From the NCBI RefSeq assembly GCF_900102795.1, contig NZ_FMWG01000007.1, forward strand, positions 1 through 64,000: DNA of 64,000 bases, read 5' to 3'. The notes under the pieces were generated by a model. It was not told where the DNA came from, ran no database searches, and worked only from the letters and a program-made list of their open reading frames with translations. Shown here in pieces: positions 1 through 64,000 of the stretch. Made by a program: the position numbers and the translations under genes. Each line of letters opens with the position of its first letter. Position 1 is the stretch's first letter. Origin of the DNA: Epibacterium ulvae. Lineage in GTDB: Bacteria > Pseudomonadota > Alphaproteobacteria > Rhodobacterales > Rhodobacteraceae.

Positions 1-120
1 TGGCCTTAAACTCTGGATGATGTTGCTTCCGTTTCGACATCTTCGATCTCCTTCGTTGTGAAGATCAGCAGACAACAAATCGTAGCTTACGTCAGTGTCC
101 GGTTTTCCCGGGGTAGCTCA
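1..120 (-). mobile_element. Terminal part of an IS3-family insertion sequence (start of OrfA and one end)
   Basis: The complement of the first 40 bases reads ATG followed by MSKRKQHHPEFKA, the usual beginning of IS3-family OrfA transposase, and the rest lies outside the window. A Shine-Dalgarno AAGGAG precedes this ATG by about 7 bases. The element appears to end near 120, where the minus strand reads TGAGCTACCCCGGGAAAACC, a typical IS3-type terminal repeat starting with TG. Immediately beyond, the sequence enters the middle of an oxidoreductase gene, so the element has cut that gene. The terminus is inferred from motif and context; the other end and any target duplication cannot be seen. Confidence 0.75.
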
Positions 121-121
121 A

Positions 122-764
122 TCTGGCAATGCCAAGGGGGTGCGGTTCAAAACAAAATCCGCACGGGAAATCCGGGCCGAAACCGTTCTGCTACACGATG
201 GGATCATTCCGAATGTGAACCACGGAAGTGCGGCGGGGCTTGCGCTTAAAAGGGATACTGCTCAGGATAGCTGGTACCCGCAATCCAACGACGCCATTCA
301 AGTTGCCGGCGATGCCAGAGGCATTCTCGGCGCTAAGGCGGCCCACCTTAACGGAATCGCGGCAGCACACCGTATCATGGGACAAAACGTGCCGTTGGAC
401 GTGATGGGCAAACTGGAAAAAGAACGCAAATTTCGCACCTTTATCGACCAGATTTACCCTCCCTTCGGCAATGGTGCGCCTGCCGATGAGGAAATGATCA
501 TTTGCCGCTGTGAATCCGTTCGCAAAGCTCAAATCCAAACTGCTGTCGAAAACATTGGCACGGACCCGAACCGCTTGAAAACCAGCTTACGTTGTGGCAT
601 GGGACCTTGTCAGGGGCGCATGTGCGCACTTTCTGTTGAACGTATCATCAGCGAAAATTTCAGGTGCCGATGTTTCTGATGTCGGTCTGCACCGCATCCG
701 CAATCCGATCGTTCCTGTGACCATGGGGCATCTAGCCCAAACGAAAACTGACCCAGATAGCTAA
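122..764 (+). pseudogene. C-terminal remnant of FAD/NAD(P)-binding oxidoreductase with BFD-like [2Fe-2S] domain (opine oxidase A / HcnB type), frameshifted
   Basis: The reading frame starts without a start codon right at the IS3 end and keeps the C-terminal part of a nucleotide-disulfide-type oxidoreductase. Near 490-630 it has the BFD-like cluster motif: CRC, then CGMGPC and GRMC, which bind [2Fe-2S] in opine oxidase subunit A, HcnB and hydroxyproline dehydrogenase alpha subunits. At about 656-662 one extra T shifts the frame. Reading on in the shifted frame gives SGADVSDVGLHRIRNPIVPV, the normal tail of the family, ending at TAA 762-764. The gene is therefore doubly broken: N-terminal loss by the IS element plus a frameshift. 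It lies 18 bases before an opine-dehydrogenase-like gene, so both may have belonged to one opine or imino-acid operon. Confidence 0.75.
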
Positions 765-782
765 CTCTTAGGAAAGACCTCT

Positions 783-1802
783 ATGCGCATTGCAATCTTA
801 GGCACCGGCGGCATTGCCCTAGGCTATGCCGCTCTTCTTGATAAAGTGGGCCATTCGACCGTTCTTTACTCCTTATCGGGCAAAAGCGCCTCATTGCTTA
901 ATAATCAAATGATCGACGTAAGTGGCGCATTTGAACACCAGTTTCAGGCGCGATGCGTGGCAGATATTTCAGAGGCACTGAATGACGCTGAGGCCATCAT
1001 TGTTGCCACCACAGCAAATCACCATGCGGCTATGTTTGACCAAGTCGTGCCACATATCTGTGTCAGCCAACACATATTGATTAGCGCAGAGCTGTCCCTA
1101 AGTGCTGATCATCTTGAGAAACAACTGGCCAAAGCCAACAAGATTATTCCGGTGACAGCGCTGTCCAGCACGATCCTAACGGGTCGGCGCATTGGCAACG
1201 AAGCGGTAAAAATTGGTCTGATGCGTAAGGTCAGCAAGGCCGCCACAACGTCGGCTGCGGCGCAGGACGCAGAAATTGCCTTTTGGCAAAGCATATTTGG
1301 CGAGATCATTCAGTCGGCGCCATCCCGCCTTTGGCTTGCCTTTTCAAATCTCAATCCAACAGTTCACGTTGGCAATGCCATGCTCAATTTCACCCGGATT
1401 GAAAAGGGCGAGGATTGGGGCAACTTTGACGGCATGACAGCAGGTGTCGGAGCTCTGACCGAAGCACTAGATCAGGAACGGTGCAAAGTTGCGGCGGCGT
1501 ATGACGTGTCAGTAACTCCCTTGCTTGACCAATACCAAGCCAACTTTGACTTTAAAGTGGGGACTGGCTTAGCCGAAATGGCAAAAGAGCTCCACATCCG
1601 ACGCGGTGGTCTACCCAAGGGTCCAAGGGACCCAAGCACGCGATACATCACGGAAGATATCCCGTTTGGGACTTGCTTTATCGAGACCTACGCCAAAAAA
1701 AGAGGAATCTCTACGCCACTTCATAGCGCTGCGATAGATATTGTTTCAGCGATCTACGGGCGTGACTTCCGAACTGAAAATAAATTCGGCAATGATCCTT
1801 AG
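783..1802 (+). CDS. NAD(P)-dependent octopine/nopaline (opine) dehydrogenase family protein
   Basis: The 339-residue protein starts with a Rossmann motif GTGGIALG (residues 7-14), like glycerol-3-phosphate dehydrogenase and opine dehydrogenases. A C-terminal helical domain follows with NPTVHVGNAMLNFTRIEKG at about 191-209, which resembles the Octopine_DH domain and its conserved His (here H195). Family members reversibly oxidise N-(carboxyalkyl)-amino acids to an amino acid and a 2-oxo acid. The ATG is preceded by AGGAAAG. It lies directly downstream of the broken opine-oxidase-like gene, which supports an opine-related role. Substrate and direction cannot be told; a 2-dehydropantoate-reductase-like activity is a less likely alternative. 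It appears intact, although expression from the disrupted upstream gene is uncertain. Confidence 0.75.
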   Translation: MRIAILGTGGIALGYAALLDKVGHSTVLYSLSGKSASLLNNQMIDVSGAFEHQFQARCVADISEALNDAEAIIVATTANHHAAMFDQVVPHICVSQHILISAELSLSADHLEKQLAKANKIIPVTALSSTILTGRRIGNEAVKIGLMRKVSKAATTSAAAQDAEIAFWQSIFGEIIQSAPSRLWLAFSNLNPTVHVGNAMLNFTRIEKGEDWGNFDGMTAGVGALTEALDQERCKVAAAYDVSVTPLLDQYQANFDFKVGTGLAEMAKELHIRRGGLPKGPRDPSTRYITEDIPFGTCFIETYAKKRGISTPLHSAAIDIVSAIYGRDFRTENKFGNDP

Positions 1803-1825
1803 CTCAGGTTTGCCTGGATCAGGAT

Positions 1826-2020
1826 ATGCTGCTGACTAAGGACATGTTGCACGCAGGAGCACTGCGGACTTGGCTACGAGAGCAAACACCAAGCGAAGAC
1901 AGAACAGACGACACAGCGCGGCCAGCCTTGCTTGTGGCCTGTCAAATGCTTGATACTATAAAACCCGTCTGGAATTATTTGGATGGGTTGCCCCTTGATC
2001 ATTACTGGCAAGGCCAATAG
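1826..2020 (+). CDS. Short hypothetical ORF (64 codons), doubtful
   Basis: This open frame follows the opine-dehydrogenase-like gene by 23 bases and ends just before the convergent aconitase gene. I recognise no family in it. It has no membrane segment or motif and only a poor ribosome-binding site. It could be a small protein, the degraded tail of another gene, or chance. Confidence 0.2.
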   Translation: MLLTKDMLHAGALRTWLREQTPSEDRTDDTARPALLVACQMLDTIKPVWNYLDGLPLDHYWQGQ

Positions 2021-2044
2021 CTTCCTCAATAATTTAAGCAATAT

Positions 2045-4642
2045 CTAGATTGTCTCCTGCAAGATCGCAGGCAAAATGCCCCCCTTTCGCAGTGTGTCTA
2101 CTTCCTGCCAGGTCTCAACAGCAACACGACAATTAATCATACGTTTCGGTCCATCTGCAGCGTGCAGGATCACCTCTGTTTCCAACAAAGGTGTGAGAGC
2201 CTCATTGGCGATGCTTACCTCAAGACGATCTGCGGCAGTCACGCCCGCATCTTTGGGGACAAAGTCATCAATGATCTGAAGCGGCAGAACTCCCATCCCT
2301 ATCAGATTGGTACGGTGAATACGCTCAAACCCGTTTGCGATGATCGCGCGCGCGCCCAAAAGTGCGACCCCTTTTGCGGCCCAATCACGACTGGACCCCA
2401 TGCCATAGCGTTCACCTGCAAGGATCACGACAGGCTGCCTGCGCTCTGCAAGAATTTGAGAGGCCGCATAGACAGAATGAACCGATCCATCCTCCAGCAC
2501 AGTCTCTGGCGGAGCCAAGCCTTGGGACAGATAGTTGGTCGCCAAACGGTTGGTAAAGAGACCACGAACCATAACCTCCCAATTGCCGCGATAGGCGGCA
2601 TAGACGTTCAAGTCTTTCGGGTCGCCTTCGCGTTCAATCAACCAATGGCCCGCTTCGCTGTTTGGATCGATCCAACCCGCAGGTGAGATGTGGTCCGTGG
2701 TCATATCATCGCCCAACACCAGAAGCGGTGCGGCCTGATAATGTCCAAGACGAGAGGTTTCTTGCAAAGATGCGAATTTAGGACGACGCAGATAACGCGA
2801 ACTAGCGCTCCAGGGGAATTGAGCGGCTTTTGGTGCTTTGATTTCGTCCCACTGTTTGCTACGCCACGCTTCAGAAAAAGCCTGCGGTACGTCGGTGGGC
2901 TTAAAGCCTTTGGTCAGTGCCGCGTTAATCTCTGCCTCGTCGGGCCATATATCTGTCAGATAGACATCCTTGCCATCCGTTGATTGGCCAATCGGGTCAC
3001 TTAGAATGTCGCCCTGAATGGTGCCCTTCAGCGCATAGGACACGACCAAAGGAGGCGAGGCCAGATAGCCCAAATCAAGTTTTGGATGTACACGACCCGG
3101 GAAGTTGCGGTTACCAGATAAGATCGCTGGGATAGCTTTCTTTTCACGTAGAGCGTGTTCGATCACTTCAGGTAACGGTCCTGGATTGCCGATACAGGTC
3201 GTGCAACCAAAGCCCACAATGGAAAAACCAACGGAATCCAAATCTTCCATCAGTTCAGCGCGTTCCAGATATGCCCGTGCCGAGGGGGATCCCGGTGCCA
3301 GCGACGTCTTAACCCAATGCGGTGGACGCAGACCAAAAGCGCGCGCCTTGCGCGCCAACAGACCGGCAGAGACCAAAAGGCGTGGATCAGATGTGTTCGT
3401 ACAACTGGTGATCGCAGCAACCCCAATGGCCCCATCAGGCGCTTCGCCTACATCGCGATCAAGACCCACAGGTAGGTCTTTCAGCTCCCGGCCAATCGCC
3501 TTTTCAATACTGGCACGCGCATCCTTTGGCGCGCAGCAATCCTGCGGGCGGCGAGGGCCAGCGATATTGGTGCCGATGCTATCCAGATCAATCACAATGC
3601 TGCGGTCAAATCGAGGACGCTCTGCCGGATCAAACCAAAGTCCCATCGCTTTGAACACAGGTTCGATACTGCCGGTCAGCGCGTCAGGGCGATCCGTGCG
3701 GCGCAAATAGCTGACTACCTCTTCGTCTGCCGGGAAAAACCCGGTTGAGGCACCATATTCTGGAGCCATGTTCGCGATGACTGAGCGCGCATCTGCTGAA
3801 AGGGTGGAGACTCCTGCCCCGAAGAATTCGACAAAATTACCGGCTACGCCAATCTCACGCAGCTTTTGCGTAATCACCAAGGCCAAATCGGTTGGTGTAA
3901 CCCCAGCTTTCAAAGCCCCAGTCAGCTCCACCCCAACCACTTCGGGCACGGCCAGAGAAACAGTTCGGCCAAACATCACGCTTTCCGCTTCCAAGCCGCC
4001 GATGCCCCAGGCCAAAACTCCGATCCCGTTGATCATAGGCGTGTGGCTGTCTGTGCCAAGCAACATATCAGGATGCGCAAATCCATTCTCGCCCATCACC
4101 AACAAAGTCGCCAGCTGTTCAAGGTTGATCGTGTGCATGATCCCGGTGCCCGGAGGATTCACCGTCACCCCGTCCATGTTCACCGACGCCCATTTCATAA
4201 AGGCATAGCGTTCGCGGTTCCGGGTGATCTCATTGCGACGGTTGATGACGCTCGCATCGCTTTGCGCATAGACATCAACGGCCAAAGAATGGTCGACGGA
4301 TACCTCGACAGGCAAAGTCGGTGTCAGGCTGCTTGGATCACCACCCGCTTCCGTAACCGCATCGCGCAGGCCCGCAATATCGGCCAGCGCAGGTGTACAG
4401 GTCGTGTCATGCATCAAAATCCGATTTGGCCGAAAAGACAGCTCCGCTTGCGACGGCTTTCCTGCCAGCCACCCATCCAGCGCAACGTGCAGATCCCCAA
4501 GGCTCGCGCCTGCCCGCACATGGTTTTCAGCCAATAGCCGCAACACATGTGGCAGGCGTGGCAAGCGATCTCCGAGGATTCGTAGTAAATCTACGCTTTG
4601 CACAGATTGGCTTGGAGTCTGGATGGATTTCTGAGGAAACAT
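2045..4642 (-). CDS. acnA: Aconitase-family hydro-lyase (AcnA type), in an organic-acid catabolic operon
   Basis: The 865-residue protein has the full aconitase A layout: three N-terminal domains binding a [4Fe-4S] cluster and a C-terminal swivel domain. Cluster ligands are visible at C414 (AITSCTNTS) and C480/C483 (FGCTTCIGN), and the swivel-domain motif GMGSSRDWAAKG is near the end. It should isomerise or hydrate a tricarboxylic acid in the cytoplasm. The start has a strong AGGAGG site, and the ATG overlaps the stop of the upstream AbrB-type gene (TAATG), so the two are translationally coupled. Being last in an operon with a tricarboxylate transporter and acid-sugar enzymes suggests a dedicated catabolic substrate, not only citrate in the TCA cycle. 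The N-terminal segment LMHDTTCTPALADIAGLRDA differs from E. coli AcnA (LMQDFTGVPAVVDLAAMR), which is compatible with a specialised subfamily. It does not look like AcnD. Confidence 0.85.
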   Translation of the reverse strand: MFPQKSIQTPSQSVQSVDLLRILGDRLPRLPHVLRLLAENHVRAGASLGDLHVALDGWLAGKPSQAELSFRPNRILMHDTTCTPALADIAGLRDAVTEAGGDPSSLTPTLPVEVSVDHSLAVDVYAQSDASVINRRNEITRNRERYAFMKWASVNMDGVTVNPPGTGIMHTINLEQLATLLVMGENGFAHPDMLLGTDSHTPMINGIGVLAWGIGGLEAESVMFGRTVSLAVPEVVGVELTGALKAGVTPTDLALVITQKLREIGVAGNFVEFFGAGVSTLSADARSVIANMAPEYGASTGFFPADEEVVSYLRRTDRPDALTGSIEPVFKAMGLWFDPAERPRFDRSIVIDLDSIGTNIAGPRRPQDCCAPKDARASIEKAIGRELKDLPVGLDRDVGEAPDGAIGVAAITSCTNTSDPRLLVSAGLLARKARAFGLRPPHWVKTSLAPGSPSARAYLERAELMEDLDSVGFSIVGFGCTTCIGNPGPLPEVIEHALREKKAIPAILSGNRNFPGRVHPKLDLGYLASPPLVVSYALKGTIQGDILSDPIGQSTDGKDVYLTDIWPDEAEINAALTKGFKPTDVPQAFSEAWRSKQWDEIKAPKAAQFPWSASSRYLRRPKFASLQETSRLGHYQAAPLLVLGDDMTTDHISPAGWIDPNSEAGHWLIEREGDPKDLNVYAAYRGNWEVMVRGLFTNRLATNYLSQGLAPPETVLEDGSVHSVYAASQILAERRQPVVILAGERYGMGSSRDWAAKGVALLGARAIIANGFERIHRTNLIGMGVLPLQIIDDFVPKDAGVTAADRLEVSIANEALTPLLETEVILHAADGPKRMINCRVAVETWQEVDTLRKGGILPAILQETI

Positions 4643-5682
4643 TAAGGCCTCCTAGTCAGGGATTTTAGAATGAGCGGCGCGGTGCACAAGGCGCCAAGAA
4701 CACGAGCGATATGATGAAAGCCTATGATTGCAACCTCTTGCCCGATGGAGATGGCAATCAAAGACATCTCGGCAAGCCCACCGGGAGAATAAGCCAATGC
4801 CAGCGTGATGGGATCAGCATCAAAGAAACCAGCGCCCACAAGCGCCGAACCAAAGGCAAAACAAATTTGCACCATGACGACGCAAGCAGCCGCCAGCACC
4901 ACCTGCATCAAAAGCTTGGTAGAGACCCCAGCAAAGCGACTGCCAACATTAATGCCGATAAATATCTGCACCACGTTTGACAGCTGCGTCGACACTACAA
5001 AATCGGTCACCCCGGTGACATGCAACACGCAGCAGACAAGCATCGGCACAAGCACAATACGGGCAGGAATGAACTTCAACTTCTGAGACAGCAGCCCCGC
5101 CGCAATACAGACCACAAACCAGAAGGCGTCATCCCATTCCGTGCAAGGAAGAGCCGGACCACTGCCCCGGACGATTTCGTTTTCAGCGACGAAATCGATC
5201 AAGATTGGGATAAGCAGGATCGCCAACGCAATGCGTACCGCATGTACGATCGCCACGCGCCATTGCTCTCCGCCTGTGGTTCCACTCAGCAGGATCATTT
5301 CAGCAATGCCACCGGGAACCGAACACAACGCGGATTCAGATTTCCCGAAGGAAAAGGCACGGCGCAGGAGCTGGTAGTTCACAAAACCACCAAGCAGCAT
5401 CACTGCCACCATAAAGACAAAAGACGGCCACCAAACCTTTAACGATTGCAGCACACCAAGGGTCACGGATGCACCCAGCATGGTGCCAACTGAAGCCCTA
5501 ACAAAGGACATGATCCCGCGCGATTGATGCACCGGAATTTTGAGGAACGTCATGGCGACGACGCTCAGCATAGAGCCGATGAGCCAGCCGAGGGGGATGC
5601 CAGTTAATGAAACGAGCCACCCTCCAGGCACAGCAATAACAATTGTCGCGACTGGCGTGATATTCACCTTTAGCCGGTTCAA
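4642..5682 (-). CDS. AbrB-family (duplicated AbrB) integral membrane protein
   Basis: The 346-residue protein is hydrophobic throughout, with about ten predicted membrane segments in two related halves, as in the Gneg_AbrB_dup family often mislabelled ammonia monooxygenase. Conserved landmarks are the PGGIAEM and SPGGLAEMSLIA motifs, one in each half. The start is probably TTG, overlapping the TGA of the RraA-like gene (TTGA), and its stop overlaps the aconitase start, so it is embedded in the operon. The molecular function of the family is not established; a transporter or permease-like role fits the context. It is not a DNA-binding AbrB protein. Confidence 0.8.
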   Translation of the reverse strand: MNRLKVNITPVATIVIAVPGGWLVSLTGIPLGWLIGSMLSVVAMTFLKIPVHQSRGIMSFVRASVGTMLGASVTLGVLQSLKVWWPSFVFMVAVMLLGGFVNYQLLRRAFSFGKSESALCSVPGGIAEMILLSGTTGGEQWRVAIVHAVRIALAILLIPILIDFVAENEIVRGSGPALPCTEWDDAFWFVVCIAAGLLSQKLKFIPARIVLVPMLVCCVLHVTGVTDFVVSTQLSNVVQIFIGINVGSRFAGVSTKLLMQVVLAAACVVMVQICFAFGSALVGAGFFDADPITLALAYSPGGLAEMSLIAISIGQEVAIIGFHHIARVLGALCTAPLILKSLTRRP

Positions 5683-6152
5683 ACCAGATTAGCTGGGCTG
5701 TAGAGAACCCCATCTGCGTCCGCATAAACATAATGGCCAGATTCAAAGCGAACCCCACCGAATTTAATGTCGATCCCGGCTTGGCCCGAATTTGTTTTGT
5801 CTGACCTCACAGGCGATGTGCCTAGTGCAAAAACGGCAATGTCCATTTCATTGACTTCGACGCTGTCGCGGATGGCTCCATTGATGATCAAACCGGCCCA
5901 ACCGCTGTCAATCGCCCAGCCAGCCATTTTGTCACCAAGGATGGCAGTGCGTGTTGAGCCTCCACCATCCACAACAAGAATACGCCCTTCGCCGGGAGAC
6001 TGAAGCAACTCACGCATTTGGGTGTTTTCTTCAAAACACTTCACCGTCTCGATCATTCCGCCGATGAAAGTTTTTTTCCCAAATTTTCGGAAGGGTAGAT
6101 GCACAAATTCCAGCTGTGTCGCGTGATTATCAATAAGGTCTGCGGTTTTCAT
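5679..6152 (-). CDS. RraA-like protein, probable class II pyruvate aldolase / oxaloacetate decarboxylase
   Basis: The 157-residue protein is very similar to E. coli RraA along its length (KCFEEN, VVDGGGSTRTA, FGGVRFESG). It differs at the decisive site: it has D74 followed after exactly 20 residues by R95-D96 (NGAIRDS), the D-x20-RD motif of HMG/CHA aldolases. E. coli RraA has RQ there and lacks aldolase activity. A lyase or decarboxylase role in this acid-degradation operon is therefore more likely than regulation of RNase E. The start at 6152 is chosen because GAGAG lies about 7 bases upstream and because it sits 8 bases after the otnC stop; an upstream ATG at 6173 would overlap otnC. Confidence 0.8.
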   Translation of the reverse strand: MKTADLIDNHATQLEFVHLPFRKFGKKTFIGGMIETVKCFEENTQMRELLQSPGEGRILVVDGGGSTRTAILGDKMAGWAIDSGWAGLIINGAIRDSVEVNEMDIAVFALGTSPVRSDKTNSGQAGIDIKFGGVRFESGHYVYADADGVLYSPANLV

Positions 6153-6159
6153 GATGCTC

Positions 6160-6801
6160 TCAAATCGTTCCAAACGTAGTCTGCAGTTCGGCCACTTCTT
6201 CTTCGCTCAAAAGTTTGGTCTTTTGCCCACGCAGCGCCACCAACAGCTTGGCTGTTTCTTCCAGCTCTTCGGCGGCGCAAACGGCCGAGAACAGGTCTTT
6301 TCCGCTTACGACAGGGCCGTGATTGCCAAGCAAAACAGCCCCGTATTGGCCGTTCAGGTCTCGGATCAACTCACCGGACTTTGGATCGCCCGGCTTTACG
6401 TATGGCACCAGTTTCACGGCACCTACGCGCATCACCACATAGGGCGTCAGCGGCGGTATGCAGTCATCTGCATTGACGTCCGTAAGGCAGGACAATGCGG
6501 TAGCCCATGTAGAATGCAAATGCACAACGGCACCGGCCTGTGGGCGCGTTTCATAAAAGGCCTGATGCAAGAACACTTCTTTGGTGGGGCGGTCTCCGGC
6601 CACGTGATTGCCCTCAAGATCGATCTTGGCGATCCTCTCTGGCACCAGATCGCCAAGCGTCACATTAGTCGGTGTCATGAGAATACCGTCTTCAAGGCGT
6701 ACCGAGACGTTACCCGCAGTGCCAACAGAAAACCCACGGTTAAACAGAGACTTACATAGCCGCGCCATATCCTCGCGCACATTGAGTTCTGCCGGTTTCA
6801 T
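6160..6801 (-). CDS. otnC: 3-oxo-tetronate 4-phosphate decarboxylase-like class II aldolase
   Basis: This is a 213-residue class II aldolase/adducin fold protein of the YgbL/OtnC group. Zinc-ligand motifs are visible as VVHLHSTW (H94 and H96 in this numbering) and GNHGPVVSG, with the catalytic glutamate in TKEVF. OtnC decarboxylates 3-oxo-tetronate 4-phosphate to dihydroxyacetone phosphate. The ATG overlaps the otnK stop as TGATG, so otnK and otnC are coupled, as they are in known tetronate operons. The frame could start one codon earlier at TTG, but the ATG fits better. Related members are fuculose- or ribulose-phosphate aldolases, but the pairing with otnK favours the OtnC assignment. Confidence 0.85.
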   Translation of the reverse strand: MKPAELNVREDMARLCKSLFNRGFSVGTAGNVSVRLEDGILMTPTNVTLGDLVPERIAKIDLEGNHVAGDRPTKEVFLHQAFYETRPQAGAVVHLHSTWATALSCLTDVNADDCIPPLTPYVVMRVGAVKLVPYVKPGDPKSGELIRDLNGQYGAVLLGNHGPVVSGKDLFSAVCAAEELEETAKLLVALRGQKTKLLSEEEVAELQTTFGTI

Positions 6802-8084
6802 CAATTGTCCCCCATGATCGACAAAGCTCTTCTAAAGAAATCAGGCGCTCCGAAATTCCCAGATTTCAATGCAAGTAAGACAGGATCACCGTCCCCTAGT
6901 TTAAGAATGGGCACGCCTGGGTCGATCTCCGGGCCAATCTGCATCGTCGGATTACCAAGCTCGTCTGCAACCGCTTGCGCCACCGCGCCAGAGGTTTCCC
7001 CACCTGCAACAACGATTTTACGATAGCCCTGCTGAATGAGCTTGCGTGCGGTATCGGCAAAGAGTGCGTCCAGAGTCGCGGCTACTTTCTCGCGACCAAA
7101 CATATTTTGAATTTCTTTGACATCCTCTGGCGTGCCGGAAGAATAGATGAGCGGCTGCTTGCCTTGATGCTCGATTATGAAGCTGACCAATGTGTCCGCA
7201 GTGATGTGACCTGAAATAACTTTGGGCACGTCAATCGCATAGGCAGGCTGGCTACTTTGATGCAAGTCCACTTGACCGCGAGTCGCGCCAGAACAGGACC
7301 CAGCCAAAATGGCGTCGGGACCACCCTGTTGTTCAAATGTGGTCTCACCGCCGCGTGCCAATCGTTTACGAATAAAGTTACGGGGCAGGCCAAGCGCGAT
7401 GCCAGAACCACCGGTGATCAAAGGCGCATCTTCTAGCGCTTCGCCAATAGTTAGAAGGTCATCGTCAGATATCGCATCAACGACAGTGAACATATTGCCA
7501 GCCTTGGCATCCTCGGCCAAAGCCGCGGCAACGCTGGAAGCCCCATCTGTTACGACCGCCTGCGCCACATGTCCCACGCCCCATTTTGTTTGCAGAGCCA
7601 AAAAGCGGCGGATGTCTGGATCGGTCATCGGTGTTAGCGGGTGATTTTGCATGCCACTTTCGTTCAGTAACGTGTCAAAAACAAAGAGATGGCCTTGGTA
7701 AACGGTTCGACCAACGGTTGGAAATGCCGGGCAAACAACAACACCGCGCGCATTCATCGCCAAGGCGAGCGCCTGGCCAACAGGGCCAATGTTGCCTTCG
7801 GTTGTTGAGTCAAAAGTCGAACAGTATTTGAAGATGATCTGCCGACACCCTTGTTCCAGTAGCCATTCAAGGGCGGCAAGGCTTTCCGCCACAGCCTCAT
7901 CTATAGGTGCCGTGCGACTTTTCAGAGAAATCACACCCGCTTCAACATGCTCCGCAGCTGGCCCGTATGGGATACCCGGGAACTGCGCAGTGGCCAAACC
8001 ACCTTCAGGCGCAACGCCCTTCGCCAGGGTGTTTGCAATATCGCTAGCCCCTGTGAAATCATCGGCAATAACACCAATCAGCAT
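6801..8084 (-). CDS. otnK: Four-carbon acid sugar kinase (3-oxo-tetronate kinase, OtnK/YgbK family)
   Basis: The 427-residue length is typical of the family. The N-terminal domain begins IGVIADDFTGASDIA and contains KYCSTFDSTTEGNIGPV; the C-terminal nucleotide-binding domain contains VVAGGETSGAVAQAV. OtnK phosphorylates 3-oxo-tetronate (2-oxo sugar acid) at O4, feeding OtnC. The usual partner isomerase OtnI is not found anywhere in the window. Here the 3-oxo acid is presumably supplied by the neighbouring isopropylmalate-type dehydrogenase or by another enzyme of the operon. It is cytoplasmic and part of the minus-strand operon running from the dehydrogenase to the aconitase. Confidence 0.88.
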   Translation of the reverse strand: MLIGVIADDFTGASDIANTLAKGVAPEGGLATAQFPGIPYGPAAEHVEAGVISLKSRTAPIDEAVAESLAALEWLLEQGCRQIIFKYCSTFDSTTEGNIGPVGQALALAMNARGVVVCPAFPTVGRTVYQGHLFVFDTLLNESGMQNHPLTPMTDPDIRRFLALQTKWGVGHVAQAVVTDGASSVAAALAEDAKAGNMFTVVDAISDDDLLTIGEALEDAPLITGGSGIALGLPRNFIRKRLARGGETTFEQQGGPDAILAGSCSGATRGQVDLHQSSQPAYAIDVPKVISGHITADTLVSFIIEHQGKQPLIYSSGTPEDVKEIQNMFGREKVAATLDALFADTARKLIQQGYRKIVVAGGETSGAVAQAVADELGNPTMQIGPEIDPGVPILKLGDGDPVLLALKSGNFGAPDFFRRALSIMGDN

Positions 8085-8096
8085 TTAATTGCTTCC

Positions 8097-8768
8097 TTAT
8101 TTTGACTTTCCGCTCAACGCGGCTTGTAGTTTATGGATCGCGGCTTCTGGGCTTGTGAGCACCGGCACATCGGTCACCGCACGCACGGCGCTTGCAGCGC
8201 GCGCCATCGAGAAATGTGCCAGCAAGATCGCGTCAGCCTTGCCGACCGTCTTCGCGGCCTCTGCAATCAAGCGGTCATGGGTTTCCGCGTCTCCCGCTTT
8301 CAAAGCATTCAATGCGCCTTCCGCATAAACAGAGCGGATTCTCGCGGAGGATTTCCGGGCGGCTGCTTCTTTGACAAACTCGTCCTCCATGCCTTTGCAT
8401 GCCGGTGCGAAAGTATAGATCATTGCGATGTCGTCACCTTCAAAAAATGCCGCTTCGAACATGGCTTCGTTTGGCTTCAGAATCGGAATGTCTGATGTAG
8501 CGGCGGCTTCTTCGATGCCGCTGCCAAATGCGGAGCAGGTGTAAAGTATACCATCTGGGTTCATCTTTTCCGCGTAACGTGCAAGTCGCACAATGCGGGC
8601 ATTTAATTCATCAAGCGTTGCGACTCCGCTGGCGCGGTCAGCGGACAGGCCTTCTTCCAAAATTGTGATGATGTCCGCATCAGGCCAAAGTTCCTTGGTC
8701 GCTGTCTCGATTGGCTCGACCGCTACACGGGTCGCGTGGATCAAAGCGATTCGTGGTTTTAACGGCAT
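8097..8768 (-). CDS. Aspartate/glutamate/hydantoin racemase-superfamily protein, single-cysteine variant
   Basis: The 223-residue protein has the fold signature of Asp/Glu racemases, maleate isomerases and arylmalonate decarboxylases. The N-lobe catalytic Cys is present (LYTCSAFG, C78). At the C-lobe position, where a racemase carries a second Cys, the sequence is ILLAHFSMARAA with no Cys. A two-base racemisation is therefore unlikely, and an isomerase or decarboxylase reaction is more plausible. It sits between otnK and the dehydrogenase gene, with only 12 bases to otnK, so it should act on an intermediate of the same pathway. The substrate is unknown. Confidence 0.75.
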   Translation of the reverse strand: MPLKPRIALIHATRVAVEPIETATKELWPDADIITILEEGLSADRASGVATLDELNARIVRLARYAEKMNPDGILYTCSAFGSGIEEAAATSDIPILKPNEAMFEAAFFEGDDIAMIYTFAPACKGMEDEFVKEAAARKSSARIRSVYAEGALNALKAGDAETHDRLIAEAAKTVGKADAILLAHFSMARAASAVRAVTDVPVLTSPEAAIHKLQAALSGKSK

Positions 8769-8854
8769 TGGAATTCTTTCAAAAAAGGCGGGTGACGCCG
8801 ACTGACCAGTGCCACCCTGAAAGGTCGATCAAAGGATGCCGACCTAGGGAAATA

Positions 8855-9928
8855 TCAAGCGGACGCGACGGCTTCAGCGACAAAGGTGCCAAAGTCGTCA
8901 CAATTCACAGTCCCACCCAGGTCACGAGTGCGCTTTGCTGGATCGTCAATCACCGCATCAACTGCTGCTGCAATCGCGTGACCTGCATCTTGCAATTTCT
9001 GAATGCCGCGTTGCTCTCCGAGCCATGTCAGCATCATTGCTGCAGACAGTATCAACGAGGTCGGGTTTGCAACGTTCAGACCTTGGATGTCAGGTGCGGA
9101 ACCGTGTTGTGCTTGAGCACAGCACAGGCCAGTTTCTGCGTTCGCGTTGATGGAACCCGCAAGACCCAGAGAGCCAGACAGCTCAGACGCAAGGTCAGAC
9201 AGGATGTCGCCGTAGAAGTTCGTCGCAACAACAACGTCGTATGCCTCAGGCTTACGCACTAACAGCGCCGCGAAAGCGTCAACAATGAGCTCTTCGGTCT
9301 GAACTTCTGGGAAGTCTTTCGCGACTTCTCTGAAACATTCCAAGAACAGACCATCGGTCATCAAAAACGAGTTTGCTTTGTGGATCGCCGCGATTTTCTT
9401 TTTACGCTGCATGGCCAGCTTGAAGCCTTCGCGGCAAATACGCAATGAGCCTTCGCGAGTGATTTTACGAACGGATAGCGCCATATTTGGGTCGGGCATC
9501 ATTTCGCCAACACCTTGGTACATGTTGCGGTCTGGATAGAAGCCCTCTGTGGCTTCACGCATGATCACCAGGTCCATGTCAGGTGCTTTGTTCGGGATAA
9601 AATCGCGTGTGCGCGCTGGCCGAACGTTTGCATAGAGGTCAAGACCGATGCGGAACCCAGCGGATACATTGCGGCCACCTTCAACCAAGGGTGGGTAATC
9701 CATATGAGATTGTGTACCCAGGATCACGCCATCAAATTCAGTGCGTGCACGGTCCAAAACTTCTTCTCGCAGGGTGATGCCGTACTTCTCGAGACTTTTG
9801 AAGCCGGACTCTTCTTCGTGGAAGGTTAAACCCAAGTCAAATTTATGGTTTGCAGCTTCAACCACCCTGAGCGTTTCAGCCATAATCTCTGGGCCAATGC
9901 CGTCACACGGCAACGTCATAATACGCAT
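8855..9928 (-). CDS. Isocitrate/isopropylmalate dehydrogenase-family beta-hydroxyacid oxidative enzyme
   Basis: The 357-residue protein has all family landmarks: DGIGPEI (9-15), the substrate arginine in LYANVRPAR (R103), catalytic Lys in AIHKANSF (K184), metal Asp residues D217, D241 and D245 (TNFYGDILSD), and HGSAPDIQG (276-284) for NAD binding. Members oxidise 2-hydroxy acids such as isocitrate, 3-isopropylmalate, tartrate or D-malate, usually with decarboxylation. LeuB for leucine synthesis is unlikely, because no leuC/leuD/leuA lie nearby and the gene is linked to a tricarboxylate transporter. Tartrate- or tetronate-like oxidation, or a homoisocitrate-like reaction, would fit the neighbours. 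Substrate specificity cannot be read from the sequence. Confidence 0.85.
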   Translation of the reverse strand: MRIMTLPCDGIGPEIMAETLRVVEAANHKFDLGLTFHEEESGFKSLEKYGITLREEVLDRARTEFDGVILGTQSHMDYPPLVEGGRNVSAGFRIGLDLYANVRPARTRDFIPNKAPDMDLVIMREATEGFYPDRNMYQGVGEMMPDPNMALSVRKITREGSLRICREGFKLAMQRKKKIAAIHKANSFLMTDGLFLECFREVAKDFPEVQTEELIVDAFAALLVRKPEAYDVVVATNFYGDILSDLASELSGSLGLAGSINANAETGLCCAQAQHGSAPDIQGLNVANPTSLILSAAMMLTWLGEQRGIQKLQDAGHAIAAAVDAVIDDPAKRTRDLGGTVNCDDFGTFVAEAVASA

Positions 9929-9973
9929 TTGTATCTCCTAAGTTTGTCACGCCAGTGACAGGTCTTTAAGTGG

Positions 9974-9995
9974 CCAGCCCACCCGAGCGGGCCGG
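9974..9995 (-). terminator. Hairpin between tctA and the dehydrogenase gene
   Basis: The arms CCAGCCC and GGGCCGG can form a 7-bp stem with one mismatch and an 8-base loop. It lies after the tctA stop and before the dehydrogenase start on the minus strand. A strong T-run is lacking, so it may be a processing or partial-termination site that sets transporter against enzyme levels. Confidence 0.35.
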
Positions 9996-10011
9996 TATTT
10001 TGGGGAAGAGA

Positions 10012-11553
10012 TCAGTCGCCGACAAATTCTTCGGTGTCGCGCATGGATTCCATGCGTTTTTTCATGCGGCGACCCATCAGCATTGGCAGAACAAAGCCAG
10101 CAATCGCGATCATCCAAAGCACGATGGCCAGAGGGCTACCGACAAGGATGAACCAGTCACCATCTGAGATTGTCATCGCACGACGCAGGTTCACTTCCAT
10201 CTGGTTGCCCAGCAGGATGCCAAGAATGACCGGTACAAGGGATACATCCAGCTTACGCAGAAGCCAGCCCGCGATACCAAAGCCAACCATCAACATCACA
10301 TCGAAGGCAGAGCCTGTGATACTGTAGATACCCACAAAGGAAATCATCGCAACGATCGGCATCAGGATCCGTGTTGGCACCATCAAAACGCGAGTGAAGA
10401 TACCAACCAGAGGGATATTCATTGCCAGCAAGATGAAGTTCGCAAGGAACAGCGCCGCAATCAGGCCCCAAACAATGTCTGGGTTTTTGGTGAACAGCAG
10501 CGGACCCGGTGTGATGTTCAGCTGTAGAAGAACAGCCAGAAGAACCGCGGTTGTCCCAGAGCCTGGAACACCCAGCGCGAGCATTGGAACCAGCGCACCA
10601 CCAGATGCTGCGTTGTTACCCGCTTCTGGGGCTGCGACGCCACGCGGGTCGCCCTTTCCGAAGGAACTGCCGTCGCGGTCAACTGCTTGTTTTTCCAGCG
10701 AGTATGCAAGGAAGGAACCCAAAGAAGCCCCCGCGCCCGGCAGAACGCCAGAGAAAAAGCCAAGCCCCGTACCACGTGCCATTGACGGGATACATTTCTT
10801 GATCATGCCGAAGTCAGGCATAATACGGCCAACTTTTGCGGCCTTGGGCGCAACTCCCTGATTGCTGCGGTGATGCTCAAGGAAGATGAACACTTCGCTC
10901 AAAGCAAACAGGCCAACAATTGCGATCAGGAAGTCGATACCGTCATACAAGTGTACGTGGTCGAATGTGAAACGCTGCGAGCCAGTCTGGCTGTCGCTGC
11001 CGATCATGGCGATGCCCAGACCCAGCGCTGCCGCAAATGCAGATTTGGCTTGGTTGGTAGATGAGATGCCCCCAAGAGTTGCGAAAGCAACGGTGAAGAG
11101 TACGAAGTATTCCGCAGGACCAAACAGCAGTGCGATTTTCACAAGCTGTGGTGCCAGGAGAACCAGACCACATGTCGCAACAAATGCACCGACGAAAGAT
11201 GCTACGCCTGAAAGCGAGAGGGCTTCCCCCGCCTTGCCTTGCTGTGCCATCGGGTAGCCATCAAGACAGGTCATCATCGCGGGTTCATCGCCCGGAATAT
11301 TGAGAAGGATCGAAGAGATCCGACCACCGTACATCGCGCCGTAGTAAACGCTGACGAGCAGGATCAAGGACCCAGTTGGGTCAAGACCCAGTGAGAACGC
11401 GATCGGGATAAGGATCGCAACGCCGTTTGCTGGGCCAAGACCTGGAAGCGCCCCCATCAGGGTCCCCAGGAAACAGCCAACAACTGCGAGAAATAGGTTT
11501 GTCGGCGTCAGAGCAACCGCGAAACCGTCACCTAGAAGTGAGAAAATTTCCAT
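10012..11553 (-). CDS. tctA: Tripartite tricarboxylate transporter large membrane subunit
   Basis: The 513-residue protein is the TctA family size and is strongly hydrophobic, with about 11-12 membrane segments. Family landmarks include MGALPGLGPANGVAILIP near residues 33-50, PGDEPAMMTCLDGYPMA and GVLPGAGASLGSFLAYSLEK, the duplicated glycine-proline loops typical of TctA. It should form the sodium- or proton-coupled channel subunit in the inner membrane, with TctB. It is followed on the strand by the dehydrogenase-to-aconitase genes, which links uptake to catabolism. It belongs to the same transcription unit as tctC and tctB. Confidence 0.93.
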   Translation of the reverse strand: MEIFSLLGDGFAVALTPTNLFLAVVGCFLGTLMGALPGLGPANGVAILIPIAFSLGLDPTGSLILLVSVYYGAMYGGRISSILLNIPGDEPAMMTCLDGYPMAQQGKAGEALSLSGVASFVGAFVATCGLVLLAPQLVKIALLFGPAEYFVLFTVAFATLGGISSTNQAKSAFAAALGLGIAMIGSDSQTGSQRFTFDHVHLYDGIDFLIAIVGLFALSEVFIFLEHHRSNQGVAPKAAKVGRIMPDFGMIKKCIPSMARGTGLGFFSGVLPGAGASLGSFLAYSLEKQAVDRDGSSFGKGDPRGVAAPEAGNNAASGGALVPMLALGVPGSGTTAVLLAVLLQLNITPGPLLFTKNPDIVWGLIAALFLANFILLAMNIPLVGIFTRVLMVPTRILMPIVAMISFVGIYSITGSAFDVMLMVGFGIAGWLLRKLDVSLVPVILGILLGNQMEVNLRRAMTISDGDWFILVGSPLAIVLWMIAIAGFVLPMLMGRRMKKRMESMRDTEEFVGD

Positions 11554-11564
11554 TGTTTGTGTCC

Positions 11565-11996
11565 TTAGAAGCCCAACGGGCCTTCAGCCAATGCGAGGCC
11601 AAGAATTAGGTGGAAAACAACGTAGATACCGACAGATGTCCCAACGCCCGACACCAGAGACCAAAGAGGTGCTGTGCCCAAGCGCCATGTTAGATAGGCG
11701 GTTGCGAAGGTCGTGGAAAAAACAAACCCAAACTCTGGCAGCGCTAGACAATAGGCAAACATGACTACCGCTGCGAATACTATCTCTGCAAAGGCGTGTA
11801 CATGAGGCCAATCTGGCTCGTCATCTGGACGGATGATGAAGTATATGGAACAAAGAGCAACTATGCTGCCTACGATGTATGGAAAGGCACGCGGCCCGAC
11901 CACATCAACCATGAAGCTGTCTTCGATTGTAGATGCGGCCCAAATATAGAAGATGGCCAAAGCCAATCCAAAGCCGCCAAAAACGCGGTCACTCAT
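11565..11996 (-). CDS. tctB: Tripartite tricarboxylate transporter small membrane subunit
   Basis: The 143-residue protein has four predicted membrane segments and the TctB pattern (small first helix, GPRAFPYIVG loop, C-terminal pair of helices). It lies between tctC and tctA, 11 bases from the latter. Small TctB proteins are poorly conserved, so the call rests on size, hydrophobicity and position. Confidence 0.88.
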   Translation of the reverse strand: MSDRVFGGFGLALAIFYIWAASTIEDSFMVDVVGPRAFPYIVGSIVALCSIYFIIRPDDEPDWPHVHAFAEIVFAAVVMFAYCLALPEFGFVFSTTFATAYLTWRLGTAPLWSLVSGVGTSVGIYVVFHLILGLALAEGPLGF

Positions 11997-12020
11997 TTCT
12001 TCTTCCCTTATGTGGAAATG

Positions 12021-12051
12021 TGGGCTGACCTGATTTTCGCAGACCAGCCCA
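12021..12051 (-). terminator. Hairpin downstream of tctC
   Basis: Perfect 7-bp arms TGGGCTG and CAGCCCA flank a 17-base loop between the tctC stop and the tctB start. Such hairpins after binding-protein genes often stabilise the upstream message or partly terminate, giving more binding protein than membrane subunits. The same arrangement recurs at the other importers of this window. Confidence 0.45.
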
Positions 12052-12070
12052 TCAAACAGTCAGCCGTGGC

Positions 12071-13051
12071 TTACTTGATGATACCGATCTCGCGGGACAG
12101 CTTCTCAACGTCAGCAATGCTGCCCGCTACGAAATTGTACATGTCATCACCAAAGTTATTGAACGGAGCGATCGCAGCCGCTTCCAACTCTGCCTGGAAT
12201 TCTGGATTTTCCGTCAGGGTTTTGATTGCGTTGGACCAGAACTCTTTCGCTTCATCAGATGAACCTGCGGGCATATAGAGACCGCGCCAGTTTGCGCCCA
12301 CGACGTCATAGCCAAGCTCTTTTGCAGTTGGGATATCAGGGTAATTCTTCAAACGCTCAGGTGCCATGATACCAACGATGCGAATATCACCGGATTCTAG
12401 GAAGCCCAGCATTTCGGAGAAGTCACCAGACAGCGCTTCGGTTGCGCCGGACAAAAGACCAGTCATCGCTTCCCCGCCACCGTCAAAGGAGACGTATTTC
12501 AGCTGGGTGACATCTTCCATACCTGCTTCTCTTGCAACCAGCATCGGTTTGATGTGGTCGAAGGAACCAACGGACGAACCACCCGCGATACCAACAGAAC
12601 GCGGATCTTTCAGTATGTCATCCATCATATCTGCGAGTGTTTGGTAAGGAGAGTCCGCGCGCACGGCGATCGCGCCGTATTCCGCACCAAAAGTTGCCAG
12701 GAAGTGGACGTCATCTTGGGTTGCGTTCTCATAAATGCCCTGAGCGATACGAGCGCTGGTGGACATAGACGCTGCAACGATCAGGTTGTTGTCGTCGTCA
12801 CGCTCTTTCGTGACGTGTGCGAAGGCAACACCGCCGCCACCACCAGACATGTTGGTGACCTGCATGGAATCTTCGATGATACCAAGGTCAAACAGATACT
12901 TCGCTGTCGTTCGGCAAATAAAATCCCAGCCACCACCAGGGTTGGATGGTGCGATACATTGCGGGCTTTCTGCCTTGAAGTCAGCAAAGGCGCTTGTAGC
13001 GCCCATCATCATGGTCGCGGAAACACCAGCGATTACGATCTTTCTAAACAA
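12071..13051 (-). CDS. tctC: Tripartite tricarboxylate transporter periplasmic binding protein
   Basis: This is a 326-residue TctC/Bug-family receptor with a cleavable signal peptide (MFRKIVIAGVSATMMMGATS, cut after AFA) and the ligand-loop pattern APSNPGGGWDFICR. The start is TTG at 13051, because GGGAGG lies 9 bases upstream and the signal peptide begins there; the longer open frame upstream would add an AT-rich leader that is really the promoter region. It delivers a carboxylate to TctAB. First gene of the minus-strand operon, it is transcribed away from the gntR-type regulator gene. The ligand is unknown. Confidence 0.9.
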   Translation of the reverse strand: MFRKIVIAGVSATMMMGATSAFADFKAESPQCIAPSNPGGGWDFICRTTAKYLFDLGIIEDSMQVTNMSGGGGGVAFAHVTKERDDDNNLIVAASMSTSARIAQGIYENATQDDVHFLATFGAEYGAIAVRADSPYQTLADMMDDILKDPRSVGIAGGSSVGSFDHIKPMLVAREAGMEDVTQLKYVSFDGGGEAMTGLLSGATEALSGDFSEMLGFLESGDIRIVGIMAPERLKNYPDIPTAKELGYDVVGANWRGLYMPAGSSDEAKEFWSNAIKTLTENPEFQAELEAAAIAPFNNFGDDMYNFVAGSIADVEKLSREIGIIK

Positions 13052-13104
13052 AATGTTTTTCCTCCCAGTTTTGCTAGACGAATCTTTGCCATGGCAAATT
13101 TGCA

Positions 13105-13324
13105 TATTGGAACTCAAAAAGCCAATATTAAATTGCATGTTAATATCCAAAAAACCAATTTTGAACAACTGATGCATGAGATATTCTCAATGAAATCAAT
13201 GATATTGGTAGCTACTTTATACCCGAAAATAAAAGTGGCCATGAATAATTTGGACATTACTACCAACATAACCAAAACAATTCTTCAGTTGAATTTTGGC
13301 TCTTGGATCGGCATAAAACCAATA
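13105..13324. promoter_or_regulatory. Divergent promoter region with TTGG-N11/12-CCAA dyads, probable GntR operators
   Basis: The 315 bases between tctC and the regulator gene are AT-rich. They contain TATTGG-N11-CCAATA at 13105-13127 and TTGG-N12-CCAATATA at 13303-13324, plus isolated ATTGG/CCAAT half-sites near 13150 and 13203. Dyads this regular in front of a divergent GntR gene are likely its binding sites. The spacing differs by one base between the two dyads, so the exact operator is inferred. Confidence 0.5.
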
Positions 13325-13366
13325 TAGACTTAAGCCAAATTGACGACGAAAGCTGAGGTAATAGAC

Positions 13367-14296
13367 TTGCGAACCACTGATCTGAGCAACAAGATTGCGC
13401 TCCGCATCGCTCAAGAAATACTGAGTGGGGCGCTCAAAGCAGGATCACATATCGGGACCCAGACGATTGCGAACAACTATCAGGTTTCCCGTACGCCAGT
13501 GAGGGACGCTTTGATCGCTTTAGAGCAGGCCAAGGTTTTGGAACGAATTCCCAACCGTGGTTATTTTGTACCTGAGCAGATTGACCGCTCCTTAATCCAA
13601 GAATTCGCTGAAGATCAGGGCACAGACGCAAGTGTTTATCAGCAATTTGCCGAGGATTGGTTGACAGATGTTCTACCCGAAATCGTCACAGAACAAAGTT
13701 TGCGACAGAAATACAGCCTAACCAAATCCGGTACGCAGGAACTCCTCAGCCGTGCAACACGCGAAGGCTGGGCTGAACCCAAGGATGGTTATGGCTGGAA
13801 ACTTCTGCCAGTTGCAAAGACTGCTGAAGCCTTCGACGAGATTTACCAATTCCGCATGGCGATCGAACCAGCTGCAATGCTGGAGCCCAGTTTCGAAGTT
13901 AACCGCAAAGTACTCGACGAGTTGAAGCGAACTCAGGCAGGCATGTTGGAAAAGGATATTTCGGAAACTCCAGGTGAAGTTTTGTTACTGAATGGATCGG
14001 ATTTCCACGAAGAACTCATTCGGTTGTCCGGAAATCCGTTTTTTTTGATGGCGTTGCAGCGTGTAAACCGAATGCGCCGATTGATGGAATATCGAGCAGA
14101 GATCAACCGCGAACGCATTGTTGAACAATGCAGTGAACACCTCGAGATTATCAATCTTCTTGAACGCGGAGAAATTGTGGATGCATCCTACCTTATGCGC
14201 CGTCATCTGAGCGGAGCACTGAAACGGAAATCGCCCATTGCTTGGAATTGGTCTGCTCAGAATAAAGAAGAAAATCAGATTGATAGAAAAAATTAG
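13367..14296 (+). CDS. GntR-family regulator with an apparent second winged-helix segment and FCD-like domain
   Basis: The N-terminal winged helix (about residues 8-70; SRTPVRDALIALEQ recognition helix) is typical GntR. Between it and the C-terminal helical FCD-like effector domain (about 155-300; EIYQFRMAIEPAAM, FHEELIRLSGNPF) is an extra stretch. This stretch (EQSLRQKYSLTKSGTQELLS... up to YGWKLLP) itself looks like a second winged helix, so the protein is longer than ordinary FCD regulators. The start is TTG at 13367, because GAGG sits 8 bases upstream; a TTG at 13340 has no such site. Divergent from tctCBA, it probably senses the imported acid or an intermediate. Confidence 0.82.
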   Translation: MRTTDLSNKIALRIAQEILSGALKAGSHIGTQTIANNYQVSRTPVRDALIALEQAKVLERIPNRGYFVPEQIDRSLIQEFAEDQGTDASVYQQFAEDWLTDVLPEIVTEQSLRQKYSLTKSGTQELLSRATREGWAEPKDGYGWKLLPVAKTAEAFDEIYQFRMAIEPAAMLEPSFEVNRKVLDELKRTQAGMLEKDISETPGEVLLLNGSDFHEELIRLSGNPFFLMALQRVNRMRRLMEYRAEINRERIVEQCSEHLEIINLLERGEIVDASYLMRRHLSGALKRKSPIAWNWSAQNKEENQIDRKN

Positions 14297-14507
14297 AAGA
14301 TCAAGCTTTCCTCAAGTTTCCAAATCCATTTTTGGCGAAGGCCTAGAAAGGCAACACTGCGCACATGCCTTTGCAGGATAAAGAAGGAAGACCTGGAGTT
14401 CTCTTCTGGCAAGCTGCTGACATATCGTTGTAGGCCCTGCCAATGGCAGCTTTGAACCGGATTCTCGTTGAGCGCAGCAGAAACAAGTGCGTTGCTTAGT
14501 GGGATAC

Positions 14508-14720
14508 TTACCCATCCCACATTTCATCTGTGAATGTTTTAATGTCGAAGTCAGGATCATTTGTACCGAGTTTATCTACCCTCTCCCGAATGTGCTCTAC
14601 ACGGGCAAGTACGGATGTGAACTCAGTTTGTTCCACCTCCGCGCACTCTCTGTTGGCAGTATCACGACCCGCTACTGTCCCAGCTCGTTCTACGCACTCA
14701 GCCACTTCAGAGCACCACAT
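14508..14720 (-). CDS. Small hypothetical protein (70 aa)
   Basis: This 70-residue charged, soluble product is of unknown function. The start is preceded by AAGGA about 11 bases away, and the frame has an amino-acid mix that looks more like protein than the overlapping plus-strand frames. No domain is recognised. It lies in a 560-base stretch between the GntR gene and gene remnants; nothing else convincing was seen there. It may itself be a fragment. Confidence 0.3.
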   Translation of the reverse strand: MWCSEVAECVERAGTVAGRDTANRECAEVEQTEFTSVLARVEHIRERVDKLGTNDPDFDIKTFTDEMWDG

Positions 14721-14859
14721 CTGTTACACCGTCCTTACAATAACCTGCCCGGCAAAACGCTCTCGGTTCCAATTGATCTGATACGACCACCAAAGGTCGA
14801 AAATCTTCAGAAAAAAATCTTGCTTCATTTGGGCATGGGAGCGCTCGAAATGGACCACA

Positions 14860-15003
14860 GTCCGTGAGCATGGCAACGCACTCCAGAAAGATGTCGATGA
14901 TTTTCCTGCCGCCGGATTTGCACCTCGCGCGATCTTGGACATCCTAGTCGGTCTTACGCGGCAAGTGCTGTAAAATGACACCAACCATTAGATAGAAACG
15001 CCG
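14860..15003 (+). pseudogene. Fragment of a carboxymuconolactone-decarboxylase-like gene
   Basis: The bases closely follow the C-terminal part of the intact gene at 49780-50346 (its 50150-50295 segment). The translation reads REHGNALQKDVDDFPAAGF, then RAILDILVGL, and continues after in-frame stops as TNH and ETP. Two internal stops (14971 and 14989) and the absence of the first two thirds show that it is a dead partial copy. It abuts an AraC-type remnant at 15003/15004, an illegitimate junction. Confidence 0.7.
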
Positions 15004-15531
15004 CAATGTTGAGCTAAAACAGGTTGCAATCGCAGTATCAACAAGCTTCAGTTCGGTGCCCATAACCAGCCGACGCGCCTGTTGGGCTCGCATTCTGCGG
15101 TAAAACCGACCAGATGACATGCCACAGCTTTCGACAAATCGGCGCTCTAGTTTGCGCGCAGAAACCTTTACAAAATCCGCGGTTTCAAGGACCGACGGCG
15201 GTTCCGCGATATTGTCTTCCATAGACTCAATGGCGCAAGCCACCAGACAAAGCAGCGCATTGGATATTTGCCCAGCCCCTCTGGGTTCTTTTTCTTACCC
15301 ATGTCGAACAGTTTTGACCTGAAGCTGCGCACTCAATTCCGCGATCTGCAGTTGTGACAGGTGTTCTGTCAGCAGGTTCAGCATCAACTCAACCGCGTAA
15401 ACAGCCCCAGATGAGGTCACCGAATTCGCGGACTGCTCCATGTAATGTGGTCTTAAGTATGGGAAATGCCCACGTTCAGACAGCACAGAAACATCCGATA
15501 GATCAGAGACTACCAGAAGGGGGCTGAGCAA
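15004..15531 (-). pseudogene. GlxA-like AraC-family regulator, truncated and frameshifted
   Basis: Two minus-strand frames together cover the middle and end of a GlxA-type regulator. The first (15531-15295) has RPHYMEQSANSVTSSGAVYAV from the DJ-1/PfpI-like domain. The second (about 15290-15004) has NALLCLVACAIESMEDNIAE and the helix-turn-helix region KLERRFVESCGMSSGRFYRR, ending abruptly at AIATCFSS. The frames do not connect between about 15250 and 15300, the N-terminal amidase-like part is missing, and the last helix is lost at the junction with the neighbouring remnant. Such regulators often control nitrogen-compound catabolism. Confidence 0.7.
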
Positions 15532-15541
15532 TTAGAATACC

Positions 15542-15576
15542 GGTCTTCACGCGCACCTGTTGTGCGCGTGAAGACC
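15542..15576 (-). terminator. Strong hairpin terminator after dhaL
   Basis: A perfect 15-bp inverted repeat (GGTCTTCACGCGCAC / GTGCGCGTGAAGACC) with a CTGTT loop lies 8 bases past the dhaL stop. It should end the dhaK-dhaL transcript and shield it from the remnants beyond. Confidence 0.75.
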
Positions 15577-15584
15577 TAGGGAGA

Positions 15585-16187
15585 TTAGGTAAAACAATCA
15601 ATCATAGACTTGATTGCAACCATGCCCGGATCGTCCATACCTTTGGTTTTGTCCCCAAAAATACGTGCGCGACCAATTTTACAGGGCTGATCAAAGAACT
15701 CTATCAATGCGCCATCTGCAGCCTCAGCCGCTGCGGCCAGCGCATCTTGTGCAGACGTTTTTCCAGTGGTCGCTGCTATGACAGCCGTGAGCGAGTCCAG
15801 CATCGTTTTGTCACCAATGCTCGCGCCGCCCCGTGCAATCATCGCGTCCAGCGCGGCCTGCAAAAGGTCGGGTAAACGGTCCCATTCAATTTCCGTTTGG
15901 CCTTTGGTTTGTTTTGCAACTGCCATCAACGAAATACCCATCAGCGTGCCAAAAGACGAACCTGAAACCTTTGTCATGGCCTTAGCACAATCCATACATG
16001 CCATGCCAAAATCATCCGGCAGATCGTCAGAAACAGCAGCAATGTTTTTGAAACCATTCACCATGGTCACACCAAGATCTCCATCGCCCAAACGACCATC
16101 CAGCTCGTTCAGATGTGCACCCATTGGATCCACCTGGTCTGTGATTTTATTGATACCGATACGTAGAGTGTCTGTTGTAAGCGCCAC
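15585..16187 (-). CDS. dhaL: Dihydroxyacetone kinase-type subunit L (nucleotide-binding)
   Basis: The 200-residue DAK2-domain protein has the nucleotide/magnesium site DGRLGDGDLGVT with D30, D35 and D37 matching E. coli DhaL, plus GSSFGTLMG for phosphate contacts. With DhaK it transfers a phosphate to dihydroxyacetone or a related ketose. The start is GTG, preceded by GGGGGA, 2 bases after the dhaK stop. No DhaM (PTS phosphotransfer subunit) is encoded nearby, so the phosphate donor is open. The protein is 60-odd percent like the second DhaL at 61.5 kb by eye. Confidence 0.9.
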   Translation of the reverse strand: MALTTDTLRIGINKITDQVDPMGAHLNELDGRLGDGDLGVTMVNGFKNIAAVSDDLPDDFGMACMDCAKAMTKVSGSSFGTLMGISLMAVAKQTKGQTEIEWDRLPDLLQAALDAMIARGGASIGDKTMLDSLTAVIAATTGKTSAQDALAAAAEAADGALIEFFDQPCKIGRARIFGDKTKGMDDPGMVAIKSMIDCFT

Positions 16188-16189
16188 GG

Positions 16190-17185
16190 TTACTTCCCCC
16201 AGAATGGATTTTTGGCTGGAGCGGCCAGCAGCTGCTCCAGTTCATCGTCAAGTTTCATAAGCGAGATCGAGGCACCCGCCATTTCCATCGACGTGGCATA
16301 ATTTCCAACCAGTGGCTGGACGATTTCGATGCCTTTGTCTGAGAGAATACGGTTCACAGCCCGAAATAGGATATAAAGCTCCTCGGCAGGCGTTGCGCCT
16401 AGACCGTTGACCAGAACGGACACCCGGTCGCCTTTTAACAGGTCCAACTCGTCGGTCAGCTTGTGTAACAGCTCAGCTGCCAATTCATCAGCCGGCTTGT
16501 TCTTGCCGCGCCAAACGCCGGGCTCGCCGTGAATGCCCATACCAATTTCGATCTCATCGTCGGCAATTTCAAAAGTGACTTTGCCAGCCTGTGGCACAAT
16601 GCAAGATCCCAGCGCCACACCCATCGTGCGCGTATTCTGGCGCGCGCGATCTGCGCATGCGTAAACTTCGTCCAACGATTTACCAGCCTGTGCAGCGGCA
16701 CCCGCTACTTTGACCACATAGACCAAACCCGCAACGCCGCGACGCTTCTCGATCTCGTCAACACCTGCGCTGGCAACGTCATCATTGACGATGATCTGCT
16801 GGGTAGTGATGTCTTCCATGTCTGCGAATTCGCAAGCCATGGCAAAGTTCATCTTGTCGCCACCATAGTTGCCCACAACGCATAGCACGCCTTTCCCGGC
16901 GTCTGCAGATTTGATGGCTTCTAACATCGGGTTCATGTCGGGCGAAGCAAACACATCGCCAACTGCACAGGCGTCGAGCAAACCGTCGCCGACGTAACCC
17001 GCGAAAATCGGCAAGTGGCCGAACCCACCGCCCGATACAACACCAACGCGATCAACGCTGGCCGTTGGCTTGCGCAACAGTCGGCGGGTTTCACCATCGA
17101 TACGGAAAACGTCTGGATGTGCTGCCTCTAGGCCTTCGAGAGTTTCGTCAACGTAGTTGACGGCATCATTCATGATTTTCTTCAT
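16190..17185 (-). CDS. dhaK: Dihydroxyacetone kinase-type subunit K (substrate-binding)
   Basis: The 331-residue protein shows H57 (GGGFGHLP), D110 (NYGGDKMNF) and the covalent substrate His H219 (GMGIHGEPGV), all at DhaK positions. DhaK holds the ketose as a hemiaminal on the His while DhaL phosphorylates it. It is the first gene of dhaK-dhaL and divergent from an IclR gene whose putative operator (17271-17288) lies in the shared promoter. Related subunits also act on erythrulose, so a C4 ketose cannot be excluded. Confidence 0.92.
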   Translation of the reverse strand: MKKIMNDAVNYVDETLEGLEAAHPDVFRIDGETRRLLRKPTASVDRVGVVSGGGFGHLPIFAGYVGDGLLDACAVGDVFASPDMNPMLEAIKSADAGKGVLCVVGNYGGDKMNFAMACEFADMEDITTQQIIVNDDVASAGVDEIEKRRGVAGLVYVVKVAGAAAQAGKSLDEVYACADRARQNTRTMGVALGSCIVPQAGKVTFEIADDEIEIGMGIHGEPGVWRGKNKPADELAAELLHKLTDELDLLKGDRVSVLVNGLGATPAEELYILFRAVNRILSDKGIEIVQPLVGNYATSMEMAGASISLMKLDDELEQLLAAPAKNPFWGK

Positions 17186-17270
17186 CGCAGTTCCTCTTCA
17201 GGCTTTGCATCATCTAAGTCGGCTGACCCAGCTCAACAGTCTGCCTTTGCTTTTTGGTTACACCGTAATA

Positions 17271-17288
17271 GTTTCATATTTCAAAACT
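17271..17288. promoter_or_regulatory. Putative IclR operator, copy 1 (dhaK / iclR intergenic)
   Basis: The sequence GTTTCATATTTCAAAACT is 86 bases before dhaK and 97 before the IclR gene. It matches two further copies at 23311 and 23761 in 16 of 18 bases and is an imperfect dyad (AGTTT...AAACT). Conservation at three promoters of the same cluster supports a shared operator. Confidence 0.7.
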
Positions 17289-17384
17289 AAAGTATCATAT
17301 TATGGATAATTTAGTTTTTTTTACATGTCAATCGGGCGAATCCGCCTTCTTGATGCAACGTTGGAAATGAAGTAGGTCAGGGAA

Positions 17385-18167
17385 ATGCAAAGCTCGATTG
17401 TCACTAAGTTATTGACCCTCCTCACCATTGTAAGTGAGACGCGCAAACCGCTAACTTTTTCGGAGTTGGTGACGAAAAGTGGACTAAACAAAAGCACCAT
17501 CCATCGGCTTTTGAACATTAGCACCGAAGAGCGTCTGATCACATTTGATGAACACCGGAAGGTCTATTTTGTAGGCCCCAAGATCTTTGATCTCGTACGG
17601 AACGCTTACAGTGGCTATGATATTCAGGCTGTTGCACTGGATGAGATGATGCGATTGCATGCTTTATTCGACGGCAATGTCACGATTGGGCTGCCCAATG
17701 GAATGGAAGTTCTCTATCTGAGAGTTCTGGAATCTCGCCGATCTATGGGTCCCGTTCAACGCCCCGGTATGCGTGAACCCGTGCATTGCTCAGCATCTGG
17801 CAAAGCTCTCATGGCTTTCCTTCCTGACAAGATGATTGCATCCAAACTCGACGGTTACGACTTTGAAAAGTTCACCGATAGGACCATTGCAGATACACGC
17901 TCCTTCCTGACCGCACTGGAAGAGGTGCGCGAGCTTGGATATGCGCGCAATGACCGTGAAGAATATGAACATTTCATGGGAATATCAGCTCCGATATTCA
18001 ATTACATGAGTGAACCAATTGCAGTGATAAACATCTGGACTGTCGACTCCTTACACTCGCTTGATGAACTGACATCGTGGTCAGGCGAACTGCGGGCCTC
18101 TGCGGAACGTGTCACCAGCCTGATAGGTGGGACCGCGCCAGATATTGCGATCCTGCGCGGTCATTAA
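17385..18167 (+). CDS. IclR-family transcriptional regulator
   Basis: The 260-residue protein has an N-terminal winged helix (about residues 5-65; TFSELVTKSGLNKSTIHRLL) and a C-terminal ligand domain (about 80-250; HCSASGKALMAFLP, a family hallmark). AGGGA precedes the ATG. It is divergent from dhaK and converges onto the cupin gene with a 5-base gap, so it sits at the hub of the cluster. I infer that it binds the 18-bp sites at 17271, 23311 and 23761 and controls dhaKL, the transporter operon and the hydroxylase operon together. The effector is unknown. Confidence 0.9.
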   Translation: MQSSIVTKLLTLLTIVSETRKPLTFSELVTKSGLNKSTIHRLLNISTEERLITFDEHRKVYFVGPKIFDLVRNAYSGYDIQAVALDEMMRLHALFDGNVTIGLPNGMEVLYLRVLESRRSMGPVQRPGMREPVHCSASGKALMAFLPDKMIASKLDGYDFEKFTDRTIADTRSFLTALEEVRELGYARNDREEYEHFMGISAPIFNYMSEPIAVINIWTVDSLHSLDELTSWSGELRASAERVTSLIGGTAPDIAILRGH

Positions 18168-18172
18168 GTGGC

Positions 18173-18547
18173 TTAATCGGCATCCTGTGGAGGCAGGTTG
18201 TCGACGGCTACAATGACAAAATGCTTTTTGATGTAATTATCAACTGTCCATTCCGTTTCCAAACCAGCACTCATAACAAACGCATCACCGGCGGCTACGT
18301 CATAAGACTTCCCATCGCCAGTTTTGATCGTCGCACTGCCCTTTAGAATGTGGCAAAACTCAACAATTCCATCCATCACAGCGGTAAACTTGCCAGCTGT
18401 GCTGTCCCACACGCCCGATCGAATGGCTTGTTGATGTCCGTCATACATCATCCAGGAAAACTGTTTTGGATTGCCTTCCAAAATGTCATCATGAAGGTCT
18501 TTTTCAACGGCTTCTGGGTTCTGATCTACAAATTTGATGAAACTCAT
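18173..18547 (-). CDS. Cupin-domain protein (EutQ-like/DUF861 type)
   Basis: The 124-residue small cupin begins MSFIKFVDQNPEAVEKD. It has the second cupin motif region EFCHILKGSATIKTGDG and the acidic GDAFVMSAGLETEW. An open frame continues upstream to 18679, but the ATG at 18547 matches the family start and a hairpin lies in the extension. Such proteins accompany amine and sugar catabolic genes, often with uncertain catalytic or metabolite-binding roles. Few His residues typical of metal cupins are present, so it may not bind metal. Its position after the FAD oxidoreductase suggests the same operon. Confidence 0.75.
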   Translation of the reverse strand: MSFIKFVDQNPEAVEKDLHDDILEGNPKQFSWMMYDGHQQAIRSGVWDSTAGKFTAVMDGIVEFCHILKGSATIKTGDGKSYDVAAGDAFVMSAGLETEWTVDNYIKKHFVIVAVDNLPPQDAD

Positions 18548-18577
18548 GTGTCTGTCCTTTTTGAGCATAGAAAAAGA

Positions 18578-18608
18578 CGTGCTGGTACAGGGGAGTGAAA
18601 CCAGCACG
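18578..18608. repeat. Hairpin between FAD oxidoreductase and cupin genes
   Basis: Perfect 9-bp arms CGTGCTGGT and ACCAGCACG surround a 13-base loop. It lies in the leader of the cupin gene and probably affects message processing or partial termination. Confidence 0.4.
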
Positions 18609-18642
18609 CTGCCGCCATAGTTCTTTGGTGGCGACCAGTTAC

Positions 18643-18668
18643 GGGAGAACACAAAAAATGTTCTCTCC
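18643..18668 (-). terminator. Hairpin directly after the FAD oxidoreductase gene
   Basis: GAGAACA and TGTTCTC form a perfect 7-bp stem, extended by imperfect GC pairs, just past the stop of the 437-aa oxidoreductase. The loop is A/T-only and no T-run follows, so termination is probably partial. Confidence 0.4.
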
Positions 18669-18675
18669 GCGGGGA

Positions 18676-19989
18676 TCAAAAGCCGTCAATTAGAGTGTCC
18701 AACTTATCCCGGAATGACATGGCAGGCGCTCCAAGTGGCAAAAGCTTTTTGGTGCCCCAGTGCAGCGGGATGGGGCTGACGGGCGTGACCGGAAATGGCA
18801 GGGTATTGTTTTGCGCGCCCATCGCTTTTCTGGCCAGCGCACGTCCCATCACGGATGTCATGGCAATACCACGCCCGCTAAACCCAACCGCCGCCAACAC
18901 TCCTGGTGCGGGTTCATGAAGATGCGGCATCATTTCGGTTGTTACAGCGATGCGACCGGCCCAAGCGGTTTCGATCTTTGACTGCCGCAACCGCGGGAAG
19001 ACCCGATGCAAACCATTGCGAAGACGCCCCAGGCCGCCAAGTGCGGCGGCTTGATCGGTGCTGCCAACACATCCAAAAATCAGCCGACGATCCCGGTCGT
19101 AACGCGCAAAGTAAATCGCCCGGCGAGTATCTGCGATTGTAACAGCATTTGGCAAAACCTGCTGTTGCAATTCAGCTGACAGCGGTTCGGTTGCAAGCGC
19201 AATACTGACCATTGGGAAGAAGGTTTGCTGCAGTCCAGGCCACAGACCATTGGTATACGCATTTGTCGTTAAGATGACTTGCTTGGCCACCACGCGGCCC
19301 TTCGCCGTCTTCAAATGCCATTGGCCACCCACGCGGTTCATTGCTGTAACCTTGCTGCTTTCAAACAGCTGCGCCCCCAAGCGTTCAGCCGCGCGGGCAT
19401 AGCCGTATGTCAGCGAAAGTGGCTGCACATGGCCACCTTTCTGATGGAACAGAGAGAACCCATATTCTGGGGATCCACATCTTTCCTGAGTCTGTTCTTT
19501 ACCCAGAAATTCGATCGGCGCTCCTGCTTTATTCCAGGCTTCTCCCAAAGAAATCAGACGCTTTTTCGCAGATTTACAATGGGCGGCCTGAACCCAGCCG
19601 TTTTGTTCAGCGTCGCAGTCGACATCGTATTTCCCAATGTCGTAGAACAACGCATCGGCAGACCCCAATGTTGTTTCAATCAACCTATTCGCCTGTTGCT
19701 TGCCAAATTTCTTGACCAGCTCTTCAGGCGTTGCACGCCAAATTGGGTTACATTGGCCGCCACTGCGACCCGACGCGCCCCAACCAATTTCCATCGTGTC
19801 CAGCACGGCAACAGTGGCACCTTCTTCAGCAAGTCCAATCGCTGTGCGGCACCCCGTCAGACCACCCCCGACGATCGCAAAGTCAACTTCGATATCTTCG
19901 GACAGAACCGAAGCCTTCGGTCGTTCAGCGGCAGTTCTGCGCCAATGGACTTCGTCAGTGCTTTGGGGGTTGAAGCTGTTGATTATCAT
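18676..19989 (-). CDS. FAD-dependent amine oxidoreductase (DAO family, PuuB/OrdL-like)
   Basis: The 437-residue protein has the FAD motif FAIVGGGLTGCRTAIGLAEE (about residues 34-53) and the OrdL/PuuB hallmark WGASGRSGGQ (about 69-78). The C-terminal FAD contact GFSGRGIAMTSVMG is also present. Relatives oxidise gamma-glutamylputrescine, glycine-type or other secondary amines to imines or aldehydes. It follows the TauABC-like transporter genes on the same strand after a 148-base gap with a nested hairpin. I infer that it oxidises the imported amine or a product of the hydroxylase. The exact substrate is unknown. Confidence 0.85.
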   Translation of the reverse strand: MIINSFNPQSTDEVHWRRTAAERPKASVLSEDIEVDFAIVGGGLTGCRTAIGLAEEGATVAVLDTMEIGWGASGRSGGQCNPIWRATPEELVKKFGKQQANRLIETTLGSADALFYDIGKYDVDCDAEQNGWVQAAHCKSAKKRLISLGEAWNKAGAPIEFLGKEQTQERCGSPEYGFSLFHQKGGHVQPLSLTYGYARAAERLGAQLFESSKVTAMNRVGGQWHLKTAKGRVVAKQVILTTNAYTNGLWPGLQQTFFPMVSIALATEPLSAELQQQVLPNAVTIADTRRAIYFARYDRDRRLIFGCVGSTDQAAALGGLGRLRNGLHRVFPRLRQSKIETAWAGRIAVTTEMMPHLHEPAPGVLAAVGFSGRGIAMTSVMGRALARKAMGAQNNTLPFPVTPVSPIPLHWGTKKLLPLGAPAMSFRDKLDTLIDGF

Positions 19990-20061
19990 TCTGTGCTCAT
20001 ATGGTTTCGCAACATCTCAATGTGCTCTTTGGTTGCAATTTGGATCGCCGAAACTGACGCC

Positions 20062-20109
20062 GACCCGCCAGGCACCCACCCTGTGGGTGCAATTGATCTC
20101 TGGCGGGTC
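20062..20109. repeat. Nested double hairpin between the permease and FAD oxidoreductase genes
   Basis: An outer perfect 10-bp stem (GACCCGCCAG / CTGGCGGGTC) encloses an inner perfect 8-bp stem (GCACCCAC / GTGGGTGC). It lies 28 bases past the permease stop. It could be a partial terminator, a processing site or the core of a structured leader for the oxidoreductase gene. Confidence 0.6.
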
Positions 20110-20137
20110 TAGGAGGGAGCGCGCCAGAGATAAGGGC

Positions 20138-21403
20138 TTAGCTCTTGCCTTTCCAAGGCACGAGGTGACGTTCAGCCCAGCGCATCATCATGTCGATGCC
20201 AAACCCGATCACGCCAATCAGGACGATGCCCATGATGACGATATCAGTGTTCTGGAACTTCGATGCCGTCATGATCATCATGCCTGCCCCTTGCTCAGCA
20301 GCGACAAGTTCAGCTGCGACAACGGTGCCCCAGCACACCCCCATCGCGACACGCGCACCGGTGAAGATTTCGGGCAACGAGTTGGGAATGATGACATGGC
20401 GCATGATTTGCCACTTTCTAGCGCCCAATGAATAGGCCGCATGCACTTTACTGATGTTGACGCCAGACACACCCGACCGCGCGGCAATAGCCATGATCCA
20501 CAGGGCTGCGAGGAACAGCAGGATGATTTTACCAGCCTCACCGATGCCCGCCCAAATGATGACGAGAGGGATCAATGCAAGTGGAGGAACAGGACGCATA
20601 AATTCGACAATGGGATCGAACCAACCCCGGAACCAGTTGCTAAGCCCCATGGCATACCCAAGAGGAATGCCAACCACCGCGCCAAGGATAAAGCCAAAAA
20701 CAACGCGATACAGCGAGAAGCCGAGGTGTTCCCAAATTGTGAAGTTCCGGAAACCTTCTTTGAAGATCTTGACCGTACGGTTCCACACAGTCTCGGGTGC
20801 AGGCAGGTAAAGCGACTCCATCTGAAGACCACGTGAGGGTTCAAAGTTTGGAGTGCCTTTGTCAGACAAAGTAACAGAACCGAAATCGAAATCGACAGTC
20901 TTGCCTGGGCCGGTAGGCTGACCGTTGATGGCAATAATTTTGGTGCCCTCTTTACGGCTTGTCTCATCATTTTTGTCCCAAGGGATCAGCACGGTTCGCC
21001 ACTGCGCCACAACAGCTGCGTCGTTTTTGGCGAACCCATCACCCGCAGGAACTTCAGGTTTTTCGACCGTCGCCTCACGGGGGTGAACCACAACGCGCAC
21101 CAACGCATCATCCGTCGCACCATCAGCCGTTTGCGCTGTGTAGGTGAACTCAGCCGTTCCTTCGAAAGCAGCGGGGGCGTGAAGGGGTTTTGGGACCAGT
21201 ACAGACCCCGTAAAGATACCCCAGATCAGGAAAATCGTGGCGATAGAAATAACACCGGCAATCCGGTTAGGACGCACCGCGCTTTCATCTCCGAAGGTGA
21301 CAGTTTTAAGCGAGGTATAGTCGCGGATACCTGCGCCTTGCAGTTTCGTCACCAAGTAGAAAGAGACAACAAAAACAGCGACGTAAATTAGGAATGGAGT
21401 CAT
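20138..21403 (-). CDS. ABC transporter permease, TauC/SsuC type, with a long N-terminal extension
   Basis: The C-terminal half (about residues 190-421) is a standard taurine/nitrate-type permease with the EAA loop AAYSLGARKWQIMRHVIIP. Normal TauC proteins are about 275 residues. Here two N-terminal membrane helices bracket nothing recognisable but are followed by about 130 soluble residues (roughly 75-180) rich in beta-type sequence such as FEGTAEFTYTAQTADGATDD, presumably periplasmic. It overlaps the ATPase gene start by 4 bases. It works with the neighbouring ATPase and binding protein. The class also carries pyrimidine precursors and other N-compounds, so taurine is not assumed. Confidence 0.87.
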   Translation of the reverse strand: MTPFLIYVAVFVVSFYLVTKLQGAGIRDYTSLKTVTFGDESAVRPNRIAGVISIATIFLIWGIFTGSVLVPKPLHAPAAFEGTAEFTYTAQTADGATDDALVRVVVHPREATVEKPEVPAGDGFAKNDAAVVAQWRTVLIPWDKNDETSRKEGTKIIAINGQPTGPGKTVDFDFGSVTLSDKGTPNFEPSRGLQMESLYLPAPETVWNRTVKIFKEGFRNFTIWEHLGFSLYRVVFGFILGAVVGIPLGYAMGLSNWFRGWFDPIVEFMRPVPPLALIPLVIIWAGIGEAGKIILLFLAALWIMAIAARSGVSGVNISKVHAAYSLGARKWQIMRHVIIPNSLPEIFTGARVAMGVCWGTVVAAELVAAEQGAGMMIMTASKFQNTDIVIMGIVLIGVIGFGIDMMMRWAERHLVPWKGKS

Positions 21404-22206
21404 TTTGAACCCTCCGAACGTCCCATGATTTCTTCTTCCATGTCCCAGATCATGCTAAGAATTTCTTCGCGCTTCACACCAAAGTCGGGGTGTTTCTTGA
21501 CCTCACGCAGGTCGGCCTCAACGCCAAGATCTGCAAAGGGCAGGCGATATTCGGTGTGAATACGTCCCGGCCGTGGTGCCATTACCAGCAGGCGCTCCCC
21601 CAGCAACAGGGCTTCTTCAACTGAGTGGGTGATCAGAATGATGGTCTTGCCGGTCTCTTTCCAAAGCTTCAAAACCAGCGACTGCATCTTTTCGCGTGTC
21701 AATGCATCTAGCGCGCCAAGCGGTTCGTCCATCAGGATCACATCCGGGTGGTTTGCAAGACAGCGGGCCAGAGCCACACGCTGCTGCATGCCACCGGACA
21801 ATTCGTAGATCGCTTTTTCCTTGAAATCTTGCAGACCTACGATTTCGAGAAGATGATCAACTTCATCTTTGTATTCCGCTTCACGCTGGCCCTGCATACG
21901 CGGGCCAAAACTGACGTTGTCGCGCACAGACATCCATTCAAACAGCGCTCCTTTTTGGAAAACCATTCCCCGGTCTGCGCTGGGCCCGTGAACAGCTTTA
22001 CCATTCAAAATGATACCGCCGCCACTTGGTGCCAGAAAGCCTGCAACGATATTTAGAAGTGTCGTTTTACCGCATCCAGAAGGACCCAGCACACTTAGCA
22101 ATTCCCCAGATTTGAGGTCCAAAGAGACATCCTGCAACGCTTGGACTGCACCACCGTTGGGTAGATCAAAGCTCATGGATAAATTTTGGATCGAAAGTCC
22201 AGTCAT
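21400..22206 (-). CDS. ABC transporter ATPase, TauB/SsuB type
   Basis: The 268-residue nucleotide-binding subunit has Walker A GPSGCGKTT, signature LSGGMQQRVALARCLA and Walker B VILMDEPLGALD. The start is ATG at 22206 with GGTGGGG just upstream, which matches the family N-terminus (MTGLSIQNLSMSF). The open frame extends further upstream but would include the intergenic hairpin side. It lies between the binding-protein and permease genes. Confidence 0.92.
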   Translation of the reverse strand: MTGLSIQNLSMSFDLPNGGAVQALQDVSLDLKSGELLSVLGPSGCGKTTLLNIVAGFLAPSGGGIILNGKAVHGPSADRGMVFQKGALFEWMSVRDNVSFGPRMQGQREAEYKDEVDHLLEIVGLQDFKEKAIYELSGGMQQRVALARCLANHPDVILMDEPLGALDALTREKMQSLVLKLWKETGKTIILITHSVEEALLLGERLLVMAPRPGRIHTEYRLPFADLGVEADLREVKKHPDFGVKREEILSMIWDMEEEIMGRSEGSK

Positions 22207-22264
22207 TCCCCACCTATCATATTTTTTTGAAAAGAAGCCATGCCGTCGCGAGGCAGGCAAAAGT

Positions 22265-22288
22265 GGCGCGAGGCAGAGTCCTCGCGCC
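22265..22288 (-). terminator. Hairpin downstream of the TauA-like gene
   Basis: The perfect 9-bp arms GGCGCGAGG and CCTCGCGCC with a 6-base loop lie 8 bases after the binding-protein stop. It resembles the hairpins behind the other binding-protein genes of this window and may allow excess binding-protein message. Confidence 0.55.
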
Positions 22289-22296
22289 GGTCGGGT

Positions 22297-23289
22297 TTAC
22301 ATGTCCTGAACGGCCTTCAAAGGACCTGTGTTGACCGCGCTGTTGTAGTTATCCAAAGAAGTGTCCATCGATCCGGCTTCCACGAACACTTCGGCAACAC
22401 CCTTCATAAAGGTTTGCACGTTGCCACCCAGCCATTTCTCAGACAGCTGCTCTTCAACCGAAGGCATTTTCATGGTCGCAATAGCAGATTTTGCTGCATC
22501 CAAATCCAGGCCCGCTTCCTGTGCGATAACCTGCAGCAGTTCATCACTACCGTCAGCGTACCATTGTTTGTTTGCTTCTGCGGTAACCGCAAGGAATTTC
22601 GCAACGATGTCGCCATTTTCAGCGATGAATGACGCTGGCGCGGAGGTCACATCAAACACCAGAATGCCCAGCTCTTCTTTCTCATCACCGGTCAGTAGAA
22701 CGTTGCCATAATCTTTCATGCGCGTAAGGCCGCCACCGTACCCGCATGCAAAGTCTACAGCGCCTTGGCTCAGTGCGGCAGCGCCTTCTGGAGGAGCCAT
22801 GTCTACGACTTGCAGTGAATCAACTGAAATGCCGAAATGGCTCATTTGGCGCAAGAAACCATAGTGCGCGGCAGTCCCCAGTGGAACGGCAACTTTCTTA
22901 CCAGCCAATTCGCCAGCGGAGTCTTTGTCAATTTCCAACTCGGAAGAAACAACACAGTTATCATTGTCAGAGTAGCTCACCGCGACGTCGACGACTTGCA
23001 GGTCTTGACCGCCCGACGCTGCAACTACGAAAGGAGGCAGGCCTTGCGAAACAGCGATCTGAACGTCGCCTGACGCCATCGCGGCGCTCATCGCGGTGCC
23101 AGTTTCGAAAGCAACCCAGTTCACTTTCATACCCAGTGCTTCATCGTAAGCACCTGACGCTTTGGCCGCCATCATTGGCATAGGCCATTCCAGAAAATAC
23201 GCGACGGTCAGCTCTTCTGCCATCGCGGCTGTTCCGTATACGGCTGCAATCGCTGCGGCCAAAATTGTTGTTGATGTCTTTTTCATCAT
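22297..23289 (-). CDS. Periplasmic substrate-binding protein, TauA/NMT1-like
   Basis: The 330-residue protein has a signal peptide of about 24 residues ending at AMA. The mature domain is typical of taurine/nitrate/aliphatic-amine binding proteins (YFLEWPMPMMAAKASGAYDEA; VNWVAFETGTAMSAAMASGD). AGGGAAAG precedes the ATG. It is first in the importer operon and is preceded at 23311-23328 by the putative IclR operator. The ligand probably carries an amine or sulfonate group, which is an inference from the family only. Confidence 0.88.
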   Translation of the reverse strand: MMKKTSTTILAAAIAAVYGTAAMAEELTVAYFLEWPMPMMAAKASGAYDEALGMKVNWVAFETGTAMSAAMASGDVQIAVSQGLPPFVVAASGGQDLQVVDVAVSYSDNDNCVVSSELEIDKDSAGELAGKKVAVPLGTAAHYGFLRQMSHFGISVDSLQVVDMAPPEGAAALSQGAVDFACGYGGGLTRMKDYGNVLLTGDEKEELGILVFDVTSAPASFIAENGDIVAKFLAVTAEANKQWYADGSDELLQVIAQEAGLDLDAAKSAIATMKMPSVEEQLSEKWLGGNVQTFMKGVAEVFVEAGSMDTSLDNYNSAVNTGPLKAVQDM

Positions 23290-23310
23290 TTTGCTTTCCC
23301 TGTTACATTT

Positions 23311-23328
23311 GTTTCATATTATAAAACT
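23311..23328. promoter_or_regulatory. Putative IclR operator, copy 2 (transporter operon promoter)
   Basis: GTTTCATATTATAAAACT lies 22 bases upstream of the TauA-like start. It matches copies 1 and 3 at all positions except the two central ones, and a position overlapping the promoter suggests repression. Confidence 0.7.
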
Positions 23329-23760
23329 TTTATTTTGCAATACGAGAATAACGGGAGAAATTGATCTTCGTCAATCATAAAAACAATGCACAATGATCCA
23401 CTCAGCTCGGACCACCTATTGCAACAAGGTGCACCCCATAAACCGCTGGAGTGAAATACCTTTTCCCAACCACTCAGTGGAGCTCGAAGAAATGACGCGA
23501 AAAATGGAATCATCCTTAAGGTGAAGTGTTTTCAAAAATAACACCCATTAGGTGATCCTTACTGTCTTCAAATCAGCGATTCTGGAGGCAAGATTCACCC
23601 TCAATTTCCGCGACCCCGACCAACGTCATCCATAGAGGTATTTCAGATGCACGTTGCACACATCTCTTTCGTTCAATTAATTCAATCACTTAAGTTAAAA
23701 ACAACATCGCACTGGCTAAGTATTGACCATACCAAATTTGTTTCTCATAATTGAACTTTA

Positions 23761-23778
23761 GTTTCATATTGCAAAACT
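23761..23778. promoter_or_regulatory. Putative IclR operator, copy 3 (hydroxylase operon promoter)
   Basis: GTTTCATATTGCAAAACT lies 51 bases before the hydroxylase start. The 540-base divergent region 23290-23828 thus carries a copy at each end; apart from these sites and AT-rich stretches I saw no further feature in it. Confidence 0.7.
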
Positions 23779-23828
23779 TAAACCAGAATACAAACTCCCC
23801 CACCGGCCCAAAGGAGACAACTGGAACG

Positions 23829-24842
23829 ATGAAATCTTCGGAAACCAATATTGAACAAGTGCCGGCGGGCCAGTCAAAAGCTTGGAACTTTCATCCAAAG
23901 CTGCCGATCGACATGTCACCGATCTTTGACTTACCGCCAAAACCAAAGGCGTCTCTTAAATGGCTGCTTGGCACATGGCTCAAGTTTTCACCGCCTGTGA
24001 ACCACCTGATTTTTGCGCTGATCACAGTCTATTTCTTCATGCCAAGCCCCGAAGGAATGCAGCATTTCTCGGCAGATTGGATGCTCAAAATCACAGCAAT
24101 CCTTTTCGGCTCAATCATCCTGCTCGGGACAGCGCTCCATCTATACCTATATGTACTTGCGGGACAAAAAATGCGGCTCAAATTTGATGTGCGCCCAATG
24201 GAACGCAGTTCAAGATTTACGTTTGGGCATCAGGTTTGGGACAACGTGTTCTGGTCTTTGGCCTCTGGAGCGGTGTCACTGACCCTCTGGACGATCCTAT
24301 ACTTCTACTTGGCATCCAATGGATGGACACCGGCACTTGATACCTTTGGCTCATCTCCAGTCTGGTTCATTCTCTTCTTCTTTGTTCTGCGCTTTTGGCA
24401 GTCATTTCACTTTTACTGGATCCACCGCCTTGTTCATATTCCGTGGCTGTTTAAGACCGTACATCACCTGCACCATCGCAATGTAAACGTTGGTCCCTGG
24501 TCCGGTTTGGCCATGCACCCCGTCGAAAGCTTCTTCTACTTCTCCTCGATCTTGATCCATTTCGTGCTGCCCACGCACCCATTGCATGTGTTTTTCCACA
24601 TGTTCTCCCTCAGCCTTGGCGCTCTGATCTCCCATGCGGGTTTCGACAAGCTGCTGATCAGAGATAAGGAAACGCTGAACGCGGGCTCGTTCCACCATCA
24701 GCTGCATCACCGGTATTTTGAATGCAACTACGGGTCAGAAGAGATCCCGTTGGACCGTTGGTTCGGCAGTTTTCACGATGGCACTGAAGACGCCACACTA
24801 AGAATCCGCGCACGCAAAAAGCTCCTTTTTGCTCCTAAATGA
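23829..24842 (+). CDS. Membrane di-iron hydroxylase, sterol desaturase / fatty acid hydroxylase superfamily
   Basis: The 337-residue protein has about five membrane helices and the three histidine boxes of the superfamily: H199-RLV-H203, H212-H213-L-H215-H216, and H289-H290-QL-H293-H294. These bind two irons and use O2 to hydroxylate the substrate. The start at 23829 follows GGAG; a TTG at 23751 would place the operator inside the gene. It heads an operon with a PanB-like gene and a flavin/2Fe-2S reductase, the natural electron donor. Sterol or lipid substrates are not suggested by the neighbours; a small amine-bearing substrate imported by the divergent transporter is more plausible. Confidence 0.85.
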   Translation: MKSSETNIEQVPAGQSKAWNFHPKLPIDMSPIFDLPPKPKASLKWLLGTWLKFSPPVNHLIFALITVYFFMPSPEGMQHFSADWMLKITAILFGSIILLGTALHLYLYVLAGQKMRLKFDVRPMERSSRFTFGHQVWDNVFWSLASGAVSLTLWTILYFYLASNGWTPALDTFGSSPVWFILFFFVLRFWQSFHFYWIHRLVHIPWLFKTVHHLHHRNVNVGPWSGLAMHPVESFFYFSSILIHFVLPTHPLHVFFHMFSLSLGALISHAGFDKLLIRDKETLNAGSFHHQLHHRYFECNYGSEEIPLDRWFGSFHDGTEDATLRIRARKKLLFAPK

Positions 24843-24864
24843 CCCCAAACAAAGAAGACGTGAC

Positions 24865-25704
24865 ATGAAACATATCTATACATACGGCGGCAAATTCGCC
24901 CAACGCCACCTAACGGTTGGCTGCCTGATCCGCGCCAAAGCCCAAGGCAACAAGCTGACCCAAGTCACGGCCTTTGATGCAGGCGAAGCCGCGGCAGCGG
25001 CTGAACAAGGCATCGATACGCTCACCATCGATACCGCAACGATCGAAGAGATTCGAGCCGCGACCCCACATATCTTCATCACCGCAGCGCAGTCCATGCG
25101 TCAGTACGTGACCGAAGACGAAGCACTGGGCGGTGCCATTGACACGATGGCCAAAGGCGCGGACGCCATCTACTCTCCCCGTGGCCTGTCCACAATCGAA
25201 CGCATCGCCCGCGAAGGGATCAGCGTTCAGGGCCACACTGGCCTATTCCCTGCCCGCGCAACGCAGTTTGGCGGTCTGCGCACAGTCGGTAAGACTGCAG
25301 AAGAAGCGCTTAGCCTACTTGAAGATTTCCGCCGTCTAGAAGAGGCCGGTGCCTATTCTTGCGAAGTTGAATGCGTAGCAGAAGAAGCATTGGCTGAAAT
25401 CAAAAAACACTCCAACCTTGTGACCGTCACAATTGGAGCTGGGTCCTCTGGCGACATTATCTTGTCTTACATGTCTGACCTATGCGGCGACAACGACCAC
25501 CCGCCTCGCCACGCCAAAGCCTTTGGCGACGTGGGTTCCATTCGTAAGAAGCTGGTAGCAGAGCGCGCCAAAGCACTGGCGGGCTATCAGGCCGCTGTTA
25601 AAGACGGCTCATTCCCCGACAGAGCGACCTCTATTTCAATGTCGCCTATTGAATTGGAAAAGTTGAGAGAGGGTCTCGACAAACGCACTCCGGTTCATCA
25701 GTAG
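24865..25704 (+). CDS. PanB-like (ketopantoate hydroxymethyltransferase fold) protein with altered metal site
   Basis: The 279-residue protein aligns with PanB through TQVTAFDAG, ISVQGHTGLFP (about 119-129), EVECV (E169) and IGAGSSGD. Of the PanB magnesium/catalytic residues, only the late Glu (ECV) is kept. The GDS aspartate is replaced by TIDTAT, the ADLPF aspartate by TAAQSM, and the KIEGG glutamate by YSPRG. Pantothenate synthesis is thus unlikely; this is a PEP-mutase-superfamily barrel with another reaction. A retro-aldol or C1-releasing step is conceivable. The ATG at 24865 is 22 bases after the hydroxylase stop. Confidence 0.75.
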   Translation: MKHIYTYGGKFAQRHLTVGCLIRAKAQGNKLTQVTAFDAGEAAAAAEQGIDTLTIDTATIEEIRAATPHIFITAAQSMRQYVTEDEALGGAIDTMAKGADAIYSPRGLSTIERIAREGISVQGHTGLFPARATQFGGLRTVGKTAEEALSLLEDFRRLEEAGAYSCEVECVAEEALAEIKKHSNLVTVTIGAGSSGDIILSYMSDLCGDNDHPPRHAKAFGDVGSIRKKLVAERAKALAGYQAAVKDGSFPDRATSISMSPIELEKLREGLDKRTPVHQ

Positions 25705-25715
25705 AAAGCGGACCA

Positions 25716-26675
25716 ATGGCACTGATCAACGTTAAAGTCGAAAAAGTCATTGAAGAGGCGGAGGGCGTAAAAGCCTTCCTCCTTGCCAAATCTGGTTTTT
25801 TCAACCTCCCCCACTACACAGCCGGGTCTCATATTGATGTCCATTGTGGCAAAGGCATCATTCGCCAGTACTCACTGTGTGGCATGCCTGACGACCGCAA
25901 ACACTATATGATTGCAGTCAAACGCGAAGACACCTCACGGGGCGGCTCCGAACAAATGCACGACGAGATCGTTATCGGCCAAGCTCTTGAAATCGGTAGC
26001 CCGCGCAACAACTTCCCGCTGGATGAGGCTGCATCGCATGTCACGCTGCTTGCAGGTGGAATTGGCATCACCCCGATTATTGCGATGGCGGACCGGCTAC
26101 ACACACTCAGCATTCCGTTCGAACTGCACTATTTTTCCAGATCGGATCAACACGCAGCCTTTCGGGACCGGATGCAATCAGGTGGCTATGCATCAAGCGT
26201 CAAGTTTCACTTTGGACTAGATGTTCCGCAGACAACTGAATGCCTCCGCTCGATCTTCAAACAGCGCCCAACTGAGGGGCAGACCTACATTTGCGGACCC
26301 GGGCCGTTTATGGATTCCGCTGAAAAGATTGCAGGTCAAAACTGGCCGACGGACTCCATCCATTTGGAACGGTTTTCAGCAAACCCAGCGTTGGCTAGCG
26401 GCACGACCAAACCCTTCACCTTAGAACTGGCACAATCCGGTTTGACCTTTGAGATTGGAGCAAATGAAACCATCCTGAACGTGTTGGAAGAGAACGACTT
26501 CGAAGCACCGTTTTCTTGTGAACAGGGTGTTTGCGGCACGTGTGTCACAGACGTGATCGCTGGTACTCCTGAGCATCGCGACAGTTTCTTGAACGAGAAA
26601 GATCGCGCATCCGGTAAACGAATGTGCATCTGCGTTTCCAGAGCGGCTGGTAGAAAAATAACACTGGATTTGTAA
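25716..26675 (+). CDS. PDR/VanB-family oxidoreductase (FMN/NAD domain plus 2Fe-2S ferredoxin domain)
   Basis: The 319-residue phthalate-dioxygenase-reductase-type protein has the flavin motif RQYSL (50-54), the NAD motif GGIGITP (114-120), CGPGPFM (193-199), and a C-terminal plant-type ferredoxin. The cluster ligands of this ferredoxin are C268, C273, C276 and C304 or C306. It passes electrons from NAD(P)H to an oxygenase. No Rieske oxygenase is present, so the partner is inferred to be the di-iron hydroxylase two genes upstream. This pairing is unusual, because most VanB-like reductases serve Rieske enzymes. Confidence 0.88.
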   Translation: MALINVKVEKVIEEAEGVKAFLLAKSGFFNLPHYTAGSHIDVHCGKGIIRQYSLCGMPDDRKHYMIAVKREDTSRGGSEQMHDEIVIGQALEIGSPRNNFPLDEAASHVTLLAGGIGITPIIAMADRLHTLSIPFELHYFSRSDQHAAFRDRMQSGGYASSVKFHFGLDVPQTTECLRSIFKQRPTEGQTYICGPGPFMDSAEKIAGQNWPTDSIHLERFSANPALASGTTKPFTLELAQSGLTFEIGANETILNVLEENDFEAPFSCEQGVCGTCVTDVIAGTPEHRDSFLNEKDRASGKRMCICVSRAAGRKITLDL

Positions 26676-26731
26676 CGCCACCCTCAGCCCACGCAATTTA
26701 CCACCTGAGCAAACGCTACTCTACTAAAACT

Positions 26732-26758
26732 CAGGTGACGTCGGGATGACGTCTCCTG
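26732..26758 (+). terminator. Hairpin after the hydroxylase-reductase operon
   Basis: The arms CAGGTGACGTC and GACGTCTCCTG pair in 10 of 11 positions around a GGGAT loop, 57 bases past the reductase stop. The remaining sequence to 26991 shows no gene. Confidence 0.5.
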
Positions 26759-26991
26759 TGCTATTTGGCTCTTCCCTTTCATGATACTCTTTAAAATCCA
26801 TGAGACTGCTACGGCAAGACACCTATCAAGACCTTCCACCAACGCTACATGTTGCCAAGCGTAAAATAATCATGCCCTACGGGCCACCGGACCGTAAAAC
26901 GCCCGCTCTCAGCAGCGAAAAGCTAGGGTGTCCATCAGATCAGGTCTGGATTTTTACAAGTAATACACGACGTTTAGTCCAATTCCTGATG

Positions 26992-28035
26992 TCAGACACT
27001 TGAGAGCGTCTGCGCTACGATATCGAACACCCGCCGATTCACGGCCCATTGTTCGATGTTCACCTCAGATGTAGCGGATATCATTTGAATGCTCACTGGC
27101 CTGCCATCAATGCGCCCACGCAGACTTAAAACTGTATGGGCCCGTTCCTGCCAGCGTGCCTCAAATTGCACCACTTCAAAATCTCCCTGAGTTCCCTGCC
27201 CCACAGTAGAAGACGTCATGAACATCGCCCCCTGCGCGGAGAGTTTATCAAGCACAATTGCCTCCAAGGCAGTTGCATGTGTTTCACGATCCCCCCCCAG
27301 AACCGCAATCAATGTCCCAAGGTTGGACTTATGGTTATGTTGAATAAAATGAAGCGCTGCCCCATCTCGGGGCGCATCAATCCCCTCCACGGCGGTCCAA
27401 CTTACAGGCAATAAAAACGAAGCAGAGACCCTAGCTCCCTGCAGGCTTTGTCTGGTCATCTCTTCAGCGAAGTATCGACCGGAGGGCGAAAGCAGGGAAA
27501 AGCGACTGCATGCCAAGAGACCAATTTCTTGCAGCATAGGATCTTTTGGATCAGAATCTGGCCGCGCAGACCCGTCAACCAAAAATAAGTGGTTCCCATC
27601 TTTGATTGTCAGCATGCGATGAAGACGGCCATCATGGCTGAGAGCCACGGCATCTCCCATCAAGCCATAAGCCGTTGGAAGTTCACGCAAATCTACAAGG
27701 GACCATCCTTGGCTTGACGCAAAGGCACGCAACCAATCTGCGCCATTCAAAACGCGTTCCAAATACGCACCATAAACAACGACCTTGGCATCCAAATCAC
27801 TTCCGACAGCGCCTTTATGACCAGGTGTAAAGCGCGCTATCGGCACCACTGGCCTTTCAACGCTTGGAATGATGTCTTCCCCTGCAGTGTCTACGCCCCA
27901 CAGTTTTGGAAGTGCAATCCGAAAGGCCCCCGCTGGAAAAATTCCGTCTTGAACCCTTGCTTCCATAAACGCTTTTTCAATCTCTGCTTTAGACGAGACC
28001 GGGTTCGTAAGAAGTTTAATATTAGGATCAATCAT
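26992..28035 (-). CDS. Uncharacterised cytoplasmic protein, possibly two DcrB/PsbP-like domains
   Basis: The 347-residue protein has no signal peptide or membrane helix. I do not recognise the family with certainty. Two stretches (about 35-185 and 195-347) each contain an FxxxLPxxW-like strand followed by alternating strands and end in a long helix. This pattern resembles DcrB/Mog1/PsbP folds, including the DUF1795 chaperones (Eag) that load secretion effectors. It is the last of three genes with a phospholipase effector candidate, 15 bases after the middle gene. Chaperone, adaptor or immunity functions are possible but unproven. Confidence 0.5.
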   Translation of the reverse strand: MIDPNIKLLTNPVSSKAEIEKAFMEARVQDGIFPAGAFRIALPKLWGVDTAGEDIIPSVERPVVPIARFTPGHKGAVGSDLDAKVVVYGAYLERVLNGADWLRAFASSQGWSLVDLRELPTAYGLMGDAVALSHDGRLHRMLTIKDGNHLFLVDGSARPDSDPKDPMLQEIGLLACSRFSLLSPSGRYFAEEMTRQSLQGARVSASFLLPVSWTAVEGIDAPRDGAALHFIQHNHKSNLGTLIAVLGGDRETHATALEAIVLDKLSAQGAMFMTSSTVGQGTQGDFEVVQFEARWQERAHTVLSLRGRIDGRPVSIQMISATSEVNIEQWAVNRRVFDIVAQTLSSV

Positions 28036-28050
28036 CTGTCGCTTTATCCA

Positions 28051-29034
28051 TTAAAGTAAACTTGGCCGATCTCGAGTATCAAACTTTGGCCCTATACTGA
28101 GATCAAAATTACCTTCCAACCCGATTAACACGGCAGCATCTGCGCCGACACCAACATGTAGCCGGTTGTTTTCATGATCAAAATAAGCATGCCCTCCCCC
28201 TCCCGCGGAAATCGCACCAACTGATACCGTGCTTTTCGCCTTCACCGAAACACTAAGATCTGTAAAGGGAACTGGGAAATTTAGTTCTGCTTTTATACCA
28301 CCCGTTGCCGCAGACGCCCCGACATATCCACCCAACGCAAGACCTGTACGTTTACCGTCTGATCCCAAGAGTGCCTCACTTTTTAGATCCGCAGCGGCCA
28401 AATCATAAGCCGCCCCAACCTCTAAAATCGGATTGTTCGCGTCTTTACCCACGAATAAGCTGCCTTCTTGCTTGGCCACCCGTGCTTCCGCATCAACACG
28501 CATGCCGACACCCTGATCAATGCTCAGATGACCTTCGACAGTTGCATTGACCAAGTTAAGCTCATGCGCACCACCAAAGACGCCCTTGTCGTCAATATGA
28601 CCTTGATGCTCTTGACGCAGTACACCAGTCTCAAGTTCGCCCTCAGCAGATAGATTTCCGACTGTCGCAGTGGCCTCGGTATATAAACGACTTACTGAAT
28701 TTACATTACTCTCTGCGTCAGAAACTGACCGACTTTGGCCAATTGCCCCATATTGTTGAGCATCACCTTCGGCGCGCGGCAAGGAAGCCGGGCTTGTAAG
28801 TGCCTCTTGGGTCTCATGAGATCGTGGGAAAGGTGTGGCCTGTATATTTCTGTTGAGAGCTTCTCCAAAAACTTGACTTTGTGCGACAAGATCTAGAGCA
28901 GGAGAATTTGGAGAGTGGCCCGGCACACTCGAAGGTCTCACTCTAGCTGGCTGCTCAGAGTTTTGAGGTTGGGGTCTGGTTTCAATAGAAGAAGCCCCCT
29001 GCGAGACAGGGTCGAAGCTACCAGGTACCTTCAT
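28051..29034 (-). CDS. Uncharacterised protein with disordered N-terminus and glycine-rich beta-type C-terminus
   Basis: Residues 1-110 of the 327-residue product are rich in Pro, Ser and Gln with no structure evident. Residues 115-327 alternate short acidic/hydrophobic strands with glycines (GVGMRVDAEARVAKQEGSLF, LALGGYVGASAATGGIKAEL), a pattern seen in surface or secreted toxin-like proteins of several polymorphic systems. No catalytic motif was found. The ATG at 29034 follows AGGA by 10 bases; a GTG at 29043 is too near that site. Located between the patatin-like gene and the 347-aa gene. Function unknown; a secreted substrate or partner is an inference. Confidence 0.55.
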   Translation of the reverse strand: MKVPGSFDPVSQGASSIETRPQPQNSEQPARVRPSSVPGHSPNSPALDLVAQSQVFGEALNRNIQATPFPRSHETQEALTSPASLPRAEGDAQQYGAIGQSRSVSDAESNVNSVSRLYTEATATVGNLSAEGELETGVLRQEHQGHIDDKGVFGGAHELNLVNATVEGHLSIDQGVGMRVDAEARVAKQEGSLFVGKDANNPILEVGAAYDLAAADLKSEALLGSDGKRTGLALGGYVGASAATGGIKAELNFPVPFTDLSVSVKAKSTVSVGAISAGGGGHAYFDHENNRLHVGVGADAAVLIGLEGNFDLSIGPKFDTRDRPSLL

Positions 29035-29163
29035 TATCGGCACGTCCTAAAATGTATGGAATCGTCAGCCATTATACCTTTGGCCTCAAGTGATCAAAAA
29101 AAGCCGTTTCAAAATATGAGCTTACATCCCACCGCCCCTTTCACACACAGCAACCATGCGGGC

Positions 29164-31110
29164 TCATGACGACAAAAGTTCAAAAAGCACCTTCGATGCC
29201 TCAAATGCCCGCAGACCGTCTACGTCGCCTTCCTGTATATTTGCAGTGTGCATCTCGGGTGGACCATGTTCTAAAATAGCCACTTTTTCCGCCTCGGAGA
29301 GATGTGGAATAATATCTGCAACGTTCTGAACATCAACTAAAACGGGTTCAGAGAATCTTTGCCGGATTTGGTTGGCAGTGTCCAAGGAAGCCAACATTTG
29401 CGCCTGCGCAAGTTTTGAAGCTGACGGCTTCGTCTCTCCGCCACCAATCCCACCTTCATTCGCAATCAAAACAGGGTTGTTATAAGTCTTTTGTCGATCA
29501 GCGGTCACACCTTCTGCAGAGAACCCAACGAACTTGCGGGCTGGATCAATACGCGATTGAATCAAAGCCTCAGGAGAACCAGACAACAAGGCCTGCGTTG
29601 TGCCATTACGCGCGAAACTGATGTTGAGTGTCGAAGCTTTTTTCATCGATATATCAATCGTATGTTCGGATCCCTCTGGCGTCGGGTTTCGTGCAATCTC
29701 TTTGGCCTCTTCCATACGTGTCTTGCTTTCCAGATCACTTAAGTGAGGCAAGTCAAGCATTGCGGCTTCAGTTGGTTGAACAGACCCCATACCCCCATCT
29801 GCAAAAGTGCTGTCACCCGCCCCAACTTCGGCGTCAAAATGGATCGGCTTCATCAATCCAAGCATTGCAATTGAACTGCGAGCTGCAAAAGCCAACGGCA
29901 TGTCCGGTGTCGTGGATCGAGAGAATATAACACCTTCCTGATTGTCCATATCAAAACCAGTCAGACTCAGCTCTTTGAATGTTTCTGGCATCATATGGTG
30001 CAAAATAGACTGATCTTTAAACGTCACCATTTGACCGGTCCGGGCACCAGACATAGAGCCTTCCATTAGAGTGTTTATTCGTTCTTTAATCTCGTCCAAC
30101 GGTATTTTGCTACCAACAGAGGCTTGCTCCATCTTGGCTTCCTGCTCATCAGGAGTGAGTTTATCAAGCGCGCCTTGAAGACGCTGCGTCGTAAAGCTAT
30201 CCAAAATCTTTACGACTTGTTCGGCACCCCCCCCCGCAGAAATCACATGCTTTGCAGCGAACCGCGCAACACTATCTACCGCTGTAAGTGCCGACTTAGA
30301 CTTTGAAAAGAAATGCGCCTGTGGGTAGTTTGCAGCGGTATCGGGATCATCCAGCAGGCCTCCCTGTACGGCATCCACAATATTGTTCATTTCTTCAGCA
30401 GAAGCGTCATAAGCAATCGCGATCGCAGCCAAGGACCCTGCCGATGTGCCCGCAATCATTTTCAATCCATCCAGCTGGGACAGGGATTTCAATTCATTGA
30501 TCACTTCCGGCAATATCAAACCTTTTGCACCACCCCCACTGATTGCAATCGTTTCAACATCACGCGGTGCCAGTATTACGCTTAATGTGCCATCAGGCTT
30601 CGCAAGAAACTGCGGGATCTGGCCGCTCTTAGGGCGCGCATGGGAGAGCACTGCGAGATCTTTTTTCACCGTGTCATAAACCGACTTCAAATCAATTGCC
30701 TGATCAAAGGCACGAACCACCATTTTAGCAGATCGCGGCAGCTTAACCTTGGCTGCTTGTACATTGTCTTCAGCCTCGTCGGGGTTGCTTTGCTCAAGCA
30801 CTCCTTGTGCGACTTGTTGGAAATACGAACGACTGCCCTCTCCATAAACCGCGACCATATCATCGACGCGCGTTTCTAGAGCCTGCTGAAGATGTTTTTC
30901 TCCAAAGTCAAAACCTGGTAGTTTTGAATTTAGTTTCGACACGACACTGGCTGCGGCGTTGCGCCACAGACTTTTGCTACTTACCGATGCGTCATTTGGC
31001 ACTGCAGGAGCAGCCCTTGTGCTTTGTCGCACGGGTGCAGTATCTAAATTATTTTGAACATTCGAAAGGCGGGGGACACCCAATCCTAAATTAATTTTAT
31101 CTGTAACCAT
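29164..31110 (-). CDS. Patatin-like phospholipase, ExoU-type organisation (candidate secreted effector)
   Basis: The 648-residue protein carries a patatin catalytic domain after an N-terminal region of about 185 residues. The oxyanion loop SGGGAKG (191-197), the nucleophile motif GTSAG (S223) and the ADGG motif (D438) form the Ser-Asp dyad. The distance of 215 residues between Ser and Asp is close to that of ExoU, whose domain is also split by an insertion. There is no signal peptide, as expected for a type III/IV/VI-type effector or an intracellular lipase. The C-terminal 200 residues are of unknown type. It is the first gene of the three-gene set and lies beside an IS5 scar, which suggests acquisition. 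Confidence 0.8.
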   Translation of the reverse strand: MVTDKINLGLGVPRLSNVQNNLDTAPVRQSTRAAPAVPNDASVSSKSLWRNAAASVVSKLNSKLPGFDFGEKHLQQALETRVDDMVAVYGEGSRSYFQQVAQGVLEQSNPDEAEDNVQAAKVKLPRSAKMVVRAFDQAIDLKSVYDTVKKDLAVLSHARPKSGQIPQFLAKPDGTLSVILAPRDVETIAISGGGAKGLILPEVINELKSLSQLDGLKMIAGTSAGSLAAIAIAYDASAEEMNNIVDAVQGGLLDDPDTAANYPQAHFFSKSKSALTAVDSVARFAAKHVISAGGGAEQVVKILDSFTTQRLQGALDKLTPDEQEAKMEQASVGSKIPLDEIKERINTLMEGSMSGARTGQMVTFKDQSILHHMMPETFKELSLTGFDMDNQEGVIFSRSTTPDMPLAFAARSSIAMLGLMKPIHFDAEVGAGDSTFADGGMGSVQPTEAAMLDLPHLSDLESKTRMEEAKEIARNPTPEGSEHTIDISMKKASTLNISFARNGTTQALLSGSPEALIQSRIDPARKFVGFSAEGVTADRQKTYNNPVLIANEGGIGGGETKPSASKLAQAQMLASLDTANQIRQRFSEPVLVDVQNVADIIPHLSEAEKVAILEHGPPEMHTANIQEGDVDGLRAFEASKVLFELLSS

Positions 31111-31210
31111 GCGTCTATGATCTAATAAAATTCACTCATCTGGAAACTACAAAATATTATGACCCACATTTTCAATGTTTCAAAAAATACGTCCCCATAG
31201 GAACGTCACC

Positions 31211-31595
31211 GGCTCTGTTGCACAAATCGGGTGAAGGTAGATTTTCTCCTTTTTCATAGGGATTTACCCTCCAAGCTCTGTGACGGGCATGCCAAGAGCA
31301 GTTAAGCACTGCGATGCGGACCTAGAGCGCAGCAACTTAGCGACCGAAGTCTCGAGCCATGACACCTTTCCAGTTAAGTGTCGCTAGCCGTAACAAGCTT
31401 TCGACGAATCCGGTCGCTTGTCCAAAAATACCTTCATCGTCAGGCAAAACTGGATCGCGGCGTCGCTGAACTCAGGCTGACGCCCTCGTTTGTCAGTCGG
31501 AGTCCCCTACCAAAGCATCTTAGGATCAAACCAGATCGACAGCGAACCGCGCCGCTTCAGTGCCATTTTGTACAAAAGCCAGTTCTTCACCTTAG
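31211..31595 (-). mobile_element. Decayed IS5-family (IS903-like) element with internal deletion
   Basis: GGCTCTGTTGCACAAATCGG at 31211-31230 is a terminal repeat of the IS903 group. On the minus strand, transposase pieces follow: from about 31594, KNWLLYKMALKRRGSLSIWF and then TDKRGRQPEFSDAAIQFCLT. After a frameshift and a jump comes the C-terminus SQCLTALGMPVTELGG with a stop near 31268. Most of the catalytic middle is missing. The other terminal repeat was not found. The element is dead. Bases 31596-31750 hold nothing recognisable. Confidence 0.75.
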
Positions 31596-31750
31596 ACCTC
31601 GTGGGGGGCCAACTGCTCATTTACCGTTTCTACCCCACTGGTTTCAAACAGTGAATCCATCACCCGGTTTGTTCACCTAAGCCCATCTCAATGTCGTCAG
31701 CTAGCAATCGGTGCTCCTCGTAACATGGGGTCAAAGCACGTGGGGCTATG

Positions 31751-31765
31751 TTTCCGCGCGTAAAG
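31751..31765. promoter_or_regulatory. Putative LacI-type operator upstream of its own gene
   Basis: TTTCCGCGCGTAAAG differs by one base from the core of the perfect palindrome at 32891-32912, and lies 68 bases before the regulator start. This suggests autoregulation. Confidence 0.55.
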
Positions 31766-31832
31766 TATTTATGGTAACCAAGTCGCCGCCACGTAGCGCA
31801 GCGGTACCCGGAATATCTACAGGGAACGACCC

Positions 31833-32864
31833 ATGACAGGCACCAAAATCAAAAACATGGAAGAATTTGCCTCTGTCAGTGGCATTTCGCGGCCAACTCT
31901 GTCCAAGTTTTTTAACGATCCCAGTAGCGTGCGCGCTTCGACACGGAAGCGGATTGAGGCAGCGTTAGATCGATATGACTACCAGCCTAATCTCTATGCA
32001 GTAAACCAAAACAGGCGTCTAACTAAGAACATCGGTGTCGTTGTCCCCTATTTGGCAGACCCGTTCTTTGCGAAGATCGCACGAACCATTGAAGAACATA
32101 TCATTGAGACAGGTTTCCGTCCGGTTCTCCTCGGATCACATGGTAGCCCGGCCATGGAAATCGCTAACCTGGAAAACCTGCGCAGCATTAAGCCCGCTGG
32201 CGTCTTACTGGCCCCCCTTGGACGAGCGTCAGATCATGCGAAAATAAAGGCATTTTGCCGAGAAGTGCCCACAGTGCTGTTTGACGCCAATATCGACGAG
32301 ATTGGAGAAGCTTTTGTTGGCTCAAATAACGAGCAAAGTATTAGCTTGATTGTGGATTACTTGTGTCGAACGGGCGAACCGCCCAGTTTTTTCGAGATGA
32401 AGTCCCCAACGAACCCAAATGCGTTTAAGCGCCGGAGCGCCTATATCTCTGCCATGGAAAAACTAGGACATAATCCTAACTTGATCCAAGCAGAGGGCGA
32501 AGGCTGGGAATTTGAAGAAATCGGATTTCGCGCAGGTACGCGGGTTGTGCGCGACCGGAACCTCCCGACAAACACCATTCTATGCAGCAATGACCGGCTG
32601 GCTATAGGGCTGTTATCCGCTGCTTTCGAGGCAGGGCTGCACGTTGGAATTGGTGAGGGCCGCGAACTTAGAGTTGCAGGTCATGATGACCATCCGTTCT
32701 CGCGGTACACCTGCCCAACCCTGACAACGGTTTCGCAAGATTACGAGGCGATCGCCAAGAAAAGTGCAGCGGTCTTACTAGAGCGAATTACGTCCGAAGA
32801 GAGCGCCGATTCGCAGGGCGAAACACTGTTTGACGGACGTTTGATTATGAGATCGTCAGCGTAA
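31833..32864 (+). CDS. LacI-family transcriptional regulator of the polyol operon
   Basis: The 343-residue protein has the N-terminal LacI helix-turn-helix and hinge (FASVSGISRPTLSKFFNDP, then YQPN) followed by a periplasmic-binding-type sensor domain (IGVVVPYLADPFFAKIARTI). AGGGAA precedes the ATG. It lies directly upstream, in the same direction, of a sugar-alcohol ABC operon, with the palindrome 32891-32912 between them. It most likely represses that operon until a polyol binds. Confidence 0.9.
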   Translation: MTGTKIKNMEEFASVSGISRPTLSKFFNDPSSVRASTRKRIEAALDRYDYQPNLYAVNQNRRLTKNIGVVVPYLADPFFAKIARTIEEHIIETGFRPVLLGSHGSPAMEIANLENLRSIKPAGVLLAPLGRASDHAKIKAFCREVPTVLFDANIDEIGEAFVGSNNEQSISLIVDYLCRTGEPPSFFEMKSPTNPNAFKRRSAYISAMEKLGHNPNLIQAEGEGWEFEEIGFRAGTRVVRDRNLPTNTILCSNDRLAIGLLSAAFEAGLHVGIGEGRELRVAGHDDHPFSRYTCPTLTTVSQDYEAIAKKSAAVLLERITSEESADSQGETLFDGRLIMRSSA

Positions 32865-32890
32865 AGGTTTGAGATTTCTTTCTAAATTAT

Positions 32891-32912
32891 AATTTTTACG
32901 CGCGTAAAAATT
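32891..32912. promoter_or_regulatory. Perfect 22-bp palindrome, LacI-type operator for smoEFGK-mtlK
   Basis: The core TTTTTACGCGCGTAAAAA is centred on CG|CG, the classical LacI/PurR-type dyad, and extends perfectly to 22 bases with AA/TT ends. It lies 66 bases upstream of smoE and shares its core with the site before the regulator gene. Confidence 0.8.
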
Positions 32913-32977
32913 TAATTTGACGCAAGTTGTCATCGGGCATTAACCTTATGGCAAGCATCTATTTAGGGAGGACGAGG

Positions 32978-34264
32978 ATGTTTAAGAAAGGCGCGCTTCG
33001 TGTAGCCACCGCTATTTCGCTCTTAGGAGCGGGTGGTGTATCTGCCGAAACACTGACCATCGCGATCGTGAACAACGGTCATATGATCAACATGCAGAAA
33101 GTCGCTGAGGCCTATACCGCCGAGACTGGTGTTGAGTTGAACTGGGTTTCTCTGGAAGAAGGCGTTCTGCGTGAGCAGGTCACCTCAGATACCGCTACAG
33201 GCGGTGGACAATATGACGTTATTAACATCGGCATGCAGGAAGCCCCCATCTGGGGTGCTGCCGGTTGGATTGAACCACTGAACTTCTCGGCAAGCTACGA
33301 CGTCGATGATATTCTACCAGCCATGCGCAATGGTCTCTCACACGAAGGTCAGCTCTATGCTGCGCCTTTCTATGGTGAATCCTCGATGGTCATGTACCGC
33401 AAGGACCTGACCGACGCCGCAGGCGTTTCTATTGCTGACAACGACAGCTGGGACAATGTTAAAGCAGCCGCCGCAGCAATTCACGACCCTGACAACGGTG
33501 TCTACGGTGCCTGCCTGCGTGGCAAGCCGGGCTGGGGCGACAATATGGCGTTCATTACCACAGTGGTGAACTCTTTCGGCGGTGCGTGGTTTGACGCGGA
33601 AGGCCGCCCGCAACTGGATAGCCCTGAGTGGAATGCGGCGATCAACTTCTATGTCGATCTGCTGGGCAGCTATGGACCTCCCGGTTCTGAAGGCAACTCC
33701 TTCAATGAAATCCTTGCGCTCTACAACGAGGGCAAATGCGGCATGTGGATTGACGCAACCATCGCAGCCTCCTTCCTGGAGGTGGATGGCGTAGCCTATG
33801 CACAGTCTCCGAACGCCGGTAATCCGGTGGGCGCAAACTGGCTCTGGGCTTGGGCAATGGCGATCCCAGCGGGTTCTCCAAATGCCGAGGCTGCTGGCGC
33901 TTTCATCGAGTGGGCAACCTCTAAAGACTATGTGAAGGCTGTGGGTAACCATCCTGACTTTGGTTGGGGGTCTGTACCGACCGGTCAACGTGTATCCACA
34001 TATGCAATCCCTGAATTCCAGGCGGCTGCCGAGTTTGCAGCAGCCGAGCTAGCAGCAATTGACAGCGCAGCACCTGAAGCAACGGACCTGAAGCCTTACG
34101 TTGGCGTTCAGTTTGCGGCAATCCCTGAGTTCCCAGAGGTCGGCTCTGCGGTTGCGCAGGAAATGGCCGCTGCACTGTCTGGTGCAAAATCTGTCGAAGA
34201 CGCGCTGGCAGCTTCGCAGAAAGCCGCAGACTCGATCATGAAAGAAGCGGGATACTACGACTAA
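32978..34264 (+). CDS. smoE: Sugar-alcohol (sorbitol/mannitol-type) ABC binding protein
   Basis: This is a 428-residue family 1 extracellular solute-binding protein with a signal peptide (MFKKGALRVATAISLLGAGG, cut near VSA). The start is ATG at 32978 with AGGGAGGA upstream; the longer frame to 32927 runs through the promoter. Its size and pattern (ITTVVNSFGGAWFDAEGRPQ, EGKCGMWIDATIAASFLE) match the polyol binding proteins SmoE/MtlE. The downstream mannitol-type dehydrogenase supports a hexitol or pentitol ligand. Confidence 0.87.
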   Translation: MFKKGALRVATAISLLGAGGVSAETLTIAIVNNGHMINMQKVAEAYTAETGVELNWVSLEEGVLREQVTSDTATGGGQYDVINIGMQEAPIWGAAGWIEPLNFSASYDVDDILPAMRNGLSHEGQLYAAPFYGESSMVMYRKDLTDAAGVSIADNDSWDNVKAAAAAIHDPDNGVYGACLRGKPGWGDNMAFITTVVNSFGGAWFDAEGRPQLDSPEWNAAINFYVDLLGSYGPPGSEGNSFNEILALYNEGKCGMWIDATIAASFLEVDGVAYAQSPNAGNPVGANWLWAWAMAIPAGSPNAEAAGAFIEWATSKDYVKAVGNHPDFGWGSVPTGQRVSTYAIPEFQAAAEFAAAELAAIDSAAPEATDLKPYVGVQFAAIPEFPEVGSAVAQEMAAALSGAKSVEDALAASQKAADSIMKEAGYYD

Positions 34265-34271
34265 GACAAAT

Positions 34272-34308
34272 GAGGGTCCGACAGGTGCTTTGAACGTGCC
34301 GGACCCTC
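34272..34308 (+). terminator. Hairpin after smoE, probable partial terminator
   Basis: Perfect 9-bp arms GAGGGTCCG / CGGACCCTC with a 19-base loop follow the smoE stop by 7 bases, followed by 116 bases of leader before smoF. It likely raises the ratio of binding protein to membrane subunits. Confidence 0.6.
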
Positions 34309-34424
34309 CCTAAGACGTACCACAGGGTTTGCTAGATCGCCTTGGTACCGCCTAACATCCAAGCAATTGCAACCCAAACATCAGATGTGAAACGATAAAA
34401 CCGTTTTGCTGAGAGGATAGGACC

Positions 34425-35363
34425 ATGTCTGACAGAAAGCTTCCCCGCCTTCTTCAAACACCTGCGGTACTCCTGCTTTTAGTGTGGATGCTCATCCCAC
34501 TCGGAATGACGCTCTACTTTTCTTTTATTCGTTATGTGCTGAACAGTCTGCGTCGTCCGGAATGGACGACACCAAACCTTAGCAACTGGCGCGGTTTCGG
34601 AAACTATGAATTTGTTTTGAAATCCAAAGACTTCCTGTTCGCCATTCAGAACAGCTTGTTCATTGTTTGTAGCATTCTGATCCTGACTGTTATCCTCGGC
34701 GTTTTAATCGCTGTTCTGATCAACAAGACATTCCCTGGGCAAGGCATTGTACGCGTGCTTTTGATCTCACCCTTCTTTGTCATGCCCGCGGTGAATGCGG
34801 TTCTCTGGATCAATATGATCCTAGACCCAGTTCTCGGACTTCAGGGTATCGCTATAGGCAGTATCAATGAGCTCTTAGAGAGTTTACGCAATGTGCCTCT
34901 CGTGGACTGGTTCTTCTCTCTCTGGCCAAAACTAGAGCCGATCTCCTTCCGCGCCACACAGACTTCTGCCTACGCCGTCATCATTATGGTGACATGGCAA
35001 TGGACCCCTTTCGCGGTTCTGATTTTCATGACCTCACTGCAATCTGAAGACCAGCAGCAGAAAGAAGCCGCTGTGCTTGATGGCGCAAGTGCTTGGTCGC
35101 AGTTCCGTTTCCTGACCTTGCCGCATCTGGCGCGACCGATTGCGATTGTGGTCATGATCCAGGCAATCTTTCACCTCTCGCTCTATGCGGAGATTGAAAT
35201 CGTCAGCCGCGGTAACGGCAACAAGAACCTGCCGTACCTGATCGGTGAATTTGCCAACAACAATATCGGGGCTGCCAGTGCCACAGGCATCTTTGCAGTC
35301 ATCCTCGCCAACATCGTCGCCTTTTTCCTGCTGCGCATGATTGGCAAGACGTTGATGGAATAA
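34425..35363 (+). CDS. smoF: Polyol ABC transporter permease 1
   Basis: The 312-residue MalF/UgpA-type permease has six membrane segments and the EAA motif EAAVLDGASAWSQFRFLTLP. It pairs with the next gene, 12 bases downstream, to form the membrane channel. AGAGGATAGGA lies before the ATG. Confidence 0.92.
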   Translation: MSDRKLPRLLQTPAVLLLLVWMLIPLGMTLYFSFIRYVLNSLRRPEWTTPNLSNWRGFGNYEFVLKSKDFLFAIQNSLFIVCSILILTVILGVLIAVLINKTFPGQGIVRVLLISPFFVMPAVNAVLWINMILDPVLGLQGIAIGSINELLESLRNVPLVDWFFSLWPKLEPISFRATQTSAYAVIIMVTWQWTPFAVLIFMTSLQSEDQQQKEAAVLDGASAWSQFRFLTLPHLARPIAIVVMIQAIFHLSLYAEIEIVSRGNGNKNLPYLIGEFANNNIGAASATGIFAVILANIVAFFLLRMIGKTLME

Positions 35364-35375
35364 GGGATAGAACCA

Positions 35376-36209
35376 ATGCCAATTGTTGCAAAAACCTCAA
35401 GATTTTCGAAATACGGTCGACCCACAGTGGCCTGGGTCGTAGGGCTCATGTTTTTCTTCCCAATTTTCTGGATGGTCCTGACCAGCTTCAAAACCGACGC
35501 CGACGCGGTGAAACCTGAACACTTGATCTGGTTCACACCCACGCTCGAGAACTACCTGAATATGACGGAGAATTACGACTATTGGCGCTTTGCCAAAAAT
35601 TCGGTCATCACGGCGGTCTTCGCGACAGCGTTTACTCTGGTTGTTGGCATCCCATGTGCCTATGCGATGGCCTTCAACCCTAGCAAAGCGACCAAAGATG
35701 TCCTGATGTGGATGCTCTCCACCAAGATGCTCCCAGCCGCGGCCGTGCTTTATCCGATGACCTTCCTGACCAAGTCAGCAGGCCTTTTTGATACACACTT
35801 TCTGATCATCCTGGTGCTTAGCCTGATCAACCTGCCGATCGCAATTTGGATGCTCTTCACCTACTTCAAAGAAATCCCGAAGGACATCATAGAGGCCGGT
35901 CAAATGGATGGTGTCAGCACCATGGGGGAGATCAAAGAGATCCTAATACCCCTGGCATGGGGTGGCATCGCAGCGACTGCCCTGCTCGTCTTCATCTTCT
36001 GCTGGAACGAAGCCTATTGGACGGTGCGCTTGACCACGACCGATGCGGCAACGCTCTCCAAACTCATCGAAGGCAACCGAGCCCCTGAAGGTCTCTTCTT
36101 CGGACGCCTATCTGCCGTATCAGCCGCCGCCGTTGGACCGATCGTTGTCCTCGGATGGTTCTGCCAGAAACAACTTGTCCAAGGCCTGACCTTTGGCGCT
36201 GTGAAATAA
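35376..36209 (+). CDS. smoG: Polyol ABC transporter permease 2
   Basis: The 277-residue MalG/UgpE-type permease has six membrane segments and the EAA motif EAGQMDGVSTMGEIKEILIP. It lies between smoF and the ATPase gene with short gaps on both sides. Confidence 0.92.
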   Translation: MPIVAKTSRFSKYGRPTVAWVVGLMFFFPIFWMVLTSFKTDADAVKPEHLIWFTPTLENYLNMTENYDYWRFAKNSVITAVFATAFTLVVGIPCAYAMAFNPSKATKDVLMWMLSTKMLPAAAVLYPMTFLTKSAGLFDTHFLIILVLSLINLPIAIWMLFTYFKEIPKDIIEAGQMDGVSTMGEIKEILIPLAWGGIAATALLVFIFCWNEAYWTVRLTTTDAATLSKLIEGNRAPEGLFFGRLSAVSAAAVGPIVVLGWFCQKQLVQGLTFGAVK

Positions 36210-36218
36210 GGAAAGACA

Positions 36219-37220
36219 ATGGGACGTATTCAACTCAAAAACGTGACCAAGAGCTTTGGTGACGTGCAGGTCATCCCACCTCTTGATCTAACCATCGAAG
36301 ACGGAGAGTTCGCGGTTTTTGTTGGCCCTTCGGGTTGCGGCAAATCCACGCTCCTTCGGATGATCGCAGGTCTAGAGGATCTAACCTCTGGCGAGATCGA
36401 AATCGACGGTGAGGTCGCCACTGAAGTGCCACCGGCTCAGCGTGGTTTAGCTATGGTATTTCAATCCTACGCGCTTTATCCGCATATGACGGTGCGCAAG
36501 AATATCGGCTTCCCTCTGCGCATGGCGAAGATAGAACAAGCTGAGATAGATCAGCGTGTTGAAACAGCTGCCAAATCTCTGAACTTGATGGATTATCTAG
36601 ACCGCAAACCAGCCGATCTATCTGGCGGCCAACGCCAGCGTGTGGCGATAGGCCGTGCCATTGTCCGCGAACCTGCTGCCTTCCTGTTTGACGAACCCCT
36701 ATCAAATCTCGATGCCGCGCTGCGTGTCGGGATGCGATTGGAAATCGGCGAGCTTCACGAGCGCCTAAAAACCACCATGATCTATGTGACCCACGACCAA
36801 GTCGAAGCGATGACCATGGCGAACAAGATCGTTGTCCTACGTGCTGGTGTGATTGAACAGGTCGGCTCTCCGCTTGAGCTTTATCACAGGCCTCAAAATG
36901 AATTTGTCGCGGGCTTCATCGGCTCACCGAAGATGAATTTTGTGAAGGGCCCCGAGGCAGAAAAGCATGATGCAGCAACCATTGGCATCCGTCCTGAGCA
37001 CACAGACGTCAGCATGACGGATGGCGCTTGGAAGGGACGCGTTGGTGTTGCTGAACACCTGGGTTCTGACACCTTCATCCACGTACATGATACGGGTCTC
37101 GCCGATATGTTGACGGTTCGCGTAACAGGAGACATTTCGGTCAAACACGGTGACACTATTTACCTGACACCGCAGGCCGATCAGATCCACAAATTTGATG
37201 CACAAGGTTTGAGAATTTGA
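36219..37220 (+). CDS. smoK: Polyol ABC transporter ATPase (MalK type)
   Basis: The 333-residue protein has Walker [10 protein letters not shown], signature [16 protein letters not shown], Walker [13 protein letters not shown] and a C-terminal TOBE-type regulatory region (IGIRPEH). Its TGA overlaps the ATG of the dehydrogenase gene by one base, so uptake and first oxidation are coupled. Confidence 0.93.
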
Positions 37221-38731
37221 TGGCTACTTCTGCGCTTTATACCCATGGACTTGCGCTTTCGAACGCAAACCTGCCGAGACTTCCGGCGACCGTTGCCTGC
37301 CCTAAATATGATAGGGCAATTCTGCGCCCAGGCATCGTGCATATTGGTCTTGGCAACTTCCACCGCGCGCATCAGGCGTGGTACATACACCGCTTGATGC
37401 AACAGGGGCTTGCGCAGGATTGGGCTATCATCGGAGCAAGTGTTCGCGAACAAGACCAAGTCATGCGCGATCGCCTACTGTCACAGGACCACCTGACAAC
37501 GCTGATTAGGCTGTCACCCGAAGGAACATCTGCTGAAGTCATTGGTCCAATGATTGACTACCTGCCGATTGAGGATGGGAATGCAGCGCTCGTCCGGCAA
37601 TTGGCAGACCCCGGTATTCGGATCGTGTCATTAACGATCACCGAAGGAGGGTATTTCATTTCGATGACCGAAGACGGTTTAGACCTTGCCCACCCTGATA
37701 TTAAACACGACATACATCATCCAGAACACCCACGTACGGTCTTTGGAGCCATCGTTGCTGCACTTGCGACACGTAGAACATCAGGGGCTGGTCCATTCAC
37801 TGTTCTTAGTTGCGACAATCTTCGCGGCAATGGCAACATTGCGCGCCAAGCGGTCACTACACTGGCCCAAGCCACAGATCCTGCTCTTGCAAATTGGATT
37901 GAAGAACAGTGCAGTTTCCCCAACTCGATGGTGGACTGCATTGTTCCAGCGACGGGACCAATTGAAATTGCTCTGGCACAGGGGTTTGGTGTCGATGATG
38001 CAGCACCGGTCACACACGAAAATTATCGGCAATGGGTTATCGAAGACGATTTCTGCGTCGGTCGACCCGAACTTGAAAAGGTAGGGGCGATCATTACGCC
38101 AAACGTTCACGCCTATGAGGCCATGAAAATTCGCATACTGAATGCAGGCCATCAGGTGTTGGCCAATGTCGGTGAACTGATGTCCGTAGAGACCATTGCA
38201 GAGTGCGTGGCTCACCCTGTGATTTCGCAGTTCTTCAACAAAGTCGAACACGAAGAAATTGCACCATACGTATCGCCAGTACCGGGCATGACACCGGCGC
38301 AATATATCAACGAGGTCGCCCAACGATTTTCAAACCCGGAAATTCGAGATACCACCCGTCGCGTAGCGTTTGACGGATCATCGCGCCACCCAGAATTCAT
38401 CCTCCCAATCATTCGGGATGCGTTGAACGGCGGCGGTTCCATCGAGGGCTTGGCACTGGTTGAAGCGCTTTGGGCGCGAATGTGCGCTGGGGTTCGGGAC
38501 GATGGGACGACCATCAAAGCCAACGACCCCGACTGGCAGCGATTATCAGAGATTGCTCAGAAAAGCGAACAAAGACCGACAATCTGGCTTGAGCAACCGC
38601 AGGTCTATGGAGATCTTGTCGAGGACCCTGTTTTCAAACCTGCGTTTTGTCGTTGGTTGCGAATGCTTTGGTCTGAAGGCAGTCTTGCGTCGCTTCAAGC
38701 TTATTTAGATCAAGCTCAAAACTCGAAATAA
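37220..38731 (+). CDS. mtlK: Mannitol dehydrogenase-family polyol dehydrogenase
   Basis: The 503-residue long-chain polyol dehydrogenase contains VHIGLGNFHRAHQ (about 40-52) for NAD binding and the active-site signature K303-x4-N308-x2-H311 (MKIRILNAGH). It oxidises mannitol, arabitol or a similar polyol to the ketose with NAD, feeding fructokinase. The ATG at 37220 overlaps the smoK stop; a TTG one codon earlier is less likely. The expected downstream kinase is a pseudogene, so the ketose must be phosphorylated by another enzyme. Confidence 0.92.
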   Translation: MATSALYTHGLALSNANLPRLPATVACPKYDRAILRPGIVHIGLGNFHRAHQAWYIHRLMQQGLAQDWAIIGASVREQDQVMRDRLLSQDHLTTLIRLSPEGTSAEVIGPMIDYLPIEDGNAALVRQLADPGIRIVSLTITEGGYFISMTEDGLDLAHPDIKHDIHHPEHPRTVFGAIVAALATRRTSGAGPFTVLSCDNLRGNGNIARQAVTTLAQATDPALANWIEEQCSFPNSMVDCIVPATGPIEIALAQGFGVDDAAPVTHENYRQWVIEDDFCVGRPELEKVGAIITPNVHAYEAMKIRILNAGHQVLANVGELMSVETIAECVAHPVISQFFNKVEHEEIAPYVSPVPGMTPAQYINEVAQRFSNPEIRDTTRRVAFDGSSRHPEFILPIIRDALNGGGSIEGLALVEALWARMCAGVRDDGTTIKANDPDWQRLSEIAQKSEQRPTIWLEQPQVYGDLVEDPVFKPAFCRWLRMLWSEGSLASLQAYLDQAQNSK

Positions 38732-38742
38732 GAAACACTAAG

Positions 38743-38910
38743 ATGATCCTATGGTAAGGGGACGCTCTCATAGACATGATCCCAGCGCCAACCCTTACTG
38801 GGACCGATGGGTTTATACCACATTCTGGCGAGACGGTTATGAATACGGCAGCTGCGCTGAGCCGTTTGGGTGTGCCAATCGATCTATTCACTGGCTTATA
38901 TGGCCGCTCA
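38743..38910 (+). pseudogene. Fructokinase (PfkB family) remnant with nonsense codon, truncated by IS66 scar
   Basis: From ATG 38743 the frame reads MILW, a stop (TAA 38755-38757), then GDALIDMIPAP and GETVMNTAAALSRLGVPIDL, the N-terminus of a ribokinase/fructokinase. After about 56 codons similarity stops where IS66-like sequence starts. The expected operon gene after mtlK is therefore destroyed by both a nonsense mutation and loss of the remaining 80 percent. Confidence 0.75.
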
Positions 38911-38930
38911 ACCGCTGTTCTTGAACCAAT

Positions 38931-39338
38931 CGCGAACAAGCGCAATAAAAACTGGTATTCGACGAACTGGAAGCCTAGCGCACCTCGCTACTCAACCGCA
39001 CCTCGGGTACATCCGAACTCGCCAAAGCGATCCGATATACCATTGAACGTATGAAGAAAATGCGCGGATATCTGGAAAACGGCGCCTCAAGCCTGATAAT
39101 AATTGTGCGAAGCCTTCAATCCGTTGCGTGGCATTGGGACGAAAGAACTACCTTTTAGTCGGTTCAGGGGGAGGCAGCAAAGCCACAGCGATTGCCTACA
39201 CCCTGATCGAAACTGCCAAGCTCGTTGGTGCCGATCTCCAAGCTTGGCTTACATGGGACCCCGCTCAAATCACAAACTAACAAAATCACTCGCCTCAAGG
39301 AACGCATGCAATGGTGTTACGCTGCCATGGCAGCGTAA
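38931..39338 (+). mobile_element. C-terminal remnant of an IS66-family transposase
   Basis: The frame REQAQ, stop, KLVFDELEA, stop, then ELAKAIRYTIERMKKMRGYL corresponds to the IS66 TnpC C-terminal part. It continues after frameshifts as VALGRKNYL, SKATAIAYTLIETAKLVGAD and KITRLKERM...CYAAMAA, ending at TAA 39336-39338. Several stops and frameshifts show it is dead. It sits on the breakpoint of the fructokinase remnant. Confidence 0.8.
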
Positions 39339-39414
39339 CAGAATGTCCCTCAGTCAAGCCAGAGCGCGCGGACCAGATGGCTATCTACCATTTTACGAGT
39401 TAGACTTACATATT

Positions 39415-40896
39415 TTACGACTTTAGACGTGCTCGCAAGCTGGGTAAGATTACCAATCCCGCTGCGATCACCAACAACGCCAAGGTCATAGGTCTCTCCC
39501 AGATAAATGCGATACCATCATAAAGCTGCATTGAACGCGCAAAATTGTCTTCCATCATTCCACCCAAGATGAAACCAATCAGCAACGGCGCCAATGGGTA
39601 GTCCGCAAACTTCAGTGCTGTTGCTGCGATACCAAAACCCACCAATATCAATAGCTCGGTTGCATTGTTTTGACCGATATAAGCCCCCATCAATGTGAAG
39701 AACAAAATAAATGGGATCAGGTAATTGCGCGGCACGGCAAGGACCTTGGCGATGTATGGGATTAACGGTAAATTCAAGATCAATAGAACCAAATTACCGA
39801 TAAACATCGACATAATAACCGCCCAGAAAATTTGCGGCTCATCCAGCATGAGACGCGGTCCGGGTGTTACATTTAACGCAATAAGCGCTCCAAGTAAGAT
39901 CGCCGTCGTACCTGAACCGGGGATGCCAAGCGTCAACAAAGGCACAAAGGAGCCCGTACAGGCCGCATTGTTGGCTGTTTCAGGGGCGGCAAGCCCTTTG
40001 ATTGAACCGTTCCCAAATTCTTCTTGCTCATGCTTTGGCGCAATATTGCGTTCAACCGCATAGCCTAGAAAGCTCGCGATTGTGGCGCCTGCCCCCGGCA
40101 GAACGCCAATGAAAAACCCCTGCAACGATTGCCTGCCGACAACAGGCGCGATTGCTCTGGCCTCAGACCGTGTTATGCGCAGGTCTTTGATCTGACCATC
40201 ATCTCCTTCGATTTTTTTAGGCTTCAGCACAAGGAAAAGCGCTTCGGGCAGAGCAAACATGGCCATTGCGAGCGTAATGAAACCGAACCCGGATTGAAGA
40301 TCCATGACTCCCATCGTGAACCGTGGAAGATTGAACAGCGCGCCCTCTCCTACCGTTGCCATAATCAATCCAAGAATCGTCATGATCATCGCCTTTGCGA
40401 CCTGACCAGTGCCAGCGAAAGCTGCGATTGCAGACAACCCCACAACCATCAGGGCAAAATATTCCGCAGAATGGAACAACAGCGCAACCGACGACAACGC
40501 AGGCGCAAAGATCATCAAGAGCAGAGCGCCAATTGTACCGCCTGCAAAACTTGCAATCGCAGCAATGGTCAGTGCCTTGCCCGCACGTCCCTGACGCGCC
40601 ATTGGATAACCATCAAAACTTGAAGCAACGGTCCCGGCAACACCCGGAGCATTTAAAAGAATGGCCGATGTCGACCCCCCAAAAATTGCGCCATAATAAA
40701 CACCTGCCAACAAAATCAAAGCCGCAGACGGATCTCCCATTGAGATTGCCACTGGGATCATGATCGCAATGATCGACATAGGACCAAGCCCTGGCAACAT
40801 CCCAATGAATGTACCGATAAGACAGCCAGCGACAACCATTAGAAGGTTTTGTATTGAAAGGGCCGTAGTGAGACCAATGAGTAAGCCTTCTAACAT
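39415..40896 (-). CDS. tctA: Second TctA-type tricarboxylate transporter large subunit
   Basis: The 493-residue protein has about 11-12 membrane helices and the TctA landmarks GMLPGLGPMSIIAIMIPV and GVLPGAGATIASFLGYAVER. It is clearly a paralogue of the 10-11.5 kb protein (GNNAASGGA versus ANNAACTGS type loops) but distinct enough to serve another ligand. It ends the tctC-tctB-tctA operon, with one base between tctB and tctA. The system is controlled by the divergent two-component pair, unlike the GntR-linked system. Confidence 0.93.
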   Translation of the reverse strand: MLEGLLIGLTTALSIQNLLMVVAGCLIGTFIGMLPGLGPMSIIAIMIPVAISMGDPSAALILLAGVYYGAIFGGSTSAILLNAPGVAGTVASSFDGYPMARQGRAGKALTIAAIASFAGGTIGALLLMIFAPALSSVALLFHSAEYFALMVVGLSAIAAFAGTGQVAKAMIMTILGLIMATVGEGALFNLPRFTMGVMDLQSGFGFITLAMAMFALPEALFLVLKPKKIEGDDGQIKDLRITRSEARAIAPVVGRQSLQGFFIGVLPGAGATIASFLGYAVERNIAPKHEQEEFGNGSIKGLAAPETANNAACTGSFVPLLTLGIPGSGTTAILLGALIALNVTPGPRLMLDEPQIFWAVIMSMFIGNLVLLILNLPLIPYIAKVLAVPRNYLIPFILFFTLMGAYIGQNNATELLILVGFGIAATALKFADYPLAPLLIGFILGGMMEDNFARSMQLYDGIAFIWERPMTLALLVIAAGLVILPSLRARLKS

Positions 40897-40897
40897 C

Positions 40898-41380
40898 TTA
40901 ACCTCCTATGAAACCCGGCAAAGGGCGCATGTAGATTCCCAGAACTTCTTGAACCAAATACCAAACCGTTCCTGTCGCGATGAATGCGACCGGCAACATG
41001 ACGTACCACTTGCGTTCGCCAAGGATAAAAGATCCCAAAATGAGAAATGCTGAGGTAGAAAACAAAAAGCCCAATGGCCGCAAAGACAGAGCGTAGATGA
41101 CCATCAAAGCGAGCAGCAACAACGCTTGCCCCAGGAAATAGTCTCCTAACCGACGGTAATCGATTTCTGCCTCTTTGGCTTCGTGTTTCTCAAAGCCTAA
41201 TAAGATAACCAATGTCGCAAAGACACCGACAACAGATAGAACCTTGGGAAAGGTGCTTGGCCAGATGGGGTTACGTTTCATGAACGGCGCAAGGCTGCCG
41301 TCCATCGTGAACCAGGCTGCGTAGCCGTAAACAAAGCATATGCCCAGTAGAATTAGTGCAATCCAGCGATCCAACGCCAT
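40898..41380 (-). CDS. tctB: Second TctB-type small membrane subunit
   Basis: The 160-residue protein has four predicted membrane segments and a TctB-like C-terminal pair of helices (LPVAFIATGTVWYLVQEVLG). It lies between tctC and tctA with a single base to the latter. Confidence 0.87.
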   Translation of the reverse strand: MALDRWIALILLGICFVYGYAAWFTMDGSLAPFMKRNPIWPSTFPKVLSVVGVFATLVILLGFEKHEAKEAEIDYRRLGDYFLGQALLLLALMVIYALSLRPLGFLFSTSAFLILGSFILGERKWYVMLPVAFIATGTVWYLVQEVLGIYMRPLPGFIGG

Positions 41381-41398
41381 GAAAGCCCCCTATAAGAA

Positions 41399-41431
41399 AG
41401 CGACGACAGAGCAATAAATACTCTGCCGCGA
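41399..41431 (-). terminator. Hairpin after the second tctC
   Basis: An imperfect stem with core CAGAG / CTCTG and GC-rich flanks (GCGACGA / CCGCGAC) lies between the tctC stop and the tctB start. It occupies the same place as the hairpin in the first Tct operon. Confidence 0.35.
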
Positions 41432-41459
41432 CTGCATTTGTGGAAGGTGATGGAGAGTT

Positions 41460-42443
41460 TTAGAGGAAGCCCAGCTTCTTCATCAAATCTCCGATGGCTT
41501 GCTCCTGTTCTTCCAAGAAGGTCAGGAAATCATCGCCAGAATTATGGATATTCACCCAGCCATTTCGTGCGCGCACCGCTTCCCATTCGGGCGTATCGTA
41601 CATCTTAGCGATAGCATCCTGATAAGTTGCAAGTTTTTCCTCTGGAAGGCCGGGCGCGGCAAAGAAACCACGCCAATTCACGAATGTTGTGTCAATTCCC
41701 TGTTCTTTCATCGTCAGAGCGTTCGGCGCAGTGTCCACGCGGTCATCAGCGGTTACGCCAATAATTTTCACTTCACCCGCATTCGCCAAATCAACAGCCT
41801 CAGAAAAACCTGTAGACAAAGCGACGATTTCACCTGACAGGACTGCTGCCATCGCCTTACCACCTGCGTCATAGGGAATATATTTCACGCTCAACGCATC
41901 ACGGCCTGCGGCCTCCATCACCATTGCAGCGACAAGGTGATCCATACCGCCGGGCACTGAGCCACCGCCAATCGCAGTCCCGGAAGGATCAGCGTCAAAT
42001 GCAGCAAGTAGATCCTGCATGGAATTGATCGGGCTATCTTTCCCGACAACGATAGCCGCATAGTCACCAATCGTGCCAGAGACCAATGTCAAATCACGAA
42101 AGTTATGGGGAAAAACACCCGTGAGAGACCGGATCACGATTGGTGTTGAATTAACCATCAGCGTTTCATGATTGCTGTCGGCATTCTCAATTAAGAACCC
42201 AATGGCTTTACCGCCACCGCCACCAGACATGTTTTCATAAGAAGCGGTGCCCACAAGCCCTGCTTTGGTCAGAGCTTCGCCAGTGCCGCGCGCGGTTCCA
42301 TCCCAGCCGCCCCCGGCCCCACCTGGAATTAAGAAATGTACATTGTCGAGAACTTTTGCTCCATCAGACAATCCAGGACCAGCCAAACCAAAAGCGGCAA
42401 CAGCAGCGATTAGGGCACGGCGGCCCATCGTAAACTTCGACAT
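41460..42443 (-). CDS. tctC: Second TctC-type periplasmic binding protein
   Basis: The 327-residue TctC-family receptor has a signal peptide (MSKFTMGRRALIAAVAAFGL) and the ligand-loop IPGGAGGGWDGTARG. The ATG at 42443 is preceded by GGGAGG; the longer frame is upstream leader. It is divergent from tctD. In known TctDE systems the binding protein is induced by citrate, isocitrate or cis-aconitate. The ligand here is unknown. Confidence 0.9.
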   Translation of the reverse strand: MSKFTMGRRALIAAVAAFGLAGPGLSDGAKVLDNVHFLIPGGAGGGWDGTARGTGEALTKAGLVGTASYENMSGGGGGKAIGFLIENADSNHETLMVNSTPIVIRSLTGVFPHNFRDLTLVSGTIGDYAAIVVGKDSPINSMQDLLAAFDADPSGTAIGGGSVPGGMDHLVAAMVMEAAGRDALSVKYIPYDAGGKAMAAVLSGEIVALSTGFSEAVDLANAGEVKIIGVTADDRVDTAPNALTMKEQGIDTTFVNWRGFFAAPGLPEEKLATYQDAIAKMYDTPEWEAVRARNGWVNIHNSGDDFLTFLEEQEQAIGDLMKKLGFL

Positions 42444-42550
42444 ATTTTCCTCCCATTTGACAACTGACCGCACTGCGGATCAATTGACTAATGAGTAATC
42501 ACTCCAACCTGACACAAACCTGTCATAGGAAATAAGGAGGCTATCCTGCG

Positions 42551-43219
42551 ATGAAATTTCTGCTTATCGAAGACAATCAAGACCTTGCTAATGCGATACT
42601 TTCGCGTTTGCAATTCAGCGGCCATGTCATTGATCACGCAGATAATTTAGAAGATGCGCAAGCCTACACGCTGACCAGTGAATATGATCTCATTTTGCTG
42701 GATATAATGTTGCCTGACGGGGATGGTCGAAGCTTTCTGAAGCGTCACAGAGCAAACAATCACGACACACCTGTTATCGTTTTAACGGCCCGCAGTCAGG
42801 TCTCAGACCGAATCGGATCCCTTGATCTTGGAGCCGACGATTACCTCACAAAGCCCTTCGATCACGCCGAGCTCGAAGCGCGATGCCGTGCTGTTTTGAG
42901 GCGAAAATCCGGTACCTCAAAAACTTCTATTGAGCTGGGTGGCGTTATATTCGATCCTGTCGCAGGACATCTTTCTGTCAATGGTCAAATGGTCACACTG
43001 CGCAATCGCGAACTCCGTTTGTTGGAGCTGTTTTTAAACGCGCCGAACACGATTTTTTCAAAACAAAAACTCGTGGACAGATTGTTCTCCTATGACAACG
43101 ACGTGTCCGAAAATGCAATTGAAGTCTACATAGGGCGCCTGCGCAAACACCTTAAGCCTTCAGATTTGAAAATCACTACGCTCCGCAGCCTAGGGTATAG
43201 GTTAGATCATGACAGTTAA
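42551..43219 (+). CDS. tctD: OmpR-family response regulator TctD
   Basis: The 222-residue regulator has a receiver domain (phospho-acceptor D51 in LLDIMLPDGDG, Lys in LTKPFDHAEL) and a winged-helix DNA-binding domain from about 125. AGGAGG precedes the ATG by 11 bases. Divergent from tctCBA and overlapping tctE, it probably activates the transporter operon from the 107-base intergenic region. Confidence 0.9.
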   Translation: MKFLLIEDNQDLANAILSRLQFSGHVIDHADNLEDAQAYTLTSEYDLILLDIMLPDGDGRSFLKRHRANNHDTPVIVLTARSQVSDRIGSLDLGADDYLTKPFDHAELEARCRAVLRRKSGTSKTSIELGGVIFDPVAGHLSVNGQMVTLRNRELRLLELFLNAPNTIFSKQKLVDRLFSYDNDVSENAIEVYIGRLRKHLKPSDLKITTLRSLGYRLDHDS

Positions 43220-44576
43220 GGTCGCATTCTCCGGCTCATTGCGAAACCGTTTGGTTGTCACCTTGATCGGCGGGGCAGCATTGCTCGCACTACTATTGTT
43301 TTTCGCGGTCCGCAGCTATGCAGTCCAGATCGCTCAGAGCGGACAAGACAGCATCCTTGAGGCCTCGGTTACTTCAATCTTAGATGCTGCTGCGATCCGC
43401 AATGGGGTCATTGAACTTGACCTGCCTTATTCCGCTCTCTCGATGTTGAATACTGTGGCTGATGACCGGGTGTTTTATGCAATCCTAGAAAACGGCGAGT
43501 TTTTATCAGGTTATCAAGACCTTGTCGGGCAGACAGACCTTATGCCAAGCGGGTTTCTATTTGAAACACGCCAGATCCGCGACAGCTCTGCACGGGTTGT
43601 CAGTGCAAACCGCCTCCTTATCGGAGCTGACAGGCGCATTAAGGTTCAAGTCATTTTGGCACAGACACAAGATGCCTTGTCTGAAACACTGTCAGAAATT
43701 TCACGCAATGCTGCATTATTTGGCTTTTGCTTTTTTACACTTGTTGCAGGTCTGTCGTTTTGGGCAACAAAAAATACTATCGGCCAGCTTGATAAATTAA
43801 CGCACTCTGTCACACGGCGTGGCCCCCACGATCTACGCCCTTTTACCAAACCTGTCCCTAGAGAGATGGCACCTTTGGTAACCTCCCTGAATTCGCTCAT
43901 GATGCGTCTTGAGCAGTCCTTTGCCCAGTCAGAAGATTTCATCGCAGAAGCCGCTCACCGAGTTCGCACCCCTTTGGCCACAGTACGTTCTTATGCAGAA
44001 GCGACATTGCAACGTGTAGACAAAGAGGAAAATCGTGATGCCATGCGGGCCATGGTCAAAGCAATTGATGAAAGTTCACGCGCAGCTGGTCAGCTTTTGG
44101 ATCACGCAATGATCACCTTCAGAGCGGGACATCTGGAGCAGCACCCTCTTGATCTGGTTGAACTCGCTCAGGATCTTGTATTGCGTCTGACACCAATAGC
44201 AGACATGAAAGATCTGAAGTTAGAACTGGATAGTCCGCAAAGCGTCCCTTTTTCAGGTGACAGCGTTTTATTGCAGAATGCATTACGCAATTTAATCGAC
44301 AACGCAATGAAATACGGCCCTACAGAGAGTTCAGTCGAAATATCAATTTCTCACAAAGAGGCCGTGCAAATTAAGGTCTGCGATTTTGGACCTGGTTTTC
44401 CTGCTCATGAGATTGACACATTGACCAAGCGCTTCCAACGGGGAGAAAACGCAAAAGGAACAATCGGTTCAGGTCTAGGTCTTACCATCGCAAGAGACGT
44501 GATCGAAGCACATGGAGGCGAAATTCAGCTTTCGAACAGATCTGGAGGCGGCGCATGCGTTACACTCTCACTTTAG
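43209..44576 (+). CDS. tctE: Sensor histidine kinase TctE
   Basis: The 455-residue protein has two membrane helices (about 15-35 and 168-187) flanking a periplasmic sensor region. A HAMP-like linker, HisKA with H250 (AEAAHRVRTPLATVR) and an ATPase domain with NLIDNAMKYG, DFGPGFP and GSGLGLTIA follow. It overlaps tctD by 11 bases and the next gene by 22 bases. It should phosphorylate TctD on sensing external carboxylate, perhaps through the binding protein encoded next. Confidence 0.9.
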   Translation: MTVKVAFSGSLRNRLVVTLIGGAALLALLLFFAVRSYAVQIAQSGQDSILEASVTSILDAAAIRNGVIELDLPYSALSMLNTVADDRVFYAILENGEFLSGYQDLVGQTDLMPSGFLFETRQIRDSSARVVSANRLLIGADRRIKVQVILAQTQDALSETLSEISRNAALFGFCFFTLVAGLSFWATKNTIGQLDKLTHSVTRRGPHDLRPFTKPVPREMAPLVTSLNSLMMRLEQSFAQSEDFIAEAAHRVRTPLATVRSYAEATLQRVDKEENRDAMRAMVKAIDESSRAAGQLLDHAMITFRAGHLEQHPLDLVELAQDLVLRLTPIADMKDLKLELDSPQSVPFSGDSVLLQNALRNLIDNAMKYGPTESSVEISISHKEAVQIKVCDFGPGFPAHEIDTLTKRFQRGENAKGTIGSGLGLTIARDVIEAHGGEIQLSNRSGGGACVTLSL

Positions 44577-45562
44577 TTCTAATTCTTGTGTTCAATAGCG
44601 CGGCAGCTGAAGGTTGGGAAGATCAGGCCGTTTTCGGGTCCCCTGACGCAGAAAACACTTTAAGTATCATTTCCAGTACAGATACAGCTCTGTTTTCACC
44701 CATGTTGGAGGCCTTCATTGCCGAGCAACCGAACGTTACCGTCGAATACTTTGTAACCGGCACCTCGGATTTGGACCGCCGTGTACGCAAGACACCCGAA
44801 GCGTTTGATGTCGCGATTTCCAGCGCCATGGACCTGCAGCTCAAACTTGCAAATGATGGCCACGCTCTTCCTTTGCCAAACATTCTGCATCCCAGTTGGG
44901 CACAATGGCGGCAAAGCGTATTTGCCTTCACCTCGGAACCCGCAGTCATTGCCATCAATAGATCCGCTTTTGCTGGTATGGAAATTCCCGAGTCTCGGCA
45001 AGAGCTCATTGAAGCCATGCGTGCCCGCCCAGAGGTTTTTCGCAACCGGGTTGGGACCTACGATGTCAGACAATCAGGCGTCGGATATCTCTTCGCAACA
45101 CAAGACGCACGCGCGTCCGAAACTTTTTGGCGCTTAATGGAAGTGATGGGCAGCTTAAACGCACGACTCTATTGTTGTTCTGGCGACATGATTGACGATC
45201 TGACAGATGGCACCATCGCAGTCGCCTACAATGTACTTGGCAGCTACGCACAGGCCCGCGCTGACAGCGGTAAAGCCTACACCACCATATTGCCCTCTGA
45301 TTTTCCGACAACTATGATGCGCACCGCTTTGGTATCAAAGGCGTCAACAAACCCCAAAAGAGCAGAAGAATTCTTGCAGTTTATTGTGACTTATCAATCC
45401 AATGGCCATCACACCCAGAAAGCTCTCCCGCCACTTGCGGAACGTCAAAACGGCACGGAACGCGCAAATATCGCACTAGAACCCGCATTAATGACGTTTT
45501 TAGATACCCTAAAAAGAAACAAGTTTCTCAAAGAGTGGCAGGATGCGCTAATTCAAAACTAA
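44555..45562 (+). CDS. Periplasmic ABC-type binding protein linked to TctDE signalling
   Basis: The 335-residue secreted protein (signal peptide MRYTLTLVLILVFNSAAAEG) belongs to the iron/spermidine-type family 1 binding proteins (LDRRVRKTPEAFDVAISSAM; VSKASTNPKRAEEFLQFIV). No ABC permease or ATPase gene lies beside it. Its 22-base overlap with tctE indicates coupled translation. I infer an accessory sensor that presents a ligand to TctE, not a transport component. The start could also be a few codons later, but the signal peptide fits this ATG. Confidence 0.8.
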   Translation: MRYTLTLVLILVFNSAAAEGWEDQAVFGSPDAENTLSIISSTDTALFSPMLEAFIAEQPNVTVEYFVTGTSDLDRRVRKTPEAFDVAISSAMDLQLKLANDGHALPLPNILHPSWAQWRQSVFAFTSEPAVIAINRSAFAGMEIPESRQELIEAMRARPEVFRNRVGTYDVRQSGVGYLFATQDARASETFWRLMEVMGSLNARLYCCSGDMIDDLTDGTIAVAYNVLGSYAQARADSGKAYTTILPSDFPTTMMRTALVSKASTNPKRAEEFLQFIVTYQSNGHHTQKALPPLAERQNGTERANIALEPALMTFLDTLKRNKFLKEWQDALIQN

Positions 45563-45884
45563 ATGCCCTCGTCTTCAGCAAAGCATGATCATGATGGCAA
45601 TTTACATAGCCAAATCTCGTTGCCCCCAAGCGGCTTCCGTGTGTGACGCCAGCCAGTTTGGTAGATCACATACTAAATTCATAGGCATATTTCTGTTTTG
45701 TTTGATCGGACTATCGAAAGTTTTGATCAAATGGAGAAAAACTGACAGCCTGCCCCACAGATACTCGAAACAGGGGGATAAGATTAGATTTAGATACTCA
45801 TGGCGTATGATCTTAGCACTCGCAATCGCATCCACAGCGGTTTTATCTGCGGGCGTGTGTTTAGGAAACGCAGGGACAGGAATG

Positions 45885-46141
45885 GCAAACAAGCCAAGAC
45901 TGCTGAGCGAGAACTGCTCCAGCTACGTCTTAAGCGGATTGGCGGAATGGTTGCGAGACAACGGTACGAAGTACGTGCCCTGTGCGCCGGATCACCCCGG
46001 GCACAAGGAAAGATTGAGCGTTGGCATCAAACCTTGAGGATCCGCATCTTGCTGGAAAACTCCTTCTTGCCGGGTGACCTTGAAGCCCAGATTGAAGCCT
46101 TCGTCGATCACGACAATCATCAGCATGGTCAACGTTCCTGA
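45885..46141 (+). mobile_element. Remnant of IS3-family OrfB transposase (integrase core C-terminus)
   Basis: One frame reads NKPRLLSENCSSYVLSGLAE and KYVPCAPDHPG. After a frameshift near 46005, the next frame reads QGKIERWHQTLRIRILLENS and FLPGDLEAQIEAFVDH. Both parts match the rve domain end of IS3 OrfB, including the glutamate of the DDE triad in KIERWHQ. The start and OrfA are missing. Upstream bases 45563-45884 show no convincing gene. Confidence 0.8.
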
Positions 46142-46187
46142 CACGCGTGCAGTTTTCAATCCTTAAAGTAAAGGGCTTCTGAGAGTT

Positions 46188-46652
46188 TCACGACAGACCT
46201 GGTTGCGGCAACATCATTGACCGTTTCACCGTGCCATATGCAAAACTGGTATCAATTGATGCGATGCCAGGGATGCAATGTAAGCTTTCTCTAACAAACC
46301 GTTCGTAATCCGCAAGGTCCCGGGTCAGCACCCGAAGAATGTAATCGTCACTTCCGGTGACGACATAGCAGTCCAGTATTCGGTCAATATCACGGATTTT
46401 GGCCTCAAAGGCCTGCACCGCTGGGCCCGTATGTTCAGATAGGCGGATTTGAACGAAAACCGTAATGGGCAGGCCAAACGCCTTTTCGTCAACAATGGCA
46501 GCATACCCCTTGATCACGCCAGATGCCTCAAGCGCGCGGGTGCGCCGCAAGCAGGGAGATGGCGACAGGTTTACGGCCTCGGCCAAATCCTGATTTGTGA
46601 GTCGGCCATTTTCCTGTAGCAACTTAATGATTTTAAGGTCTATTTTGTCCAT
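46188..46652 (-). CDS. Lrp/AsnC-family transcriptional regulator
   Basis: The 154-residue protein has an N-terminal helix-turn-helix (IDLKIIKLLQENGRLTNQDL) and a RAM ligand domain (VTGSDDYILRVLTRDLADYE). It is divergent from the EamA exporter and aminotransferase genes and probably controls them in response to an amino acid. The 116-base spacer is AT-rich with repeated TTATTAGC/GCTAATAA elements, likely its binding sites. Confidence 0.9.
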   Translation of the reverse strand: MDKIDLKIIKLLQENGRLTNQDLAEAVNLSPSPCLRRTRALEASGVIKGYAAIVDEKAFGLPITVFVQIRLSEHTGPAVQAFEAKIRDIDRILDCYVVTGSDDYILRVLTRDLADYERFVRESLHCIPGIASIDTSFAYGTVKRSMMLPQPGLS

Positions 46653-46768
46653 ATTTTCACTATCCGTGGCATTTATAGCTAATTTATTAGCTTAAAAGGC
46701 AATTATTAGCAACCAAACACCTTAAGAAACCCGCTACTCCTGCGTCATCTTAAACTGGACCAGATGTC

Positions 46769-47686
46769 ATGGATTTAGCGACCTATTCCACACCCACTTC
46801 ATCCCCATCGTTTTTCAATAACCGAGATGCGATCGTCGGTTTTTTCGCGATGGGGGTTACCCTTTGCATTTGGGCAGGGTTTGCCTTGTCGACACGCGCA
46901 ACAGAAAGCGCTCATCTTGAAGTCGTGGATGTTGCGTTCATTCGCGCCAGCGTGCCTGCGCTCATCCTTTGCCCCTTTCTATGGCTACGCCGGGAAAAAC
47001 TGCTATCTCTTCCGAAACGATATGCGGCGACCATCGCGCTTGGGGGGGGAGCGCCCTTTTTCGCTCTGGCTGCAATTGGCGGCGGATTTACCTCGGCAAC
47101 CCATGTGGGCGCGTTGATTGCGGGCACTGTACCCGTGACTGTGGCACTGTTGATGTGGGCAGGGCTTGGCCAACGCCCCACGACGCGCGAAGCCAGCGCC
47201 CTATTGACAATCACTTTCGGTGCTCTGCTGCTGATTGTTGCATCGGGAGCCAGCGTCAGCAATCTGGCATTGGGCGTGGGCAGTCTATTGATAGCCAGCC
47301 TTGCCTGGGCAGCATATACGATAGGCCTGCGCAGCTCTGGGCTCGATCCGCTGACGGCCGGAGCCCTCGTGTCGGTGCCATCAGCAGTAGTTTTGTTACC
47401 CATAATCGCGACGGGCGCGGTGCCAACCACGCTCTTCACAAGCCCCGCAAGCGAGTTGATGAGTTTTATACTCGTGCAAGGAATCGGCGTAGGCCTTGTG
47501 GCAAGCCTGACCTACGCCTCAGCAATACGGCTGATTGGCGCAAACAAATGCGCTGCGATTGGAGCCGGTGCGCCGGCACTTACGTCGGTTCTGGCTTGGC
47601 CGATCCTTGGTGAAGCGCTCAGCATTCCCATTTTTGTAGCCGTCGGCATCATCTGCGCTGGTATTTGGCGCGCCAACAAATCTTAG
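46769..47686 (+). CDS. EamA/DMT-family amino-acid or metabolite exporter
   Basis: The 305-residue protein has ten predicted membrane segments in two EamA repeats, ending LTSVLAWPILGEALSIPIFV, a family signature. Divergent Lrp regulation and the adjacent aminotransferase point to export of an amino acid or related compound. Confidence 0.87.
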   Translation: MDLATYSTPTSSPSFFNNRDAIVGFFAMGVTLCIWAGFALSTRATESAHLEVVDVAFIRASVPALILCPFLWLRREKLLSLPKRYAATIALGGGAPFFALAAIGGGFTSATHVGALIAGTVPVTVALLMWAGLGQRPTTREASALLTITFGALLLIVASGASVSNLALGVGSLLIASLAWAAYTIGLRSSGLDPLTAGALVSVPSAVVLLPIIATGAVPTTLFTSPASELMSFILVQGIGVGLVASLTYASAIRLIGANKCAAIGAGAPALTSVLAWPILGEALSIPIFVAVGIICAGIWRANKS

Positions 47687-47698
47687 GAGCGTCTTACA

Positions 47699-48880
47699 AT
47701 GTTGCACCTCTTACCCACCCTGCTCCCCGATCCGATCTGGGGACTTACTGCGGAATTTCAGGCCGACCCACGCCCAGAAAAGCTAGATCTTATTGTCGGT
47801 GTCTATCGCGATGAGAACGGCCAGACCCCTACATTGGACGTCGTTAAAGCGGCCGAGTGCCAACTGGCAGAAACGGCGGCTACCAAAGCCTATCGCCCTT
47901 TGGCTGGCAACGCGTCTTTCAACGCATCAATGACGCGGCTGCTACTTGGCGATACGTCGACCGAACTTGAAAGAGCCGCGACAATTCAAACCGTTGGTGG
48001 CACAGGCGCGCTTCGGCTTCTGGGCGACTTCATCAAGCTTGCGCAACCCGCTGCAACGATTTGGACAACCGATCCCGGATACATCAATCATCGCCCGATT
48101 TTTGAAACCTCCGGATTGCGCGTCCGCGATTACCCTTGGCGCCAGAGCGCAGAAGGTATCGATGTCGATCTGATCTTCCATTGCCTTGCGGACGCCCGGC
48201 CCGGTGACGTCTTGTTGATCCACGGCTGCTGTCACAATCCATCGGGCATCGACCCAAGTGCCGAGGACTGGACCGAGATCGCCGCGTTTTGCGCCAAGCG
48301 CGAACTGGTTCCGTTGGTGGATATTGCATATCAGGGCTTTGGTGATGGGTTGAGCGAAGATACGGCTGGCCTACACCGTCTCGTCGAGACTCTGCCTCTG
48401 GTGCTCTGTTCGGCGAGTTGTTCGAAAAACATGGGGCTTTACTGTGATCGCCTTGGGGTGGCGATGGTCGTGGCACCTGAGGAGCGCGCGATTGCGAAAA
48501 CGATGCGCAATCTGGAAAATCTAGGACGTACAAATTACTCCATGCCGCCAGAACATTCAGCGGCGGTGGCAAATCTAGTCTTCAATGCGAAAGCACAGTG
48601 GGTCGCCGAACTGGACGCAATTCGTAATCGTGTATCTTACTTACGTAAGGAACTTTGCGACACGCTGGAACGCCAAGGCGCACCTGCTTCGTTTCAAGCA
48701 TTACGACGACATAAGGGGATGTTTTCCTTGCTCCCCCTGAGCCCCACGCAGATGCAACGACTGCGCTCGGAATATGGTATCTACGGCAGTGACACCGGCC
48801 GCGTGAATATTGCCGGATTGCGCGCTGCCGATCTGTCAATGGCTGCCACAGCAATTGCGGACGTAGCAGCACGACCTTGA
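47699..48880 (+). CDS. Aromatic/aspartate aminotransferase (class I, TyrB-like)
   Basis: The 393-residue PLP enzyme has the Schiff-base lysine K243 (SCSKNMGLYCDRLG), the N-D-Y pattern HGCCHNPSGID, VDIAYQGFGDG and a C-terminal arginine region (DTGRVNIAGL). It belongs to the aspartate/aromatic aminotransferase group of bacteria. It starts 12 bases after the exporter gene in an operon. HGCCHNP and SFSKN-like differences from the consensus are minor. The likely substrates are aspartate or aromatic amino acids with 2-oxoglutarate. Confidence 0.9.
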   Translation: MLHLLPTLLPDPIWGLTAEFQADPRPEKLDLIVGVYRDENGQTPTLDVVKAAECQLAETAATKAYRPLAGNASFNASMTRLLLGDTSTELERAATIQTVGGTGALRLLGDFIKLAQPAATIWTTDPGYINHRPIFETSGLRVRDYPWRQSAEGIDVDLIFHCLADARPGDVLLIHGCCHNPSGIDPSAEDWTEIAAFCAKRELVPLVDIAYQGFGDGLSEDTAGLHRLVETLPLVLCSASCSKNMGLYCDRLGVAMVVAPEERAIAKTMRNLENLGRTNYSMPPEHSAAVANLVFNAKAQWVAELDAIRNRVSYLRKELCDTLERQGAPASFQALRRHKGMFSLLPLSPTQMQRLRSEYGIYGSDTGRVNIAGLRAADLSMAATAIADVAARP

Positions 48881-48898
48881 GGACTTGAAGTAATTGTC

Positions 48899-48935
48899 AA
48901 GCGGACGTTTGCTGCTGGCAGCGAAAAGTCCGCTT
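48899..48935. repeat. Inverted repeat after the aminotransferase gene, possible short intergenic repeat
   Basis: Perfect 8-bp arms AAGCGGAC / GTCCGCTT enclose a 21-base loop containing GCTGCTGGCAGC. From memory, units of this style (AAGCGGAC...GTCCGCTT) recur between genes in roseobacters, so this may be a member of a short repeat family as well as a transcription end. Confidence 0.45.
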
Positions 48936-49059
48936 CGTCCCTGGCCCCGCCGTTCGAAGGTGATCAGCAGTTGCACGTGCGGCGAGAGGCTAACCTGAGA
49001 CCATTCTCGGGCTCTGTATGGGGCTTGTCTTTTTGTGTCTGCGCATCCATATATTTCAC

Positions 49060-49644
49060 ATGACTCGTTCCGGCCGACCACGTTCATTTGATGAAGACAC
49101 CGCCTTAAAGGCGGCTATGCGTGCATTTTGGGTGGGTGGCTATGCCGGAACAACGTACAACGACCTAGAAAAAGAAACCGGTCTAAGGCGGCAAAGTCTG
49201 ACCTACGCATTCGGCGATAAGCCGGACCTCTTTCGCCGTGCCTTGTCGCATTATATTGACGAACGGGTCGCCCGTGCAGCGGAACTGCTTTCCAAAGAGA
49301 CTTCCTTCCTTGAGAACTTGCGATACCTCCTAGACGCTTGGGAAGCGGACGCAACTTCAGGTTCTGGACGTGGTTGTTTCCTAGTGCGCTCCACCGCAGA
49401 GTTAGGGCCGGACGCTTACATGGCGCAAGAACTACAACGTGGCGACAATATCTTACTAAATGCATTGACAGATGCCTTCCGTCGGGCGGAAGAGCATGAA
49501 GGCCTTGTATTGAAGGCGTCCCCAGAAGCCTTGGCGCGTCTCGTTATTTCTGTTGGAAATGGTGCTATGGTGCAGGCTGTTGCTAGACAAGACACCCAAG
49601 TGTCGCGCACAGCCCACGATGCGCTATTCTCTCTTATAAGTTAA
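49060..49644 (+). CDS. TetR-family regulator of the adjacent AhpD-like gene
   Basis: The 194-residue protein has the TetR helix-turn-helix (AALKAAMRAFWVGGYAGTTY, QSLTYAFGDKPDLFRRAL) and a helical ligand domain. The start MTRSGRPRSFDED matches the family, although no clear ribosome site precedes it; an ATG at 49018 would add 14 hydrophobic residues. It lies just upstream of a carboxymuconolactone-decarboxylase-like gene with a dyad between them. Confidence 0.87.
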   Translation: MTRSGRPRSFDEDTALKAAMRAFWVGGYAGTTYNDLEKETGLRRQSLTYAFGDKPDLFRRALSHYIDERVARAAELLSKETSFLENLRYLLDAWEADATSGSGRGCFLVRSTAELGPDAYMAQELQRGDNILLNALTDAFRRAEEHEGLVLKASPEALARLVISVGNGAMVQAVARQDTQVSRTAHDALFSLIS

Positions 49645-49708
49645 GGATTTTCATTTTGGCAGTGATTGCATTTATTCGTCTGGCCCAATTTATGAATGCA
49701 TATACATA

Positions 49709-49735
49709 ATTCATCACTCGCATTGCGAGATGAAT
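49709..49735. promoter_or_regulatory. Dyad in the TetR / CMD intergenic region
   Basis: ATTCATCACTCGC and GCGAGATGAAT form a near-perfect inverted repeat (two extra bases in one arm) 44 bases upstream of the AhpD-like gene. An overlapping ATGAAT...ATTCAT dyad lies to its left. Probable TetR operator. Confidence 0.55.
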
Positions 49736-49779
49736 ACTCTCCCCCTCACTTCAACACGGAAAAGACATAGGAGAAAAAC

Positions 49780-50346
49780 ATGTCGACCTTTCCACTACAC
49801 TCGATCGAAACAGCACCGGATGCAGCAAAACCACTGCTTCAAAAGGCGGTGAAAGACTATGGCATGCTTCCGGGTTTGTATCAGGTCATGGCCTCTTCGC
49901 CCGAGCTACTTGAAAGCTACTTCAAGCTACATGAACTTTTCGAGCGTTCTGCTTTGTCTGTGGCTGAGCGGAACGTTGTCTGGTTGGCCATTAACGTCGA
50001 ACACTCCTGCCACTATTGCGTGCCCGCGCACACGGCGATCGCCATAATGCAGGGCGTCGATGACACGACAATCTCTGCCTTACGCGAAGAGCGCCCGTTG
50101 GCTGATCCACGCCTAGAAGCGTTGCGCAAATTCACGCTGATTCTGGTCCGTGAGCGTGGCAACGCTCCCCAGAAAGATGTCGATGATTTCCTTGCTGCCG
50201 GGTTTGAACATCGCGCGATCTTGGACATTCTGGTCGGTCTGGCGCAGAAAGTGCTGTCAAACTACACAAACCACCTAGCAGAAACGCCGATCGACAAACC
50301 GTTCTTACCCCACGCCTGGGAAAAGGCTGAGGTCACGACAGCATAA
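49780..50346 (+). CDS. Carboxymuconolactone decarboxylase-like / AhpD-type protein, copy 1
   Basis: The 188-residue all-helical protein has the AhpD-type redox motif EHSCHYCVPAH (C77, C80, H84). Family members reduce peroxides or alkylperoxide intermediates or have unknown thiol chemistry. AGGAGA precedes the ATG. It is under a TetR gene upstream, and a very similar gene with its own TetR lies 640 bases downstream. A third, decayed copy is found at 14860. Confidence 0.85.
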   Translation: MSTFPLHSIETAPDAAKPLLQKAVKDYGMLPGLYQVMASSPELLESYFKLHELFERSALSVAERNVVWLAINVEHSCHYCVPAHTAIAIMQGVDDTTISALREERPLADPRLEALRKFTLILVRERGNAPQKDVDDFLAAGFEHRAILDILVGLAQKVLSNYTNHLAETPIDKPFLPHAWEKAEVTTA

Positions 50347-50361
50347 ACATAAAACTTGAAG

Positions 50362-50398
50362 GCAACTGGTCTTATGGTTTCTCATTGAGACCAGTTGC
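50362..50398 (+). terminator. Terminator after CMD copy 1
   Basis: Perfect 11-bp arms GCAACTGGTCT / AGACCAGTTGC with a 15-base loop lie 16 bases after the stop codon. Confidence 0.65.
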
Positions 50399-50935
50399 AC
50401 CGCTCCGGTCCACAAGTTGTTTTTCAGGGCGTGAGGGCGATCCTAACTGGGGTAGGTTACGCACTTCAAGCTGCGCAGCGTGCTGGCAGGCTTTTGTCAA
50501 ACGCCTCAGCATAGATCGCTTTATCGACAGCAAAATCAGAAATTTCAGTCAAGAAAACAATGTATTGTCCGATATGTTCAAAGCCCAATCCGGCTTCGAA
50601 ACGGATAGTTTCTGTATTGCTCAAAGATTAGCATATGATGCTCTTACCCCGGCTCGCGTAATTCGTCGGTTGCGGAGTTCAGGTCCAACTGCCCGGCAAC
50701 AAGCTAAAGGTTATTGACCACGGCCGTATGAGAATAGGTAGTGATGGCAGCAGGAGCCTCACCATGCGTTTCCAACGTAGGTCCTGTTCCCTTTAAGCTT
50801 TGGCGAAGGTTTTCAGATGCTCCAGGTGAGCCGATCGAGTTGCTTGGCGCGCAGTTGAACAATTTGGCTTATCTTTACATATGATTGCAAAAAACATGGG
50901 CAATTTTCCTTGGATTGATCGAGAATACAAGGAGC
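50399..50935. other. Intergenic stretch without recognisable gene
   Basis: This 537-base stretch between the two AhpD-like genes has only short, unconvincing open frames on both strands. No repeat, RNA or transposase remnant was recognised in it. Confidence 0.5.
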
Positions 50936-50961
50936 GGCGAGCCACCTCAGGCTGGCCCGCC
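50936..50961 (-). terminator. Hairpin after CMD copy 2
   Basis: The arms GGCGAGCCA / TGGCCCGCC pair at 8 of 9 positions with an 8-base loop, 22 bases past the stop of the minus-strand gene. Confidence 0.45.
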
Positions 50962-50983
50962 AACAGCCTTACTCGACGGCTCT

Positions 50984-51535
50984 TTACTTGCGTGTCCACG
51001 CGAAAGGCTTGACCGGCTCATCCAGCGGGGTTTCTGCGACGTGGTTAATGTAGTTTGACATTACCTTCTGCGCGAGACCAAGAATGACATCCAAAACAGC
51101 TTGATGACCGTAACCTGCCTCAAAGAAGGCTGCCATCTCAGCGTCAGTGACATTGCCGCGACCTCGCAACATGGCAAGTGTGAACGTACGAAGTGCTTCC
51201 AGTTTGGAAGACGGAAGAGGTGTTTCGTCCCGAAGGGCATTGATGATGTCATCAGACACCTTCATGCGTTTAGCAATGCCAGTGTGCGCCGGAACGCAGT
51301 AATGACATTCATGTTCGACGTTGATGGTTTGCCAGACGACGGTCATTTCATCTGCGTCAAACGCTGTTTCGGTAAAGAGTTTGTGGAGGACCTGATAGCC
51401 TTCCAGCACCTGAGGGCTTTCGGACATCACTTTGTGCAGGCCAGGCAAGCGACCGAACGCTTTTTGAGAGTTTTCCAACAGAGGCTTGGAAGCTTCCGGC
51501 GCGGTTTCGAGGTCGTGAGAAGGGAAAGTTGTCAT
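50984..51535 (-). CDS. Carboxymuconolactone decarboxylase-like / AhpD-type protein, copy 2
   Basis: The 183-residue paralogue of the 49780 gene is very similar along its length (PLLENSQKAFGRLPGLHKVM; EHECHYCVPAH with C77, C80, H84). It is divergent from a second TetR gene that has three repeats of a putative operator between them. The pair was probably formed by duplication together with its regulator. Confidence 0.85.
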   Translation of the reverse strand: MTTFPSHDLETAPEASKPLLENSQKAFGRLPGLHKVMSESPQVLEGYQVLHKLFTETAFDADEMTVVWQTINVEHECHYCVPAHTGIAKRMKVSDDIINALRDETPLPSSKLEALRTFTLAMLRGRGNVTDAEMAAFFEAGYGHQAVLDVILGLAQKVMSNYINHVAETPLDEPVKPFAWTRK

Positions 51536-51552
51536 TGGTTTTCCTTTTTTGC

Positions 51553-51617
51553 AGTGATTTGCTCATTTAGCCCTTTCTTGAGCAATCGTTCAAGATTATA
51601 TTTAAGCAATCACTCAA
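51553..51617. promoter_or_regulatory. Triple repeat TGAGCAATC(A/G)(C/T)TCAA, probable TetR operators
   Basis: The copies are TTGAGCAATCGTTCAAG at 51578-51594, TTAAGCAATCACTCAA at 51602-51617 and an inverted AGTGATTTGCTCA at 51553-51565. The first two are 24 bases apart centre to centre. They lie in the 96-base divergent promoter of the AhpD-like and TetR genes. Confidence 0.65.
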
Positions 51618-51631
51618 ATATAAGTCACCCG

Positions 51632-52210
51632 ATGCCTAGAACCGCCCAATTTGATCGAAATGACATTGTCGCCCGCGCCCTGAGCCTGTTTTGGGAACGC
51701 GGCTGGGCCGGCACATCCATGAAGGATATTGAGCGTGTGCTTGGAATTCGACCTGGCAGTTTCTATGCTGCCTTTGGTTCCAAAGAAGCGCTCTACATTG
51801 AGACTCTTGATCTATATGCAGAACGCGGTGCCGCTCGTCTTCGAGGCCTGGCAAATGATTTGGGACCACTTGGAGCTCTGAAGGCGCATGTTTTGAGTTT
51901 TGCGAAACGTGAAACAACCGATCATGCCAAAGCCTGCATGCTGGTCAAAACGCTGCTTGAAGTCCAAGGGCTACAGGAAACTCTCGCAGACAAGGCGCAC
52001 GCGCTTTTGGATCAGATGGAAAAGCAGTTTGAAGCCCTGTTTAATGCGGCACAGGACGGCAATGAAATTGCAGCCCATCATGACCCGATCCGTCTCGCAC
52101 GGCGGTATCAATCAGATCTGATCGGATTGCGCGCGTCCCGGGAACGCAGAAGCGTTGATATTGAATCCCTAGCCAAAGAGATAGCAGCAGAGTTGGACGC
52201 CTTAACCTAG
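51632..52210 (+). CDS. TetR-family regulator of CMD copy 2
   Basis: The 192-residue protein has MPRTAQFDRNDIVARALSLF, then a TetR helix-turn-helix (WAGTSMKDIERVLGIRPGSF) and a C-terminal regulatory domain. The frame continues upstream through the operators, but ATG 51632 matches the family start. Divergent from the AhpD-like gene. It resembles redox- or quinone-sensing TetR proteins with one internal Cys (AKACMLVKTLLE). Confidence 0.88.
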   Translation: MPRTAQFDRNDIVARALSLFWERGWAGTSMKDIERVLGIRPGSFYAAFGSKEALYIETLDLYAERGAARLRGLANDLGPLGALKAHVLSFAKRETTDHAKACMLVKTLLEVQGLQETLADKAHALLDQMEKQFEALFNAAQDGNEIAAHHDPIRLARRYQSDLIGLRASRERRSVDIESLAKEIAAELDALT

Positions 52211-52525
52211 CTAGATGGCATCGCCCCCTCTGTAGCAAAGGATCGATACGAAATATTCAGGTGAGAAGACAGACAGGAACAAGGGCCGGATCATCGACCC
52301 AAAATAGCCATTTTCCTCAACCAAATATGGTCAAGCATATTCGTATTGATTGTCCGTGTGTTGTCCCTTGGCTTTCATATGGGATCGCTTCGGGAATGTC
52401 CGCGCCATTCTCTTTCTCCTTGCGTCCGGCTTGGCTGACTTGATCATGTCGAGCATGGCTGATCTGGCTTGGCTGAAACGCAATCAACCGCTACAAACTT
52501 GCTTTTCGACTACTCTCAGCCTCAC
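52211..52525. other. Intergenic stretch without recognisable gene
   Basis: This region between the TetR gene and the glycerol dehydrogenase gene (convergent) holds no recognisable gene or repeat. Confidence 0.5.
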
Positions 52526-53587
52526 TTATGGCACCAAGGTTTTGAGTGCTTTCAGCAGTTTTCCTTCCTCAAGGTTAAAGGGCAGATTTCTAATAGGTGA
52601 GCCTTCACGCATTACCAGCTGCGCCAACATATAAAGATCAGGATCTGCGATCCCTATGTCAGAAAAGTGCTTTGGAAGGCCCACGTCGTCAAAGAAAGGC
52701 AAGAGGCTCTCAAGCATGCCATGATCTTCTTCAAGCGCGAGCTGGAACAAAACGCCCAATGCGACACGTTCTCCGTGCTGACTTGAATGGTCAAGTGTGC
52801 TGCGTGAGATCGCTGCATCAAGGGCATGGGCACCAGCCACGCCAGTGTTTTCAACCCCAACACCACTCAGAAACACATTTGCTTCCACAACACGCTCAAC
52901 CGCTTCGGTGACATTACCCTCGGAGGCCGCCAAAACCGCATCTTTGCCAAATTCAAGAATTGTATCATGACATGAACGCGCCAGCGTGATTGCGACATCC
53001 GAGATTTTCCCGCCTCGAAAATTTGACCGACCGATAGCGTGGCACGCACGCGCCTCAATCCAAGTTGAAAGAGCATCGCCCATACCAGCGACCAAAAACC
53101 GCACCGGTGCTTTTGCAATGACTTCAGTGTCAACGAGCACTGTTGCGGGGCTGCAGTTGAATTTCATGACCCCGATATGAGTGTGATCTTCGCTGTATTC
53201 GACGGCTATGGATGTCACAGGCCCGTCTGTCGAAGCCAGTGTCGGCACAGAGATAAACGGGCAACCGAGCTCAGCAGCGACAGCCTTACCTGTGTCCAGG
53301 GCTTTACCTCCTCCGAGGGCGATAACAAGTTTGGCCTGCGCCTTTCGCGCGCTCTGGGCCAATCTGTCAATTTCAGAGCGACAGCATTCACCACCGAAGG
53401 TTTCCCATTGATGAGCAATCCCAGATGATTTGAGACTGTCAGAGACTCGCCCCTCGAAGCTTTTCCGAACAAAATCGTCTGCAAAGACAAGGGCGCTGTC
53501 TGCCAAATCAAAAGCGGCCTGACCAATGCGGTCAATCGCGCCAACACCTTGAATATATTTGGCGGGGAGTCCTAGAATGCGATCCAT
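52526..53587 (-). CDS. gldA: Iron/zinc-containing glycerol dehydrogenase-type enzyme
   Basis: The 353-residue protein has the NAD motif GGGKALDTGK (92-101) and metal ligands D171 (GMGDALS), H254 (GAHAL) and H271 (SSQHGER), as in GldA. GldA oxidises glycerol and related 1,2-diols to dihydroxyacetone with NAD. The ATG at 53587 has GGGAGG upstream; the open frame runs further but would overlap the SDR gene. The DhaK-DhaL genes 7 kb away would take its product. The SDR gene is directly upstream, 2 bases away. Glycerol-1-phosphate dehydrogenase is less likely. Confidence 0.85.
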   Translation of the reverse strand: MDRILGLPAKYIQGVGAIDRIGQAAFDLADSALVFADDFVRKSFEGRVSDSLKSSGIAHQWETFGGECCRSEIDRLAQSARKAQAKLVIALGGGKALDTGKAVAAELGCPFISVPTLASTDGPVTSIAVEYSEDHTHIGVMKFNCSPATVLVDTEVIAKAPVRFLVAGMGDALSTWIEARACHAIGRSNFRGGKISDVAITLARSCHDTILEFGKDAVLAASEGNVTEAVERVVEANVFLSGVGVENTGVAGAHALDAAISRSTLDHSSQHGERVALGVLFQLALEEDHGMLESLLPFFDDVGLPKHFSDIGIADPDLYMLAQLVMREGSPIRNLPFNLEEGKLLKALKTLVP

Positions 53588-53589
53588 TT

Positions 53590-54384
53590 TCAACCTCCCA
53601 TCACAGAGGTCAAACCTCCGTCGACAGTCAAAACATGCCCATTCACAAAACTTGACGCATCTGATGACAGGAAGATTGCTGCGCCCACAAGTTCTTCTAA
53701 CTGCCCCCAACGCGCAGCAGGGGTGCGCGCCATGAGCCAGGCTTCGTGATCGGGATCATCTTTGATCGCTTGTGTGAGTTCCGTTAGGAAATAGCCCGGA
53801 GCAATACCATTGATTTGGATATTATCCCCTGCCAGTTCATCGCACATCGACGCTGTCATCATGGCAGCCGCCGCTTTTGAGCCAGAATAAGCTACAGCCC
53901 CTTTCCGCCCAAGTTTTGAAAGCGCGGAACAGATGTTGATGATCTTCCCCGCTTTGCGCTTTTGCATGTGAACAGAGACGGCCCGGCTGGTTAAAAAGAG
54001 CCCTTCAGCGTTTGATCCCATGACAGTGCGGAACGCATCTGCTGAAATATCAGCCATGCGCCCACGCACATTGGTGCCCGCGTTGTTGATGAGAACATCA
54101 ATTGGACCCTCAGCTTCGATGGATGCAACCGCTGTTTCCAGAGCATTCGCATCGGAGACATCAAATGCCGCGATTTCAACAGCAATTCCTGCTTCTGCAA
54201 GCTTTGCCTTGGCTGACTCCAGTTTGTCTTGGTTACGGCCATTTAGGATCACATGCGCCCCCGCCGCGCCAAGCCCATGGGCCAGCGCAAAGCCAATCCC
54301 GCTCCCAGCCCCCGTTATCAAAACCCTTCGGCCGGTTACATCAAATAATTTCACGGGGTCGGTAAAAGAAAGTCCCACAAACAT
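53590..54384 (-). CDS. Short-chain dehydrogenase/reductase (gluconate 5-dehydrogenase-like)
   Basis: The 264-residue classical SDR has TGAGSGIG (about 19-26), NNAG, the catalytic S...Y-x3-K (CSALSKLGRKGAVAYSGSK) and a C-terminal GHVLTVDGG. Best overall resemblance is to gluconate 5-dehydrogenase/IdnO-type enzymes, but SDR names are unreliable. It lies between the ProXWV operon and gldA on the same strand, and might oxidise the hydroxyl of the imported substrate. Confidence 0.8.
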   Translation of the reverse strand: MFVGLSFTDPVKLFDVTGRRVLITGAGSGIGFALAHGLGAAGAHVILNGRNQDKLESAKAKLAEAGIAVEIAAFDVSDANALETAVASIEAEGPIDVLINNAGTNVRGRMADISADAFRTVMGSNAEGLFLTSRAVSVHMQKRKAGKIINICSALSKLGRKGAVAYSGSKAAAAMMTASMCDELAGDNIQINGIAPGYFLTELTQAIKDDPDHEAWLMARTPAARWGQLEELVGAAIFLSSDASSFVNGHVLTVDGGLTSVMGG

Positions 54385-54417
54385 ATTCCATTATTTAGAG
54401 AGAAGCTTGATTGCTCG

Positions 54418-55995
54418 TTATTTTTTGCCAGAAAACGCCCCCTGCACGATCCGATCAATCGTTATGGCGCAAAAGAGGATCGCAAATCCACCCAGTAGAC
54501 CTGGACCTTTGGCGGCATATTGCAGAGCTTCGAGGATGGATTTTCCGAGACCACCACCGCCGATGAGCGAGATTATCACCACCATGGACAAACACATCAG
54601 GATGGTTTGGTTCACCCCAGCCATGATCGACGGGAGAGCCAGAGGGATTTCAACGTCTTTCAACAACTGGCGCTTATTTGCGCCGAAGGCTTCCGCCGCC
54701 TCTTTGATGTTCTCCGGCACACCGCGTATTCCGAGAGCGGTAAGACGGATGACTGGCGGCATGCCGAAGATAATTGTTGCAAGGATGCCCGGCGGGTTAC
54801 CAGTGCCGAAGAATGCAATGATTGGGATCAGGTAAACAAAGGCAGGTAGCGTCTGCATCAAATCCAAGATCGGTTCTGAAAAGGCGTAGGCGCGTGGTGA
54901 CTTACCAAACCAGATGCCCAAAGGAATGCCAAAGAGAACGCAGATCACCACTGCTGCGCCAACCAGTGCGACGGTTTCCATGCTGACTTCCCAAAAGCCC
55001 AGCAGAGCAAGGTAGGTCATCGCGGCGACCACAAAGATTGCCACACGTGGCCCCGCTGCACGCCATGCCGCCACGACGATGACCAACATAACAACGGGCC
55101 AAGGGGTGCCCACTAATCCAGTTGTCAGGACATCAAGAACCCAGCGCACGGCTGCCACGATTGAATCAAAAGCTCCAGACCAAGTCGAGGCAGCAGTATC
55201 GATCTGAGCCTCTAGAAACGTTGCAATACTTGAGTAAAGAGAACGGTCCGCCGGAAATTCATCCATCGCGCCTTGCGGGAACAAGCCAAGACTATCGATC
55301 AACGTGGGCAACGTGAAATGGATAACCGTCAGCGGCACTACCAAGACAAGCAGCGTTACACCAAGAACCGCGTTTCGAGGTTTGATCCCACTTTCGGTTT
55401 TCGCCGGTCGAACCCGCCAATCTTCATATTGATGTTCATAGATGTTGTTCGCAAAGAAACCTTGCCAGAGCCTGATCAAAATCAAGAAGATCAAACCTGT
55501 CAACAGGATCGTCGTGCTTTCGGCAGCAGCCGCAGCAGCCAAACCTTGGCTGCGTTCTGCCGCATTTGTCATGTTTTCCGCGAGTTTTTCAAAACGTGCG
55601 GCGTCTCCACCATTGGTAGCGGCTTCAATAGCGCGCTGACGAAATCCTTCGGCGCGTGCCAACTGGCTTTCTGCCTGCCGCAACATGTCACCACCAAGCT
55701 CACCCCAGGCACCGCGGCCTATCTGAACCCATGCCAAGATTTCCAGTAACAGACCGGACCAAAAGAGTCCCCAGATGCCTCGTGTTGCAGACCAGATCGG
55801 CCCCAGTAGAGCAGCCGCCGTGTTGAAAGTACGTGGGAACCAGCCAGTTGCCTCGTGAACCTTGGCAAAACTGCGGATGTAGTATTCAGGGTTACTTCCG
55901 ACAAATTCAGAAATCGAGGCATTGAGTTCCTCATGATCGGTTTGAATGTCGCTCGCCGCAACAACCTTTGTTTCGGGTTTCACTGCGTCCAACAT
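54418..55995 (-). CDS. proW: Glycine betaine/proline-type ABC permease with N-terminal extension
   Basis: The C-terminal part (about 290-525) is the ProW/OpuAB permease with the EAA loop EAFGANKRQLLKDVEIPLALP. Typical ProW is about 350 residues. The extra N-terminus has a membrane helix, an alanine-rich helix likely to be a coiled coil (about 105-165) and another helix before the usual start. Its start overlaps the ATPase stop (TAATG), so the genes are coupled. The substrate is probably a quaternary amine or related zwitterion. Confidence 0.87.
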   Translation of the reverse strand: MLDAVKPETKVVAASDIQTDHEELNASISEFVGSNPEYYIRSFAKVHEATGWFPRTFNTAAALLGPIWSATRGIWGLFWSGLLLEILAWVQIGRGAWGELGGDMLRQAESQLARAEGFRQRAIEAATNGGDAARFEKLAENMTNAAERSQGLAAAAAAESTTILLTGLIFLILIRLWQGFFANNIYEHQYEDWRVRPAKTESGIKPRNAVLGVTLLVLVVPLTVIHFTLPTLIDSLGLFPQGAMDEFPADRSLYSSIATFLEAQIDTAASTWSGAFDSIVAAVRWVLDVLTTGLVGTPWPVVMLVIVVAAWRAAGPRVAIFVVAAMTYLALLGFWEVSMETVALVGAAVVICVLFGIPLGIWFGKSPRAYAFSEPILDLMQTLPAFVYLIPIIAFFGTGNPPGILATIIFGMPPVIRLTALGIRGVPENIKEAAEAFGANKRQLLKDVEIPLALPSIMAGVNQTILMCLSMVVIISLIGGGGLGKSILEALQYAAKGPGLLGGFAILFCAITIDRIVQGAFSGKK

Positions 55996-57029
55996 TATTC
56001 TGCGCTCCCCTGAATGCCTTTAAGCAGGCGCGATTTACTAATGACGCCGACATCCTGTCCGTCGTTCTGAATGACGATTGGCAAATTAGTGTCGACAGAA
56101 AGGCTAATGAGATGGTCCAGATCATCGTCGGTTCTGGCTCTTTTGGCGCCATCAGTGCTGCCATCAAACTCTGCAAGCGACGTCATGATATTATGCGCCT
56201 GCACCAGTTTCAGTTTGGAGATACCTTGAGCAAACTCACGCACGTAATCGTCAACCGGGTTGGCAACAATCTCATGCGGAGTACCGATCTGGACAACCAC
56301 GCCGTCTTTCATGATCGCAATACGATCCCCGATGCGAATAGCCTCATCAAGATCGTGCGTAATAAACAGTGTTGTCTTTTTCAGCTGCGCAACAAGCGCT
56401 TTAAATTGATCTTGAAGCTGCAGTCGAATAAGCGGATCCAGTGCCGAAAATGGCTCGTCCATCAACAGCACCTCTGGATCAGCTGCCAATGCGCGCGCAA
56501 TCCCCACGCGCTGCTGCATACCGCCAGAAAGCTCGCGTGGAAGACGATCCTTGTAACCAGTCAAATTCACAAGCCCCAGAGCATGGTCAGAAATCGCCCA
56601 GCGGCGTGACTTAGGAATTTGCCGGATTTCCAGAGGGTATGCCACGTTGTCCCGCACTGATTTATGCGGGAGCAGCGCCATGTGCTGGAACACCATTCCA
56701 ATCTGTTCGGCGCGCATCCGACGCAGCTCTGACGCGGTCATCGCATTGACGTTTTGCCCCAAGACTTCGATCTCTCCGGCAGTCGGTTCGATCAAACGAT
56801 TGATATGGCGCACAAGGGTGGATTTGCCTGATCCGGACAGGCCCATAATGCAAAAAATCTCCCCACGATTGACGGAGAAAGTGGCGTCTTGAACGCCCAC
56901 GACGCATTGAAACTCTTCTAACACCTCAGGCTTTGTTAGGCCGCGCGCATGGATTGCCTTCATGGCTTCGTCACTGCGCTGTCCGAAGACCTTCCAGACA
57001 TTACGTAATTCCACGACGGTTTCGCTCAT
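55995..57029 (-). CDS. proV: Glycine betaine/proline-type ABC ATPase
   Basis: The 344-residue protein has Walker A GLSGSGKST, signature LSGGMQQRVGIARALA and Walker B VLLMDEPFSALD. ProV's C-terminal regulatory domain is short here (about 280-344), with only a partial CBS-like segment, so osmotic gating may be reduced. This fits a catabolic rather than an osmoprotective role. Confidence 0.9.
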   Translation of the reverse strand: MSETVVELRNVWKVFGQRSDEAMKAIHARGLTKPEVLEEFQCVVGVQDATFSVNRGEIFCIMGLSGSGKSTLVRHINRLIEPTAGEIEVLGQNVNAMTASELRRMRAEQIGMVFQHMALLPHKSVRDNVAYPLEIRQIPKSRRWAISDHALGLVNLTGYKDRLPRELSGGMQQRVGIARALAADPEVLLMDEPFSALDPLIRLQLQDQFKALVAQLKKTTLFITHDLDEAIRIGDRIAIMKDGVVVQIGTPHEIVANPVDDYVREFAQGISKLKLVQAHNIMTSLAEFDGSTDGAKRARTDDDLDHLISLSVDTNLPIVIQNDGQDVGVISKSRLLKGIQGSAE

Positions 57030-57076
57030 CGCGTTTCTCCCAAGGTGTCGTCTTTATGAAAAACTGAATGAAAACT

Positions 57077-57102
57077 CAGAGCCGCCCGATCGGACGGCCC
57101 TG
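57077..57102 (-). terminator. Hairpin downstream of proX
   Basis: Near-perfect 13-bp arms around CCGATCGG (CAGAGCCG...CGGCCCTG, two mismatches) lie 9 bases after the proX stop. It occupies the same place as hairpins after the other binding-protein genes. Confidence 0.5.
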
Positions 57103-57110
57103 AAGTGGAA

Positions 57111-58067
57111 TCAGTTGGCGAGCCAATCCAAAACGCGCTCTTCGTTCGCCGCGACCCAAGATTTTGCAAAGTCAGCAGGCTCGATGCCTTTGATCGCAAT
57201 CTCATAGGTCATTGCGGAAACCGTATCAGGATCTAGGTCAACGCCCTTTAGCAAGCCCGCAACAGCAGGATAGCTCTCTTCAAGCGAAGCGGAGAAATAA
57301 GGATACAGATAAGCCGATGGCCAGTGTACATCCGCCGATGATACTTCCAGCCAGTTAGGATCGTCTGTTGGCTGAGTGACATTCCAGCGCTCAGGATCAT
57401 GTGGCGGCTCTTCCAGTGGCGTTACGTCATAGAGGGTCCACATGTAATGAGGGGTGTAGCAGACCCCGATCCAACCTTTGCCGGATTCAACCGCCGCATC
57501 CAGATTGGCGTAGGCCAGCGTGTCGTCCAGTTCCTGCAGTTCAAGTGTTTCGGCGTAACCGTAAGACTGCGCGCGAATGCGTTCAATATTGGTAGAAGCC
57601 CAGCCTGTTGCACCAATCCAGATCTCACCTTTGCCGTCACCATCATTGTCAAACAGCGCAGCCACTGAAGGGTCGGTCAAATCATCTATGGAGGTAATGC
57701 CGTTTTCTTCGGCAAACTTAGTGGGCACACACATTGCTGTGAAGGCTTCAACGCCATCACCGCCACCACGAATGACAGACTTCTTACCTTCCACATAGGT
57801 GTCATGAAGGTTTTGCTGGTTCGGCATCCAGACTTCGGGGTGGATATGCATAGAGCCCGTATCCATAGCCTCGAAAATGATGGGGTTGGTGCCGTTCTGG
57901 ATTTCGACCTCCAGGCCCAAGTTATCCTCGATCACGACTTTCAGAATGTTGCCAACAGCATTCACCGACGGCCAACTGGGAAGACCGATAACGATGTCCG
58001 CCGCCATCGCGTTAGACGCAACACCCAGTGCAACTGTCGTCGATAGGCAGAGTGCTTTGAATTTCAT
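57111..58067 (-). CDS. proX: Glycine betaine-type periplasmic binding protein
   Basis: The 318-residue OpuAC-family protein has a signal peptide ending ASNAMA (about residue 22). ATG 58067 has GGAG upstream; 5 more residues upstream are less likely. The binding residues typical for quaternary ammonium ligands (Trp/Tyr cage) cannot be assigned by eye, although several Trp residues occur. It is the first gene of the importer operon, controlled by a site at 58095-58121. Confidence 0.9.
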   Translation of the reverse strand: MKFKALCLSTTVALGVASNAMAADIVIGLPSWPSVNAVGNILKVVIEDNLGLEVEIQNGTNPIIFEAMDTGSMHIHPEVWMPNQQNLHDTYVEGKKSVIRGGGDGVEAFTAMCVPTKFAEENGITSIDDLTDPSVAALFDNDGDGKGEIWIGATGWASTNIERIRAQSYGYAETLELQELDDTLAYANLDAAVESGKGWIGVCYTPHYMWTLYDVTPLEEPPHDPERWNVTQPTDDPNWLEVSSADVHWPSAYLYPYFSASLEESYPAVAGLLKGVDLDPDTVSAMTYEIAIKGIEPADFAKSWVAANEERVLDWLAN

Positions 58068-58094
58068 TTTACAGTTCTCCATCTCTGTTGCTTT

Positions 58095-58121
58095 TCATTT
58101 TATGATTTTTATTTTTCACAT
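58095..58121. promoter_or_regulatory. Putative second-IclR operator upstream of proX
   Basis: On the minus strand it reads TGTGAAAAATAAAAATCAT followed by AAAATGA. Compared with the site at 59154-59180 it shares TGTGAAA-A-AAAA-TCA and the ATGA tail, 20 of 27 bases by eye. This suggests one regulator for both promoters. Confidence 0.5.
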
Positions 58122-58175
58122 TATACAACAAAGCGGGGCGCATTCTGATTGTCAATAGATTTGCGCTTGGGCAAG

Positions 58176-58204
58176 AAAAAAGGGTCTGCGTTCAGCACAG
58201 ACCC
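58176..58204 (-). terminator. Rho-independent terminator after the second IclR gene
   Basis: Minus-strand arms GGGTCTG / CAGACCC with a 9-base loop are followed by a TTTTTT run, 36 bases after the iclR stop. Confidence 0.75.
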
Positions 58205-58239
58205 ACATCAAATTATGATGAATTTTTGACCTATTTAAA

Positions 58240-59007
58240 TCAGCTTAACAATCGCCCGAACCGAGCAGATATCTCAGCCGCGGCATCCATTAACTTTGGA
58301 GCAAGGGCAACAAGCCCCTCCGCTGAGACGTAATGCGTTGGCGACCAAAGGCTAATAGCCGCCAGAATCCGGTCATCATAGTCAAGTATTGGCGCTGCAA
58401 TACCGCGAATCTGCCAAAATTCCTCACGGTTGGAAAAGGCATAGCCCTGCTTGCGAACAACGCCCACCTCATCGCGCAGAGCATCCTCATCGGTGATTGT
58501 GCTCTCGGTAAACTTTTCAAGTTTCGCCGCCTCGTAATACGCAGCCTGCTCAGTGTCGGTCATATAGGCGAGAAAAACTTTACCGGCAGCGGTACAGTGC
58601 AGCTCTGATTGCCCACCAACCTTAATAGCAAATTTATAAGGCTTTGGGATATGCGTACGAATAAAGGTTATATTCGCGTCACTTAAAACGGAAACCGCTA
58701 CATTGAAACCAGTCGCGCCACTCAATGACGCCAGATCCTGATCCTCTATCAAGTTAAGATCTGTCTTTTGCCAGGCCGCGCGCGCCCAACTGATCAGCTT
58801 AGGCCCCACTGAATAAAGCTTTTCGCGTTCATCAAATTGCACAAGACCCTGACCGACCAAAATCGACAAGATGCGGTAAACAGAACTTTTACTCAGACCG
58901 CTAGCCTTCATGATTTCCAATTGATTCATTTTGTTGGGCGCCTGCGCAAGCAAATCAACAACGCGCACACTCTTCTCAACAATTGAACTTTGAACGTCCC
59001 TTACCAT
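58240..59007 (-). CDS. Second IclR-family transcriptional regulator
   Basis: The 255-residue protein has an N-terminal winged helix (MNQLEIMKASGLSKSSVYRI) and an IclR effector domain (ELHCTAAGKVFLAYM). The start is set at MVRDVQSS because the longer frame would add an untypical leader. It lies between proX and a divergent FAD oxidoreductase, and the shared motifs at 58095 and 59154 suggest control of both. It is related to, but distinct from, the IclR at 17.4 kb. Confidence 0.88.
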   Translation of the reverse strand: MVRDVQSSIVEKSVRVVDLLAQAPNKMNQLEIMKASGLSKSSVYRILSILVGQGLVQFDEREKLYSVGPKLISWARAAWQKTDLNLIEDQDLASLSGATGFNVAVSVLSDANITFIRTHIPKPYKFAIKVGGQSELHCTAAGKVFLAYMTDTEQAAYYEAAKLEKFTESTITDEDALRDEVGVVRKQGYAFSNREEFWQIRGIAAPILDYDDRILAAISLWSPTHYVSAEGLVALAPKLMDAAAEISARFGRLLS

Positions 59008-59153
59008 GCCACTCTCCACCTCTTGCCCAACCGCGTTATGCCCGAGCGCACACCAACGCAAGAGCACCGCGCCAACACAAGGTACACCTCACCCACCCAT
59101 TACCCAAGCAAAGATAAGAATTGACAGAAAATCCACCTCGCAGATAGAACACA

Positions 59154-59180
59154 TTGTGAAATACAAAATTCACATTATGA
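59154..59180. promoter_or_regulatory. Putative second-IclR operator upstream of the DMGDH-like gene
   Basis: A dyad GTGAA-N8-TTCAC is contained in the stretch and ends 17 bases before the FAD gene start, so bound regulator would block initiation. Its partner site lies before proX. Confidence 0.55.
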
Positions 59181-59197
59181 TATTTTAAGGTGAAAAG

Positions 59198-60439
59198 ATG
59201 TCTCAGAACTATCAAGCCGTTGTTATCGGCGGGGGAATTGTTGGTTGCAGCGTCCTGTATGGCCTGGCCGAGCGCGGAGTCACCGACACACTGCTCATCG
59301 AAAAGAATGAGCTGACGGCCGGTTCGACCTGGCACGCAGCCGGTAACTGCACTCACTTTGGACATGATGCAGAGATCACCCAGCTCTATATCAATTCGCT
59401 GAAAACCTATGAACGCGCACAGGCGGATTCCGGTCAAAACGTTGGATTTCATAAAACCGGCAGCTTGCGCCTAGCCAGCAAACCAGAGGAACTGGCAGCT
59501 TATCAATCCCTCGTGCCGATGTATGAACAATTGGGCATTCCCTATTCGATCGTAGACCCAGAACAAATTAAGAAGTTGCATCCGTTCATAAATGTCGAGG
59601 GCGTTCTGGGCGCAGCGCATACTCCGGATGATGGACACGTAGATCCCACCGGCGCAACCCACGCTTTAGCAGCTTCTGCGCGATCACGCGGTGCAAAAAT
59701 CCTTCGCCAGCACCCTGTTGATGCGATCGAACAATTGGCAGATGGTAGTTGGAAGGTCTTGGCAAAGGGCCAAGAGTTCACAACAGAAATTCTGATTGTC
59801 GCCACAAGCTTCTGGGCGCGCGAAATGCTATTACCCTTGGGGATAGACATGCCGCTTTATGCGTTGGAGCACCACGAGATCGTGACTGACGCACATGAAA
59901 GTGTAAAAAGGCTCGGATGGGAACTCCCAACCGTCCGTGATCCGATCATCCCCGGCAATGTCCGTCAGGAAGGCAACGGCTTTTTGATTGGTATCTACGA
60001 ACCGCAGCCAAAATCGTGGAACACTGAAGGTATTCCACCTGAGTTTGGTCAAGAATTGTTGGCACCCGATCTAGAGCGATTAATGGACAACCTTGAAACA
60101 GCCATGTGGCGTTTCCCTGTCTTGGCGGAAGTCGGAGTTAAGGTCGCGAACAATGGACCTCTTTGTTACGCACCAGATGGAATGCCGGTGCTCGGCCCGA
60201 TCTCCAGCCACCCGGGGCTTTGGATGGCTTCAGGTTTCCACGTTGGTATTGGCACAGGTGGTGGCGCAGGTCAGTTCCTTAGTGACTGGATCGTCAACGG
60301 CACGCCTCCATATGCGCTGCACTCCGTACATCCTGATCGTTTTGCCAATCCCATGTCACGCGAGGACGCCGTGCGGCAGTGTTTAAGCCACTACGCCGCA
60401 GGCTACGCCACACCAAAGAACGATCTGGAAGTCGCCTGA
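59198..60439 (+). CDS. FAD-dependent oxidoreductase of the dimethylglycine/sarcosine dehydrogenase type, lacking the folate domain
   Basis: The 413-residue DAO-family protein has GGGIVG (11-16), and STWHAAG with H46 at the position of the covalent-FAD histidine of dimethylglycine dehydrogenase. The C-terminal FAD contact is GFHVGIGTGGGAGQF. DMGDH proteins carry a GcvT-like folate domain of about 400 more residues; it is absent here, so formaldehyde may be released or a different amine oxidised. AAGGTGA precedes the ATG. DhaK follows 34 bases after the stop. Confidence 0.88.
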   Translation: MSQNYQAVVIGGGIVGCSVLYGLAERGVTDTLLIEKNELTAGSTWHAAGNCTHFGHDAEITQLYINSLKTYERAQADSGQNVGFHKTGSLRLASKPEELAAYQSLVPMYEQLGIPYSIVDPEQIKKLHPFINVEGVLGAAHTPDDGHVDPTGATHALAASARSRGAKILRQHPVDAIEQLADGSWKVLAKGQEFTTEILIVATSFWAREMLLPLGIDMPLYALEHHEIVTDAHESVKRLGWELPTVRDPIIPGNVRQEGNGFLIGIYEPQPKSWNTEGIPPEFGQELLAPDLERLMDNLETAMWRFPVLAEVGVKVANNGPLCYAPDGMPVLGPISSHPGLWMASGFHVGIGTGGGAGQFLSDWIVNGTPPYALHSVHPDRFANPMSREDAVRQCLSHYAAGYATPKNDLEVA

Positions 60440-60473
60440 ACGCCGTCAGATCAAACAATCATTTGGAGCTGCA

Positions 60474-61469
60474 ATGAAAAAACTCATCAATAAACCCGAA
60501 AACTATGTCGACGAAGTCTTGCAAGGAATGGCTGCGGCTCACCCTGAGACCTATGCAATAGGCGGAGCGACAGGGCGTATGCTTCATCGTCCGCAGCCTG
60601 TGGCGCAGAAAGTTGGAGTCGTCTCCGGCGGCGGTTTTGGCCACATACCAGTGTTTGGTGGCTATATCGGCGATGGCTTGCTTGACGCTTGCGCTATTGG
60701 GGATGTTTTCGCCTCGCCTGATATGAATCCGATGCTTGAAAGCATCCAATTTGCCAGCACCGGCAAAGGCGTTCTGTGTATCGTTGGCAATTACGGCGGC
60801 GACCGGATGAACTTCGACATGGCCTGTGAAATGGCGGCAATGGAGGACATTACTGCTGTTAAGGTCGTTGTGGCTGATGATGTTGCAGCAGCACCACCGG
60901 AAGAATCTGAAAAGCGTCGGGGTGTTGCCGGGTTCGTTTATGTCACCAAGATCGCCGGTGCAGCGGCGGCGGCAGGGTATGACCTTATCCAAACGCAGAA
61001 CGTAGCACAAAAGGCTGCTGACAACATCCGCTCAATAGGCGTTGCCTTGACGTCCTGTACGGTTCCGCAGGCCGGTAAGCCGACTTTCGACATTGCAGAT
61101 GACGAGATTGAGATCGGCATGGGCATTCACGGTGAACCGGGCGTTGGACGCTCCAAGCTCACATCTGTGGATACCATTGCGGATCAAATGATCGACCGCC
61201 TTCTCACGGACAAACCCGTTAACTCTGGAGATCGCGTGGCAATTCTGGTCAATGGCCTCGGAGCGACTCCGGTTGAGGAACTTTACCTAATGATGCGCCG
61301 TGCAAAGGCCCGCCTTGCTGATCTCGGTGCAGAACTGGCGCATATTCGCGTTGGAAACTACGCAACATCGATGGAAATGGCAGGCGCATCCATCACTTTG
61401 ATGCATCTTGATGACGAATTGGAATGCCTGCTTAACGCCGGTGCCGATTGTCCCTTCTGGAGAAACTAA
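60474..61469 (+). CDS. dhaK: Dihydroxyacetone kinase-type subunit K, second copy
   Basis: The 331-residue protein is colinear with the 16-17 kb copy: H57 (GGGFGHIP), D110 (NYGGDRMNF) and H219 (GMGIHGEPG) are conserved. The two copies differ at many surface positions, so they may have different ketose preferences. It follows the FAD oxidoreductase in one operon with dhaL. Confidence 0.92.
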   Translation: MKKLINKPENYVDEVLQGMAAAHPETYAIGGATGRMLHRPQPVAQKVGVVSGGGFGHIPVFGGYIGDGLLDACAIGDVFASPDMNPMLESIQFASTGKGVLCIVGNYGGDRMNFDMACEMAAMEDITAVKVVVADDVAAAPPEESEKRRGVAGFVYVTKIAGAAAAAGYDLIQTQNVAQKAADNIRSIGVALTSCTVPQAGKPTFDIADDEIEIGMGIHGEPGVGRSKLTSVDTIADQMIDRLLTDKPVNSGDRVAILVNGLGATPVEELYLMMRRAKARLADLGAELAHIRVGNYATSMEMAGASITLMHLDDELECLLNAGADCPFWRN

Positions 61470-61470
61470 A

Positions 61471-62076
61471 ATGGCTTTCACCACAGAGAATTTACGTACG
61501 AGTATTGTCCGCATCAAAGACCGTATTGGCCCGATTGGCGATGAAATGAACGCATTAGACGGCCGTTTGGGCGACGGAGACCTTGGCGTGACACTGGTCA
61601 ATGGGTTTCGCAACATGTCTGAGGCGACGGAAGCAATGCCGGAAGACCTTGGCATGGCACTATTCCATGCAGCCAAGGCAATGACAGCCGTGTCAGGGTC
61701 CAGCTTTGGAACACTAATGGCGACAGCATTGATGGCTGCGGGGAAGAACGTGAAGGGTCAGAAAGAGGTAGAATGGGTAGAAGTCGCCCAACTTTTACAA
61801 TCAGCGCAAGACGCTATGATCGCACGTGGTGGTGCTAAACTCGGCGACAAAACAGTACTTGACTCATTGGCTGCGATCATCGCTGAAGTGCGCGATGAAG
61901 ACTCTCCCGACGCTCTTTTAAACAAAGCAGCAAGTGCGGCCCGGGAGGCCCGAGATTCATTCAAGGACAAACCCAACAAGATTGGGCGCGCCAGAGTTTA
62001 TGCCGATAAATCAATTGGCCTTGAGGATCCCGGAATGGCTGCCATCGTCCGGCTGCTCGAGGCATTGCATCCGTAA
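61471..62076 (+). CDS. dhaL: Dihydroxyacetone kinase-type subunit L, second copy
   Basis: The 201-residue DAK2-domain protein has D30, D35 and D37 in DGRLGDGDLGVT and GSSFGTLMA. The ATG lies one base after the dhaK stop; an in-frame start inside dhaK is rejected because the family start matches MAFTTENL. No dhaM is nearby. It closes the FAD-dhaK-dhaL operon. Confidence 0.9.
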   Translation: MAFTTENLRTSIVRIKDRIGPIGDEMNALDGRLGDGDLGVTLVNGFRNMSEATEAMPEDLGMALFHAAKAMTAVSGSSFGTLMATALMAAGKNVKGQKEVEWVEVAQLLQSAQDAMIARGGAKLGDKTVLDSLAAIIAEVRDEDSPDALLNKAASAAREARDSFKDKPNKIGRARVYADKSIGLEDPGMAAIVRLLEALHP

Positions 62077-62102
62077 TCGAGAATTTGCAATTCCCAAAAT
62101 TT

Positions 62103-62132
62103 GCGGTGCGCACACAACGCGCCGCTTTTTTT
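62103..62132 (+). terminator. Rho-independent terminator of the FAD-dhaK-dhaL operon
   Basis: The stem GCGGTGCG / CGCGCCGC (one mismatch) is followed by seven T, 26 bases after the dhaL stop. Confidence 0.75.
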
Positions 62133-62519
62133 GAGTAGCTTGCTCACTATGCATATGAATTTCTTACTAACCCTCGCTCCATGACGGATACGATGGAATA
62201 GAAATTCTCGGTGTTCAGAAATTCAATTTGTCACGCACAGTTCTAATCAGGAGATCTTCTGTTTTCGCACGGTAGCACATAGCAGTAATACGGGCGGTGC
62301 TTGCAGCATCGGAACAAGGCACTGAGCGTCTGACATAGCCGTTTTTACTACGTTCAGCTTTCCGCAAAAGCAATATTCAGCCTATGCATCCATGGTAAAA
62401 GTGGGCTCAAACCGGCGTTGCGGCTATTAAACAGCCGCGGCTGCCTCAAAGCGAACCGGGTGAGCCAAAATGCTTTAGTTCCGGCATATTTCCGCAAGGA
62501 GAGGCAATTTTGGACTTTT

Positions 62520-62660
62520 GCGGCGCGCCTCCCAGTATCCCAATCGTCACACCGATCTGGCACCCCCCCGGCAATCGTTGCGCCTTGTCCTTACAAAACC
62601 TCCACCTGCCGAAGCTTTGATACACTCTCTTCGGGCTTTTCTCCTTTCCCAGCAATCGCT
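62520..62660 (-). mobile_element. Remnant of IS3-family OrfA (IS407-like)
   Basis: The minus strand reads KPEESVSKLRQVEVL, stop, GQGATIAGG and, after a frameshift, QIGVTIG. This matches the OrfA start KPEEIVxKLRQVxVLxxQG of one IS3 branch. The rest is unrecognisable. It differs from the IS3 element at position 1. Confidence 0.55.
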
Positions 62661-63085
62661 GATCCTCCAATTTGGGGGATATCCGATCCCAGTTGGTGGA
62701 CCACTTTCAGGGCGCCACTCCAATAGCACTTCTTAGGAAACGATAGCATCTGACATTGGTTACGATCCCCATATGGCAAAGGCATTACGACCAAGTATCA
62801 GCGATCTTGAGGTCCTCATGTCGCTGCACTGGAAATATTCGCAGACAACAAGGAAATTGAAGCAACAATTCATACGTTATCGAGGAAGAGTTCTTCCGCA
62901 GAAATCACTCCAAGTGGCGGCCGTCATCTCAGCTTCGGGCCGATAGCCTGCTTTCTAAACCTAGCCCCACTTTAAGCCTAACCTGTTCACCCGTGAGTGT
63001 AATCCGCCTTATCATCATTGCTTGAATGCGATTGGAACTTACTGCGGCACGTCCGCTTAATTTTTATTGGCGATAAAGCTTGAGC
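62661..63085. other. Intergenic stretch with no recognisable gene
   Basis: Together with 62133-62519 this forms almost 1 kb of gene-poor sequence with many stops on both strands. A plus-strand frame from 62774 reads MAKALRPSISDLEVL and may be the tip of a broken gene, but I could not place it. Transposon decay or rearrangement seems likely. Confidence 0.4.
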
Positions 63086-64000
63086 CTAGGCGATACGAGA
63101 GCTCTTGGGGCGGGGTTTGCGAAGCGCTTCACGAGAATAAATAGGACAGCCTTTTTTGTTTATTGAAATTGACAACATCGCCTCAAGTGTAAAATAGGCG
63201 CGCAAAATTCTGAGCACCAGATATTCAGGTAAAAACAACACTGCAAAGGGGCGCCCCAACAAACAGGCGCATAAGGTGGCCATGATCGCAGGTGCCCCGA
63301 TAAAAACAGCAACCAAAGCTTGCCAAGACAATATGTTAAAGCTGTCATAAACGGTAAAATATTCAATCACACCAAACAATGCCAAAGGGATCATCATTGC
63401 CCGTCGCGCTGAATTGACCAGCATATAAGGCAGCGTGATCTTCCCCCGAATGCTCGCTTGCGGAGCATATAACAGATCCCTGCAACGCGCCGAGATATGA
63501 AACACTGAACGGAACCAGCGTGTTCGTTGCTCTCGCATGTGTTTATAGGTTGCTGGCACTTCGGAGAGGTAGCGCGCAGATGGGTCGACCAAAAGTTTGT
63601 ATCCAGACTCTCCCGCGCGCAATGAGATATCTGTGTCTTCTCCGTTCATCCCAGCAACAAATCCCCCCAAGCTGCGCGGAATTTCAGTCCTATAAACAGA
63701 AAACATGCCTGGTATCCCTACGACCGAATTAATCGCAGAAAAGGCCACTGAGTAGAATCCGTGTTTCACTGCAACTTCTAAAAACCGAGCACGATCAAAC
63801 AAGCCACCACCCGGAGGCAAGGGCAGCCCTCCAACGACGCCGACAGTGGGATCAACAAAATGGCGTAAAGCACGATTAAATGCCTGTGGATGCAGTTGTG
63901 TGTCAGCATCGACCCGAACGCAAAAATCCGTCTGGACCATGTCCAGCCCTTTATTCAAAGCATTTGCTTTACCCGGCTGCGGTACATCAATGACTTCCCC
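63086..64000 (-). CDS. Family 2 glycosyltransferase, processive type, 5' part beyond the window
   Basis: The frame is open to the window edge: the first codons seen read GEVIDVPQPGKANALNKGLD, so the true start lies outside. Motifs of BcsA/hyaluronan-synthase-like GT2 enzymes follow: VDADTQL (the D-x-D motif), GMNGEDTDIS (catalytic ED region) and EQRTRWFRSVF (QxxRW-type, product channel). Three to four membrane helices are in the C-terminal third. It probably polymerises or transfers a sugar to a cell-surface glycan; the exact product is unknown. It is transcribed toward the gene-poor region. Confidence 0.85.
   Translation of the reverse strand, partial: GEVIDVPQPGKANALNKGLDMVQTDFCVRVDADTQLHPQAFNRALRHFVDPTVGVVGGLPLPPGGGLFDRARFLEVAVKHGFYSVAFSAINSVVGIPGMFSVYRTEIPRSLGGFVAGMNGEDTDISLRAGESGYKLLVDPSARYLSEVPATYKHMREQRTRWFRSVFHISARCRDLLYAPQASIRGKITLPYMLVNSARRAMMIPLALFGVIEYFTVYDSFNILSWQALVAVFIGAPAIMATLCACLLGRPFAVLFLPEYLVLRILRAYFTLEAMLSISINKKGCPIYSREALRKPRPKSSRIA

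What the first reader, a model, noticed from the sequence alone, without database searches (positions are those of the whole stretch)
23829..26675. Possible new monooxygenase system: membrane di-iron hydroxylase, altered PanB-like enzyme and PDR-type reductase
PDR/VanB reductases usually serve Rieske oxygenases; here the only oxygenase is a sterol-desaturase-type hydroxylase with complete His boxes. The PanB-like protein has lost three of four metal/catalytic residues, so it probably performs a different lyase or C1-transfer reaction. The combination with an amine oxidase and DhaKL is, to my knowledge, undescribed.
Basis: partly seen in the sequence, partly recalled or inferred. Interest (0 to 1): 0.75.

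Follow-up and report, generated by a model that had tools for sequence, protein, structure and literature searches.

The report
PanB-like partner of iron monooxygenases
Three adjacent genes encode a membrane iron hydroxylase, its likely reductase and an enzyme resembling, but distinct from, a vitamin-B5 enzyme; relatives of the last sit beside unrelated oxygenases in many bacteria, so together they may strip methyl groups from small molecules and pass the carbon to folate.

Summary
In detail: a compact + strand run of a sterol-desaturase/fatty-acid-hydroxylase-type di-iron protein (23829-24842), a PanB-like protein (24865-25704) and a phthalate-dioxygenase-reductase-type reductase (25716-26675). 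The PanB-like protein is not PanB: the genome has a true PanB elsewhere, and of 95 PanB-like sequences none keeps more than two of five ketoacid/metal residues (E. coli D45, S46, D84, K112, E114; 15 of 16 true PanB keep all), while H136 and E181 stay and a new Glu and His are invariant.

The set is one case of a wider pattern. Of 80 loci chosen by a PanB-like hit, 65 have an iron oxygenase within 3 kb on the same strand (true-PanB loci: 0 of 18). The partner is of three unrelated kinds, with single cases beside a P450 and a luciferase-like monooxygenase, and switches at least 12 times on the PanB-like tree. In rhizobia the run is mocD-mocE-reductase-panB-like, in Sinorhizobium fredii NGR234 followed by purU (formyl-THF deformylase); purU abuts in 4 of 97 loci.

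Best reading: an oxidative demethylation module whose PanB-like enzyme handles the C1 unit, probably onto tetrahydrofolate. The folate step and substrate are inferred. A close relative with oxygenase and reductase but no PanB-like gene argues against strict necessity.

The parts
23829..24842 (+). Membrane di-iron hydroxylase of the fatty-acid-hydroxylase/sterol-desaturase superfamily (PF04116), 337 aa; an upstream TTG at 23751 gives the longest frame
   Evidence: no solved-structure match at E<=1
24865..25704 (+). PanB-like protein, 279 aa, PanB fold with altered active site; predicted C1-handling partner of the oxygenase
25716..26675 (+). Phthalate-dioxygenase-reductase-type reductase with C-terminal [2Fe-2S] domain, 319 aa
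22297..23289 (-). TauA-like substrate-binding protein (141 bits to TIGR01729, below its 304 cutoff); divergent from the three-gene run
21400..22260 (-). TauB-like ABC ATPase
20138..21403 (-). TauC-like ABC permease
18676..19989 (-). FAD amine oxidase (PF01266), nearest NCBIfam model L-pipecolate oxidase, below cutoff
   Evidence: conserved in L003, L005, L039, L188, L189
18173..18679 (-). Small cupin (PF05899)
   Evidence: conserved in L003, L005, L039, L188
17385..18167 (+). IclR-family regulator
16190..17185 (-). Dihydroxyacetone-kinase-type subunit DhaK (PF02733)
15585..16187 (-). DhaL subunit (PF02734)

Best explanation
The three genes form an oxidative demethylation (dealkylation) module. 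The reductase passes electrons from NAD(P)H through flavin and a [2Fe-2S] centre to the membrane di-iron hydroxylase, which hydroxylates a methyl group on O or N of a small imported molecule, giving a hemiacetal or hemiaminal (X-CH2OH). The PanB-like enzyme then handles that one-carbon unit, most likely by moving it to tetrahydrofolate as 5,10-methylene-THF: PanB chemistry run towards THF, with a hydroxymethyl on O or N instead of on the carbon of ketopantoate. The demethylated amine then goes to the FAD amine oxidase, and its carbon skeleton to the dihydroxyacetone-type kinase. Shown by computation: gene order, families, PanB fold, loss of the ketoacid/metal residues, recurrent and swapping association with monooxygenases, conserved local context, purU beside some relatives. 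Inferred: that methyl groups are the site of attack, that the C1 acceptor is THF, and the substrate. Own estimates: oxygenase-reductase pair 0.85; demethylation 0.6; THF as acceptor 0.5 (0.45 before one search confirmed the four purU genes).
Against: L188, a close relative of the locus (oxygenase 70% identical; same TauABC, IclR, amine oxidase, cupin and reductase), has no PanB-like gene there and none at E<=1e-30 in its genome. 15 of 80 loci scored no iron oxygenase within 3 kb. In a phylum sample 21 of 34 MocD-type places lack a PanB-like neighbour, and an Acidiphilium mocD-mocE-reductase run has none. No FolD or FTHFS was found near (the MTHFR and GcvT queries there were defective). purU adjacency is 4 loci of 97. 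The control loci come mostly from the window's own genus, not from the genomes of the PanB-like set. No active-site coordinates were available. A precedent warns against neighbour logic: a conserved dehydrogenase beside a P450 demethylase proved not to act in formaldehyde detoxification (PMC10033563, abstract and passages).
Confidence: 0.5

Rival explanations
1. The PanB-like protein is a lyase or hydrolase that cleaves a carbon-carbon or carbon-heteroatom bond of the hydroxylated skeleton itself, without folate, as members of the wider PEP mutase/isocitrate lyase superfamily do.
Confidence: 0.25
2. The PanB-like protein is an accessory protein that assembles or protects the oxygenase, or traps formaldehyde without folate.
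For: Very close linkage with many oxygenases; a system without it exists (L188).
Against: A maturation factor would not be expected to serve di-iron, Rieske, P450 and flavin enzymes alike; a set of invariant polar residues points to catalysis.
Confidence: 0.12
3. Substrate rival: the di-iron protein is an ether-cleaving hydroxylase like alkylglycerol monooxygenase, acting on a glyceryl ether such as a betaine-lipid head group, and DhaKL takes the glycerol-derived part.
For: PF04116 superfamily (membership of alkylglycerol monooxygenase is recalled); DhaKL beside it in window, L039 and, as a fused kinase, L003.
Against: L188 lacks DhaKL in the stretch read but keeps oxygenase, reductase, amine oxidase and transporter; does not explain the PanB-like partner in sugar/inositol-type loci.
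Confidence: 0.1
4. It is a second pantothenate-pathway PanB.
For: Relatives are annotated as 3-methyl-2-oxobutanoate hydroxymethyltransferase.
Against: True PanB on contig C30 at 316.7 bits; none of 95 relatives keeps K112 or E114; far below the panB cutoff.
Confidence: 0.02

Closest known systems
Ketopantoate hydroxymethyltransferase PanB (TIGR00222; structures 1m3u, 1o68, 3vav)
   Different: Lacks the D45/S46/D84/K112/E114 set; adds invariant E167 and H216 and near-invariant D100 and R64 (ATG numbering); sits with monooxygenases; the genome has a separate PanB
MocDEF ferredoxin oxygenase of rhizopine catabolism
   Same: Three-component oxygenase; mocD-like operons in Rhizobium and S. fredii carry a PanB-like gene
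   Different: MocD-like proteins are of the fatty-acid-desaturase family with a Rieske ferredoxin and FAD reductase; here a PF04116 hydroxylase with a PDR-type reductase. Whether the experimentally studied moc operons carry a PanB-like gene was not checked
Glycine betaine monooxygenase GbcAB and vanillate demethylase VanAB (recalled)
   Same: Oxidative demethylation driven by a flavin/[2Fe-2S] reductase; the reductase scores weakly to GbcB (71.6 bits, cutoff 500)
   Different: Their oxygenases are Rieske enzymes, and as far as I recall no PanB-like protein is part of them
P450 demethylase of 6-O-methyl-D-galactose (PMC10033563)
   Same: Monooxygenase plus redox partners releasing formaldehyde from a methoxy sugar in marine bacteria
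   Different: No PanB-like partner in the passages read; the paper reports that the adjacent dehydrogenase is not involved in formaldehyde detoxification

Membership tests
PanB (ketopantoate hydroxymethyltransferase) | Score over the curated panB cutoff | tested here: not met
   84.8 of 207.55 bits; own genome's true PanB 316.7 bits
PanB (ketopantoate hydroxymethyltransferase) | Metal and ketoacid residues D45, S46, D84, K112, E114 (roles recalled) | tested here: not met
   Of 95 PanB-like rows: D45 in 23, S46 in 5, D84 in 1, K112 and E114 in 0; none keeps more than two. Of 16 true PanB rows 15 keep all five and one keeps three
PanB (ketopantoate hydroxymethyltransferase) | PanB fold and catalytic Glu181 | tested here: met
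PanB (ketopantoate hydroxymethyltransferase) | Use of 5,10-methylene-THF | not testable with these tools
   Needs biochemistry; purU adjacency in 4 of 97 loci is circumstantial
Fatty acid hydroxylase/sterol desaturase superfamily (PF04116) | Pfam model and the HX3H, HX2HH, HX2HH histidine boxes | tested here: met
   68.6 bits against 31; boxes conserved in an alignment of 29
Phthalate-dioxygenase-reductase-type reductases | N-terminal flavin/NAD module and C-terminal plant-type [2Fe-2S] domain | tested here: met
   Near full-length match to 2pia, 4.5e-63; cysteine motif and Fer2
MocDEF rhizopine oxygenase | Fatty-acid-desaturase-type oxygenase with a MocE Rieske ferredoxin | tested here: not met
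   Window oxygenase is PF04116; the genome has no match to the MocD query at 1e-60
Oxidative demethylases (function) | Release of a methyl group as a C1 unit | not testable with these tools
   Inferred from relatives' contexts

The most novel reading that the evidence does not exclude
PanB-like proteins are an unrecognised family of folate-dependent hydroxymethyltransferases that take the C1 unit directly from the hemiacetal or hemiaminal made by a monooxygenase, so that free formaldehyde is avoided. The same enzyme would serve as an interchangeable plug-in for up to five structurally unrelated monooxygenase families.
Probability: 0.3. Interest if true: 0.85.

Novelty: new variant of a known kind. 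Interest (0 to 1): 0.66.

Why it matters
Genes now annotated as pantothenate-pathway PanB would be renamed where they go with monooxygenases. If the C1 reading holds, it gives a folate route for methyl groups cleaved by oxygenases, at a step where toxic formaldehyde is normally expected, in marine bacteria and root symbionts, which are thought to live in part on methylated osmolytes and methyl-inositols (general knowledge). The prediction is directly testable with a small protein, expected to be soluble, and a standard folate assay.

Tried and rejected
True PanB function: rejected on residues, score and the separate PanB. PanB-oxygenase fusions: the long frames carry only the PanB-like match among the seven profiles tried, so I read them as over-long open frames. 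FolD and FTHFS near PanB-like loci: none found. Homarine catabolism as a known match: none of the 3 papers nor the 20 listed is a paper on its pathway. Taurine as the substrate: TauA is below the taurine cutoff and taurine has no methyl group; not adopted. Mycosporines and betaine lipids were thought of as substrates from memory only; the second is kept as a rival. Searches for a paper linking a PanB-like gene to an oxygenase demethylase: 20 of 78 listed; 20 of 81; 20 of 42; 2 of 2; 12 of 194; no listed title or abstract start showed one. The lists were cut and the library holds open-licence PMC papers only, so absence there is weak. Promoter and terminator scan: no more hits than in shuffles.

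Weaknesses of counts: the oxygenase profiles were built from proteins first found in set 1, so detection leans to those types; the same profiles were used on the control. The 80 regions come from 128 places other than the window listed (my count), mostly but not strictly the better-scoring ones; the rest were not fetched. Several places share a genome. One region (L042) holds two PanB-like genes and was counted once. One of 19 controls (L175) was shorter than the script's length limit and was dropped. ORFs were called mechanically in high-GC loci. The tree is a quick one with 24 of 94 inner branches open, and each locus was labelled by its nearest oxygenase although some have two types. Of 117 operon neighbours found, 111 were given.

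Full report
What is there. The window lies on contig C13 of a 4.0 Mb, 30-contig genome. The three ORFs are present on the + strand and closely packed: a PF04116 hydroxylase (23829-24842), a PanB-like protein (24865-25704, start chosen because most homologues begin there) and a PDR-type reductase (25716-26675). The hydroxylase has the full set of histidine boxes, conserved in an alignment of 29. The reductase is a near full-length relative of phthalate dioxygenase reductase and of the reductase part of two P450 entries. The run diverges from tauABC-like genes, beyond which lie a FAD amine oxidase, a cupin, an IclR regulator and DhaKL.

The pattern in other genomes. PanB-like relatives occur in 73 of 394 genomes sampled from the family at E<=1e-30, 15 of 398 in a phylum sample at E<=1e-28 and 2 of 18 in the genus, the own genome included each time. 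I took the surroundings of 80 of these places. With profiles made from neighbours, an iron oxygenase lies within 3 kb in 29 of 40 (set 1) and 36 of 40 (set 2); all 65 are on the same strand and 56 are within 500 bp, while only 5 of the 80 loci have such a gene further away. Of 19 true-PanB loci, 18 could be scored and none has one within 3 kb. Of the 6 genome-contig loci, 3 have a PF04116 neighbour. Among loci scored 'none', L121 (set 2) has a P450 and a [2Fe-2S] ferredoxin, and L008 a luciferase-like monooxygenase. Others carry sugar-type genes (RbsD/FucU, xylose-isomerase-like, DUF1537-type kinase) or showed nothing clear among the neighbours scanned. On a quick tree of 97 PanB-like sequences the nearest oxygenase type needs at least 12 changes when 'none' is left out. 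In one clade (L040-L045) Rieske, MocD-type and PF04116 partners replace one another.

Named relatives give a hint of chemistry. Two Rhizobium plasmids carry mocD-like, mocE-like, FAD reductase and PanB-like genes in a row. Rhizobium sp. Kim5 has MocD-like, MocE and PanB-like beside ABC transport genes, and Marivivens has them beside transport and iol genes. mocDEF belong to rhizopine catabolism, one rhizopine being 3-O-methyl-scyllo-inosamine (PMC10107442, passages read; its reference list names Bahar 1998, 'a ferredoxin oxygenase complex', which I did not read). O-demethylation by MocDEF is recalled. An Acidiphilium plasmid has MocD-like, MocE and reductase without a PanB-like gene. Mesorhizobium and Bradyrhizobium plasmids have PanB-like, PF04116-type ('sterol desaturase family'), ferredoxin and FAD reductase genes in one run. 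The M. amorphae copy has ProX, enolase-superfamily, proline-racemase-type, DHDPS-type and aldehyde dehydrogenase genes within about 12 kb; reading that as methylated hydroxyproline use is inference. In the phylum sample 13 of 19 PanB-like places lie within 2.5 kb of a MocD-type place, but 21 of 34 MocD-type places have no PanB-like neighbour (my count).

Link to folate. Scanning 111 operon neighbours gave two formyl-transferase-domain proteins. One, in L149, is 41 bp from the PanB-like gene. Searching all loci with it, similar genes lie next to PanB-like genes in L149, L130 and L092 (Sinorhizobium fredii NGR234) on the same strand and in L150 convergently. All four score over the equivalog cutoff for PurU, formyltetrahydrofolate deformylase (324.7-334.8 bits against 285.95). 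In L092 the row is mocD-mocE-reductase-panB-like-purU, and L149 has the same set on one strand. Two further matches are more distant (L160, L144), and none of the 18 scorable controls has one. FolD and FTHFS were not found near; the MTHFR and GcvT queries failed. FAD-GcvT-type demethylase genes lie 2.8-4.6 kb away in L061, L067 and L046, with weak matches closer in L061 and L062, but one also lies near a control, L178. The own genome has FTHFS and FolD together on C20 and ten strong GCV_T matches.

The close relatives of this locus. L039 has TauA, DhaL, DhaK, IclR, amine oxidase, cupin, oxygenase, PanB-like and reductase in one cluster. L003 has the three-gene run opposite cupin, a more distant amine oxidase and a fused Dha kinase, with a TauC-like gene further off. 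L005 has TauABC-like genes, amine oxidase, cupin, oxygenase and PanB-like. L004 has only the three genes of the set. L188 has TauABC, IclR, amine oxidase, cupin, oxygenase and reductase but neither PanB-like nor DhaKL in the 19.5 kb read; a class III aminotransferase lies beside the cupin. The oxygenase is therefore the constant part, the reductase nearly so, and the PanB-like gene is frequent but not obligatory. PF04116 relatives at E<=1e-40 are in 124 of 394 family genomes, more than have PanB-like genes, and in L191 one sits with acyl-CoA dehydrogenase, CoA ligase and enoyl-CoA hydratase genes.

How it most likely works. A three-part oxidative demethylase: reductase, di-iron hydroxylase and a PanB-like enzyme that takes up the C1 unit, most likely onto THF. 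The argument is that the PanB-like protein stays while the oxygenase and the gene context change, so it should act on what they share; that PanB's known reaction is hydroxymethyl transfer from methylene-THF (PMC7770189, passage; PMC4814558, abstract and passages); and that purU, a folate C1 enzyme, turns up next to it. What is kept from PanB lies away from the ketoacid/metal ligands in sequence; taking the kept part as the folate side is inference. A neighbour-based guess of formaldehyde detoxification has failed before in a similar setting (PMC10033563, abstract and passages).

Known or new. No listed paper linking a PanB-like gene to an oxygenase demethylase appeared; the lists were cut and the library is limited to open-licence papers. 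I file the family as a new variant within a known fold, and the module as a variant of oxidative demethylation with an extra partner.

Noticed in passing
52526-62076: A second DhaKL pair (60474-62076) with a FAD oxidoreductase (59198), IclR regulator, glycine-betaine-type ABC transporter (54418-58082), SDR and iron-type alcohol dehydrogenase; it parallels the first DhaKL locus and suggests two amine substrates feeding the same kind of kinase.
   Followed up: partly
29164-31110: Patatin-like phospholipase domain protein (PF01734), 648 aa, with two neighbouring ORFs (26992-28035, 28051-29043) that match no Pfam family at 1e-5.
   Followed up: no
6160-13177: DUF1537-type kinase and isocitrate/isopropylmalate-dehydrogenase-type genes, with ORFs that look like an aldolase and tripartite tricarboxylate transport genes (by eye), resembling a four-carbon sugar-acid pathway (recalled).
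   Followed up: no
L191 8621-14624, L192 8760-15759: PF04116 oxygenases (tandem in L192) followed by acyl-CoA dehydrogenase, CoA-ligase-type and enoyl-CoA hydratase genes (families scanned in L191 only), with no PanB-like gene in the stretch; a different pathway using the same oxygenase family.
   Followed up: partly
L040 11640-14934, L041 6410-9716, L042 1471-4733, L043 2145-5407, L065 10184-13467: Adenine-deaminase-type and AMP-nucleosidase-type genes near the PanB-like/oxygenase cluster in five loci (one member of each cluster scanned).
   Followed up: no
L081 8343-8966: Phaeobacter plasmid locus with an inositol-oxygenase-family protein directly before the PF04116-type oxygenase and PanB-like gene.
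   Followed up: no
L087 11673-16982, L089 11705-17027: The rhizobial mocD-mocE-reductase-panB-like run is followed by nadA and nadC (nadB too in L087) and lies near cob genes on Rhizobium plasmids.
   Followed up: no
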